Source of the DNA: Warburgia ugandensis | Taxonomy: Eukaryota > Streptophyta > Magnoliopsida > Canellales > Canellaceae | Assembly (NCBI GenBank): GCA_035236585.1 | Contig: CP141127.1 | Coordinates: forward strand, 72,583,495-72,647,494 | Length of the DNA: 64,000 nucleotides | Direction: 5' to 3' | Part shown: piece by piece, positions 1-64,000 of the stretch | Layout: each line of letters opens with the position of its first letter | Position numbering within the stretch: position 1 is the stretch's first letter | Notes under the pieces: generated by a model | The model's input: the letters and a program-made list of their open reading frames with translations, nothing else | Databases searched by the model: none | Told to the model about the DNA's origin: nothing | Translations under genes and position numbers: made by a program

Positions 1-530
1 ACTACAAATTTTATCTATCGAATACATCCACTACATGCACTGATTAATGCTATAGTAATCTGTATTTCCCAAAGTTTTCTTTGATTATGACTATTCTCTA
101 GTTTATTTTCATTATTATCATACTATTGTTATACAATAATTGTTATGCTTTTTTAAAGGTTAATACACACTGTCCAATTTAGAACTTAAACTATCAAAAA
201 CTAGCCAATGTAAATAGATCTTCTATCATATAATAAGATTCTAACATAGAGTTACTAATTTATATTCTCTATTCCAATTCTTTACTCTACGAAACACAAA
301 CTTCCCATAAAGATACACTTCCTTGCACTCATGCAAGGATCAAGGTTACATCTTTTCTTAAAATCTGTCAACCTTCATATGTGACATTTATTTCACAATC
401 ATCAACATTCCCCCATATGAGTTATCTTTATAACTCATATTTAGGTAATCATCTCACTCAATGCACTGAATGTGACTTTTGGTCTTGTTAGAGTGGTTAT
501 GATAGAGTAGACTATGCTTTGATACCAAAC
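1..530 (-). mobile_element. Leader part of a truncated Ty3/gypsy element (runs off the window)
   Basis: This is AT-rich DNA directly left of the primer binding site and long LTR. By position it should be the untranslated leader of a minus-strand LTR retrotransposon whose body lies left of the window. I see no gag-like reading frame in it. The assignment rests only on the primer site and LTR start to its right. Confidence 0.5.
516..527 (-). other. Primer binding site, initiator tRNA-Met type
   Basis: On the minus strand this reads as a near match to the 3' end of plant initiator tRNA-Met (TGGTATCAAAGC against TGGTATCAGAGC). It lies three bases from the LTR start TGTGAC at 531. This spacing shows that the LTR at 531 is a 5' LTR read on the minus strand. 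Confidence 0.7.
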
Positions 531-3500
531 TGTGACACCCACCCCCCAAGTTTAATACATCATATAAACATAATATTTTTCAATAGTCGGGATCCCTAAT
601 TTAAATTTTTTATTTTTAAAATCAACTAAAAATAAACCTTTCAATCGAAAAACACATGTTTCAAAACCCCTGGAGTCATACAACCCACAAAACCATAGAT
701 TTAATGGTGAAATGATCATCCCATTGCTATTGAAAATCAAACAGAGTCTTCTATGTGTGTTAGACCAACACATTTAAACCATACAATGCAACAAGTACAT
801 AATAATGACAATAAAACATAAAAACATAGTCTGGGAGACTCAGTCTCCAAACCCATCCATCCAGATTAGTTACATATTTCAATAAAACCATATACATCAA
901 TGGTAAAATACAAATCAAAAGAAAACAATGGCATTGCATAGGGTTTGTCCATACACAACCATCACATCCAACACGGATATGTCCTTCCATCAAAGTCATA
1001 TAAGTGTAATTCATATATATACACATATATAGTCTATCTACAATGTTCAAAAGTAAAGTCTAACAAAAAACATAGATGGTTGAGATGTCCTCCGAATGCT
1101 GCTAAAAGTTGTCAATGCCCTCACTTGCTCTGAGCTATATATCTTTTATACTGCCTCTCTTAATATCTGAGGCATTGCAAAGCTATGCTTGGGTAACTAA
1201 TGACAATACTAATAAATTCTAGAACATATAATGTATAATGATAGTTTAAATATCAAAACTTAGGGCACAGAAACAACTTTCTTATGGAAAACAGCCATAA
1301 TATGATCTCAATAATGAGAGAAATAGTGATAAAGCAAAGCATCAATTGCATGCAAAACCAACCTAATCACATACAATAACCAAGCCATCAAAGCTCATAA
1401 AACTGATGAAGACATGCAAAATATCAAATTAACGCAACTCATGGCACATGTTTATCTAAAGACATGCCAAACAACTGAGCTTCTAAGGCTCATAAGTATA
1501 TTAAACCATATCAAAGCATAGCGTAAAAGGCTCCAAGAATATATCAATGAATATGCATGTCATCAACAAGGGAACACTCACACATGGGTCCCAAGAGTTA
1601 AAAATCACATATGTACAAAGTGTCAAAAGCACAAGGAATATCTCAATGAATATGCACATCTTCAACAAGGCTCATGAACATACCAATACAAAATTTTAAA
1701 ACTCAAGAATATCTCAATATAAATATGTATATCATTGATGCAAGGCGCCCAAACATGTAGATCCCATGAGTGTACCACACACTCATACATTAGGTCATGA
1801 GTACTCTTACTAATCCTCCGGGCTTCGTCACACTATGGGTACATACGAATATGTTTATCATGGTTTGATCACAATATTGCATGAAAACATAGAATAACCA
1901 TATGGACCACCGCGCTGCAGTGGTAACCAACTCCTGGGTTTACCAACTGATGCTCCCCATTGACACCAAAATGGGAGTCTAAGCTTCCATTCCGCATGAG
2001 CGAGGATCGAAACCATAGTGTCGACTACCCATGATACCACCCTCTATGATGTTTATCGATCTATGAGGTAGGTATCTATCATCTCACAATGTGAGAGGGT
2101 GATGACTAGCCCAAATCCCTCCTAGCATAATGTACATCAAGTAGAAACACCTATCATAATCCACAAAATCTTAAAAATCACAAGACATCTCATGATAAAA
2201 AAAAATGGATATAAAATCCTCTAATAAAATAATAAAAACTAGAACCACTTGTGGCTTACCATCCCAAGGACACTAACCCTCATAATAAGGGTAACCTCTC
2301 AAAGACTAGCCATCTACCCAACACCACCAAATCCATGAAAAATAAGTGATAAAAATAGGGTATCCGCATGTAGTATCACTATTGCTCATAAAATAAGACT
2401 GAATTAAAGTCACATCATGCATTCGTAGAAAAATGATAATAAATGAAATCATTTGTATGTGCATCACTCACAAATGAAATCTGCATCCCAACAGGAATCA
2501 TGATATAATAATACACACATGGCATTCATTTATAAATATTGAACATATGCAATGAATAACTATGATTTCAAAACAAAAACAATGCCCATTATTAATTATC
2601 ATCGCCTACCTCAGATGAAGAACCACTCATCTATACTTCACAGGTCACACTCAGACTCTACTCTAGGGTTAGTTTGCATCAATCTCACTACCTGGATAAA
2701 CATGGCATCCAAGTCTAATTTAGAATACAAGTTATTCATCTAAGTTGGATTCTTAGTTGTAAAATAAAGATTATGTTTCTATATCCTAATTATCTTTCAA
2801 CATAATCCAAGGGTTCACAACCATGGAATTTCAAGCTAAGCCCACCTAGGTCAGTTGATAATCTAGATCACACCACACCAGGCACACTATTGACTACCAA
2901 ATTCATTTCTTACTCTAATTATAATGTATTTCAAAGTTATCATACTCATAATGGATTAATTCTACGTAATTTCTCATCTAACCAACTAATTAGGTATTTT
3001 ATATGTAAAGCATACTTAACTTTAGCTAATTACTACCAAAATCAAGGAAATTAAGTGATTAGGATGAGGATCTTACTTTGTGTGTATCAATCTGAATGAT
3101 ATCCAGCTATCTGTGTTACTGGATCATCAACCAATGCCTCCAATATGCTTAATTCGTACTATCCACAATGATCTATGGACAATTCTCCACCTGATTGTTC
3201 TATATTAAAGGATAGTAAATCGTGTCAAATTATCCTAAAAAGTTAGTTGAACGGTGTGGATAATGGATTGGGATCCAATTTCATACCTATATATCTCGAT
3301 TGATCTAAGGTGTTGATCACAATCTATAAATCACAGCAATAATGCTCCTAATCAAGGATCTCTCATATGGATCTTGATCTACCCATCATGAGGATGATAA
3401 TGAACTGTTCAGATTATCAAACAATGTAAGATTGGTCATGGATTAGACAATCTATGATCAGGTTAGATTAAAGTCTTAATTGATCATTGATCTATGATTG

Positions 3501-4870
3501 TGTGTCAGATTAAGGGTCAGATCAGTCATAGATCAAGTCTCTGATGATGGATCTGATGTTTAGATTTGAAATCACACATTGGATCTATGAAGATTTGCAC
3601 AAATCTAATGTCGAAGAAGGGTCAATGGCATAGGGTGGTGCCAGAATGGGTCCCACCTATGCAAAATAGATTGAAAGAAAGAGTGGGGAGCAATGGTGGC
3701 CGGTGATGGCTGACGGTGGTTGTTGCTTCAATCACTACTCAAACCTAATAGGGAAGAGGAAAAGATGGAGAGGCAAGGGGGAAGGTTTCCTGGCATGCCA
3801 CCTTGCTCTGGCAGGCACTTAAGCTTACCTATGTAGGGGGCAAGGAAGGCTAGTGGACAGGAAGAATAGGGGTTACAAAATAGGGCATGTGTAGTTGGCC
3901 TGAACACATAGGCATGTTGATTCAACTACTCTAGAATGAAAACAGACAAGCGAGGAGAGAGAAAAGGGATTTAGCACAGCCGATCAGTCTAGTAGCTCAT
4001 AGCTAGCTACACATGAGCAAAAGGAAATGGGGAAATAAAGAACAAGGACTAACTAGGCTAGAAGGGGAAAACAGAGAGGGGAGGAGTTACAACCAACATT
4101 GCTAGAGAAGAAAGAGATGCAGAGGGGGAATAAGGGCTTCTTAGACCTAATCTATTGGCTTACAAGAGGGTCCGACCATCCCTGAGAAAGAGGGATATGC
4201 AGGGGAAATGGATGAGTGTCAGTGCCAAAGAATTTCGACATGGGGATCAAACAGAGTGAATCTCACCAATAGGAATATGATCGAAAGGCATGTCGATGTC
4301 TGAGATTTGGGTTGTCTGGGTCTTAGTTAACACCGAAGAAGGAAGGGAAGGAGAAGTTATAGGTGGGCACTACGGGTTGTGACAATGAACAAAGGAGAGG
4401 TCACTAGTGGGCTATCTAATGGAGCAAAGGGGGCGAGCGTGTTGCATGTTCCCATTTCTAGCATCCCCTGTTTGATGCATTTTAGGTCATCACCTAACAT
4501 GGCAAGCAGCGAGATGTGTGGTGGGTTAACCTGCTATGTGTCAAGTCTGCCCCACATGTGGTGTGCCCTTCATCAGGGTGGCATCCAAACACATTTAGGG
4601 ATGCTGTTATCAATTTAGGCCTCCTCTTAAATTAGTAAAAAATTTTGGTTTTTCCATCCTGATCTCTATTTCACTCAAAGTTAGTATTGTTGGAATCATG
4701 TTAATGCGTACATTTTACTTTTGGTTATTTCAAGTAAAAATTTTAACTTTCCAAAAGAGTCACATCCATGGAATTCAATTTTTTTTATAAAATTTAATTT
4801 TTTATTTTCATTTTAGTTAAAAATGTAATATAAATACATATAAAATGACTCAAATTTGAGGGTTATTATA
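531..4870 (-). mobile_element. Long Ty3/gypsy 5' LTR (about 4.3 kb)
   Basis: It starts TGTGACACCC at 531, beside a tRNA-Met primer site. It ends in a GGTTATTATA string that matches the end of the other long LTRs here, for example GGATCATTATA at 35184. The length of 4,340 bp agrees with the 4,188 bp of the related LTR at 22518-35184 once its insertion is removed. At about 1780-2110 it holds the GC-richer block found in all the long LTRs of the window. The right end is set only by homology, because the matching target duplication would lie outside the window. The short ORFs inside it look spurious. Confidence 0.65.
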
Positions 4871-5469
4871 ATGGATGGACTTGATCATTTCTAGGTTTCA
4901 TATAACTTTCAAATTCAATGAACTACTAGAATTTTAAAGATAATACTTTAACAATTCTGGTAATTTTCCAAATTTAAGAGTTTGTGGGATCAAATTTAAA
5001 TTAAACATTCTAGAAAAAAAGTTGGAACACATTTATAACCCCTCAAAAAAATGAATGGCTCTAAAACTCACTTAAGTTATAAGTTTCCACTGAATTTCTT
5101 TAAGGCCTCTAAGTTATAACTAATTGTCATTTTAGATTATGTATATGCTACTATGTGTACAGATGTGGTCTGAGACTTACTTTCATAGAATACTTTAGAA
5201 AATGAGTAAAATAATAAAGTAATTATATGTAATTCCATTAATAAGATAAAGTTATCTAGACTATACTTTAAAAAATCCAATTCTCATTATAGTGTAGGAA
5301 TTGACCTAAAAATTAAAAAATAAGGAAAATCAACTAAAAAATAGAATCTTCTAGAACGTCAACCTAAAAGAAACATTTTCCCTAACATTTAAAAAGTAGG
5401 ATGATGATAATGAAATGGGAGATGAAAAAATAAAAAGTTCTAAAAAACAATGGAACAGAAACATTACAG
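4871..5469. other. AT-rich intergenic stretch, nothing recognised
   Basis: About 600 bp of AT-rich DNA between the LTR end and the last recognisable reverse-transcriptase residues of the next element. It may be decayed 3' pol (RNase H or integrase) of that element, but I see no motif that proves it. Confidence 0.4.
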
Positions 5470-5479
5470 ATAGAAATGG

Positions 5480-6200
5480 TAGAGAAGATTAGAACCCACT
5501 CAATCCTATTAAACAGGATATATCCTTGGGTCCATATGAAAATGTAATGGCACTGTACCTAGTGCAACACTAAAATTTTCTCCTTAAAACTAGAGAATTC
5601 ATCCATGAAGACCTCTAAAATTTGCTCTACCATATCATTGAAGATACTTAACATGCATCTGTGGAATGTAGCAAGAACATTATATAGTCCAAATAGAATT
5701 ATTTTGCAAGTAAAAGTGCTATCACTTATATCCAAACATGCATCCATGAAGATCTCATTTTGCAAGCAAAGGTGTTCTTTTTTCTTCGAGTGTAATTTCT
5801 ATCTAGTTATATCCAAAATAACCATCTAAAAATATTAAAATTGATGTCATGCAACCCTTTCTAATATTTGATCAACAAAGGGCAAAGAAAAATGTTTTTT
5901 CTTTGGTACTACTTGTGTATGAATCACTCATTTGCTATCACTTATGGCATAAATGATCCCCACATCAAGCAACTTAAGGACTTCTATTTAAACCACATTC
6001 TTTATATTACAATTTAACCTTCCCTATAAGTGATGACACGATTTAGCATCATCCTCTGAAGTGCACCTTTATGTTTCTTGAGGATTTTGAGCAATTATTT
6101 CTCGTGAGATGGTTTCAAATGAGAGACAATTATGACAGAAAAAGTTTCTTCCTCTCCTAAGGAGGCATATTTGAGTTTAGAAGGTAGAGGTTTCAAATCA
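5480..6200 (-). pseudogene. Gypsy reverse transcriptase fragment (Tat/Athila type)
   Basis: Minus-strand fragments in several frames line up in the order expected of plant gypsy reverse transcriptase. First comes a KLKYASLGEEETFSVII-like linker near 6190-6130, then a stretch resembling ..LLDVGIIYAISDSKWV.. near 5990-5930, then FLDGYFGYNxIEITLEE near 5830-5780, and finally ILFGLYNVLATFHRCMLSIF followed by VFMDEFSSF near 5700-5590. The last segment matches the family's GLCNAPATFQRCM..VFMDDF core, with the second catalytic Asp changed to Glu (MDE instead of MDD). Stops and frame changes between the blocks show it is dead. It would have copied the element's RNA into DNA. Confidence 0.75.
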
Positions 6201-6659
6201 TCTTAGGAAATTTTATAGAGGATGGGATTGGAGTGGACTTCATCAGTGGAAGTTCCTCAAAATGAGGTTTCCATCTTTTTGTGTTCATAGGGGGCATAGA
6301 ATCAAGGAGAGCATTAACTTCATCTATTATTTGTCTTCATTAAACTCATTGAAGTGACCAAACAGGCCTCATGTGGAAGAGGTTATGAAATGATCTTGTA
6401 CAACTAAATTTATCATGTTGACATAGTGCAAATCATCAGAGATTTCTCCTAATTACTTGCAAATGTCAAAAATGTTCAGTTTTAATGTTATATTTCCAAA
6501 TGAAAGCTTCATGACACCATTTTTGTAGTTTATTAAGGCATTGGACATAGCCAAAATGGACATCCAAGGATGATGTGGATTTCCTTTTACTCATTCAGAA
6601 CTAGTTGTGTATCCAAAACTAAAAAGTTGACTGGAAAAAAAAAAAAAAAAGAATTATTC

Positions 6660-6830
6660 TATTTGGACTAGCACATCTTCTACTATGCACCTCCATATTA
6701 CCACTGATCTATCAACTAACTAGAATGTAGTAGATTTTGTCTTGAGATCTCCTAGTCTTAGCTAATTATAGATTGTATATGGTAACAAATTAACACTAGA
6801 TCCTAAATCTAAGTGGGCTTGGTTAATATT
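6660..6830 (-). pseudogene. Gypsy aspartic protease fragment
   Basis: The minus strand reads HLDLGSSVNLLPYTIYN, then a stop, then LRLGDLKTKSTTF, and after another stop LVDRSVVIWRCIVEDVLVQ. This is the pattern of the retropepsin-like protease of plant Tat/Athila elements (DLGASVNLLP...L.LADRS...G..EDVLV). The catalytic Asp in DLG is kept. In-frame stops make it non-functional. It lies between the gag array and the reverse transcriptase, as expected in a gag-protease-RT polyprotein. Confidence 0.75.
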
Positions 6831-7296
6831 GTGGTTTCGATGATGCAAGTGAGAGCAGGGCAACCTAGACCCTTGTATTTTTGGGGGGTATGGTGTTGAA
6901 GAATTGTAGTAACTTGTTTAGTCACAACTGCCTTCTTTTCCACAATCAGTTTTCCGCTTGATTATGCATAGATCCTTTAAAATTTTGGCATATGATGGGA
7001 TTTGTTTTATTGCATATAAGATTAGTATGTTGATTTTGACTTGCTTAAATATCTCTATAATCTCATCATTAGTGATACTCTTTATGACTTGATGCAAACA
7101 TTGAGGGAATGGAGTAGGATGGGACATGATTCAATAGGTGGAGTTGGGACCTTCTCTTTAGATTTTTCTTTATCTTTAATGGGTCTTCCACCTGATCAGT
7201 CTTTGGTGGATCATCATTCTCACTTCATTTAGCACTCCAAAGAATGGTAATAGCCTTAGTTTGTTCCATGGTTAAGCTTAAAGATGTGCTAGATGC

Positions 7297-10200
7297 ATTA
7301 TTGCTAACCTCATACCCTTAGGTTTTGCTTGTAATTAAGGTGGAAACTTTCCCTTTTCCATAGTTTACATCCTTGGGCTTTTCATATTAAAATTTCATTC
7401 ATGGATTATGTCGCTTGTTTTAAATGGATTTCCAATTGAGAAGCTTTCCTCTACAAGCCATTTTAGTGGGGGCAAGTAAGGTTCAGGAGCAGGAGGTTGG
7501 TATTGGTATGGGGCGGCAGTAGGGTGCCATTGATTTTATTGGTGAGGCTGGTGTGGACTGGGTTGTGAGACATTAGGAGTGGGTTGATTTCTCTAACTAA
7601 AATTTGGATGGTTTCTCAATTGGGATTATATGTCTCAGATTATGTGGAGAAAGGTCTTTTATATGCATTCAGGACATTAACCTAATCATGAAGTACCTCT
7701 TAGAATGCTTGAATGGTGGGATAATCTAAAGTAGGACATGTGGTACTTTCACAAATGCTTTACACATGTTTGACCTTTATGGACGTGATGTTCACATTTC
7801 CATGGCCTCTACTTTTTAGGCTAGGGATGCAACTTTAGCATTAATCTCATCTTTCTCAGATAAGGCATAAAGGACTTCCCTAGCATGGGTGGTGGGCTTG
7901 GGCCTATATGGATGTTCAACTCTTTCTAAGTTAGCTCAGGTTTGTACTCTCAATAAGCCATTCTAAATACGCCACCTCTTCTAATTGTTAATCCAGGAAG
8001 TTTTCAATGCACATCATCTCTACGAACTAGCACATGTCAAAATTAAACCCATCCTAGAAGATACTAATGATACATCATGGTTTAAAGCTATGTTATGGGT
8101 GTTCATCTAAATAAAGTTCATTGTCTTTTGGAGCAGTGATTTGCTTTATGTGCAGGGGAAAAAAATTCCAAGAATTATTGGTAACCACATGCACACCATT
8201 AGGTTTTGCTTGGGATTAAGGTGGAAACTTTCCTTTTTCTATAGTTTACATCATTGGGCTCATCATATTTACATTTCACTCATGGATTATGTGGCTTGTT
8301 TTAAATGGATTTCCAATTGAGAAGTTTTCCTCTATAAGCCTTCTCAATGGGGGCAAGTAAGGTTTCGGAGTAGGATGTTGGTGTTGGTGTTGGTGTTGGT
8401 ATGGGGCGGGAGTAGGGTGTCCTTGATTTTGTTGGTGAAGCAGGTATGGGCTCAGTTGTGAGACATTGGGAGTTGGTCAATTTCTCTAACTAAAATTTGG
8501 ATGCTTTTGCAGTTGGGATTATATGTCTCAGAGTATGTGGAGAAAGGTCTTTTATATGCATTCAGGGCAGTAACCTGATCATGAAGTACCTCTTAGAAGG
8601 TTAGAATGGTGGGATATTCTAAAGCAGGATATGTGGTACTTTCACAAATTCTATACACTTGTTCAACCTTTTTGAATGTGATGTCGTCATTTTCATGGCC
8701 TCTACTTTTCAAACTAGGGCTACTACTTTAGCATTAAGTTCATCTTTCTATCACATGGCATAAATGCCTTCCTAGGCATAGGTGGTGGGCTTGGTCCTAT
8801 ATGGATGTTCAAGTCTTTCTAAGTTAGCTCAGGCTTGTACTCTCAGTAAGCCATTCTAAATACTCCACCTCTTCTAATTGTTGATCTAGGAAGTTTCCAA
8901 TTCACATCATCTCTACGAACTAGCACATGTCAAAATTAAACCCGTCATAGAAGAAAGTGATGATGCACCATGGTTCATAAGTATGATATGGGTGTCCTTC
9001 TACATAAAGTTCATTACCTTTTGGAGGAGTGATTTGTTTTATGTGTAGGAAAAAAATTTCCAAGAATTAGTGCTAACCTCATGCACACCCTTAGGTTTTG
9101 CTTGTGATTAAGGTGGAACCTTTCCTTTTTCAATAGTTTACATCATTGGGCTCATCATATTTTCAATTTCTTCATGGATTATGTGGTTTGTTTTAATTGG
9201 ATTTCCAATTGAGAAGTTTTCCTCTACAAGCCTTTTCAGTGGGGGCAAGTAAGGTTCAGGAGCAGGAGGTTGGTGTTGGTGTTGGTGTTGGTGTTGGTAT
9301 GGGGTGGGAGCAGGGTGTCCTTGATTTTGTTGGTGAGGCGGGTATGGGCTGGGTTGTGAGACGTTGGGAGTGGGTTGATTTCTCTAACTAAAATTTGGAT
9401 GGTTTCTTAGTTGGGATTATATGTCTCAGAGTATGTAGAGAAAGGTGTTTTATATGCATTCAGGACACTAACCTGATCATGAAGTACCTCTTAGAATGCT
9501 TGAATGGTGGGATATTCTAAAGTAGGACACGTGGTACTTTCACAAGTGCTTTACACATGTTTGACCTTTTTGGATGTGATGTTATCATTTCCATGGCCTC
9601 TACTTTTTAGGCTAGGGATGCTACTTTAGCATTAAGTTCATCTTTCTCAGACAAAGCATAAAGGCGTTCCCTAGCATGGGAGGTGGGCTTGGGCCTGTAT
9701 GCATGTTCAGCTCTTTCTAAGTTAGCTCAGGTTTGTACTCTCATTAAGCCATTATAAATACTCCACCTCTTCTAATTGTTCATCTAAGAAGTTTTCAATG
9801 CACATCATCTCTACGAACTAACGCATGTTAAAATTAAACCCCTCATAGAAGATATTGATGATACATCATGGTTCAAAACTATGATATGGGTGTCCATATA
9901 AATAAAGTTCATTATGTTTTGGAGCAATGATTTGTTTTATGTGCAGGGGAAAAACTATCCAAGAATTATTGGTAACCACATTCACACTGTTAGGTTTTGC
10001 TCAGTATTAAGGTGAAAACTTTCCTTTTTCTATAGTTTACATCATTGGACTCATCATATTTACATTTCACTCATAGATTATGTGGCTTGTTTAAAATGGA
10101 TTTCCAATTGAGAAGTTTTCCTCTACAAGCCTTTTCAATGTGGGCACGTAAGGTTTTGGAGTAGGAGCTTGGTGTTGGTATGGGGTAGGAGCAGGGTGTC

Positions 10201-12612
10201 CTTGATATTGTTGGTGAGGCAAGTATGGTCTCAGTGTTGAGACATTTGGAGTGGGTCAATTTCTCTAACTAAAATTTGGATGCTTTCGCAGTTGGGATTA
10301 TATGTCTCAGAGTATGTGGAGAAAGATCTTTTATATGCATTCAGGGCATTAGCCTTATCATGAAGTACCTCTTAGAACACTGGAATGGTAGGATATTCTG
10401 GGGTAGGATATGTGGTACTGTCACAAATTCTATACACTTGTTTGACCTTTTTGAATGTGAAGTTCTCATATCCATGGCCTCTACTTTTCAAGCTAGGGAT
10501 GCTACATTAGCATTATGTTTGTCTTTCTATGACATGGCATAAATGCTTTCCTTGGCATAGGTGGTGGGCTTGGGCCTATATGGATGTTGAACTCTTTCTA
10601 AGTTGTTTCAGGTTTGTACTCTCTGTAAGCCATTCTAAATACTCCACCTCTTCTAATTCTTAATCCAGGAAGTTTTCAATGCACATCATCTCTACGAACT
10701 AGCGTATGTCAAAATGAAAACCCCTCCTAGAAGATACTAATGATACATCATGGTTCAAAGATATGATATGGGTGTCCATTTAAATAAAGTTCATTATCTT
10801 TTGGAGCAGTGACTTGTTTTATGTGTAGGGGAAAAAAATTTCCAAGATTTATTGCTAACCACATGCACACCGTTAGGTTTTGCTTGGGATTAAGGTGGAA
10901 ACTTTCCTATTCCTATAGTTTACATCATTGGGCTCATCATATTTACATTTCACTCATGGATTATGTGGCTTGTTTTAAATGGATTTCCAATTGAGAATTT
11001 TTCCTCAACAAGCCTTTCCGATGGGGGCAAGTAAGGTTTCGGAGCAGGATGTTGGTGTTGGTATGGGGTGGGAGCAAGGTGTCCTTGATTTTTATTAGTG
11101 AGGCAGGTATGGGCTCAGTTGTGAGACGTTGGGAGTGGGTTGATTTCTCTAACTAAAATTTGGATGGTTTCTCAGTTGGGATTATATGTCTCAAAGAATG
11201 TGGAGAGGGGTCTTTTATATGCATTCAAGGCATTAACCTAATCACAAAGTACATCTTAAAATGCTTGAATGGTGGGATATTCTAAAGTAGGATATGTGGT
11301 ACTTTCACAAATGCTATACACTTGTTTGACCTTTTTGGATGTGATGTTATCATTTCCATGGCCTCTACTTTTCAGGCTAGGGATGCTACTTTAGCATTAA
11401 GTTCATCTTTCTCAGCCATGCCATAAATGCCTTCCCTTGCAAGAGTGGTGAGCTTGGGCTATATGGATGTTTAACTCTTTCTACATTAGCTCAATTTTGT
11501 ACTCTTACTAAGCCATTCTAAATACTCCACCTCTTCTAATTGTTGATCCAGGAAGTTTTCATTGCACATCATCTCTACGATCTAGCACATGTCAAAATTA
11601 AACCCCTCCAAGAAGAAGCTGATGATGCACCATAGTTCAAAGTTATGATATGGGTGTCCTTCTAGATAAAGTTCATTATCTTTTAGAGAAGTGACTTGTT
11701 TTACATGTAGGGAAAAAATTTCCATGAATTATTGCTAACCACATGCACACCGTTAGGTTTTGCTTGGGATTAAGGTGGAAACTTTCCTTTTTCCATAGTT
11801 TACATCATTGGGCTCATCATATTTAGATTTCACTCATGGATTATGTGGCTTATTTTAAATGGATTTCCAATTGAGAAGTTTTCCTCTACAAGCCCTTTCA
11901 ATGGGGGCAAGTAAGGTTCAAGAGCAAGAGGTTGGTGTTGGTATGGGGTGGGAGCAGGGCGTCCTTGATTTTGTTGGTGAGGCGGGTATGGGCTGGGTTA
12001 TGAGACATTGGGAGTGGGTCGATTTCTCTAACTAAAATTTGGATGGTTTCTCAGATGGGATTATATGTCTCAGAGTATGTGGAGAAAGATCTTTTATATG
12101 CATTCAGGGCATTAGCCTTATCATGAAGTACCTCTTAGAACACTGGAATGGTAGGATATTCTGGGGTAGGATATGTGGTACTGTCACAAATTCTATACAC
12201 TTGTTTAACCTTTTTGAATGTGATGTTCTCATTTCCATGGCCTCTACTTTTCAAGCTAGGGATGCTACTTTATCATTAAGTTCATGTTTCTCAGACATGG
12301 CATAAATGCCTTCCTTGGCATATGTGGAGGGCTTGGGCCTATATGGACGTTCAACACTTTGTAAGTTAGCTCAGGTTTGTCCTCTCTGTAAGCCATTCTA
12401 AATGCTCCACCTCTTGTAATTGTTGATCCAGGAAGCTTCCATTGCACATCATCTCTACAAACTGGCACATGTCAAAATTAAACCCCTCATAGAAGAAACT
12501 GATGATGCACCATGGTTCATAAGTATGATATGGGTGTCCTTCTGCATAAAGTTCATTACCTTTTGGAGGAGTGATTTGTTTTATGTGTAGGGAAATTTTT
12601 TTTCAAGAATTC
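7297..12612 (-). repeat. Six-unit tandem array of a ~0.89 kb gag segment
   Basis: The landmark GGTTTTGCTT occurs at 7321, 8202, 9094 and again at equivalent points near 9993, 10876 and 11756, giving periods of about 880-900 bp. On the minus strand each unit encodes the same pieces of Tat/Athila gag: FYEGFNFDMCQFVEMMC, a region resembling DELNAKVASLARKVEAME, a decayed zinc-knuckle-like YRICDSTTYPTPEY, then VLHDQVNALNAYKRPFS, SETYNPN, RNHPNFS and a Gln/His-rich tail. A normal gag has this segment once. The units differ by scattered substitutions and by the number of TTGGTG hexamers. All share the same reading-frame defects. The array replaces the region between gag N-terminus and protease. Confidence 0.85.
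9269..9298. repeat. Hexanucleotide (GTTGGT)n repeat coding for Gln-His on the minus strand
   Basis: Five perfect hexamers in the third gag unit. The equivalent place in the other units has fewer copies (about one in unit 1, four in unit 2, two in units 4-6). On the minus strand it encodes alternating Gln and His in the gag tail. Confidence 0.8.
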
Positions 12613-13158
12613 CCTAAGCATTTCATGGTATGTCCTTATGGAAGCTACTGTCAGTGCATTAAACAATATTTTAACTTTTTCGTTTATAGAGAAGGGAAAA
12701 AGTTTAATCCTCACTATGCCTAAGGCTATGTTTTCTGTAATCTATATGGTACATACTTCATCTAATATCTTAATATATAGGTAAGGACTCTCACTATCTA
12801 GGCCATGAAACTTTGGAAATAACTGGATTACTCTTGTTTTTAACTCTACTGCACCAACATTTGGAGGTAGAATAACATAGGATGGGATGCTAGTTCATGT
12901 TGGCTGTAAATAGTATTTTATAGTTCTTCCATGAGGATGATAATAAAAATCATTATCCCCATGATTACTCTATTGGTCTCACTCTTTGTTTTCATTCCTT
13001 CTCCAAACTCTGTGCATTAGATGATTGTTTCTCCTTGGTAAAGTTTAATACTCATCATCGTTTAGAGGTGGTGGTTCCTCATTCAATATGAGTGGAGGAC
13101 CTTAATCACCTCTATTACTTCCATATGGTGAGCTACCCCTAGATTGGCGATTAGTCAT
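12613..13158 (-). pseudogene. Tat/Athila-like gag, N-terminal part (single copy)
   Basis: Translation on the minus strand from the ATG at 13158-13156 begins MTNRQSRGSSPYGSNRGD. It continues, through stops, with ELKTRVIQLFPKFHGLDSES, PYLYIKILDEVCTI and LGIVRIKLFPFSINEKVKIL, then the segment ending YHEMLREF. This is the capsid-like part of plant Tat/Athila gag (ELK..LI..LP.F.GL..EDPY..L..F..VC..., LRLFPFSL..KAK.WL). Its C-terminal half is the part amplified in the array to the left. Several stops and TGG-to-stop changes disable it. Gag would form the particle that packages the element RNA. Confidence 0.75.
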
Positions 13159-14336
13159 TGATAGTGACTAATCTAGTTGTATGTTATTTTGTTTGTGCTT
13201 GACTAACTGCCCAATTTTATCATGTATCCAAAAGTGCATAAAATGAGAGAATTTTTTCCATTTTTTTTTTTTTTTTATGGGAAAAACTACCCTAAATGAT
13301 GCAACCTAAATGCTAATGATGAATAATGATATAGCACACAATTTAAACAACCCTAAAGCTAACAAGCAGACAATTTGAATGTCTTAAATTTGGTGGGGGA
13401 GAAGCTTTTAGATTAGCCTAATCTAATGCTCCCCCTCTCTTTCACACCTGCCCTAATGCTAACTAGTTAGATTACAACCTAACCAACTGCTTCACACCCT
13501 CTTCACTTAGCTTAGTTAGTATGAGTCATCGAATGTGCTGACAGAGCTAGTCATTTAAATACTAGTACAATCAATTAGACAGGGACCACTAGAGTAGCAA
13601 TGGGTCGCCTCCTTCCAAGGGGGTCCTACAAGCATGTGAGGGCCTCTATTGGTCTTTTGTAATTAATTTTTAAGTTAATTTGGGAGGGTAGATTATGCAC
13701 TTGTGGTGATTATCCTATGTATGCCAAGAGGTGGTAACAAAATCCACCACTTATCTCATGGGGTCGTGCACTTACTAATTAATTTCCATACTCTATAGCA
13801 GTTCGATCAAAAGACAAATATGCCCTAAAATGCTATTAAAAAGTAATAAACTAATACAAGCTTTAAAATGCAACAAGTATAAACTATGGTATCTATATGC
13901 AATTATGCTACCAAAGAATAATGCAAGATTATTTTAATTATACAAACCTAATTTAAGAATTATAAGGAGTTATGATTGCTCATAGTGGGATCCTCAATAA
14001 AGTCTACTCGTACAAGGGTGGAACCATTTATATTCCACCTTCACTTGTAAGTTATGATGGTCCACCCTTGACATATATTATTACAAACTTTTTAAATGAA
14101 TTGTGATTAAAAAATACAATTCGTCTTCATTATAATTCACTCAAAATAAAATTAGCTATCCTAATTAAGATCTCCTTTAATTCCTTTTCCAATTTCCTAC
14201 AAAATCAAAAATAGCAATAAGTACTAAATTTCAAGAAAGGGAGTGATTATGCAATGAAATAATTAAAAAATGTACCTAAAATGCTTAGAATGCTAACCTA
14301 AATTTTTTTTTAATTTTATGAAAACTCTATTGCGGG
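13159..14336 (-). mobile_element. Untranslated leader of the Tat/Athila-like element
   Basis: This lies between the primer site and the gag start. There are no coding motifs. It includes a poly-T run near 13259-13276 and a GC-richer passage around 13600-13760. Long non-coding leaders in this position are usual for Tat/Athila elements. Confidence 0.5.
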
Positions 14337-14354
14337 TCCCTAACAACAGCGCAA
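14337..14354 (-). other. Degenerate primer binding site, tRNA-Asp type
   Basis: Read on the minus strand, TTGCGCTGTTGTTAGGGA is close to TGGCGCCGTTGCCGGGGA, the tRNA-Asp-complementary site typical of Athila/Tat elements. Most differences are C-to-T or G-to-A changes expected from decay of methylated DNA. This primer type separates the element from the tRNA-Met-primed gypsy elements in the same window. Confidence 0.6.
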
Positions 14355-14357
14355 AAA

Positions 14358-15144
14358 ACTTGTTATTTTTTGCAAGTTCTCGAGTTATTGTAGTATAATG
14401 TGTGCAAGTAAGGGTTAATCTGACAAGGACTCGACTTAAAAAGTGGGAGTTTAAATAAAATTTAAATTAATAGAATTAATATAAATTAGAATTAGACAGC
14501 AATACACTAAAACAAACTCAAATTTATTGCTTAAATAAAAATTAAAAATGGTTTAACTCTATTAATATTGCGCTAGCCCAATCTATATCTACTAAAGCAT
14601 TGTGAGTGGTCTTGGAGAAAATAGGAAAGTGACATACATTTCTTAAGTTACCTCTTGTTTTTACCCTAGCTACTAGATAATCTATAATTCAGTCCTTTGG
14701 ATCACCATATGAATATCTTCACTCTTAGCAATGCTTGAAATGGACCTTGTTATTAAGGTTGAGAAGTCTCTGCGTCCTTTACAGTAACTTCTTCTCTATT
14801 TGTGTTGAGCTTCTCCATTTCTTGCCCAAGATCTTTTTCATCATCGAAGCTAGATGGCTTTCTCAAAGAATTCATAGATTCATCAAATAAAATATGAACG
14901 GACTTTTTTTGCATAGATTCGTCAAATAATAAGGTAATCCTTATTATTTTTCAAAATGAAATATTTGCAATCAAATGAATGAAGATATGAAACCTTAATT
15001 TTCCTACCTTTCCAAGGTTCACATGGAGTCCTTTTCAAAATACATCTCATGGTGCACCTGTTCAAGACAAAGCAGGTTGTGTTAATATCTTTTGCCCAAG
15101 CTAGCTAAGATCAACTCTCCCAAGTTATAACATTTCAGCAAAGT
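14358..15144 (-). mobile_element. Probable 5' LTR portion of the Tat/Athila-like element
   Basis: This starts next to the tRNA-Asp-like primer site, with TGTTATTTTTTGC (LTR end in minus sense) at about 14361. No second copy exists in the window, so the LTR length is unknown. It is cut at 15145 by the insertion of a solo LTR and may resume at 17778. Confidence 0.4.
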
Positions 15145-17772
15145 TGTGACGACCCAGGTTTTCTCATGCATTTTTAAATGCAATACCTAATTTCCTAAGG
15201 CGGGATGCATCCTTATTTGAAAACCATTCTATAAAAAACCATGCAATGCAGCGGAAAACCTTTAGTTTTAAACTCATTTTTGAAAACCTGAGTGTCATTT
15301 GCCTTCACAACAACCAAAGTAGTTTTTGAAAAACTTCAGAAATCATAAATATTTTTTCCCAGGTCTTTCCAGTCACAACACACAGCCCAACTGTAATTAA
15401 ATACAACTTCATGTCCAAAGGGTTGAGAGTTTACTTACATGTATAACTTTCTTCTTTTTGATTCACTTGCTCGTAGCACTAATATCTTCCTGAGACGTCT
15501 TCTATTTATGAGTGGAACTATCCTGAAAAATGTTAAGGATAGAGTGAGTATATACTATACTCAGTAGGAGTCTATCACTACTAGTTTTATAATGCATGCA
15601 ATGTTTTAAAATCATATGCTCTTTCCAAAACATGTGCATGTCTGAATACTCAAGTTCAACATCGACATCAAAATCCATTGTCAAACTGAAATACTAACGA
15701 CTTAAAGGATCATATAATCCAAAATTGAAAGTATCATATACATATATATATCATAGCATTATGATATGCATAAAATGCTTCATGGAATCCAACTCATGGA
15801 TCTCTAGTATGGTATGGTCGACCAACCTCATATCATGCCATATGCAATGCACATAAATCATCAAACCATAGGGTCCACTATGCCCATGACCTCCTCGCCG
15901 TGTGGTCCCCGGGTACCTGAGGACACTCGGTCATAGCCTCCACGGGGCTTATGACAGGTCGACCCAGTGCCGTGACACCAGTGGTAGCCCCCTGTACTAC
16001 TTGCAGTCGACATAGGGACTTGCCTCTTTTTGGGCGTGGTACCCATCCACCTATTAGTGGTAGAGGCCGGGTGGCCAACCCAGATCCCTTGGCATAGCAC
16101 CCACAGGCTTACTTGCTCAAATCACATAAGATTAAAGAAGCCAAAACCTCTTGTTAAAACTTGTCCTCTTTGGGTCCCTCACAACTGCCTGGCCCTCGGC
16201 ACTCCAGCGTCTTTTGGCAACCCTCAAGGACATGCAATCTTTGCAAGTACTTAAATCATGCAATGTATGCACTTGTTTGCAACCCATATATGTGCATAAT
16301 GTATATGCAATCATTTCAAAACATGGCTATGTACAAAGCATTTATCATGCATGCAAATCAAGTCATATATTTAAAACACATGTTCTCAAAATAATAATAG
16401 TTCTTTTAAAAGAATCTAATAGTGATAGAGCACCTACCTGGCTAGGTCGCGCTAACCCATTTGTCCTCGTACGCTCCTGAACATGGTTTAGGGACTCAAG
16501 GTTAGTTTGACCCATCTTTTATAGGTTTTAGAGTAGTTGGGTCTTATTACTTAGGCATTAGGGGTCCATCCCTATGCCTATGGGTGTCCTAAGGTCCTAA
16601 TTGAGCCTTGGTATTATCAATTTTCCAAAGGTCTAGTGGCCACGCCCCACCATCCTATTCTAAGGGTCATGCCCACCTTTGATTGGCCTTGATCATGAAT
16701 TTTATAGTTTGGATGTGTCCACGTCGTCGACACGAACACAACGCCTTTTGCGACGCCTCAATCGGAGCTCTAGATCTCAAGTTATAAGTGTTTTAGTGTC
16801 GCACGTACATAAGACCCTTAAGAATTAAAAGACGGAATGCTAGGGCGCTACACGTCAGCGTCATGCGCCCTGGCTTCCTTAACAAACCAAAAACGACGCC
16901 TTTGCTAGCGCACTGTGCGTTTGCGGCGTGCTCCTTAGCGGGCGCGCCTGCAGACGCGCGGTACGCTCCGCCCGTTTTCCTCTTTAGCGGGCGCGCCCAT
17001 TTGGTTCCTCTCAAACGCGTTCGACACGTCTCGTCTGTTTGGGCGTCTTGGTCGTTAGGGGACCGGGGCGTCCTTGGGATGCCCTGGTTCGTCCCTGAGG
17101 AACCAGTGCGGCCCTGAGGACGTCCCAAGGTCCTTGGTGACTCCCTAGAGACCTATTCCCCATGGATTTTTATGCAAAAACCTAGGGAAACCGAGCTTAG
17201 AACTGTGGGTGAGATGGGTTTGGGGATTTTTTGTGCGTACCTGCTTCGTGGCCGGTTTTCTCTCCATGTTTTCTCCTCTAGGTCGCTGCTCCTCAACGGG
17301 TTTTCTCCCACATTTTGGGCTACCATTAGAGGCGCCCAAGAGCTCTATTTATAGGGCTTTTAAAGAGGGTTCTGGAGGGGTTCTAAACGCCTTTCAATGG
17401 CGGTGGAGAAACCTCCAGAATGGCGGTGGTTTCTCCTTGAAACACCGACGTTCCAGAAACCTCTAAGAGGTTGAAGATGAAGGGTGCCTGTATCAAAACA
17501 GGCCCCTGTGTTTTGCAGTTAAATCCGTTTTTGTAAAAATTTACAGTTTTGCCCCTGAACTTCAAAGGGCTATAACTTGCTCAGTTTAACTCCGTTTTAA
17601 GTGATTTTGGTCTTGTTGGATTCCTTTTTTCAAGACGCACCTAATGGTATCATTTTTAGGACCAAATTTCTGGGTTCAGTCAGGGTGAATAGTGAAATGA
17701 CTAAAATACCCTTATCTTCAAAAACTGAACTTTTCATGGGATTTTAATATTACAAAAATTGGGGTCATTACA
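15145..17772 (-). mobile_element. Solo LTR, gypsy family A (2.6 kb)
   Basis: It begins TGTGACGACCC and ends GGGGTCATTACA, and is flanked by the perfect 5-bp duplication AAAGT (15140-15144 and 17773-17777). It is highly similar to the two LTRs of the complete element at 23160-31633 and, in reverse orientation, to 49110-51648. There is no primer site or polypurine tract next to it, so it is a solo LTR left by recombination between two LTRs. The sense strand is minus, judged from the complete copy. The ORFs inside recur in the other copies because the DNA is shared; they resemble no known protein. Confidence 0.9.
17346..17353 (-). promoter_or_regulatory. TATA box of the family A solo LTR
   Basis: TATAAATA on the minus strand, about 420 bp from the LTR 5' end in sense orientation. 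It is conserved at the same place in all four family A LTRs. A CpG-rich tract follows in the transcribed direction. Confidence 0.55.
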
Positions 17773-17777
17773 AAAGT

Positions 17778-20700
17778 TTTCTCGTATGCTAACCTGAAGG
17801 TCAATGTATGCAAACAAGGATGAACAAAAGACCATCCTTTGTTCAAATGACAAGTTAGTTTTCTGCTGGTTGCCTTTGCTGTATGGGCGGAGCCACCATG
17901 TGATAATGGCTCCTTTTTTCTGTATTTAATGTTTTTAGCTGGCACAATCCTTTCTCCCGTGTGGAAGATATGAGAAGACTCTTATAAGACATGCCCTAAC
18001 TTTCCAGTGACGGCCTATCCTTCCCAGTTCAAGATGATAAGCTGTGGAAGTTTCTTAGCATTAATGTGGTATGGCCCTGAGAGGCTTTCGGAGCTGTTTT
18101 GGTACGGATGAAGCTGCTTGGTTGGAAATCTCCATCTCCGTCTTATCTTGAACATATAAACATGCAATACACTTCCTCGTAGCACTAAAATCACATCAAT
18201 GGGCCAGATTCTTTGGCTCTAAGATGCCAAGATGAGAGACTTGATTGAATGGAGCTTCGTGATTGGATCCTTGGTTTGCAGAAATATATTGGGCCGAAGT
18301 CGTGTCGGCAGCCTGAGTTCTTGTTCCCTTCTGTTTGTGGGCCTTGATACGCCAGGCCTCGTTTGTATTAGAGTGCGTTCGTTGCATGCTAATCGAGCTC
18401 ATGCGACAACTAATATTTTACCATGCTTTATTTGGTATGGGGTCAAAGTGGGACGTTTTTGTGACTACCCTTGGATCCTTTCTGTTGAACATTAGCTTTT
18501 CATCGCCTGGGAAAAAATACAAAAGCAAACTAAACAGGTCTTTTGAGCAATAAAATGGGAGCGTCTATAACGGCATCATTTCTAAAACAATAATATTCTT
18601 AATACTAACAAGTAACCACTTAAAAAGAGATAACTTTAATGTCGACCAAAACACAGGCATTGTAGAAAATTTAACAAAGAAGGAAAGAAAAAGAAACACT
18701 ATGGCATGGTATATACCGATGCCGAGGCTGCTCCTAGGATTTTCGTGAACTAGAACATGGGATACAAGAACTGGATGCATGTCAAAACAACATATTAATA
18801 ACCTTGCTATTATGGTTTTTAAGAAGATTTCAGAGACTACTGAAGTTCGGGAGAAGGCTTTACGGTGAAATTATAGTCGATGACGTGCATCTTATTATAG
18901 TGAACACCAACCCTGATCGTGAACTATAGCTTATATGTCCCCATTTGCATTTGTAAAACCCAATACACTGAAATGGAGCTCCGTCGTTGATTGAAGATCA
19001 TATAATCCTATTGTTTATTCTTTTGTGATTTTTGCACTCTCAACCTGGTAACTCGCATCTTAAAGGCCAAGACTATATAGTATAGGGATAACTACCAAGA
19101 ATAAGCTTCTCCGTGGGTTTTGGGTGCCTCAAAATGGAGATAGAATTTAAATTTAGAGTCCTGAAAAGAGTCCAGCTGGAAGTCTTTTTTTTTTTTTTTT
19201 TTTGGGTAGTATCTGCTCATCGTGTTTCCAATGGCTTAGGGCTTTAGATAGGCTAGATATCAAGTTTCGTGCCAATTGGATGCTTTTGGCCTATGTTTCT
19301 GTGGTCAAAAATTATAACTATGCATTTTAATCATTCTTCAAAGACCCAATAAGTGATTAGGATCCTCCAAATACATTGATTTCTTGTGAGTTTCCTAATT
19401 TGATACAGTAAACAAGATGAATGATTTAGATCTACAAAAAGTGTTTCACCATATATGAAAGTGGTGTGTGCCCTTTTTCCATCTTCACTCTTACCAAGAT
19501 TCTTAATTTATGTAAAATGTAAAAGAAGCATATAATCCCTTGTAAAAGAAGTATATATAGTCCCTTCGGAGAAGCCAATATATTCATGAACAGCTATTTG
19601 GAGCCTTAGAACATCGATACAATTATCCTAGACAGCATAGCTTGGGCTATTTGTTCCAAAATAAGTTTATCAGACTTATAGGCTGCAAATAGGAGGAAAA
19701 AATTTCACTATTTCAGAATGAGTTAGATCGTGATTCTTGTTCCTGCCGCAAAACCGCCCCAAAAGATGGTTTGAGAGATCGTGGATATAGAAGCTTTCTA
19801 CTTCGAGCATGAAATGCCATTGCGTAGTGGTTGCCGTTTCTCAAACGTGAAAACTGATCCTCAAAACGGACATTTCCTTGCGTGGATGGCTAGAATTCCT
19901 CATCTTGATCCTATCATCCGTGCATGCTTTGTCTGTGGTGATGGCGGTGGGACCTATCATCCATCCCGAGTGAACGAAGACATGGATGTGGCCTTTGTAT
20001 TGTGTTTTATATGTTAGTTAGAGAAGACTAGCCATAAGATGCCAAATTACACAAATCTAAAGTATGAGTAGGGTCGGATGATTGGGGATACATGCCGCTT
20101 AGTTTGAGGACACATCTCAGATAGGCCATGCACCAAAATCTTCTCCGCAGTTTGGATGATCCAATTCGTAGCCACTATTATCCTTTCGCCAAAAAGTCGA
20201 ACCAATCATTGAGTAGTCAAAAAATTATGAACAAGTGCTTACCTAATTCTACAATTAACACAAATACTGACGACGAAAATGGTGATTGTTCCTGCTTAAC
20301 ATACTAAGAGGCTGTATGGCACAGGGATAAGGATCCATTGATCTGAGTCATCAATTTAAGTTATTTCGTCAGCTTCTTTTTTCAGCAATTTTATCTATGT
20401 TTTAGTGCTGCAAATAGCAGGGAGAAAAGCAGTATGCGCATATCACTCATTCACAAGCTTTTATGTGTCGAAAGACTCTAAAAGTCATAAGATCTACGCA
20501 AACGCCTGATTAGAGAAGCATCTTGATTGCTGATTATGGTCAATTAGCGGTTTAGTAAATTAATCCAGAAAACCTGGGCCACGTTAAGACAACCTGTTTG
20601 GGGTTGTCAACATGGGTGGTTTCAATTGGCCACAGCGAGCATTCGCAAACTTATAATCCCTCTCTTGACGTTTTATGGTCTAAGGAGGCCCAGTCGGCTT

Positions 20701-22259
20701 TGCCTACGGATGCAAAAGGTGGAAGACAACGACTGGTGCAACCATTTCATGCGGTTGTTTCAACAGATGGTCTAAGTTCAGGTTAACCACGTTTAGACTA
20801 GATAAACCATCTTTTTAAGACCAAACATTGAGAAGAAATGACATAAAACTTGTTCCAGATCCTGTGCCTTTCATTTTTATTCTCAATAAGTTAGGTCAGG
20901 TTAGTTGAAGTGGTCCCAGACCCATATGCACTTAAATTTGGCTTATTGGAGCGAATGCTAATCCTAGGACGGATAGAAATTGACCCAACGCATATAAAAA
21001 TATTCGACAGAAATTTCACTATCATGTGATAACGCAGCTTTAAACTGGTCATTGGTGTTAGCGAAGTAGCCACCCACCTTATCATGTCTTGACTATATGG
21101 TTGTTTCTTCCCTCGAAATCCTCCTGCTAGAAAAGATCTTGATCATTTGTGAACGTAATTACAGCACCTAATGATCGATAAAGGTCGCGAGTATTACATA
21201 GACGAATAATTCTACTGATACGGCGCCATCACATAGCTAGTAACTGTGTAGTTCACTACATTTTCCTTGAAGGACCCCACCTGCAGTTGATCTCGTCCTT
21301 CATCTGATTTCTCTTCGTTCAGATATCTATTACCCCAAAATTTGGGAGCAATGGATGATTATAGGATCTGCAGGAATGGCATTTTTATCACCAGAAACCA
21401 ACGACAGTTATAAACTTTATATCAGCAATTGTCCACATTCAACAAGCAAAAGCACATTCTTTTTTGGATGGTAGAATCGCTCATTCATCGTGATTTTTGG
21501 GCTACAAGATATCCGAACTCACACAAATCAAATGGACGGTTCAGATCAATATTAGGAGGGTTCTTTCATGGAAAAAGCGGGCCGGGACGAACTAGCCCTG
21601 TGGTCGCGTCCTATAGCGGCACTGCTTCCTTTACTACTTATCTCGCTACTGCTCACCTGCAAAGAGAAACAAAGAGGTGGTGCTGTAAACTCCCGCACGC
21701 CACTGCTCCTGTTTGCAGCACAAGCCGTCCACCCCAAACACAATGTAAAAGCTCCCGCTTTGTAAAAGGGCAAGGACGTCCAAAGCCAAAGGGAAGGCCT
21801 TTATTATTTGTTTTTTGGTAAACCCAAGGAAAGGCCTTCAAAAAGTCATAAGACTAAGCTTCTTACTTGAAGGGAGCAAGTATGACAAGTCACTAGCATT
21901 AGTAACTTGCTTTAGATTATTAACTTAGTTTATTTAATGTCATGCCGTATTCATGACTCCAAGTCGTAAGTCATTTGAATTGTATTTTTTACTCACGTAG
22001 TTCCCCCTCCTACGTATATTGAATAGAAAGTACATCTGCACCTATCATTATCTTCAAACTCACAGGTCATGTATTGTACACCTTAAAAGCTCCAATGACT
22101 ATCTAATAAAGAAGATCTTTCGGGCATCACTTGTCAGAATGGATTCCAGCAAATGAACGGTTTGGATAATATAATATTAAGGCCACACCTGTGCATGTTG
22201 CTATTGAAGTTCTTATTTTAGACGTTAAACACGGTGTAAAAGAAATATCTCAAGTCTGG
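17778..22259. other. Low-repeat stretch, no gene supported
   Basis: Slightly GC-richer than its surroundings and without LTR, LINE or transposase signals. The longest reading frame (21429-21821, +, 130 codons) has no recognisable motif and is overlapped by frames of similar quality on the other strand. Local features are a 17-base poly-T near 19187 and a short inverted repeat (GAAGGCCTTT ... AAAGGCCTTC) near 21801-21840. It could be host single-copy intergenic DNA or the remainder of the Tat/Athila LTR. Confidence 0.4.
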
Positions 22260-22377
22260 TGTTGGAACCCACTTTTATTTGGTTTCTTAAGAGAATAAAT
22301 TTCTCTTAAAAGAGGGGTACCTAGCTATTTTCTATTCAACAATAGGTAGTAAAGCCCTTGGTTGGGGTTGGTGAACT

Positions 22378-22517
22378 ATGTTAGCAGCTATAAAAACAAT
22401 AGGGTTAAAGTTTGAAATCGAGAAATTCAATGGGAAGAACAACTTTAGCATATGACGGCAAAAAGTGAAAGCTCTCTTGACTTAGTAAGATCAAATTGAC
22501 ATGTTGGTAGGAGAAAG
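22378..22517 (+). pseudogene. Copia gag, N-terminal fragment
   Basis: From the ATG at 22378 the frame reads MLAAIKTIGLKFEIEKFNGK, then NNFSI, a stop in place of Trp, and RQKVKALLT. This is the conserved start of Tnt1-type copia gag (..K.F..LKFDG.NF..W...M). It is cut at 22517 by the long LTR. After removing the LTR and one copy of GAAAG, the frame continues at 35185 as GERPEEMEDEE, so this and the fragment at 35185 are two halves of one gene. Stops show it is dead. Confidence 0.8.
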
Positions 22518-23159
22518 TGTAACGACCTAGGTTTTTATAATACATTTTTATAATTCTTTTTGAAATATCAAGCTCTTAGTTTGTAAAAGTATTTAGAAAA
22601 CAAACAGCAAAAAATATTTTTCATAAAAAGAACCTTTTAAAAAAAAAAATTCGAGTGTCATTTTTCTTTTCTCAAAAAAGATTATTGACAAAATGAGCGC
22701 TACATTTCTATTGAAAATCTAGTAGAGTTTTCTCTATTTTTCGGACATTAGACATTTAACGCATGTCATTGCAAAGTACCTGATAAATACAATTTTATAA
22801 ATAAAAGAACAAGGGAGACTCCATCTCCATCCCATCATATTTTCATACAGGACTTTATATTTTGAAAATAAAAAACTTAACCAAATCAAAATTCATGACC
22901 AGGATCAATCCAGTCACAGTCATACAACCACACTTCAAGTTATATGCCCACATATTCATAGAATAAAGTCATATTAAAGAAAAGTATTACGTCAGTTCGC
23001 TATATCATTAATCATGTTGCAAACCTGTTTGATATAACTATTCAACCCTCTTTGAATCTTTAACACGGTCCGCTGCTCCTCTATCTTATTTCTTCAAACC
23101 TGAAATATTGTAAACAATTTACAATGTCTTAACAAGCTTGCGCTTGTGTAGGCAGTTTC

Positions 23160-25802
23160 TGTAATGACTCGAGTTTTGTCATGCATTTTTAAATGCAATA
23201 CCTAATTTTCTAAGGCGGGATGCATCCCTATTTGAAAACCATTCTATAAAAACCATGCAATGCAACAGAAAATCTTTAGTTTTAAACTCATTTTTGAAAA
23301 CCCCGAGTGTCATTTGCCTTTACAACAACTAAAGTAGTTTTTGAAAAACTTCAGAAATCATATATATTTTTTCCCCAGGTCTTTCCAGTCACAGCACACA
23401 GCCCAACTGTAATTAAATACAACTTCATGACTAAAGGGTTGAGAGTTTACTTACATGTATAACTCTCTTCTTTTTTATTCACTTGCTCATAGCACTCATA
23501 TCTCCTGAGACGTCTCCTATTTATGAGTGGAACTATCCTGAAAAATGTTAAGGATAGGGTGAGTATATACTATACTCAGTAGGAGTCTATCACTACTAGT
23601 TTTATAATGCATGCGATGTTTTAAAATCATATGCCCTTTCCAAAACATGTGCATGTCTGAATACTCAAGTCAATATCGACATCAAAATCCATTGTCAAAC
23701 TGAAATACTAACGACTTAAAGGATCATATAATCCAAAATCGAAAGTATCATATACATGTATATCATAACATCATGATATGCATAAAATGCTTCATGGAAT
23801 CCAACTCATGGATCTCTAGTATGGTATAGTCGACCAACCTCATATCATGCCATATGCAATGCACCTAAACCATCAAACCATAGGGTCCACTATGCCCATG
23901 ACCTCCTCGCCGTGTGGTCCCCGGGTACCTGAGGACACTCGGTCATAGCCTCCACGGGGCCTATGACACGTCGACCCAGTGCCGTGACACCAGTGGTAGC
24001 CCCCTGTACCACATGCAGTCGACGTAGGGACTTGCCTCTTTTTGGGCGTGGTACCCATCCACCTATTAGTGGTAGAGGTCGGGTGGCCAACCCAGACCCC
24101 TCGGCATAGCACCCACAGGCTTACTAGCCCAAATCACATAAGATCAAATAAGCCAAAATCTCTTTTCAAAACCTGTCCTCTTTGGGTCCCTCACAACTGC
24201 CTGGCCCTTGACACTCCAGCATCTTTTGGCAACCCTCAAGGACATGCAATTTTTGCAAGTACTTAAATCATGCAATGTATGCACTTGTTTGCAAAACACA
24301 TATGTGCATAATGTATATGCAATCCTTTACAAAACATGTCTATGTACAAAACGTTTATCACATGCATGCTGAATCAAGTCATGCTAAACAAGTCATATAC
24401 TTATAACATATGTTCTCAAAATAATAATAGATCTTTTAAAAGAATCTAATAGTGATAGAGCACCTACCTGGCTAGGTCGCGCTAACCCTTTTGTCCTCGG
24501 ACACTCCTAATCATGGTTTGGGGAATCAAGGTTAGTTTGGCCTATCTTTTATGGGTTTTAGAGTAATTGGTCTCATTACTTAGGCATTAAGGATCCATCC
24601 CTATGCCTATGGGTGTCCTAAGGTCCTAATTGGGCCTTGGTATCCTTAGTTTTCCAAAGTTCTAGTGGCCACATGCCACCATCCTATTCTAAGGGTCATG
24701 CCCACCTTTTATTGGGCCTTGATCAGGGATTTTATAGTTTGGATGTGTCCGTGTCGTCGACACAAACACAACGCCTTTTGCGGCGCCTCAATCGGAGCTC
24801 TAGATCTCAAGTTATAAGCGTTTTAGTGTCATATGTACATAGAGTCTTAATGATAAAAAGACGGAATGCTAGGGCGTTGCGCGTCTGCGACGTGCGCCCC
24901 AGCTTCCTTAAGGAACCAAAAGACAACGCGCTGCGCGTCTGCAGCGTGTGCCTCAGCGGGCGCATTTGCAGACGCGCAGCACTCCTCAGCCCGTCTTCCT
25001 CTTTAGCGGGCGTGTCTACGGACGCGCTCGTTGGTTTCCTCTCAGACGCGTTCGACGCGTCTCGTCCAGATTGGGGCGTTTCCATCGTTGGGGGACCGGG
25101 GCGTCCTTGGGATGCCCTGGTTCGTCCCTGAGGAACCACTGCGGCCCTGGGGACGTCCCAGGATCCTTGGTGACTCCCTAGAGACCTATTCTCCATAGAT
25201 TTTCATGCAAAAACCTAGGGAAACTGAGCCTAGGACTATGGGTGAGATGGGTTTGGGGAGTTTTTGTGCGTACCTACTTCGTGGCTGGTTTGCTCTCCAC
25301 GTTTTCTCCTCTAGGTCACTGCTCCATGATGGATTTTCTCCAACGTTTTGGGCTGCCATTAGAGGCACCCAAGAGCTCTATTTATAGAGCTAAGAGAGGG
25401 TTCTGGAGGGGGCTCTCACCGCCTTTGAATGGCGGTGGAGAAACCTCCAGAATGGTGGTGATTTCTCCTCCAATCACCGCCGTTCTAGAACCCTCTAGAG
25501 GTTGAAGACGACGGGGTGCCCGTATCAAAATGGGCCCCTGTGTTTTTCAGGATAAGTCGTTTTTGTAAAATTTACAGTTTTGCCCATGAACTTCAAAGGG
25601 CCATATCTTGCTCATTTTAACTCCGTTTTGGGTGATTTTGGTCTCGTTGGATTCCTTTTTCCGAGACGCATCTAATGGAACCATTTTTAGGACTAAATTC
25701 CTGGGTTTAGTTAAGACAACTAGTGAAATGACCAAAATGCCCTTATCTTTAAAACTGAACTTTTCATGGGATTTTAATATTACAAAAATTGGGGTCATTA
25801 CA
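23160..25802 (-). mobile_element. 3' LTR of the complete family A element
   Basis: 2,643 bp, starting TGTAATGACTC (a decayed form of TGTGACGACCC) and ending GGGGTCATTACA. It is about 115 bp longer than its partner at 29105-31633. The differences include deletions in the partner near 29200, near 29990 and in the GC-rich repeats near 30800. It contains a TATA box on the minus strand at 25379-25386. Confidence 0.9.
25379..25386 (-). promoter_or_regulatory. TATA box of the 3' LTR, family A element
   Basis: TATAAATA on the minus strand at the conserved position in the LTR. The flanking CTCTATTTATAGAG is itself a small palindrome. Confidence 0.5.
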
Positions 25803-25845
25803 TTATTACTCCCTTAAAAGAATTTCGTCCTCAAAATTCAATAAC
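25803..25845 (-). other. Polypurine tract and end of pol
   Basis: On the minus strand this ends GACGAAATTCTTTTAAGGGA, right before the 3' LTR. A FEDEIL-type pol end followed by a purine tract is common in plant chromovirus-like gypsy elements. In frame it reads NFEDEILLRE followed by two stops. The tract would prime second-strand synthesis. Confidence 0.75.
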
Positions 25846-28800
25846 TTATTATCTTCCAGGTATTTGTCTCTTAGATGATTTCTTGGTGAATGCATTCCCC
25901 TTTAGGAAGCAATTCTAGGTTCTTCCTCAATTTATCATTTCCATTATTCCTCCTATAAGGCCTCACCTATAAGGGCCTGTTTTTGCTGCGTACTCTGATT
26001 CAGCGCCATACTCTCATACCTGCTGATTTAACAATACCGTTTCCTAGCGGTACTTCATCTATCTTGAATTCCTTAGATTCCTATACTTATCTCATCACGT
26101 ATAAGATAGTCTCCTTGTAAGATCATGCTTCTTTGCTCGTGCATATACTTCTTTCATAGGATAATCCTTTTTATCTAGTGATCTCTTTCATTATTCACAA
26201 GTTCAAAAAGTTACCTTCTTTCTATTGTGTCTAACTTTGCTTCTTACCCTTGTCTCCAAGATACTTCAATAATCTGATATGGTATCATATACTTTATAGC
26301 CAAACTCTTACTTAACTTTGAATTTCAACTGTCTGTCATTTTTCTTATGTGACTTGATTTCCTTGACCAAGGTTACATTCGAAAATAAAAGCCAAATAGT
26401 AGCATCTTCCATTGAGGACCTTATCATATACTGAAAGTAAAATGTCCTAACTTCATATCCAGTTTCATTATTGAATTCATTAAATGCTTTCCTCTGTTAG
26501 GATCTTATCCAAACTCATGTCAAATGTTAATGGTCGATTCATCATCATGAGTCGTATGTTCTCGTCTAGAAGCCTATCTCACTATTTCTCATCCATTTGT
26601 CATTTAGGATTTTCAATAATGTTCTCATTCATGCAAGGTAAAAAGTTTCTTATAACCGAGTATCCTTACTAGGTCATGCTTGAATCCTTTGTCTTCATCC
26701 TCTTTGCCCTTTCTTTGCTTGATGGTTTTCTTTGTAACCTTTCAGCCCAAAAGTTATATACTCAATCCGGTAGGGTTAGTCCTTAGAAAATTCCTTCAGT
26801 TGATTTTTCGTACTTGGTATATGCTCATAACAACTAACTATTTGTCAAAAAAGCAATGTAACATCCAATCTTACCTTATAGTGTGCTAGCCATCTCACCT
26901 TATCCCCTATGTCAAAATATTGTTCAATCTTTTACCAAGGCTTTATCGTCAACCATGTAGTTTGTATTGTCAGTAGGTACCCTCATAAGTAGTGATTTTC
27001 TCAATTCCTCAAATTTTATTTTTCAAGTGCCTCCTTATTTTATCTTTTAAGTGCCTTCTCATACTTAGCTTATAATAGCAATAATTCGTCTTCAATAGCG
27101 ATTATATCAAATTGTACTGAAGTTGTTAACTCCACAAGTTTTACAATACTCAGATAAGCATAAAGACTTTATTTGATTACCTATTGATCTCTTCCCAGAT
27201 ACGTTATAAGCTCAAGGGCCTCTAGAGTGATCGGTACTTATCTTCCTTTCTTTCAATCCAAGTCTATAGTATTTTTCAGACCCAAAGTAATTTCTTCACC
27301 TTGTCATGGTAGCCACTAAGGTTTGAAAAACCTTTCACATTGGTTTAGATCACTTCTTATTTTTGCTCCTATCTCAGTTGTTACTATATTTATTGTAATT
27401 GTAGTTCTTCATGATGTGGCCTAATCAACTTCATGATGTGGCCTAATCAACTGGCCTTATACCCTCAAATGACTTAGCCTATCAAGTACTCAAGTTTAAA
27501 GACTTATAACATCCTTCTGAGTATATAACTTCAACTACTAACTCATAGACACTAACATACCTGATTAATTAGGGTGGGATGCCTCTATTTAGTTAACAAC
27601 ACTCAATGATGGTCTTAAAATATTTGATCTTCCAATCTATGATGGCGAGACCTCAATTTGATCCTTGATGGTACCCTACTTGCTAAATGGATAAGTTACT
27701 GTCCTGGCCTATTTCCTTTTTCAATATAACTTTATTCACTCATGTAGTGGCAAGGTGAGATATCACCAAATTTTCCTTTTTATGGATTATATCCATTGGT
27801 GTCCCCCATAAGCTAATGGATCTTGATAAGAATCTTATTGATATCAAACCATTTGTAGAATTTTAATTTCTAGTTAGTCACTATTCCCTTTCGAAACTTT
27901 CTTGTCGCATAATCTGTTGAAATTCGATACTTTTACTCAAAATCTTAAATCCCATATGCTTTCTCTCTATTATACGTATCCTTGCCAACTCAACTATTAT
28001 TTTTCCTTTGCATTTGTTTGATCTTCCCTCCTATAGGATTCAAGATGTTAGAATTATATGTATCTTCATATAGTCATGATCTTCTTCTTTTGATTATTCA
28101 ATATTCATCGAATACTTATGGTTACATCTCTATCCCTTTCTCTCTTTTCTTCAATATCCATTTGGTCTACCTGGATCAATGTCTCTATATGCGTTGTTGC
28201 ATATATTTGATACTGCATCTACTCCTTTACTTAACAAATATGATAAACTGAATGCTTCTCAGAAATTCTAAACTGTCTTAATAATGGCATTGACATTTTG
28301 GTCATGCTACACTTCTCTTACAAGTTCATGTTAGGATCAATCTATTATTATCCTTAGTATTATCATCAAAATCTTTTGATAACTTGGTTGAATTCATTTC
28401 CCTATCACATAATATGTCACTTGTATGCATCTCCGGATTTGTTCCATAATACTCAAGTAGTTATTATTCGATAGCTCTTTATTCTTTATAAGACTTCAAT
28501 CAAGGTATCAAAATTGAGCTAAGTCTTTCAAGATTCATACCTTTGTCATCTAGTACAAGTCACAGTTATCCCTTAGTATCATCTTGTATGCTTATCCCTA
28601 TTATCATCAAAATTTTCTCAAAGTCTGTCTTTTACATCTCATATATCACATCCTTGTGATAGTGTACTCATATTCTGATATTCTTTATGATGGTAAGATA
28701 ACCATCTAGGTCTTTTGATTTTTCTCACCTTTGATAAGATTACTTTATTGCAGGCCAACACTATCTATTAACAAGTCCATTAATCATCTTCATTCATTCA

Positions 28801-29090
28801 TTCTCATCACAATACGATCCTTATATGAGATTTCATCTTTGCACCACTGCACAATAATTCTTATTTCCTATAATTTTGATAGGATTCAAGCATTCCAATA
28901 TCTAAGTATTTGCTAGGACTATCTCCTTGTTCTCCTAAGTGTTTATGGTGAAATGTCTTGAGTCATTTATAATCCTCAAATAGAAGTAGCCATCTCTACT
29001 ACTCCTATTTATACTACTTGTTCTTGATTTTCTTTATTGTCTATGACCCTTGGACATCTTTGGGTTGTTGTGAAAGGATAAAACACATTA
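25846..29090 (-). mobile_element. Internal region of the family A element, no intact genes
   Basis: About 3.2 kb, rich in A on the sense (minus) strand, with stops in every frame. Only the last few codons (DKYLEDNKLLNFEDEILLRE near the polypurine tract) look like gypsy pol. I could not recognise protease, reverse transcriptase, RNase H or integrase. At 3.3 kb it is too short for a full gag-pol. A short direct repeat of ATGATGTGGCCTAATCAACT occurs near 27410-27450. Confidence 0.6.
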
Positions 29091-29102
29091 ACTCTGATAC
29101 CA
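29091..29102 (-). other. Primer binding site of the family A element, tRNA-Met type
   Basis: The minus strand reads TGGTATCAGAGT, an 11-of-12 match to the site for plant initiator tRNA-Met. It lies two bases from the 5' LTR start at 29105, and this fixes the element's orientation. Confidence 0.85.
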
Positions 29103-29104
29103 AC

Positions 29105-31633
29105 TGTGACGACCCGGGTTTTCTCATGCATTTTTAAATGCAATACCTAATTTTCTAAGGCGGGATGCATCCCTATTTGAAAACCATTCTATAAAAACCC
29201 CGAGTGTCATTTGCCTTCACAACAACCAAAGTAGTTTTTGAAAAACTTCAGAAATCATACATATTTTTTCCCCAGGTCTTTCCAAATACAAAGACACAGC
29301 CCAACTGTAATTAAATACAACTTCATGTCCAAAGGGTTGAGCGTTTACTTACATGTATAACTCTCTTCTTTTTTATTCACTTGCTCATAGCACTCATATC
29401 TCCTGAGACGTCTCCTATTTATGAGTGGAACTATCCTGAAAAATGTTAAGGATAGGGTGAGTATATACTATACTCAGTAGGAGTCTATCACTACTAGTTT
29501 TATAATGCATGCGATGTTTTAAAATCATATGCCCTTTCCAAAACATGTGCATGTCTGAATACTCAAGTCAATATCGACATCAAAATCCATTGTCAAACTG
29601 AAATACTAACGACTTAAAGGATCATATAATCCAAAATCGAAAGTATCATATACATGTATATCATAACATCATGATATGCATAAAATGCTTCATGGAATCC
29701 AACTCATGGATCTCTAGTATGGTATGGTCGACCAACCTCATATCATGCCATATGCAATGCACCTAAACCATCAAACCATAGGGTCCACTATGCCCACGAC
29801 CTCCTCGCCGTGTGGTCCCCGGGTACCTGAGGACACTCGGTCATAGCCTCCACGGGGCCTATGACACGTCGACCCAATGCCGTGACACCAGTGGTAGCCC
29901 CCTGTACCACATGCAGTCGACGTAGGGACTTGCCTCTTTTTGGGCGTGGTACCCATCCACCTATTAGTGGTAGAGGTCGGGTGGCCAACCCACGGGCTTA
30001 CTAGCCCAAATCACATAAGATCAAATAAGCCAAAATCTCTTTTCAAAACCTGTCCTCTTTGGGTCCCTCACAACTGCCTGACCCTTGGCACTCCAACTTC
30101 TTTTAGCAACCCTCAAGGACATGCAATCTTTGCAAGTACTTAAATCATGCAATGTATGCACTTGTTTGCAAAACACATATGTGCATAATGTATATGCAAT
30201 CCTTTACAAAACATGTCTATGTACAAAACATTTATCACATGCATGCTGAATCAAGTCATGCTAAACAAGTCATATACTTATAACATATGTTCTCAAAACA
30301 ATAATAGATCTTTTAAAAGAATCTAATAGTGATAGAGCACCTACCTGGCTAGGTCGCGCTAACCCTTTTGTCCTCGGACGCTCCTGATCATGGTTTGGAG
30401 AATCAAGGTTAGTTTGGCCTATCTTTTATGGGTTTTAGAGTAATTGGTCTTATTACTTAGGCATTAGGGATCCATCCCTATGCCTATGGGTGTCCTAAGG
30501 TCCTAATTGGGCCTTGGTATCCTTAGTTTTCCAAAGTTCTAGTGGCCACGCGCCACCATCCTATTCTAAGGGTCATGCCCACCTTTGATTGGGCCTTGAT
30601 AAGGGATTTTATAGATTAGATATGTCTGCGTCATCAACACGGACACAACGCCTTTTGCAGAGCCTCAATCGGAGCTCTAGATCTCAAGTTATAAGCGTTT
30701 TAGTGTCATATGTACATAGAGTCTTAATGATAAAAAGACGGAATGCTAAGGCGCTGCGCGTCTGCGACGTGCGCCCTAGCTTCCTTAAGGAACCAAAAGA
30801 TGACGTGCGGCAATCCTCATCCCGTCTTCCTCTTTAGCGGGTGTGTCTATGGACGCGCCCGTTGGTTTTCTCTCAGACACGTTCGACGCGTCTCGTCCGG
30901 ATTGGGGCGTTTCCGTCATTGGGGGACCGGGGCGTCCTTGGGATGCCCTGGTTCATCCCTGAGGAACTAGTGCGGCCCTGGGGATGTCCCAGGGTCCTTG
31001 GTGACTCCCTAGAGACCTATTCTCCATATATTTTCATGCAAAAACCTAGGGAAACTGAGCCTAAGACTATGGGTGAGATGGGTTTTGGGAGTTTTTGGGC
31101 GTACCTGCTTCGTGGCTGGTTTTCTCTCCACGTTTTCTCCTCTAGGTCACTGCTCCACGATGGGTTTTCTCCAACATTTTGGGCTGCCATTAGAGGCACC
31201 CAAGAGCTCTATTTATAGAGCTAAGAGAGGGTTCTGGAGGGGGCACTCACCGCCTTTTAATGGCGGTGGAGAAACCTCCAGAATGGCGGTGATTTCTCCT
31301 CCAATCACCGCCGTTCTAGAACCCTCTAGAGGTTGAAGATGACGGGGTCCCCGTATCAAAACGGGCCCTTGTGTTTTTCAGGTTAAGTCGTTTTTGTAAA
31401 ATTTACAGTTTTGCCCCTAAACTTCAAAGGGTCATATCTTGCTCATTTTAACTCCGTTTTGGGTGATTTTGGTCTCGTTGGATTCCTTTTTCTGAGACGC
31501 ATCTAATGGAGCCATTTTTAGGACCAAATTCCTGGGTTTAGTTAAGACAACTAGTGAAATGACCAAAATGCCCTTATCTTTAAAACTGAACTTTTCATGG
31601 GATTTTAATATTACAAAAATTGGGGTCATTACA
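29105..31633 (-). mobile_element. 5' LTR of the complete family A element
   Basis: 2,529 bp, from TGTGACGACCCGGG to GGGGTCATTACA. It has a conserved TATA box at 31210-31217 (minus strand). Next to it are the primer site (left) and target duplication GTTTC (right). It is slightly shorter than the 3' LTR because of several small deletions. Confidence 0.9.
31210..31217 (-). promoter_or_regulatory. TATA box of the 5' LTR, family A element
   Basis: TATAAATA on the minus strand, about 415 bp from the upstream end of the 5' LTR. It is the likely promoter for the element's RNA, at the same place as in the other three copies. Confidence 0.55.
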
Positions 31634-34600
31634 GTTTCACATCTATTTTACCAAGTTTTTAATTCAATTCTAAGCAGCATTTTAAATCATTTTTCATGCA
31701 GTTTCTAAAGAATATGGTAATCGAATGAAGGACAAGAAACATGATTAATGCCATACTTTAATCTCAGTTCTATAGTGTCATGCTAAAATTTTTGAAATTG
31801 TATGCATATAAAATGTGTATAACTTTAAATACATCTTTTTCAAATAATTGAATCATCACAGTAATCTCAAGTAAATTGCAATATATAATATATCCCAAAA
31901 TCACAAGTAAGCATAACTTGAAAACTATGTGAAAGATCTACTATCTAACTTGATAAATCAAACATCATAAGGTCCTCAAAGTATTAAAGTAGGGATCAAT
32001 TAAATCGTGAATGTTGGCAATCCCAAACCGACAACATCATCACGTGCCATATGTACCCTAGCGAACACATTAGCTGGTTGGTCATGAGTATTCATCTAAA
32101 GACCATGATCATGCCCATCTACGTGGATCTCAAAACAGAAATCCTATGGCACACTATGTTCATGACCAAATCACTGAATCGTGTCTCTCCGGTATATAAA
32201 GAATAGCCACCACAGCTTCCACGGCTACTATAGATACATCTTAAAAGGGTGTCGTGACCACCTCCAATGGTTGTTCCTACCACAGCAGTCGAGAAAAATA
32301 ATATCACTTTGGGCATGGATACCTAACACCTTTGGTGGTTAGAGGCCGAGAGGCCACCTCGTATAACCTCTCAGCATAGTTTCCATTAGGCTTATTAGCC
32401 TGAACAAAGATATATCTCAATCCCAAATGATCTTAAATAATATAATGTATAGATCTTGTGCAAAATCATGCATTTCTTTAACTCAATCTCAAAACATGGC
32501 ATTGATGCATTTCAAATATTATCATTTCTTTCAAAAGCACACAACTACAAGTAATGAACAACATCATTTTCATTTTTCATACAAAAACATGCATCATGTC
32601 TATGAAGATTCATAATTATAATTCACATGCCTCATTCACAAATATTATATTCTTTAAAAGCTAAAATAATGTTACATGTTGAGATATAAATTCCATAATA
32701 GTCAAGAAGTCTCAAATAGAAACCATAATAATGCAAATGATTTGATAATTTAAAATCCACATATCTTCATAAACTGATTGCATAGTTAAAATCTCATTAG
32801 CAAATAAATGTTAAAACCACCTACCTCTTAGGCATAATTCTCTGTTCAGCTATGTTCCCTCCTCAACTCAACTTATCAATCAATCTTCTCTATTGATGTT
32901 ACAAAGTTCTTATCAATGTTGAATCATATATAATTAAATACATAAGAATTCTATTTTAATCAAAGTCTAACGGTTTAGGTTTCATAAACTATTTAACTTT
33001 TCACTGACCATCTATTCCATAAAGGAATACATGATCAGGTTAGTCTTAGATCCATCATCCATTCATTAATTAGTGTCCATGGTTTAGATTTGCCTTTTCC
33101 ATTGGCATAACCCCCTTGACAAATAATCTAAATCTAAAAGTTTACTCCAATAAGTCGCAGTGATCTGACTTATTATTTCAAGGTCTGATTTCATGGATAA
33201 TTGTCCAGATATTTACTCTTAAGTTATATATATATATATATATATTAGATGGTAATATTATTCTCAATTATCAACCCAATCCTACAGTCACATTTTGTCA
33301 AATTCCATAACAGCAATATCATCAGTTTCCCATTTGCAACTGATTATGATCCGATGGTCAACAATCGTCAGATCATCCCTATAGTCTATGAATTTTCATT
33401 TCTAACATCTAATTCGATATATAACTTTCAAATTAATAATTTCACCAAAATTTAACAGTCAGATTTATATTTACTCACCATGAACAGTATTCATCATTTC
33501 TTATTTGTATGTTTATCCTTATTCCATAATTTATATCATATTTAAGACAATTCAAGGTTTAGAAATTCATCTGTGGCATCTGATCATTGATCAAACATCA
33601 CAGGGTTCTTGTTTAAATAGTGACAGATTGGATAGTCTAGATCATCCGATCTATTTCACTTCAAATTCATAAAAGTCAAGTCATCCTTATCATTTTTAAG
33701 GATAGGGAATTCAATGGCAGCATCTGATCATCAATCAGATGTTGTTAAATAGTGTTTTATGGAGGAATAGATTTGATGGCTCAGATTGCCTGATCGATCT
33801 GTCCAATTTCTTACAATTTTTGTCATATCCCTTATAATTGAAGGTTAGTAAAGTTATCTGTGATGTCTGTTCACCGATCAGACATTATCAAATTACTATG
33901 TCAATAGTACCTAATCGGACAGCTGAGATTGTTCGATTGGATTCTAACTTAGATCTACAATTTCAGTTAAATTGGAGCTATGCTAGGTATGTAATTACCC
34001 ATGTCTACCCTTAGATTAGGAATTGGACAGATGGATAATCATAAAAACCTAGATCTAGAATGAACAATGCAGATCCAGCTAAAAATCTCAAAATCACAAG
34101 TTGGGTTTAGTAGATTTTACCTTTTGGATGCATCTCTCCATGCGTTTTCCACCTTTGGATGAGCTGGATTGATGCTAATTTCAAGTGAAATCCCCCTATC
34201 CATGCCGTGCATACTGTTTCCCTCCAATCAATGGACTAGATCTCCTCGGATCTCCCAATAGTCTTAAGGCTTTTATTCCTTTGAGCAAGCCTTGGAAGAT
34301 GACCAGCTCATATCAAGGATATGAGCTACCATCGTCTCCAGTGACAGCCTGCAAGTCCTGCCAACCTCAAAAACCCCGATTTCCTCCTCCAATCATAATA
34401 AAACCAAAGGGCTTTTGCTCAGCCCTTAAGATGAGTAGGGTGAAGGGTCTGGATTTGGAGTCTGAGCTCACATTGTTGCCATTGAGCTCCTCCTTTTTCG
34501 ATGATGAAAAACTCCAACCCATCTCTCTTTCTTCTTCAGCATGGCTGCACTTCTCCGGCGCGCAGGTTGGCCTTCCATCTCTTGCTCTGGCTCCCTCTCT

Positions 34601-35184
34601 TTTCTCTCCTCTTCTTCTCTTCTCCTTCCTTTTCTCCTTCTCTATCGGGTTTTCTCCCTCTACGTAAAGTTTTTTGGGTTGAAGCTAGACCTAACAGTTT
34701 GTCGTTTTTTTTTTTTTTTGGGTTTAAGTGGGAGGGGTGCCAGTATCAATTCTGGCCCCTCCTTTGTTTACTTTATTATTATTTTTTCTTCTATATACTA
34801 AAACTTTAATAATTATGTTTTTTCCTTATCATTATAGCCAACATAATTTTATTCAAGGTGCATGATTGCTACTCATGATGTTCTCCAAACATCTCTTTAC
34901 AATCTGACCCATATTTTTATAAGTGGGGCCTACTAATGAAATTACAAAAATGCCCTTTGTGAGAAAAATCACAACTTATTCGTCCGAACTCTGATTTTAG
35001 CAAAATTAGTGTTGTTCGAATCATTTTTTCGAGTACAATCCAAATATAAAGGTATTGGGTTCCAATTTGATATCTTTCAAAAGATTAATTTTGTGGGACC
35101 TAAATCTAAAGATTCTCCCATTTATATTTATTAAAATTTTATTTATAATCCTTTAAAATGATTTTAAAACTTAGGATCATTATA

Positions 35185-35860
35185 GAAAGACCTGAAGAGA
35201 TGGAAGATGAAGAATGAAAGAAGCTTCAGACACTGTGAGTACCACTCTATAATGTCTCTAAGATGAGCTTATGTACAACATGCTTGACAAGGAACCTTAA
35301 CCAAAGATATAAGAGATGTTAGAGAATTTATACATGGATAAATCTCTGACAAATAAGTTGAATTCGAAGAAGTAGCTATATGATCTAAAGATGGCATAGG
35401 GTGCAAATTCGAGGGATCATTTCAATGTGTTCAATAAATTGATTAGTGAATTATTAAGAGTCTGTATCAAGATTATAAAAGTACACAAGGTGTTGGTATT
35501 ATTGGTCATCTAGTCACTACCTTGTTATTTGAAAAGGAAACCATTAAAATGGATAATGTAACTATTATTGTTTTTATCTAATGAGATGAGAAAGCAGCAT
35601 AGTGGAAGATACGATTCTCATGCAGAAGGATTTACAATAAAGTAAAGTCAAGGTCAAGAAAGGACTAAGGAGAAATCTTGATCAAATAAGGGTAGGTTGA
35701 GATCAAAGTTGAGGACAAAGGAAGTTTATTATTTCCATTAGAAGGGACACTTCAAGAGAGACTACCCTAAGTAACAAAAGGATATGAACAAAAAGAATAA
35801 CAAATCCTCTAATTTAATAAGCGTAGTATAAGCAGAAAAATCATATGAAGGACACTTGCT
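35185..35860 (+). pseudogene. Copia gag, C-terminal part with decayed zinc knuckle
   Basis: This continues the gag of 22378-22517 after the inserted LTR: RPEEMEDEE, then in shifting frames DELMYNMLDKEP, EMLENLYMDKSLTNKL, DHFNVFNKLISELLRV. These match the Tnt1-type gag (..W..L...Y...S..NKL.LK..L...KM.EG....H...F..L...L). Near 35725-35775 a decayed CCHC zinc knuckle reads VYYFHxKGHFKRDYPK, with the first, second and last Cys lost and His kept. Stops and frameshifts are frequent. Confidence 0.75.
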
Positions 35861-36852
35861 CTTAGTCTCTTTAGCTACAAATTATTTTCTTGATGCGTGG
35901 ATTATCTATGCTCGTTGTTCCTATAATATGTGCCAAATTAGGGAATAGTTTCACAATTATATATCTTACAATTATGGTTCTATCCTAGTGGGGAATGATA
36001 TGCATGCAAGGTCATTGGAATAGATACAATTAAAATAAAAATATTTGATGAGGATGTGAGGACTTTGGGTGATGTAAACTACAAAGCCAATTTGAAGAAG
36101 AATTTAATATCTTTAGGTACTTAAGATTCCAATGGTTACATATACATGGAAATAAGTGGAGTTTTGAAAGTGAACAAAGGGCTATGGTTTTGATGAAGGG
36201 ACAAAAAGTTGAAAAGAAAGTTGAGAATCTGTATAAGATTACAGGAAGTATGGTTGTAGGTGGAGCAGCTATCTTTTCACCTATGAATTCCTGCACAGAT
36301 GACATAAATATGTGTATGCTATTGGGGTATATGAATGAGTGTGGAATGATAGACTTCATAAAAGAAAGTTGTTAAAGGGAGTAAAGTCATGCAAGCTAGA
36401 CTTCTACAAGTATTATGTTCATGGGAAGCACTTAGGCTGCAATTTAAAACTACAACCCATAGAAACAATGGTGTTCTTGACTATATGTATGTCAATGCCA
36501 TCAAAAGGAGAAGCTCACTATTTTGTAAGCTTAATTAATGACTTTTCCACCAAATTTTGGGTCTACTTTATGAAGGTATGAAGGAAAATTTTGAGATTTT
36601 TACTAAGTTTAAGTTGTGGAAGACAAAAGTAGAAAAGCAAATAGGGAAATATATAAAGTATCTCAAGTCAAACAATGGAATGGTGTATAAGGAAAAGGAA
36701 TTCATGGAGTTCTACAAGAATGAAGGTATCAACAAACACTTTAGTACTCTAAGAACTCCACAACAAAATAGAGTTGTAGATCGCATGAATAGAACTCTTT
36801 TGGAAAGAGCATTATGTATGAGATTGCATGTAGAGTTACCGAATAGTTTCTA
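35861..36852 (+). pseudogene. Copia protease, GAG-pre-integrase and integrase remnants
   Basis: NYFLDAWIIYARCSYNM (about 35878-35930) matches the protease start of Tnt1-like elements, where LD.W..DTG.S.HM is normal; the catalytic DTG is replaced by YAR. Then come KANLKKNLISLG- and LMKGQKVEKKVENLYKI-like segments and a pre-integrase segment (LLKGVKSCKLDFYKYYVHGK near 36370-36430). The integrase core follows, with FVSLINDFSTKFWVYFMK, KYLKSNNGMVYKEKEF and TLRTPQQNRVVDRMNRTLLE near 36510-36810. The DDE triad is damaged (SNNG for SDNG, VVDRMN for VAERMN). It would have inserted the cDNA into the chromosome. Confidence 0.8.
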
Positions 36853-37329
36853 GGCTAAAGTAAGCAACATGGCATGTTATGTTGTTAAAAATCACCATAT
36901 ATGGTGCTTGATTGTAAAGTGGCGGAAGAGTTGTGTACAAGAAGGGATGTCAACTACTCAATGTTGAGGATCTTTGTATGCCCTATGTATATTCATGTGC
37001 AAAGTGGACGGCAGTCCAAATTGGATTTTAAGTTGAGAAAGTGCTAATTTCTTGGCTATTATAAGGCAATGAAAGGCTACAAATTGTGGAACCCAAGTGC
37101 TCAAAAAAGTTGTCATCAAAAGGAATGTCTTATTTGACAAATCCTCAATTATGAAGGAGAGCTAGCAAGGTGAAGACAAGTCAGAGGTAGTAGATGATGG
37201 TAAGAAACTTTAGATTAAGGTGGAGCTAGATGAGTTATAAATAGTAAAAAAACTCATTCGGTTAGGAATTTAACAATTGCAAGTGTAGGAGAGCATAGCC
37301 AAAAGTAGACTGAAACGAAGTAATAAAGC

Positions 37330-37640
37330 TCCAAAGGAATATGGTTTTGAAGAAATGCTTTCTTTTGCTTTAGTAATAAATAGTAGAGATCCATCTTCTT
37401 ATCAGGATGTGATATCATGTAAAGATAGAAATAAGTGGATAATAGCTATGAAGGAAGAGATTGAGTCACTTATGAAGAATGTAACTTGGGAGTTGGTCAA
37501 ACTCATAAGAGATAGAAGGTTATAGGCTGCAAGTGGGCACTAAGAAGAAAGGAGGCATTGGTAGAAAAAGAAATTGAGAAATATCAAGGCAAAATTAGTA
37601 GCAAAAGGGTATTCACACAAAGAGAGTTGATTACAATGAG
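37330..37640 (+). pseudogene. Copia reverse transcriptase, N-terminal part
   Basis: This reads EEMLSFALVINSRDPSSYQD, then AMKEEIESLMKNVTWELVKL, a frameshift, GCKWALRRKE, and KLVAKGYSHKES followed by a VDYNE reading at the insertion point. It is the start of copia reverse transcriptase (EP..Y.EA.....W..AM..E..SL..N.TWELV.LP...K.I.CKWVFK.K...KA RLVAKG). It stops at 37640 because of the solo LTR. Excising the LTR joins ..DYNE to V.. at 41089. Confidence 0.8.
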
Positions 37641-38159
37641 TGTAATGACTCAAAATTTTAAGATATTCTTGTCAAATAATAGTAACCCTTTTTCAATCAC
37701 AATCAATCATAGTGTTTGTAATTTACAGAATTTTTATATCTTATCTATTTTGGAAAATAATTATATTGGATGGGTAGATAAATGTTCTATTTTATTTAAA
37801 ATATGTAAAGAGAAAATTTGTTGAAAATATTTCCATAACTAGATTCTACTCAAGAAATGGAATTCAATGCCTTAAAGAACACTAAAAAAGGAGTCCATAT
37901 GAAAAAGTTATGAGCATTGGAAGATGAAGGGTAATTTGATAATTAAAAAAAATAAATAATGCATGGGGCTGTTTTTTTAATAGCACCCCCTTCCGACCCT
38001 ACGTCATTCTCCTCTTTAGCACCATGTTAGCATGGAGTCATCATTGTATCGGCTACGGAACTGTGTGGGCACCGTAAACCATGTCAATGCCAAAGAAGAC
38101 GATGGGCGCCAACCACTGTTTGTGGTGGCAGAACTGCCAAAAAGGGCAATGCACCACCC

Positions 38160-38166
38160 TATAAAT
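38160..38166 (+). promoter_or_regulatory. TATA box of the solo LTR at 37641
   Basis: TATAAAT followed by a pyrimidine-rich CCCCCTCTCTTCTTCCCC stretch, about 520 bp into the LTR. TATA plus pyrimidine patch is a common plant core promoter arrangement. Confidence 0.5.
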
Positions 38167-40000
38167 CCCCCTCTCTTCTTCCCCATCGCACCTCAGATCA
38201 ATCCCTGATCTTCTTCTCTTCCTCCAGCCACTTGTTCTCCATTTTTCTAACGAATGTAACTACGGTTACTGTTTGGCCCTACGACATTTGTTTGAGCAAC
38301 AACAGATTGAAGATTAGACATCACCACTGGATTCCTCGTGAGAAGACGATCAAAACCCTTCCATCTATTTCACAATCAAAGCAGATTTTATCAACAATCG
38401 AATGAAGATTCTAATCCGACAACATAGAATTTTTTGGCAATAGTCTGACAAGAAAATCCACATTTACTAGCATCAAATGACCACGAAACAATTACAAACT
38501 TAACAGAAGTGAAGGTAAGAGCTTGATCTACAAATCCTTTCAATTAGGAGTCAATCCAACCCAAAAAACATCACTGGCTACTATCACTCAGGTCACTTTC
38601 TCCAGCGACAGCCAGTCATCATCAGTAACCCTATTCTGGATCCAAAATTTCAATATAAACCATTAAACAGACCTGAATCATGAAATCTTCAATTGTAGGA
38701 GTTATACAACTCTGATTAATGATCCAAAAGGTCCGTTAGAATTGTATCAATGATACAGACCTAATTATTATATAAAATCTAGGATCAAAGAATGATTTTA
38801 TCTACTTATGGCCTAAAAACCCTAGAAATCTCATAGATTTGCTAGATCAAAGATGATCTAAACCTAATAAGTGGTCTATTGGATAGCTTAGAAGCATTAG
38901 ATATCCAATTCAACCCTAAATTAAGGATGATCACCCTTAGATCATAGATCTGATCAGTTATGGATGGGATTAGAGTCCAAATAGATTATCTAGGCCATTA
39001 ACTATGAACCTAATTAATCATTGGGAAATAATAGTTAGATTCTTATGTACAGGATACTATAAAGACCTTGAAGAAGATCTAAGACTTAAATTAAAGGAGG
39101 ACATGAATTAAGTAACATCTTTCGAGGTAGGTAATCTGATACTATTAAGATTTCAAATATATTCCAAAATCTAATTGATTTACCTGACTCAATTACCGTG
39201 TTTAGTATGCTTTTTGAGATATGATATTCTTATAATCGATCATCAGAATTGTCTTCATGATTTATGGTCTTGAATGTGATTGCTTGCATTGAACATATTT
39301 TATGTATGCATTGCTCGCATGTTTTGAAACTAATTACATAAATTGCATGATTTACAATGATTGAGATTTGGATTATATGTATATATATCTTTTTCGAGCT
39401 AATGAGCTTGGTGGGCACTATGCTGAGAGGTTGTTTATGTACGGGGTTGGCCTTCCATCCTCTAACCACCAAAGGTGGTTGGTATCACTACCCAAAGCGG
39501 CATTGTCCCTACCACGACTACTGTGGTAAATAAGGATGACCACTGGAGGTGTTCACGGCACCCTTTTTGAGGACATATCCATAGTCATCGTGGAGGCTAT
39601 GGTGGGCTAGTCTCTAGATACTAGAGACACACGATTTCAGAATAGGTTCTGGTTGTGAGCATAGTTGACCCTATGATTTCGGTTTTGATATCGATATGCA
39701 TATTGCATTGAGAGGGTCATAGATGAGTACTTGTGACCAGCCGGCTTGATGTGTTTGCTGACCTGTCGGCTGGATATGTTCACTGACCCATCGGTTTTCA
39801 TGATATCTATCGTGGGGTTGAAATTCTACCATTTGATTTGATCGATTACTACTTTAAGATTTATAGTAATTATTACTATTGTATGAATTATTGATTTTGA
39901 GCAATTAGCTTGATGTGTTCGCTGAAAATTCTAGTGCATGAATTGATTGACTACTACTATTTTAGTAATGTTTTATATTGCTAATTAATGGATTCGATAA

Positions 40001-40950
40001 AAGTTCCATGGTTTGGAAATGTGTAAATGACTTTATTTATGCATAAATACCAATGGTTACACAAAACGGAATTACATGATCTTATTACTTTTCTTGAAAT
40101 TACGTCTCTTGCATGCCGTGTTTTCAAATTAGTAGTATCAGGTCACCTACTGAGTATGATGAATACTCAACCAAATCCATTATTTTTTATATCATACAAA
40201 GTACAATTAGAATGAGCTTTAAAGAGTGTTAGTACTATAATCAAATGAGCAAAGGTAAGGCTAAGTGAGGATATAATTGTACCAGATTTCATTTTGAGTG
40301 ATCCTTTTAGTATTTGATGTAAAATTGGTTGTAAGTAATTATTTATAACTTGGGCTGTAATTAACAATCTTGGGAATGGTAATTATTCATTTTTATATTT
40401 TGGCCAAAAGTTGCCATGGCATGATTCATTATCTATTGATTGAGATCAGTTAATGACAAGCGGGGTTTTCTCGTGAAAAAGTTCCATGGTTTGGAAATGT
40501 ATAAATGAGTTTATTTATGCATAAATACTAATGGTTACACAAAACAGAATTGCATGATCTTATTACTTTCCTGAAATTATGTCTCTTGCAAGCTATGTTT
40601 TCAAATTAGTAGTATCAGGTCACCTACTGAGTATGATGAATACTCAACCAAATTCATTATTTTTCATATCAGACAAAGTACAATTAGAATGAGCTTTAGA
40701 GAGTGTTAGTACTGCAGTCAAATGAGCGAAGGTAAGGCTAAGTGAGGATATAATTGTACCAGATTTCATATTGAGTGATCCTTTTAGTATTTGATGTCAA
40801 ATTGGTTGTAAGTAATTATTTGTAACTTGGGCTGTGATTAACAATCTTGGGAATGGTAATTATTCATTTTTATATTTTGTCCATAAGTTGCCATGGCATG
40901 ATTCATTATCTGTTCATTGAGATTAGTTAATGACACTCAGGGGCTTTTTG
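40001..40950 (+). repeat. 478-bp tandem duplication within the solo LTR
   Basis: The stretch from 40001 (AAGTTCCATGGTTTGGAAAT) recurs from 40479 with few differences. It includes two copies of the hairpin CTACTGAGTATGATGAATACTC. The other long LTRs have this region once. Confidence 0.85.
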
Positions 40951-41088
40951 TGAAAATGTTTCAAATAAAAGAAAATTTTTGTTGCATTCATTTTGAAAAA
41001 TTGTTTTAAAAAAAATAGAGATCAATCTCGCAAGTGAAAGCTTGTTATTTTAAAATTGCATTATAAAAACTTGGGTCGTCACAATAAG

Positions 41089-42350
41089 GTTATCTTGTTA
41101 GTTGTGAAGCAAACTTTCTATAAGGGTGTCGTTATCTATGGTAGCTAAGTTCAATGGAACTTGATCAGTTTAGTATAATAATGACTCTCCTTCATGGAAA
41201 TTTGGAGGAAGAGATTTACATGGAGCAATCACAAGGATTTAAAGTGCTTGGGAGTGTGTAGATTGAAAAGGTCACATCACAGCTTGAATATATCTCCAAG
41301 GCAATGGTATAAGCACATTGACTCCTACCTGCTTCGGATTGGCAACACCTATGGTGTATATGATTCTTGTGTTTATTTTGAGATTCTTGTGAATGGTTCT
41401 CATGTTCTATGGATGTTATATGTTGCTACAAAGGAAAATTTTGAAGTAGATCTTTTGAACTCCTTATTACACAAGGAATTCAATATGAACAATTTAGGTG
41501 CTGTAAAAAAGATACTTGGGATGGAGATACATTAGGCCAAGGCTACAACAAGGTTGTGACTTTTTTAGAAAATATATATTGAGAAGGTGCTAGAAATATT
41601 TATGATGAATGGTGCTAAAGTGGTAAACATTCCTCTAGTAAGTCATTTTAAGTTGTCTGCTAAGTTATGTCCTACTAAGGTACATGAAATTGTTTATATA
41701 TCTCAAGGGCCATATGCAAATGTAGTCGTTGTTCTATGCATACAATAGTACACAGAAGGTTTAATATCTCACATGCTATTAATATGGTTAGCAAGTATAT
41801 GGCTAATCCAAGGAACAACCATCGGGATGTAAGTAAAGTGAATATTAAGGTACTTGAGAGGTATTAAGGATTATGACATTGTGTTTGAAATACAATAAGT
41901 GCCAAGGACCATAGTTGGATATACAAATATGGATTATACAAGAGAGTTAGATTATAGGAGATCCACTGTAAGGTTTTGTGTTTACACTAGTTGGAAGACC
42001 TATTTGTCAAAGATCTGTGTTGCAATCTAGAGTAACACTATCCCCAATAAAACCATAGTATATAGCAGCCATATAAGTCAGGAAGGAAGTTTTGTGTTGA
42101 AGAGGCTGATGACTCGCCTTGAATTGAAATATGAAGGTATCTAATTGTATTATAATAGCCAAAATGCCATTTAACTTGACTAAGAATTTGGTGTACAGTG
42201 TAGGGATTAAACACAGATGTGAGACATCATAAAATGCTAAAGTGGGTTTCTACAAGAGAAGTGTTCCCACAAAAGAGAAAACACTGGACATGCTTACAAA
42301 GTCTGTTCCTATAAACAAGTTCAAGAATTGCTTGGACTTACTTCTTTTGT
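41089..42350 (+). pseudogene. Copia reverse transcriptase C-terminal part and RNase H
   Basis: It resumes with VILLVVKQT (family form VFSPVVKHT). LEEEIYMEQSQGFKVLG (41200-41250), SPRQWYKHIDSYLLRIG and YDSCVYFE follow. The catalytic YVDDML is represented by a decayed LWMLYVATKE, after which comes NLGAVKKILGMEIH. RNase H and C-terminal remnants include KVLEIFMMNGAKVVNIPL, YLRGIKDYDIVFE, VGYTNMDYTRELDYRRSTV and YYNSQNAI, with a final TxDMLTKSVPINKF-like segment near 42290. The strong match to Tnt1-type pol and the order support the call. Loss of the YVDD Asp pair, and the many stops, show it is dead. Confidence 0.8.
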
Positions 42351-42479
42351 TATTGAAGACATGTGGAGCATCTTGGGTTACTGGTACGGTAATCTAGAGG
42401 TAGGAGGAGGATTACAAATGCATTCAAGGTGGCTGTAACTGAGCCAAAGTGGGAATTTTGTGCAAAATATCCCAACTTA

Positions 42480-42560
42480 TTAACATATGGTGAGTGGGAC
42501 CTACTTTTGTTTGGTTTATTAATAGAACAATTTTCTCTTAAAAGAGGAGTAAGGTGCCTT
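42480..42560 (+). mobile_element. Truncated 3' LTR of the copia element
   Basis: TGGGACCTACTTTTGTTTGG and TTTTCTCTTAAAAGAGG match the sequence at 22264-22316 before copia gag. The similarity stops after about 60 bp, where the next repeat begins. This is taken as a remnant of the LTR pair. Confidence 0.5.
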
Positions 42561-42567
42561 GGAGAGT

Positions 42568-42972
42568 GCTCTGATACCATTTGTAACAACCTGAGTTTTC
42601 AACAATCACAATATTGTCCGCTTTAGGGCGCTTATATACCCTTCACGGCTTTGTTCTTCCCCAGTTTTCCAGGAAAAACGCGTTGTGACTATTAGAGTTT
42701 CCCAAATTGTTATAAACAACTAAGTTTCCTCTCCCCAAGGGATGTGGGACTAACTCTCTATCCTTCACCCCAACCTAGAAGCCTATCAGCCTTCTCTTAG
42801 CCCACCCTCATCAGTCCAAGGCTTTACATCTTCCCCCTTAGGGAACACACATCCCTGTGTGATAGCCACGACCAATAAGAGCTTATATAAACTTTAGTCA
42901 CATTCTTTTGTCTACCTGTTGGGTGCAAGTAATTAATTTCTTGCCATGCCCTCCTTCAAGTAGGTTTGGAAC
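42568..42972 (-). mobile_element. Small LTR-like repeat with tRNA-Met primer site (TRIM/SMART-like)
   Basis: GCTCTGATACCA at 42568-42579 is the complement of the tRNA-Met primer site, and the sequence after it starts TGTAACAACCTGAG. It is followed by CAATATTGTCCGCTTTAGGG, a string I associate with a widely dispersed small LTR element of plants. Left of the primer site there is only copia DNA, so the element is truncated. The right border is set by the next long LTR. Family naming is from memory and uncertain. Confidence 0.4.
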
Positions 42973-45900
42973 TGAGATGACTTGGGTTTTTCAACAACTT
43001 TTCCAAATCTTTTGCAAAATTTAGGTTCTTAAGTTTTAAAAGTTCTTTCTAAAAACAAACACAGAAAACATTTCTCTAAGAAAAGATTTTCCAATGAAAA
43101 ACTCGAGTGTCATCTCAATAAAACAAAACACATTTCAAGAATATTGAATTGCCGAACATATTTATTTAAGTGATTCAAAATATATCTTTAAAGATTTCTA
43201 GGGTTCATCTAGTCACAGCTCACAATCTAACCATATAATTGTACGCACATACATGTCCAAGAAATTCAAATAAAAGTCATATATTTACATTATAATTATA
43301 ATCCTATACTATCAGCAAGCTTGGACAATATTGTGACATATCATGTCAAATTGTATTAATATCAGTGGTCAAAATGAGCTCAAACGGTATGAATCAAATA
43401 AAAAAATGTATCAAACATGTAAATCAATCATATATAAAAAATCAATTGATCAACCCATTGATCAATCAATCGCTAAGTAGCAATTATCATCTTGCCATAG
43501 GCACTAGTCTATACTCTCAAGAATAACTAACATGTTAGCATATGTCCACACATCAAATGGGCAACTATGCTAAAAAAGGAACCCTATGTCCCACCTGTTT
43601 TCGTTGGTGGATACCACACCGACTCTCATGGGGCCAACGAATCACGACAAGATTAGTTTTCTCATGATACTTCCACTCTTGTAACTTAAAGTCTATCTTA
43701 GGTGTATCAAAACAAAAGTTAGAAGCTAGTGGCCAATTGGACTTCTTAGCATAGCAACTGGTGGGATCTTAGTATCACCCCTAGCCAAGTCCAACTCTCA
43801 ATTGAGTTGCATGATTTTAAAAAAAATCCCATTTTCACATTAGCATGCAATCAAAATCATACTTATAGACGTTACATATCCCCATCCCTGTAAGCTCAAA
43901 ATCATAAACACCCCCTTAAGGCCAAAATATGGGATTTAAACAAATAGATTAGTAGTGCAAAAGTACTCATAAAATCAAGTCAGAAGTGCATACGTACTCA
44001 AATCTCTTAGTAATAGTTTGAAACATATCTAAATTAAAATACCAATTCCATGCACTTTTCATAATGAAGTTTGCACCCTAAAATCAAGAGAAGAATGAGG
44101 TAATCAAATACTCATGTTCAAAATCAATACCATTTCCATATCAAAATGCTGAAAGCATCCAAATCAGTTTTCAAAACTATGTGAGTGCTCTAAATTAAGT
44201 ACAAAAATATTGTATAGATCAAGTATAATCTTTCAAAATAACATATTTTTTCAAAACATAGGAAAATGACAATATTTTCAAATCTACAAGTCTTTTGCCA
44301 GTATAAAATATACATTGATTTAAGATCATGCATCAAATTCAATTGAGACATCGATTTTCATATAGTACATATATTAAATACATGTGTTTGAATATTAAAT
44401 AGATTCTACAAAGAATATACTTTTAAAATCTATAGCAATGTCATTAGTTAATTCATCCAAATATGTATTCAAATAAGACCATAGTTCATTAAAATCCAAA
44501 TGTATAGAAAACTTTAATGATAGTAAAACTACCTAACTCATGCGACAATTCCTAAATCTAGCTGAGTCGTCCTTCAACTTTTAATACAGAATCACATATC
44601 CAATACAAATTACAAACTAAACTCTAATTGCACATCAAAACATGGATAGAATATAAAAATCTAATTGTAATTCAAAGTCTAATTTGAGCATCCTAATTTG
44701 GGCCACTCATTGACACAAATCCTTCATGATAAATGTATATTGACATAGATTATGCACCTATTATCATCGATTAACATATTAGATCTAGGTAATACTCATC
44801 AATTCAAATCAAAACCATAAATTAACTTAATACTATATGTGTGTATGATTTCTCTAATCTAATATGAATGAAAATTTGAAAGTTTAGACATATATAATAA
44901 TATAGATCAACTTTTCAAATATATGGAATCCTTAATTCATTGCGAATTAATCTTCTATCACCAATCAATAAATAACATTCACAAGATCTCAATCGATAAG
45001 GTCACTGATTTAATTTTTTATCCATAAATTGACACTAGAAGTTTAAATCCACACTATTTATTTTTTATTAATGGTCTAGATTAATGTATACATCTCTAAT
45101 ATCAACAATCCATGTAATTAGAGGCCACTTGTTCAGTAGATCAACAATCCATGTAATCACTGATCAATGTCCAATCAAGTTTTTAACTACCAATCATCAC
45201 CAATTAGGTTCTGAATAGTCGAATTAGACTTTGCACAGTTAATGCACCTTCAATTTGTCATTCTTATCCTAAATAATTATTAATATAAAATTCATGTAAC
45301 CAAGAACGTAGATCTAATGTTCGATCATGTTTTCAACAATTGAATTTGTAGATATAAGATTTACATTCATGCACTAAATTTACATAAAATTGTAATGGTT
45401 GGATGATCTCTATTTGGACATTCATTAACATAGGTGCATAGATAGAGAGACGAAGAATCCAAATATGTAATTTTAAAGTTTTACAATCACTAGATCCAAT
45501 CAATGTCACCTGAGAAGACGACTAGAAAATAGTTGCACAATGACAACTATTACATAGTCAAATAAAATTGCAAAATTCATCATCTTGAATCATTTTCAAC
45601 GTTTTGGCTGAAAATTCATAAAAAAATCAACACTATTGTTCCACTAGTTTCTCCAATTTGCAGCCTCAATTATTCACCAATCTTTAAACAACCAAAGGGG
45701 TTTTGCTTAGTACTTGTTGGAGAAGATGATGATGGCTTCAGATTGTCAATCTAACATTGTCTTCTCCACTATTCCTCTCAAATTTTGATGAGATATTTTG
45801 GTCACCAAGGGAGAGTACAAGGGAGGGAGAACACATGGATCAAGCAATATGTAGCTGCCGATAGTGACCAAGGGGAAACTACAAGGGAGGATTGCAGAGA

Positions 45901-46011
45901 GTTTTGCATGGGGGAAAAGCTCAGATGCTTACATGGTAGTGAGATTAGATGATGAGAATAAGTCATGTTATAGAGTAGCTGTTGAAGAAGACTAAGAAAG
46001 AAGAAACAAAA

Positions 46012-46072
<61 letters not shown>

Positions 46073-46432
46073 GAGTATTTATGCTCATTAAAGGGAGGAT
46101 TAGGCTATGTCATTTGACCGACATGATTTACACTGGTTTGGTCACATGGTAAAATTACTAAAACACCCTTTGGTGGTGTCATTATCAATTTTGAACCCCT
46201 ATTTTCAATAGTCAATTTTTCTTGTATGAAATCCAATTTCAATGTTCTTAATATTGTTGAAAACTATTTTTCAAGTACACTCCAAACATCAAGATTTCAA
46301 TGGTTAGTTCTATATCTTTCAAAAGTTCGTTTATTCAGAACTTGAAGGGATAGAAATCTAAATTTACATTTCATTTCAACTAGACTTTAGCAAAATTACA
46401 TGAAATAAAATTTCCAAATTAAGGTTTTTACA
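42973..46432 (-). mobile_element. Long solo LTR (gypsy, about 3.5 kb)
   Basis: It begins TGAGATGACTTGGG (a decayed TGTGACGACCC) and ends AAGGTTTTTACA. The internal order matches the other long LTRs: the GC-richer block with paired CCACC/GGTGG motifs at about 43560-43770, and a TATA-like TATTTATG (46076-46083) near the right end. No 5-bp duplication is visible (GGAAC against AGGAT), so the borders are less certain than for the other copies. No primer site or polypurine tract is present. The strand is inferred from similarity. Confidence 0.65.
46014..46069. repeat. (AG)n microsatellite
   Basis: 28 perfect AG units, just downstream (in minus-strand sense) of the TATA-like motif of the long LTR, so it would be a CT-rich tract near the start of the LTR transcript. 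Confidence 0.95.
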
Positions 46433-46524
46433 AGGATTTCAACTGGGAGGGAGGGGTCTACTTTAACCAGCACCATTGCTATCCATATATTGGCACCTTT
46501 ATCCAAAAAATTTTAAAGTTTTAC
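46433..46524. other. Short spacer between LTR and LINE
   Basis: 92 bp including a purine-rich GGGAGGGAGGGG run near 46446. Nothing else is recognised. It may contain the LINE target site. Confidence 0.3.
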
Positions 46525-46559
46525 ATCATCATCATCATCATCAAGACTTTATCCCAATT

Positions 46560-49104
46560 ATAGGGTCGGCCACTTGAATCTTATTCCTCCATTCTTCTCT
46601 ATTAAGTACCATGGCTTCATTTAGTCCCAAAGTTCTTAAATCTTTCCTCACCACTTCTATCCACATTCTTTTGGGCCTTCTCTTGCCTATTTAAAACCTT
46701 CTACTTGCATTGCTTCACTCCTTCTAACCGGTGCCATTTTCGGTCTCCTTTGGACATGTCCAAACGATTTAAGTCTAGTCTCCCTCATCTTGTTACTTAT
46801 TGGTGTTACCCCTAGATTTCATCTAATATTTTCATTCATAATTCTATCCTTTCTTATCTCACCACTCATCCATCTCAACATCCTCATTTCTACGGCGCTC
46901 ATCGTATGGGCATGATGTTCCTTAACTGTCCAACACTGTAATCCATAGAGCATGGCCAGCCTTATGGCCATCCTATAAAAATTTTCTTTTAGTTTGAGCA
47001 GCACCCACCAACCACACAAAACTTCAGATGCACATCTCCATTTGTTCCAACCTGCTTGGATTCTCTGGGTAACCTCCCTCTCAATCTCTCCACTCTCATG
47101 AATCATTGATCCTAAGTACCGAAAGTGATCTTTTACAGGGACTTCTTGGTTATTAATCTTGATTGGTGTTCCACTCTTACTCTCCTTGCTAAAATTGCAT
47201 TCCATATATTCTGTCTTAGTTCTACTGATTTTAAACCCTTTAGATTCTAATGGTTCTCTCCATAACTCTAGCTTTGTGTTTACACCCTCCCTTATTTCAT
47301 CAATTAAAACTATATCATCTGCAAATAGCATGCACTAAGGAATCTCCTTATGCAGATATTTTGTTAACTCATCCATAACCAACATGAAAAGGTATGGACT
47401 CAATGCTAATTCTTGGTGCAATCCTACAGTGACAGGAAAATCACCGGTCTTAACATTTGTTACAGCTCCCTCATAAATATCTCTAATTATGTCTATATAC
47501 CCCCCGAAACCCCTTTCTCGCCCAACACCCTCCATATTAACTCTTTAGGGACTCTATCATAAGCTTTCTCTAAGTCGATAAAGACCATGTGGAGGTCTTT
47601 CCTCTTCTCCCTATATTTCTCTACCAATTGGCTTGGTAAGAAAATAGCTTCCATTGTAGACTACCCAAGCATGAAACCAAACTGATCCTCCGATGCACTT
47701 GTCTCATGTCGTAGCCTCTTCTCAATCACTCTTTTAAAAGGTTTTATAGTGTGGCTTATAAGTTTGATTCCTCGATAATTAGTGTAGCTCTGTATGTCTC
47801 CTTTATTCTTATAAATTGGTACAATAGAGCTTTTCCTCCACTCATCCAAATTTTTGATTATATAATCTTGTTAAACAACTTGGTCAACCAAACTATCCCA
47901 ATATCTCCCATATGCTTCCAAATCTCTATTGGTATACCATCGGGCCCCGTGGCCTTTCCTGATTTCATCTTTTTCAAGGCCTCTTTCACTTTAGGTATTC
48001 TAATCCTACGTTCATATCTATAACATCCAATGTTATTTAAGTTTATAGTATTTTCAATCCTTATATTCTCAAAGCCATTGTCATTTAACAATTTTTGAAA
48101 GTATGTCTCCTACCTTTGTTTAATCTCATTATCTTTGACTAATACACTTTGATCATCACTTTTAATGCACTTAACATGATCTAAGTCCTTACCCTTTTGT
48201 TCTCTTACTTTTGCAAGTGTAAACACATCTTTCTCACCTTCTGTAGTTCCTAGTCTATTATATAGCTCATCATATGCCTTTAATCTTCTGCCATGCTTTA
48301 AAACACATCTGTTTTTCTTTAATAACTTTTTGCACTGTTTCACTCCACCACCATGTTTCCTTTACTAATTGTCTTTTACCTTTAGATACTCCTAAGACAT
48401 CTTTTGTCACTTTCTTAATGGACTCAGCAATATTAATCCACATGGTATTTACTTTTGTTTCATAGTTCCAGTTTCCTTCTACCATCAACTTATTTTTGAA
48501 TAAGGTTATTTTTTCTCCTTTTACGTTTCACTAGTTAGTTTTTGGATACCTATTAAATTCATTTCTTTTCCTCCATCTTTTGATATGGATATCCATAACC
48601 ATTAACCTATGTTGTGAAGTTAAACTCTCACTGGGTATCACCTTACAATCCTTACACATTGATCGTTCAGTATTCTTAAATAGAAAGAAGTCTATTTTGC
48701 TTTTATGAAGTCCACATTTAACGATTATTAAGTGTTCATCTCTCTTCTTAAAGAGTGTACTTGCAATGGCTAGGTTATATGACAATGCAAAATCGAGGAT
48801 AGTTTCCCCCATCCCATTTTGTTCACCTATACCATACCCTTCATGTATTCTATCATATCTTTCCTTTTCTTTTCCTACATGGCCATTTAAGTCTGCTCCT
48901 ATAAATATCCCCTCACTATTGGGAATTTCTTGCATGAATCTCTCCATATCTTCCCAAAACTGTCTCTTGATTATATCTTCTAACCCTACTTGTGGTGTGT
49001 ATGCACTTATAACATTTATGATTTGCTCTCCTAGAATAAGTTTTATTATTATAATTCTATCACTAATTCTTTTAACGTCTACAACTTTTTCCTTTAATTC
49101 TTTA
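46560..49104 (-). pseudogene. RTE LINE ORF, endonuclease C-terminal half and reverse transcriptase
   Basis: Endonuclease: VISAYTPQVGLEDIIKRQFW, IFIGADLNGHVGKE and KSKIDFFL, with the GADLNGH and IDF motifs intact. After an in-frame double stop near 48530 come linker segments, then reverse transcriptase: KMKSGKATGPDGIPIEIWKH, YRGIKLISHTIKPFKRVIEK, SEDQFGFMLG, VTVGLHQELALSPYLF (normally VGLHQGSALSPYLF) and the catalytic FADDIVL near 47325. A conserved tail (HFRYLGSMIHESGEIEREV.., RMLRWMSGEIRKD) follows, and the end resembles RKDLRTLGLN. These are the RTE signatures. It is broken by several stops and frameshifts. The protein would nick the target and copy the LINE RNA onto it. Confidence 0.88.
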
Positions 49105-49109
49105 TCCAC

Positions 49110-51648
49110 TATAATGACTCCAATTTTGTAACATTAAAATCCCAAGTTAACAATGAAAAGTTCAGTTTTTGAAGATAAGGGTATTTTGGTCATTTCACTA
49201 TTCACCTTGACTGAACCCAGAAATTTGATCCTAAAAATGGTATCATTAGGTGCGTCTTGGAAAAAGGAATCCAACAAGGCCAAAATACCCAAAACGGAGT
49301 TAAAATGAGCAAGTTATGGCCCTTTGAAGTTCAGGGGCAAAAATGTGATTTTTACTAAAAAACGGATTTAGCCTGCAAAACACCAGGGCCCATTTTGATA
49401 TGGGCACCCTTCATCTTCAACCCCCTAGAGGGTTCTAGAACGGTGGTGATTGGAGGAGAAATCACCACCATTCTGGAGGTTTCTCCACCGCCATTCAAGA
49501 GCGGTGAGAGCCCCCTCCAGAACCCTCTTATAGCTCTATAAATAGAGCTCTTGGGCGCCTCTAATGGCAGCCCAAAAGCTTGAAGAAAACCTATTTTAGA
49601 GAAGCAACCAAGAGGAGAAATGAGGAGAAAAACCCAACAACGAGCCAAGTATGCTCAAGATCCCTCAAAACCCGTCTTCACAGTAGTCCTAGGCTCAATT
49701 TTCCTAGGTTTTTGCATGAAAAATCATGCAAAATAGAGCCCTGGAGAGTCACCAAGGACCCAGGGACGATCCCTGGGCCGCACTAGTTTGACAGGGTCAA
49801 ATCAGGGCGTCCTATGCCCCGGTCCCCCAACAAACAGAACGTCCCCCTGGACAAAACGCGTCGACCGCTTTCGATAGAACCAAACGGGCACGTCCGTCGA
49901 CGTGCCCGCAAAAGGAAAAGAAGAGCGAAAAATCCAACGTGTCTACAGACGCGCTAGCTGGGGCGCATGCCGCTGACGCGCAGTGTGCTAGTATTCTGCA
50001 TTTCACTCTTAAAGGCCTTATGTACATGTGATACTAAAAAGCCTATAACTTGAGATCTAGAGCTCCGATTGAGGAGCCGCAAAAGGCGTTGTGTCCGTGT
50101 CGATGACACAGACACACATAAATTATAAAATCCCTGATCAAGGCCCAATCAAAGGTGGGCATGACTCTTAGAATAGGATGGTGGCGCATGGCCGCTAGAC
50201 CTTTGGAAAACTGATGATGCCAAGGCCCAATTTGGACCTTAGGACACCCATAGGCATAGGGATGAACCCCTAATGCCTCAGTAATAAGACCAACCACTCT
50301 AAAACCTATAAAAGATAGGCCAAATTAACCTTGATTCCCCAAACCATGTTCAGGAGCATACAAGGACAAAAGGGTTAGCGCGACCTAACCAAGTAGGTGC
50401 TCTATCGCTACTAGACTTTTAAAAAGAGCCATGACTGTTTTGAATGCATGATTTAAGTATAAATTATATGACTTATTTAGCATGACTTATTTGATGACTT
50501 GTTTAGCATATAAATGAATTCGGCATGCATAGGATAAACACATTATGCATAGACATACTTTGTAAATAATTGCACATATTGCATGATTTGTGAGCATTAA
50601 GTTCTTGCAAAAATTGCATGTCCTTGAGGGTTACCAAAAGACGCTGGAGTGCCGAGGGCCAGGCAGTTGTGAGGGACCCAAAGAGGACAGGTTTTAAGAA
50701 AAGAGAGGTTTTCGCTTGTTTGATCTGATTATGATTTGGGCTGATAAGCTCGTGGGTGCTATGTCGAGAGGTTTGGGTTGGCCTCCAGCCTCTACCACTA
50801 TTAGGTGGATGGGTACCACACCGAAAAAGGGCAACGTCTCTACATCGACTGCATGTGGTACAAGGGGCTACCACTGGTGTCACGGCGCTAGGCCGACGTG
50901 TCATAGGCTCGTTGAGGCTATGACTAAGTGTCCTCAGGTACCCAGGGACCATACGGTGGTGAGGTTGTGGGCATAGTTGGACCCTATGGTTTCATGGACT
51001 TATTTGCATTGCATATGGCATGATATGAGGTTGGTCGACTATACCATACTAGATATCCATGAGTTGGATTCAATGAAGCATCTTATGCATATCATTATGT
51101 TATGATATATATGATACTTTCGTCTGGGTTTGTAAGATTCTTTAAGTCGTTAGTGTTTCAATTTGACAATGGTTTTTTATATATTGAACTTGAGTGTTTA
51201 GACATGCACATGTTTTGAAAGAGCACATGATTTTAAACATCGCATGCATTATAAAACTAGTAGTGATAGGCTCCTACTGAGTATAGTATATACTCACCCA
51301 ATCCTCAACATTTTTCATACACAAAGTAAACACTTAAGGGCAAGGAACGTTTGTGACCAAAGACACCCAGACTAAATGCAAGTAAGTAAACCCCTACCTT
51401 ATCTTTCAATGTTACTTGATTGTAGTTACTCTCTATAGCTGAGGCTGTGACTAACACTTTCTTAGGAATAATGTTGATTTAAAACTTTGCCATGGCTAGA
51501 TAATTTGAGAATGTGTTTTGACACTTGGGGTTTTTATGAAAGATTGTTTTCCAAAACGAAAAAAGATTTTCATGCATTTCATACTTATAAAACAAGAGAT
51601 CTCGCCTTTTTATCAAAATTGCATCATATAAAAACTAGGGTCATCACA
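49110..51648 (+). mobile_element. Solo LTR, gypsy family A, inverted copy inside the LINE
   Basis: It runs from TATAATGACTCC to GGGTCATCACA, the reverse complement of the family A LTRs at 15145 and 23160. It is flanked by the perfect duplication TCCAC (49105-49109 and 51649-51653). The LINE frame is GIIV-D..KELKEK across the gap, so the LTR hit the endonuclease coding region and nothing else was lost. It carries a TATA box on the plus strand at 49537, a CpG-rich tract near 49780-50110 and the shared block at about 50725-51000. Confidence 0.92.
49537..49544 (+). promoter_or_regulatory. TATA box of the inverted family A LTR
   Basis: TATAAATA inside the palindrome GAGCTCTATAAATAGAGCTC... at the conserved LTR position. 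It points right, away from the LINE reverse transcriptase. Confidence 0.55.
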
Positions 51649-51653
51649 TCCAC

Positions 51654-51923
51654 TATTATTCCTACGCCATTTTTGTTATTATCCTTTCCTACATACCATA
51701 ATTTATACCCATCGATTTCTCTAGCTTTAGCCCCTTTCCACTTGGTTTCTTGGATACAAGCAATGTTGGCTCTTCTATGTTTCATCATGTTTATTAACTC
51801 CAAACTCTTACCTATCAATGTCTGTATATTCCATGTGGCAATACAACTCTTATGCTCTAGAGATATCCTATTTACCAGTGCCCTTCTCCATCCCCATGGC
51901 ATGAACCCATGTCTACTTATCAC
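51654..51923 (-). pseudogene. RTE LINE ORF, endonuclease N-terminal part
   Basis: From the ATG at 51923 the frame reads MISRHGFMPWGWRRALVNRI, then CIATWNIQTLIGKSLELIN, IACIQETKWKGAKAREIDGY and NNKNGVGIIVD. TWNI.TL.GK.LE and IQETKW are the first two blocks of the RTE endonuclease, with the catalytic Glu in QETKW kept. The frame is open up to the LTR insertion. It continues on the other side of the LTR at 49104 as KELKEKVVDVKR. Confidence 0.88.
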
Positions 51924-51930
51924 TGCACTT

Positions 51931-52065
51931 GGGTTTTAATGCAGCGCATCGCTTTCGAGGGGACGCTTTAGCAGCCCTTGCCCATTTTTCACTACACCTG
52001 GGATCCGATGTAGTGCGTCGCTTCTAAAGGAATGCCCTAGCATGTAGCTTATAGGGAACGCCCTA
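51931..52065 (-). repeat. Imperfect tandem repeat in the LINE 5' region
   Basis: Two related units, CACTGCACTTGGGTTTTAAT near 51931 and CACTACACCTGGGATCCGAT near 51999 (68 bp apart), each followed by GCGCATCGCTT or GTGCGTCGCTT and a GC-rich stretch. Repeated 5' regions often act as LINE promoters, but that is inference here. Confidence 0.55.
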
Positions 52066-52117
52066 GCTTGAGGGAGTATCAGTTTTTGATTCATGTCATA
52101 TTAGGGTTGTCATAGTT

Positions 52118-52350
52118 TTAAAAAGTTGAAGATGATTTTCATTTCTTCCTTACAAGCAGGAAAGAAATAACAAAATCATCTTCAGCTTCTCCCTTGCCGG
52201 CTGGCACTTGATGCAAGGGTTGCCATATTTAAGAAGCTGGAGATGATTTTCATTTCTTCCTTGCAAACTAATATACAAATGCATATTCATTTGCAAGAAG
52301 GAAATAAATAACAAAATCATCTTCAACTTCTCCCTTGTATGCAGGCACTT
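52118..52350. repeat. Two tandem hairpin repeats (MITE-like)
   Basis: Hairpin 1 (about 52121-52190) pairs AAGTTGAAGATGATTTTCAT with ACAAAATCATCTTCAGCTTC around a loop of a few bases. Hairpin 2 (52231-52332) pairs AGAAGCTGGAGATGATTTTC with the arm ending AAAATCATCTTCAACTTCTC, with a loop of about 22 bases. The segment CTTCTCCCTTG...GGCACTTGA.GCAAG follows each, with a spacing of 141 bp. This looks like a foldback element present as a tandem dimer. Confidence 0.7.
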
Positions 52351-53487
52351 GACGCAAGACCCTCTTCCTTTTGCCAAAAAAATTACCTTCAATAGTTTTG
52401 TAATGAGCAAACACTAATTTGTTTTATTCCATTAACCAAAATGGAGTGAACATCATAATGAATTTTACAACTATGCTTTGAAGATGACAAAATTGGTATA
52501 TTAATCATACATGCCTTCCATATACTTTACCACATGCAAATCCTAATATTAATTACAAATACAAAGACTTAGTTCAGTAAACTCTAAGTAATGAGTAGTT
52601 AACCTTGAGAGTATAAGCATAGTTATGATATTCAAATTTGGGAACAAATTAGCAACCCAAATATTGCAAAATGTTAAAAAACATTTTTTTAAAAGTTCAT
52701 GAAGAAAGCCAAAAAATAAATCATGATTATGAGGTAAATCCAATTTTTAACTTAGATTTTAACTAGTTTTATAAGTGATTTTTTAGCATTCAAAAAATCA
52801 TTGAAGAACTTTGTTTTTATTTCATAAATTTGTGTCTAATGGAATAAATTTTCATTGAATTTTAAAATTGAGAACTTTTTAACGGTTCAACAATAAGTCA
52901 AGAGATAAAAAAGTTGGGACTTCTTTCAAAATTTTGAATTATTTGGATATTACAAGCACAAGTACACTTCTTACAATTTGTATGTTCACTTGAATAATTT
53001 GAATTCTTTCATTATATTGAATAATTAAACATTGATTAATATTTCAAAGTAGTTCATTAAACCAAATGTATTTAAAAATTTAAAGTTGGACAACTGAGAT
53101 GTTATTCTTAGTAATTTTTAAACAATTTCTTAGAAGTCATAATTCAATTTTATAATCCCTTTTGGACTTAATTAACATAGAATAATTTCTTCATATTATA
53201 TATTGCAAGGTGACATCTACTACTTCCACGCCCTACACTCATTTTTATTAGAAGAAATCAAATAGTTTAGGTACCTTATAGATTCAAGTTTGTAAAAATT
53301 TGGAAAGCTTCAAGGTTGTAGCTTCCAAACTCTATGTTTCTTGTTGTGAATGATAGGAAGGCACAAACATATTGCTTCCAAACATTTTGAAGGTCATGAA
53401 GTTTAGCAAGTTATAACACACTCATTCCTAGTGTAAACTTGTCATGATTTGGGCGAGACCAACCTTCACATGGGCCATTATTTTTAT
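52351..53487. other. AT-rich intergenic DNA
   Basis: No gene, repeat family or transposon end recognised; frames are short and unconvincing. Confidence 0.5.
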
Positions 53488-54797
53488 CAAGCTACACCCT
53501 TATGGGACCTATTCACAGGTTTGAGTGAATGGTATAAATATAGGATTTTAAACATACAGTGAATCCACATAGGTATAGTTACATGATTATGTATATATGG
53601 ATGTGATGTCCACACAATGTAGAATTATAGGGTTGTGTCACTATTAGTTGAGCTACACAAGGTATAGCAATATGTTTATGTAAGGATGGTCAAAAATAGG
53701 TATAATAGTAACATTAAGTATGTACATATGATTTTTTTTCTTTAAAACTAGGGCTTTTTGCTAAAATGCCATTACTTTTTGGCATTTTTGCAAAAAAATC
53801 CAAAGTTTTTAAGTTTTTGTAGATTTGCCATTAAGTTTTGTAGAACTTTACAAATTTTCCATTCTATTTATTTTTCACCATTTATCTTTTCAAAGTGTCA
53901 ATAATACCCCCATCATCTGTTCTCTCCACTTAAACATTACTGATCACCAAACTCTCTTATTTTTGTGGAAGAAGACCAATGGCGATGGTGAGCAAGCCTT
54001 CATCAGGTGAGGTCCCCCACCCCACCAAGCTACACCTCTGCTCATTCACAGCTCCCTCCCCCACCATTTCTTGTGTCCAACCACATGTAGCTCTGTCGTC
54101 GATCTCCTACGAGGTAATCTCTCTCTCTCTCCACATGGGAAACTATTTTTCTCAAGCTACACCCTTATGGGACCTATTCATAAGTTTGAGTAAATGGTAT
54201 AAATATAGGATTATAAAAATATGGTGAATCCACATAGGTAAAGTTACACGATTATGTATATAAGGATGTGTTGTCCACACAAGGTAGAATTATAGGGTTG
54301 TGTCACTATCAATTGAGCTACATAAGGTATAACAATATGTTTATGTAAGGTGGTCAAAAATAGGTATAATAGTAACATTAAGTATGCACATATGATTTTT
54401 TCTTTAAAATTAGGGTGTTTTGATAAAATGCCATTACATTTTAGCATTTTTGCAAAAAAATCCAAACCTTTTAAGTTTTTGTAGATTTGCCATTAAGTTT
54501 TGCAGAACTTTACAAATTTTCCATTTTGTCTATTTTTCACCATTTATCTTTTCAAAGTGTCAATAATACCCCCATCATCTATTCTCTCCACTTAAATAGT
54601 ACTGATCATTGAACTCTATTGTTTATGTGGAAGAAGACCAATGGGGATGGCAAACAATCCTTCACCAAGCAACACTGTTAGGTGACGCACTTCATGCCCC
54701 CCTGCCCCACCAGGCTACACCTCTACTCATCCACGACTCCGTCCCCCATCATTTCTCGTGTCTAGCCACACGCAGCTCTGTCATTGCTCCTACAAGG

Positions 54798-54868
<71 letters not shown>
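53488..54868. repeat. 665-bp tandem duplication ending in CT repeats
   Basis: CAAGCTACACCCTTATGGGA occurs at 53488 and again at 54153, and the following DNA is closely similar for the whole unit. Each copy contains a motif resembling the outer end of plant Mutator-like elements (GGGCTTTTTGCTAAAATGCC at 53751, GGGTGTTTTGATAAAATGCC at 54413). Each ends in AATCTCTCTCT, short in the first copy and very long in the second. Confidence 0.85.
54801..54868. repeat. (TC)34 microsatellite
   Basis: 34 perfect TC units at the end of the second 665-bp unit. It gives rise to spurious Ser-Leu and Arg-Glu reading frames. Confidence 0.97.
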
Positions 54869-54871
<3 letters not shown>

Positions 54872-54928
54872 AAACACAACCCCCCCTCTTCGCCCCACCA
54901 TTTGATTTTATGCTCCAATGAATTGATT

Positions 54929-56184
54929 GTAACCAATAGTTTGAAGTGCTGATGAACTGTTCTATTCAAAATCATTATTTCATCAGTTATGAAAGATGCA
55001 TTGCATTACTCCTTGACCATACTCCTTTTGATGTTCATCATTTGGAATGCTTGGACTAGCTAAGGAACAAAGTAGCATAGATATCAAATGTACAACTTTA
55101 ACATATCATACGCGCCAATCCAAACAAAAACAAGAAGGAAAAAGGAACAAATCCGCATAACTTACCCCATTATAATCTTATTAGATATGGGACTAACATG
55201 AGAATGCATAAAACTCCTAAATAAGGTGCATAACATGCATCATTATAATCTCTATATACATGGAATTAACAATTAGATACATATAAATAAATAAATAAAT
55301 AAAGACTACAACTTCTAGTTGCAGTAGCTAATAAATGAATGTGAAAGAAGATGCTCTACTCAACAAAAAGTGGTGAGTTAATGCATATCAGATGTGCAAC
55401 TATAACATATTAGATGTGCCAATCAAAACAAAAACAACAAGGAAAAAGGAACAAAGTTGCATAACTTACACCATTATAATCTTATTAGATATGGGACCAA
55501 CACTTGAATGCATAAAACTCATATAACAAGTTGCATAACATGCATCATTATAATCTTGATATACATGGAATTAATGTAAAAATACATAATAAAACAACCC
55601 CTAAAGACTACAGCTTCTCGTAGTAGTAGCTAACAAATGATTGTGAAAGAAGATGCTTTGATTAACAAAAAGTTGTGAGTTAATGTGTTTAAAGATGTTA
55701 AAACATGCCAAACAACATATCTATAAAGCAGTCCAGAAAGATGTGTCACGTATCAAATTTATCATTCAACAGAAGGAAATAGAAAAATCTAATAAATTTG
55801 TGCAAATTGTTTCAAAGATATCACTACAACTATCAAAGAATTTTAGTTACCACTAAAAACTAAGAGCGAACCTTAACCACCACCACAACTACTAAGATTA
55901 ATCTACAGTTATGTAATTTATTTAAATTTGATTTGTTAGGTTGCCCTACAGAATCAGATATTAGGACTTCATTTGGTTATTTTGCCCCATATCAGAAAAG
56001 GGATATTCCCACTTCAACCACCATCAATAAAAGGGAATTAAACAAAAGTTAAAAAGAAAACATTCCATCAGAGTCATACAAATGAGGCCAGTCCTTGATT
56101 GATAAAAATTGTTGAAGAAACAAATGGTGGATCACTCTTACACATTGCATGGAATCAGCCAACCTACAATCAACCAAGCACCAA
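54929..56184 (+). repeat. Left inverted arm of the MULE, with internal duplication
   Basis: The stretch from GTAACCAATAGTT at 54929 to CAACCAAGCACC at 56184 is matched in reverse complement by 64000-63075. The left arm is about 330 bp longer because a segment of about 304 bp is tandemly duplicated (ATATCAAATGTACAACTTTA at 55081, ATATCAGATGTGCAACTATA at 55385). The right arm has this segment once. An (AAAT)n run is at about 55285-55303. Confidence 0.85.
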
Positions 56185-56709
56185 AATAATTAACAAAGCA
56201 ATATTTATGGTTGTTAAATATGAAAACTGAAGCATTCCTGTGGAGTTCTTATAAAGCAAACATATAAAACCAAACTAGTTGATAATGAATGTTGACAGCA
56301 TGCATAAAAATAAAAATATTAAAAATTCACAATTACAAAAACCATAGAACTCGAAGTCCACAAATTACAACATTTAGTTGTTTATTGAAAGTAACATAAG
56401 CTTCAATGTTTTCTATTCACATTTGGAAAATCCGCCGTAAGTAGAAGAGATAAGGTTTCTTTGTTTTCCAATTCTGCAACTTAAAAAGAAATTTAGCTAT
56501 GCTTCATAAATAATGATTTTCTCATTTTTATACAAGTGAAGCCATTAATGTAAGTTGTGCTTGGTTCCCCTTTGGTTGTAAATGTTTGTAGTATTTAAGT
56601 TCCCTCTTATTATTACCCTATTATGTAGATCATCTTCTTCTTTTTTTAGTTATTTAGTTATATATATTTTTATATACTTTAACATACTTTATCATATTGT
56701 TTGGTGTAG

Positions 56710-58621
56710 ATGGAAGGATATGATCATGTGGCATTTTGGAATAACTTGGATGGTCAAATATCACAAGTGAGCCAACAAAATATTTTAGATGATTGGATGT
56801 GCAATGGAGAGGAAGGGCTGCAACATGCAATGAAGATAACATTTTTAGTAATGAAGAAGATGTGGGTCAAGAGGAGCTAACCAATATAGTTTTGTATGAA
56901 AATTTTCATGTAGAAGAAGATGATAACATGGAAATAGGTGACTCAACATATGATTATGCGTAGATGATGACGGTTGTAATGAAATATACTTCAATGAAAG
57001 TGAGGGCACTATCAATGAAGGGATGGTGTTTGCAAATGTTGAAGAGTGTAGCTTGCAATTCAGTCATATGCTGTAAAGTTTGCATACAAGCTTAAAAGTG
57101 TTAAGTTTGATCAAGGGCAACTTATTGTTAAATGCGCATTAGAGGGATGTACTTGGAAATATCATTGTTAAAAAACTAGTGAGAGTGTAAGCTTCCAGGA
57201 TAAGAAGGTTAGTGGTCAACATACTTGTATAAGTAGCAATGTTAACCAATTAGCATCTGTCAAATAGTTTGCATAATGGATGTATAGTGTTATAAAGCAT
57301 GATATGAATAAGTCAATCATTTTCTTAATGAAAGACTTCCAATCTTTGCATGGACTGAACTTGAAATATCATAAAGTTAGGTGTGCTCATAAGATAGCAT
57401 TAAAACAAAATACAAGGATTGTTTGAGTTCTCCTTCAGCATTGCACCAAGGTACTGCCATGACGTACTTAAGTTTAACCCTAGTAGTACAACAACGTATC
57501 AGTTGGAAGGAGAACAATATTGTTTTAAGAGGGTGTTTGTATCTTTGCATGCTTCAAGGGTGGGGTTTGTTGATGGATGTTGACCCCACTTGAAAGGCAA
57601 GTACAAAGGAAGACTCTTATATGCCATAAGGTTGGATGGGAACAATGGGTTATTTTCTTTTGCCATATCAGTTGTATAAGCTAAGAATAAGGAGAGTTGG
57701 ACTTGGTTCCTTGAGCACAGTTATGCCATATTTGGAGATTACTCCAATGAAGTTAATTTTTATGTTAGATACGTAGAAAGGATTAGTGGATGATGTAAGT
57801 CATATTTTTCCCAATTATACATATTGTTTTTGTGTTAGACATCTATATGCAAACTTCAAGAAGCTAATCCTGGTATACACTTCAAACGGTTATTTTGGCA
57901 TGTTGCATAGGCGTACATGATAGAAGAATTTTTTGAGGCTATGAGACAGATTAAGGAAGCATCGAATGAGGAATCGTCAAACGAGGCACATAATTAGCTA
58001 TATACAGTCTCTCTAAGTTGTTGGTCAAGGTCACATTTGCAAACTGACTGAAAGCGGGGCATTTAACTAATAACTTAGCAGAATCTTTTAATGCCATAAT
58101 TGCAAGTGCGAGGGAGTTTCCGATAGTGAAGCTGCTAAAACATATCCAACAAAAAATGATGGTCTTCTTCAGTAAAAGACTATAAGATGTGAGTTGCAAG
58201 ATGGTATAATACCATATGTATTGAAAAAAAAATAAAAAAAATACTATGTTTGATAATAATAGAAAAAAATTGCACACCATTAAGATCTTATTTTGAATAA
58301 GAAGTTACAAAGCACTTTTCATGGATGACAGCAAGACATATTGTCAATCTTAACCAATTTAAATGTACATGTCGTCAATGGGATGTATCGGGCATCCCTG
58401 GCATACATGTACTTATTTGCATAAGGAATTTAAGACTGAGTGTTGTCGACTACTGTAGTCCTTACTTCTACGTTGACATGTTGAGAAAGGATTATCGTAC
58501 ACCCACATCATGAATATCAAACCTTTCAATGTGGCCTATTGTCAATTTAGCTTAACCATTACCCCATCATTCTTAAAGACCACTTGGCCGACAGAAAAAG
58601 AACAGAACTTTAGGTGAAGAT
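56710..58621 (+). pseudogene. MuDR-type transposase pseudogene
   Basis: From the ATG at 56710 it reads MEGYDHVAFWNNLDGQISQV. A MuDR DNA-binding region follows in shifting frames (FANVEEC, YKLKSVKFDQGQLIVKCAL, GCTWKYHC, KKVSGQHTC). The MULE core domain contains VSLHASRVGFVDGC and LKGKYKGRLLYAIRLDGNNG, then FAISVV.AKNKESWTWFLE, VRYVERISG (family form SDRQKGL), a C-x-x-HLYANFKK-like segment and GIHFKRLFWHVA. At 58340-58440 the SWIM zinc finger FKCTCRQWDVSGIPGIHVL is intact. A stop and small indels lie just after the first catalytic Asp. The frame ends around 58510-58621. It would have cut and moved elements with these arms. Confidence 0.85.
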
Positions 58622-61179
58622 GAAGCTAGTGGAAGTAGTCAAGCAAATAGAGGCACTAAACAATTCCAAAGATTTGGTCAACATGGACATAATTAAAATT
58701 CATAGAGGGCTCCTTTGCAAGGTATAATACATAATCAATAGACTATATACATAGTTATAATTTACCATTATGCCTTTTATAAGTTTCTAACAATGTATGT
58801 AGGTGGACATGAGAATCTACAACTAGTTAGGAGCAGAGAGTGTATCATCCGCAGAGGAGGTAATGAGAGAATTCCTTTATAATGAAGGTGAATATATTTG
58901 TTGCCCTTCATTTGTTTTATTAGTTTTCCCCTCTATGTCTTTACCAGAGCAACATTTTGTTAATAAGACTATTATTATGTTATTTCTATTTTACGTTGCA
59001 AATGAATGAAGGTTGCAAGAGGCTTTTTCTCAAATGTAATAGAATGAAGTTATGATGAATTAGATATTTAATTATGAAGCACAAATAGATGTTTGGTAAG
59101 CAAATGTAACAGAATGAAGTTCTGATGAATGGGAAGTTTACAATATTAATCAATATCAACATATGGAACTAATGCCTCTTTTAATAGATATTTGATAATT
59201 AGTTACTTTTTGTTCAGCAGATAGAAGTCTCTCCACCTAAACAAGAAATGTCAAAGCAAACCAAGGATCAAAAATAGAGAAACATTTGTTTGATAATGGA
59301 AACTAGCTTTCCCGAATAAGTAGTCATCTCTCCAATGGAGATGGGAACTGGCAATCATCTTCCCAGCTGTACATCTAGAGAAAATATTTTCTAATAAAAC
59401 AGGGGAATTGAGCTTCTACAATGGGACACATGTATTTCACTTCAAAGATGTAGATGGCATTTCTAGGGACACCATATTTGTTCTCTTTATCATCGAACTA
59501 GGTCATTAGTAGTTTTGGGCAATAATACAACATATCATGTCCTTCCTAACAATATAGTACAAAAAGTATACTTTTTTCATCATGGACTACAAGTTCTAAT
59601 TTCTGACTCTAAGATCTAACAATGGGGACATGCAAACATCCATAAGAACCTACCCCAATACAAGATCATGATTCACACACTCTTATTTGATAGTTTCTGT
59701 ATAGTTTTTGCCATATAATAGAGAAGAAACTACTTTAGACCAGGTTGAATGAGAATAAATAGAACTACATATAGCAAGGTAATGGTGGTGACGCATTGAG
59801 TGATAGGAAGAAACACCCAAAGCAATTTATGGAGAAATTCACAAAGACAACAAATGAAAACCAAGTTGAATGAGGACCATGTTACTTTGATAGTTTCTCC
59901 ATAGTTTTTGCCATATAACAAAGAAGAAACTACTTTAGACCAAGTACCGAACAATCTAATGGGCAATGACCAATTTCAGACCAACTACTAGACACTCTAA
60001 TAGGCAATGGCCAATTTCAAGTTTGTAAATTAAGTTATTAGATCGAATTGATTTTAAATTCTAGATGCATTTAAAGAACCTTGTTGCATCTCATCACACT
60101 CATCTAAAGGGTCCCAATTGGCTTGGATAAAGATGAAATTAACCAAACCTTCTCCTTTGTTTGATAAGATCTATTATGACCCACAAATGACTATAAATGA
60201 TAATTTTATCAAGAGGTGGCCTACAGAAGCACCAAAAAGAAAGAGAGAGATAGGCTAGAGTAGAAGTTCAGTAGGTTTCTTCTACTAATTTTTGACATTT
60301 CATAATTTGAAATGTGCCAGGCCTTATCAAAAAGCCCCATATTGTTGTATTTTTTCTCCAAACACATAGGTGTGATATTCTTGAATTCTAACTCGCATAT
60401 AATAGCACCTACATTAGAGTTGAATGCCTTTCTACAATCATGAGATGATACAAAGCTAAAAACTAGATTTAGATGCCGATTTATATATGTTGTAGGGTCA
60501 ACAAGATGGAATGTATCCAGTACTAAAAGTGAAGAACTATAAAGCTAAAGCCTTGCCTGTTCAATACAAGATCACACAGCTAACAAGATTTACACATGCT
60601 TACTCTATAGCCACATTCAAATTTCTCTGTTTTGGCTTGTTTTTGTGTGGGAAAAGGATAGCAATTCTATCCAACTAAAAATAGTCTTCAAAGAGATAGT
60701 GAATATTCTACTACCAAAAACTATTCAAGTAAAAGGCTAGAATGATGCAAAAAGCAAATATCTAGGAATGAAGAGAAGTATAATAACTGAAAAAGATTAA
60801 GGAACTCCACCTCCTAAAGCAGAGAAGAAATAGAACTACATATAGCAAGATAATGGTGGTGGTGCATTGACTGATAATAGGCAAGACCAAAAGCAAAATG
60901 ATCAACACATCTACATATAAGCAAAAAAAGAAAAGAAAAAAATGTACTAATCTGTTGATCAGTAGTAGTAGTAGTAGTAGTAGTAGTACACAGAGAACTA
61001 CATTTTGAGCACTTTGTCCAATATATGAGGATTAACTACTTTCCAGCTCAGTAGAGACAGCTAGGCCATTGCTACTATAGTTGTCTCTGTCCTTTGTACA
61101 TTCTCATGTCCCCTGCAATAAAGTGGCTTAATAAATTCAATTAATGTTTTGTCACACGTGGGTGAGATCTTCATTAATT
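58622..61179. other. MULE interior, no gene recognised
   Basis: AT-rich DNA with several short direct repeats: TTTTTGCCATATAA..AGAAGAAACTACTTTAGACC occurs near 59705-59740 and 59897-59940, and GAACTACATATAGCAAG..AATGGTGGTG near 59762 and 60833. An (AGT)n run is at 60961-60989. No convincing exon was found on either strand. Confidence 0.5.
60961..60989. repeat. (AGT)n microsatellite
   Basis: Nine perfect AGT units plus two bases. Confidence 0.95.
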
Positions 61180-61255
61180 GGATCTTGGTGTATTTGAACC
61201 ACCATCCTCTTGAGATGAATTTCCTAGCGCTCTACCACATTTGAGCTAAAGACCC
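61180..61255 (-). tRNA. tRNA-like sequence (decayed tRNA or SINE head)
   Basis: On the minus strand this is a 76-nt sequence starting GGGTCTTTAGCTCAAATGTG. The acceptor arms pair fully with one G-T wobble (GGGTCTT with AAGATCC). The D arm pairs perfectly (GCTC with GAGC), and the T arm pairs 4 of 5 around TTCAAAT. The internal promoter boxes are recognisable (TAGCTCAAATGTGG and GGTTCAAATAC). The anticodon arm pairs poorly and the base before the anticodon is not T, so it cannot be a working tRNA. It is either a tRNA pseudogene or the head of a SINE carried in the MULE. Confidence 0.55.
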
Positions 61256-61347
61256 AAATTCACCCACACTTAAAGTGGGTGCATTGACTTCATTACAGAT
61301 AATGCTCATAAGCATATCATAATCCCATTACAACACATAAAAAACAT

Positions 61348-61608
61348 TCATTTAAATGCAAAGTAAACAAAAAGCAGACATATGATGACAAAAAGTAGAA
61401 TCTTTTTCACTTGAAGATCAGTCTTCAGTGATTGTAGCTCAAGATCCCGCTCTGATTAACGACGATCCCACTCATGACGATATTGATCGTGCTCGATGGT
61501 ATGTGTTGGTGAAGATAAAGAGTGAAATTCTTCATACCAAGCAAAGTAATCACACCAACAGTAGTAATACCTGCTAGAATTTTTTGTCGACTTTGATTTT
61601 GCAACCAT
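61348..61608 (-). pseudogene. GRF-zinc-finger-like protein with C-terminal membrane helix (broken)
   Basis: A minus-strand frame of 86 codons from the ATG at 61608, with one internal stop (codon 51). Residues 13-27 read RYYYCWCDYFAWYEE, which resembles the second half of a GRF zinc finger (CxY..CDYFxWxDEE). A charged, helix-prone stretch follows (HDQYRHEWDRR, stop, SERDLELQSLKTDLQVKK), then a hydrophobic membrane-like end (ILLFVIICLLFVYFAFK). Small plant proteins with a GRF finger, coiled coil and C-terminal membrane helix are a known type. The first zinc-ligand half (an upstream exon in such genes) was not found. I infer a gene fragment captured by the MULE. Its function is unknown and the copy is not intact. 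Confidence 0.5.
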
Positions 61609-61847
61609 AGGTTCAAATCCACACTAATATCTCTGCATGTAAGAAGAACTACCTATAAAGTGCATCTTCTATCCAAATATATAAGCTGTTTCATAGCAGA
61701 ACAAGTCTTAAACATGTAATCAAAGTAGACAGCCACATACTTTGAAGAACTTCATCTGTGGGATGTATGTGTCTGGTCTATAATCAGTATATCTCATACG
61801 AAGTAGCCAATTGTACAGTGCCATAGACAAATGAAATCACTTAACCC

Positions 61848-61961
61848 AGTTATGTGACTGACATATTTCATATACAGCCAATGGATAGTTTGAAGATAAA
61901 ACCTAGTTATGTGACTGACAGATTTCATATACAGCCAATGGATAGTTTGAAGATAATACAT
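61848..61961. repeat. 57-bp tandem repeat, two copies
   Basis: AGTTATGTGACTGACATATT at 61848 and AGTTATGTGACTGACAGATT at 61905, with almost identical continuation through ATGGATAGTTTGAAGATAA. Confidence 0.9.
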
Positions 61962-62280
61962 ACAAGAAGAATGAGTCCAACACTCCATGGTTTGGACACA
62001 TCTTACACAACTCCATTTCAATATAAAAATTGTCTAAAGTGACCTGATTTTTAGGAAATCGCTCATCCACATAGTGGCAAGCTAAGCCATCCATAGAGTA
62101 AGTCAAAAGGGAAGACTAGGTATGAGGCAAGTAAACTAACATAGAATATGATCTCTTTTTTCTCCCTCTATATTGACCATTAAGGAATTTGCAAGTCTCT
62201 CTCATCAAACACACTACTGTTTGCAACCATCCATCCTGACTACTAAGCTACATTCTTTGATAAGAAGATAGCAAAGCAAG
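61950..62280 (-). pseudogene. Unrecognised coding-like remnant in the MULE
   Basis: One minus-strand frame stays almost open for about 105 codons, with a single stop in mid-frame and one near its start. It contains DGWLQTVVCLMRETCKFLNG, QYRGRKKRSYSMLVYLPHT, then after a stop TYSMDGLACHYVDERFPKNQ and MELCKMCPNHG. The composition looks protein-like, with a basic RGRKKR patch and a CxxC pair. I do not recognise the family. It lies opposite in strand to the transposase and upstream of the GRF-like fragment, so the two may come from one captured locus, but nothing proves a link. Confidence 0.35.
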
Positions 62281-63074
62281 GTCAGTAGTTTGAGTAGCCT
62301 GATGACTAGTTGAATCTCAATCAACATTCAATCCAAAATTCAAATTGAGACAAACTAAACAAAATGTATTTTATGATACTTTTCCAATTATAGAAACTGC
62401 AATGCCAGAATTATGATGCCAAATTTATATCACTTCCTTTTCAAGGAGTTTAGTGGAACACTAACTGCAAAAACATTTTAAAAGGAAATCAGATAGCATA
62501 GTGAGAGTGCTTTAAGGACTACTTTTCTAATGTATTTACATATTCTTTTGCTCAACTATGCATTTAGGACTACTTTCTGTATTTACTGTTGGCACCTTCA
62601 AATCATAACCTTAGAAGACAAACAAGATTAAATGCTAAATTATCCCAATTTTACTCACTTCTACTTAGAATTGCTTCTCAACTTGTCTGTCTCTAATTTA
62701 GTATTGCTTCAGAAAATAACCCATGAAGACAAACAGGATTAATGCTATGGTTTATGGGGAAAGCACAACTTTTGAAGGTTTGAAGTTGTTCAAATTCTGA
62801 TTGGATGTTCTAACAATGAAAGGTTTAGCTTCTTTTAGGCATGAAAGAAAGTTCAACTTCTTTTAAGCATGCCTCACCTTTGCAGAGAGAGAGTAGGAGT
62901 AGAGATTCCTTAAGTATTAAGCAAGGTGGACTATCACCTAGGCATTTTACGGATAGGCAATATTTGAATATCTTGCAGTCTATTGGGTAGTTAGTTGAAA
63001 TATTGAAGGGCAGATAATTTACTGATGAGTTGTCAATTTTGTTGTTTAGATTCTAATTGGATATATTAGGTGCT
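62281..63074. other. MULE interior next to the right arm, no gene recognised
   Basis: AT-rich with two near-repeats (AAAGGTTTAGCTTCTTTTAGGC and AAAGTTCAACTTCTTTTAAGC near 62819-62870). No exon or transposon motif is supported. Confidence 0.45.
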
Positions 63075-64000
63075 TGGTTGATTGCAGGTTGACTGCTTCC
63101 ATGCACTACGCAAGAGTGATCCACCATTTGTTTCTTCCACAATTTTTATCAATCATGGACTTGCCTCATTTGTATGTCTTTGACGGAGCATTTTCTTTTT
63201 AAAGTTTTTTAATTCCATTTATTGATGGTGGTTAAAGTGGGAATATCAATTTTCTAATATGGGGCAAATTAACCAAATGAAGTTATAGTGTCTAATTATG
63301 TAGGGCAACCCAACAAATCAAATTTAAATAAACTGCAAATTAGTCCTGGTAGCTGTGGTGATGGTTAAGGTTCGCTCGTAGTACTTAATGGTAGCTAAGG
63401 TTCTATAATAGTTGTAGTGATATCTTTGAAACAATTTGCACAAATTTATCAGATTTTTCTATATCCTTTTGTTGAATGATAAATTTGATATGTGACACAT
63501 CTTTCTGGACTGCTTTATAGCTCTGCTGTTTGGCATATTTTAACATCTTTAAACACATTAACTCACCACCTTTTGTTGAGCAGAGCATCTTCTTTCACAG
63601 TCATTTGTTAGCTGCTGCAACTAGAAGCTGTAGTCTTTGGGTTTTTCTGTATTTACATGTTAATTCCATGTATATCGAGATTATAATAATGCATGTTATA
63701 CACCTTGTTTAGGAGTTTTATGCATTCATGTGTTAGTCCCATATCTAATAAGATCATAATGGTGTAAGTTATGCCGTTATTGTTCCTTTTTTCTTCTTGT
63801 TTTTGTTTTGATTGGCACATATGATATGTTATAGTTGCACATTTGGTATCTATGCCGGTTTGTTCCTTACCAGTCCAGGCATTCCAAATGATGAACATCA
63901 AAGGGAGTATAGTCAATGAGTATTGCAATGCATCTTTCATAACTGATGAACTGAAGATTTTGCATAGAACAGTTCATTAGCACTTGGAACTATTGGTTAC
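63075..64000 (-). repeat. Right inverted arm of the MULE (continues past the window)
   Basis: The reverse complement of the left arm, from GGTGCTTGGTTGATTGCAGG at about 63070 (left GCACCAAGTT side at 56184) to GGTTAC at the window end, which pairs with GTAACC at 54929. It has one copy of the segment that is duplicated in the left arm. The outer part, corresponding to 54413-54928, is beyond the window. Confidence 0.85.

Follow-up and report, generated by a model that had tools for sequence, protein, structure and literature searches.

The window analyzed here, a stretch of 64 kb, carries on its minus strand (positions 7297-12611) six head-to-tail copies of a segment spanning most of a Ty3/gypsy gag, raising the question of whether this coding segment was amplified while the element was alive or only after it had decayed. 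The initial annotation had described six head-to-tail gag copies of about 0.89 kb at positions 7297-12612, and the repeat search, self-BLAST and alignment all confirm this description, with the edges correct to one base. The repeat search over positions 6500-13500 identified 11 direct families, of which D9 has five copies and the other 10 have six. Successive spacings in these families range from 879 to 899 nt, except for the gap where D9 skips one copy, and the six 300-nt copies of family D1 are spaced by 893, 898, 881, 884 and 879 nt. In agreement with these results, BLAST of positions 4000-18000 against the window returned the off-diagonal matches of the units between 7293 and 12611 and detected no unit matches outside the array, the six units thus occupying a single place in the 64 kb. 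The array was not reported by Tandem Repeats Finder, the longest period being 500. Across 20 letter-shuffles of positions 7000-13000 no off-diagonal BLAST match exceeded 27 nt, indicating that the array is not a product of chance.

Unit edges and lengths were taken from the alignment and the junctions, and units were numbered in the coding (minus) sense. The first unit, U1 (11731-12611, 881 nt), remains joined to the native upstream gag. It is followed by U2 (10851-11730, 880 nt), U3 (9968-10850, 883 nt), U4 (9069-9967, 899 nt), U5 (8177-9068, 892 nt) and U6 (7297-8176, 880 nt), the last of which is joined to single-copy downstream sequence. The six lengths (880-899 nt) sum to 5315 nt. Global alignment of all 15 pairs yielded identities between 0.864 and 0.907, with a mean of 0.881, and copies hence differ from each other at 9-14% of sites. 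Only six gap blocks (within alignment columns 22-914) differ among units, with hexamer repeats adding 18 nt to U4 and 12 nt to U5. The Gln/His-rich tail that had been attributed to the unit is indeed present, and its source is a run of ACCAAC-type hexamers.

The reading of the unit as a segment of a Ty3/gypsy-type gag was upheld by protein comparison. When U1 was read in a single frame, with stops rendered as X, two of 47 candidates emerged as relatives at E<=0.01. These are P0001 (258 aa, PF03732; E 1.4e-26, 40% identity over 68% of the U1 query) and a second gag relative, P0002 (191 aa; E 7.1e-24, 37% identity). Frameshift-tolerant alignment to P0001 was used as the yardstick for all units, and hence refers to one unbroken relative at about 40% identity. 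It covers P0001 residues 1-254 in U1 and U3, 5-254 in U4, 5-253 in U5, 5-252 in U2 and 5-246 in U6. In U1 the alignment extends past the 5' edge of the array, with the last pre-array codons in register at P0001 residues 1-16, indicating that U1 lies in its native gag context. A search of viral contigs with P0001 returned one pattern match and no relative.

The remainder of the element is single-copy, as proposed in the initial annotation for the upstream gag, the protease and the reverse transcriptase. The N-terminal part of the broken gag occupies positions 12612-13180 of the minus strand, as judged from a single-frame reading with stops in which the upper limit was placed by eye and is approximate. 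Pfam searches with five broken pieces yielded no match for this one, and overall returned two matches to unrelated families, both below cut-off (E 0.17 and 0.19). Downstream of the array on the same strand lies a broken aspartic protease region (6250-7040), for which the lower limit was set by the sequence submitted to alignment (7250-6250). Its search yielded 341 candidates, of which 312 were relatives at E<=0.001, and several of the best 120 of the 312 are assigned to PF13650. Alignments to P0123 and P0125 revealed four stops each, with six and seven frameshifts, respectively. A broken and internally deleted reverse transcriptase fragment follows on the minus strand at 5560-6065, its lower limit reflecting that the relatives used end soon after 5560. 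Alignments to P0003 and P0004 identified six and five stops in this fragment, and four frameshifts each. Of 133 candidates in the search, 129 qualified as relatives at E<=0.001, and the first 33 of the 129 all map to PF00078. Named matches include proteins from Vitis, Actinidia, Persea, Linum, Malania and Xanthoceras, and the element is thus of plant type; one match with a bacterial name, Corallococcus, was present among those listed.

The locus hence presents gag, protease and reverse transcriptase in succession on one strand, as in a Ty3/gypsy relic. Self-BLAST detected no repeat pair bracketing the element, a search that strongly decayed LTRs could escape, and we read the absence of paired LTRs as loss in a relic. 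Assignment of the element to Tat/Athila derives from the initial annotation and from characteristic motifs, and with a reverse transcriptase fragment that is short and deleted this label is putative. A stretch near 14350 resembles a primer-binding site by eye.

Comparison with the unbroken relative outlined a set of lesions common to all copies. Between P0001 residues 17 and 48, all six units have lost 17 residues (18 in U6), with the placement of the loss varying by copy, and P0002, as read by eye, retains the stretch lost from all of them. Every unit also presents stops at W103, R143 (TGA in four units and TAA in two), Q186 and W223, as well as frameshifts at 99-100 and 213-218. The W103 stop, the 99-100 frameshift and the stretch 90-100 in general align poorly, and the firm set therefore comprises three stops and a single frameshift. 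All six units likewise have frameshifts at 90 and 91, which jointly amount to one codon and were left uncounted, and two TAA codons shared by all units lie past the end of P0001, beyond the reach of any relative. Other lesions are distributed unevenly. Q71 is replaced by TAG in five units (U1 has CAG) and W55 by TGA in three; stops at Y62, K84 and Q192 occur in two units each, and the remaining stops are private to one unit.

The frequency of T at majority-C columns is 50/1092 in CHH, 13/84 in CHG and 4/18 in CG contexts. Even at the CG rate, six parallel changes matching at one place would be rare, and the same coincidence would have to be repeated at several places. The alignments thus indicate that the copies seen today descend from an ancestor that was itself broken, independent acquisition of the same lesions by six copies being implausible. 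Exchange between copies can spread lesions, and what the shared damage dates is consequently the ancestor from which the present copies descend, rather than, strictly, the first duplication. No single-unit relative of the array-bearing insertion was seen in the 64-kb window. With regard to base composition, the units have almost no CG left, with three CG positions in the majority letters, and the commonest private change is C-to-T (33 of 155 single-copy differences). Both features fit methylated, decaying DNA, as expected.

The five internal junctions present one and the same structure, in which the end of gag joins the start of gag at a shared AAT (3 nt), with single letters around it since altered in some junctions. 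This implies a single founding duplication that was multiplied later. The overlap itself provides a weak mechanistic hint, since 6.6% of random joins in the region show an overlap of at least 3 nt. Given these observations, we assign a probability of roughly 0.74 to the reading in which a broken gag stretch was duplicated in the chromosome after decay, expanded to six units, exchanged sequence among them and drifted neutrally; confidence is not higher because exchange between units could have spread the lesions later. Following insertion of a Ty3/gypsy LTR retrotransposon in a plant chromosome and the onset of its decay, gag would have acquired several stops and at least one frameshift, in addition to losing 17-18 residues. 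A stretch of about 0.88 kb, comprising most of gag, would then have been duplicated once, head to tail, at the 3-nt shared sequence, via either illegitimate recombination or slippage. The resulting long direct repeats would permit the unequal exchange or slippage leading to six units, and conversion or exchange among these would generate mosaics, with neutral drift acting throughout.

The same junction evidence would also suit an origin during reverse transcription, in which template switching on the RNA of an already broken copy produced the tandem, and intact relatives assisted in trans with insertion of the element carrying it. A single junction structure with a 3-nt overlap is compatible with strand transfer, and the shared damage would pre-exist in the template. 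This scenario is nonetheless unlikely, because the transposing copy would have had at least three stops and a frameshift in gag, together with the loss of 17-18 residues. Moreover, no second array is present within the window, and exchange between units, evident in their mosaic composition, would suffice for expansion.

Evidence for such exchange was obtained from 60 two-state informative sites, among which 44.6% of pairs are incompatible. Incompatibility drops to 0.186 between neighboring informative sites, compared to 0.447 under permutation, with none of 5000 permutations reaching a value as low. The unit nearest to U1 changes by thirds, from U5 (0.091) to U3 (0.053) and U4 (0.076). Identical tracts are shared by U1 and U3 (151 nt; 0 of 1000 permutations) and by U2 and U5 (85 nt; 2 of 1000), with U2-U4 as the one other pair below 0.05; 15 pairs were tried, and the p values are uncorrected for that number. 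The units are thus mosaics shaped by exchange among them, with conversion and unequal crossing over fitting the data equally. Simple pairwise doubling is ruled out by the shift in nearest neighbors along the unit.

Alignments to P0001 contain between 5 and 12 stops per unit, with the maximum in U6. The resulting density of 2.2-5.5 stops per 100 codons overlaps those of the single-copy protease and reverse transcriptase (1.5-1.8 and 3.5-4.0, respectively). No unit length is a multiple of three, and single-frame readings indicate that gag continues into gag in frame at one of the five junctions (U2-U3). The proportion of variable sites at codon positions 1, 2 and 3 is 0.329, 0.262 and 0.296 in the frame of U1, and ranges between 0.283-0.318, 0.264-0.284 and 0.285-0.311 in those of U2-U6. 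The second position is the lowest in all six frames, by a small margin. Neither an open reading frame through the units nor selection on codons was hence detected, and nothing in these readings points to a working product from the array.

The initial annotation had also contemplated an expansion with a role in RNA packaging or structure, fixed before the element died, and this proposal is not supported, given the stops, loss and frameshift shared by six of six units and the little codon-position bias. For it to hold, a working gag expansion would have arisen in a living element, with later death and spread of the damage by exchange. Exchange between units is supported and variability is slightly lower at the second codon position in each of the six frames, as this account would have it. 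Against it, the codon-position bias is slight, none of the six lengths is divisible by three, only the U2-U3 junction is in frame, and several separate lesions must each have reached six copies that are still 9-14% apart. We therefore regard a working gag expansion as very unlikely, and reject it on the shared stops and little codon-position bias. Assembly artefact, in which a single unit was falsely repeated, is extremely improbable and is rejected on the 9-14% divergence, since false duplicates are expected to be near identical, and these copies additionally carry private stops and differing numbers of hexamers.

Under the preferred reading of amplification after decay, the array would represent satellite formation at an early stage, at which it may have stalled, and presumably codes for nothing; "seed of a satellite", as initially suggested, is a fair name for this stage. 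That the gag unit is prone to amplification in this family, so that other gag arrays or a gag-derived satellite of about 0.88 kb exist in the genome, appears rather improbable; if true, it would make a retrotransposon coding region a source from which satellites arise repeatedly.

The array is of a known kind, the retrotransposon-derived tandem repeats, in which a single part of an element supplies units arranged head to tail. Its initial description as unusual was overstated, since such repeats are well known and the available text of PMC3648361 and PMC9659126 reports gag-related ones. CRM1TR and CRM4TR are maize tandem repeats from centromeric retrotransposons, with LTR and UTR as their source, for which the authors suggest an onset by illegitimate recombination and amplification mainly through gene conversion, recombinant monomers being among them (PMC3648361, in the part available). 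The present units likewise derive wholly from a Ty3/gypsy element, but they come from gag, number six and lie inside their parent, whereas the maize repeats form many islands in or near centromeres. Gag-related tandem repeats comprise E3900 in rye and a centromeric 250-bp repeat in wheat and its relatives (Cheng and Murata 2003), the latter as described in the available portions of PMC3648361 and PMC9659126. The wheat repeat shares similarity to Ty3/gypsy gag with the present unit and holds a CAA microsatellite where the latter has an ACCAAC-type run; unlike that centromeric repeat family, the present unit is about 885 bp long and has one known place.

Short tandem arrays inside Ty3/gypsy elements have also been described, within the available text of PMC7004042, in Ogre, where nine Lathyrus sativus satellites also occur as arrays, an element origin being supported for at least three. 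In contrast to the present array, located in gag and known from one copy, the Ogre arrays are found in many copies, at a position downstream of gag-pol. Retand elements, which are non-chromovirus Ty3/gypsy elements, similarly contain tandem arrays, but between pol and the 3' LTR and in about half of the potentially recently active elements (PMC11963269, in the part available). Among the literature matches listed, no title or abstract opening reports an array of several gag units located within the element they come from. What is special about this array is its coding source, its long unit and the parent framing it on both sides. It has grown beyond its one founding duplication but is not yet a true satellite, so that onset, growth and exchange can be followed in succession, and suggests that a dead coding stretch may serve as well as LTRs or untranslated parts as a source of tandem repeats. 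Scoring the damage common to all copies against an unbroken relative additionally provides a simple test of whether a repeat was amplified alive or dead.

Other features were identified elsewhere in the window. Positions 23160-31633 contain what looks like a full-length LTR element on the minus strand, with LTRs at 23160-25802 and 29105-31633 that are about 95-96% identical in aligned blocks and a flanking 5-bp duplication (GTTTC). Just inside 29105 lies a primer-binding-like stretch, with a putative tRNA assignment. A solo LTR of the same family, flanked by an AAAGT duplication, occurs at 15145-17772, upstream of the array's gag, and an inverted, more diverged partial copy of this LTR (81-84% identical to the others) lies at 49112-51317. 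Two minus-strand open reading frames span 46822-49133; the lower matches RVT_1 weakly (E 2.3e-4, below the curated cut-off), and the upper, without a Pfam match, resembles a LINE endonuclease by eye. Pfam searches on five open reading frames of the window returned weak matches only, all below cut-off, and Rfam at gathering scores and a tRNA scan of the whole window returned nothing. A unit of about 477 bp is tandemly duplicated at 39999-40960 (93% identity), the segment 53464-54131 recurs at 54129-54814 (86%), and parts of 54929-56188 recur in inverted orientation at 63062-64000 (87%).
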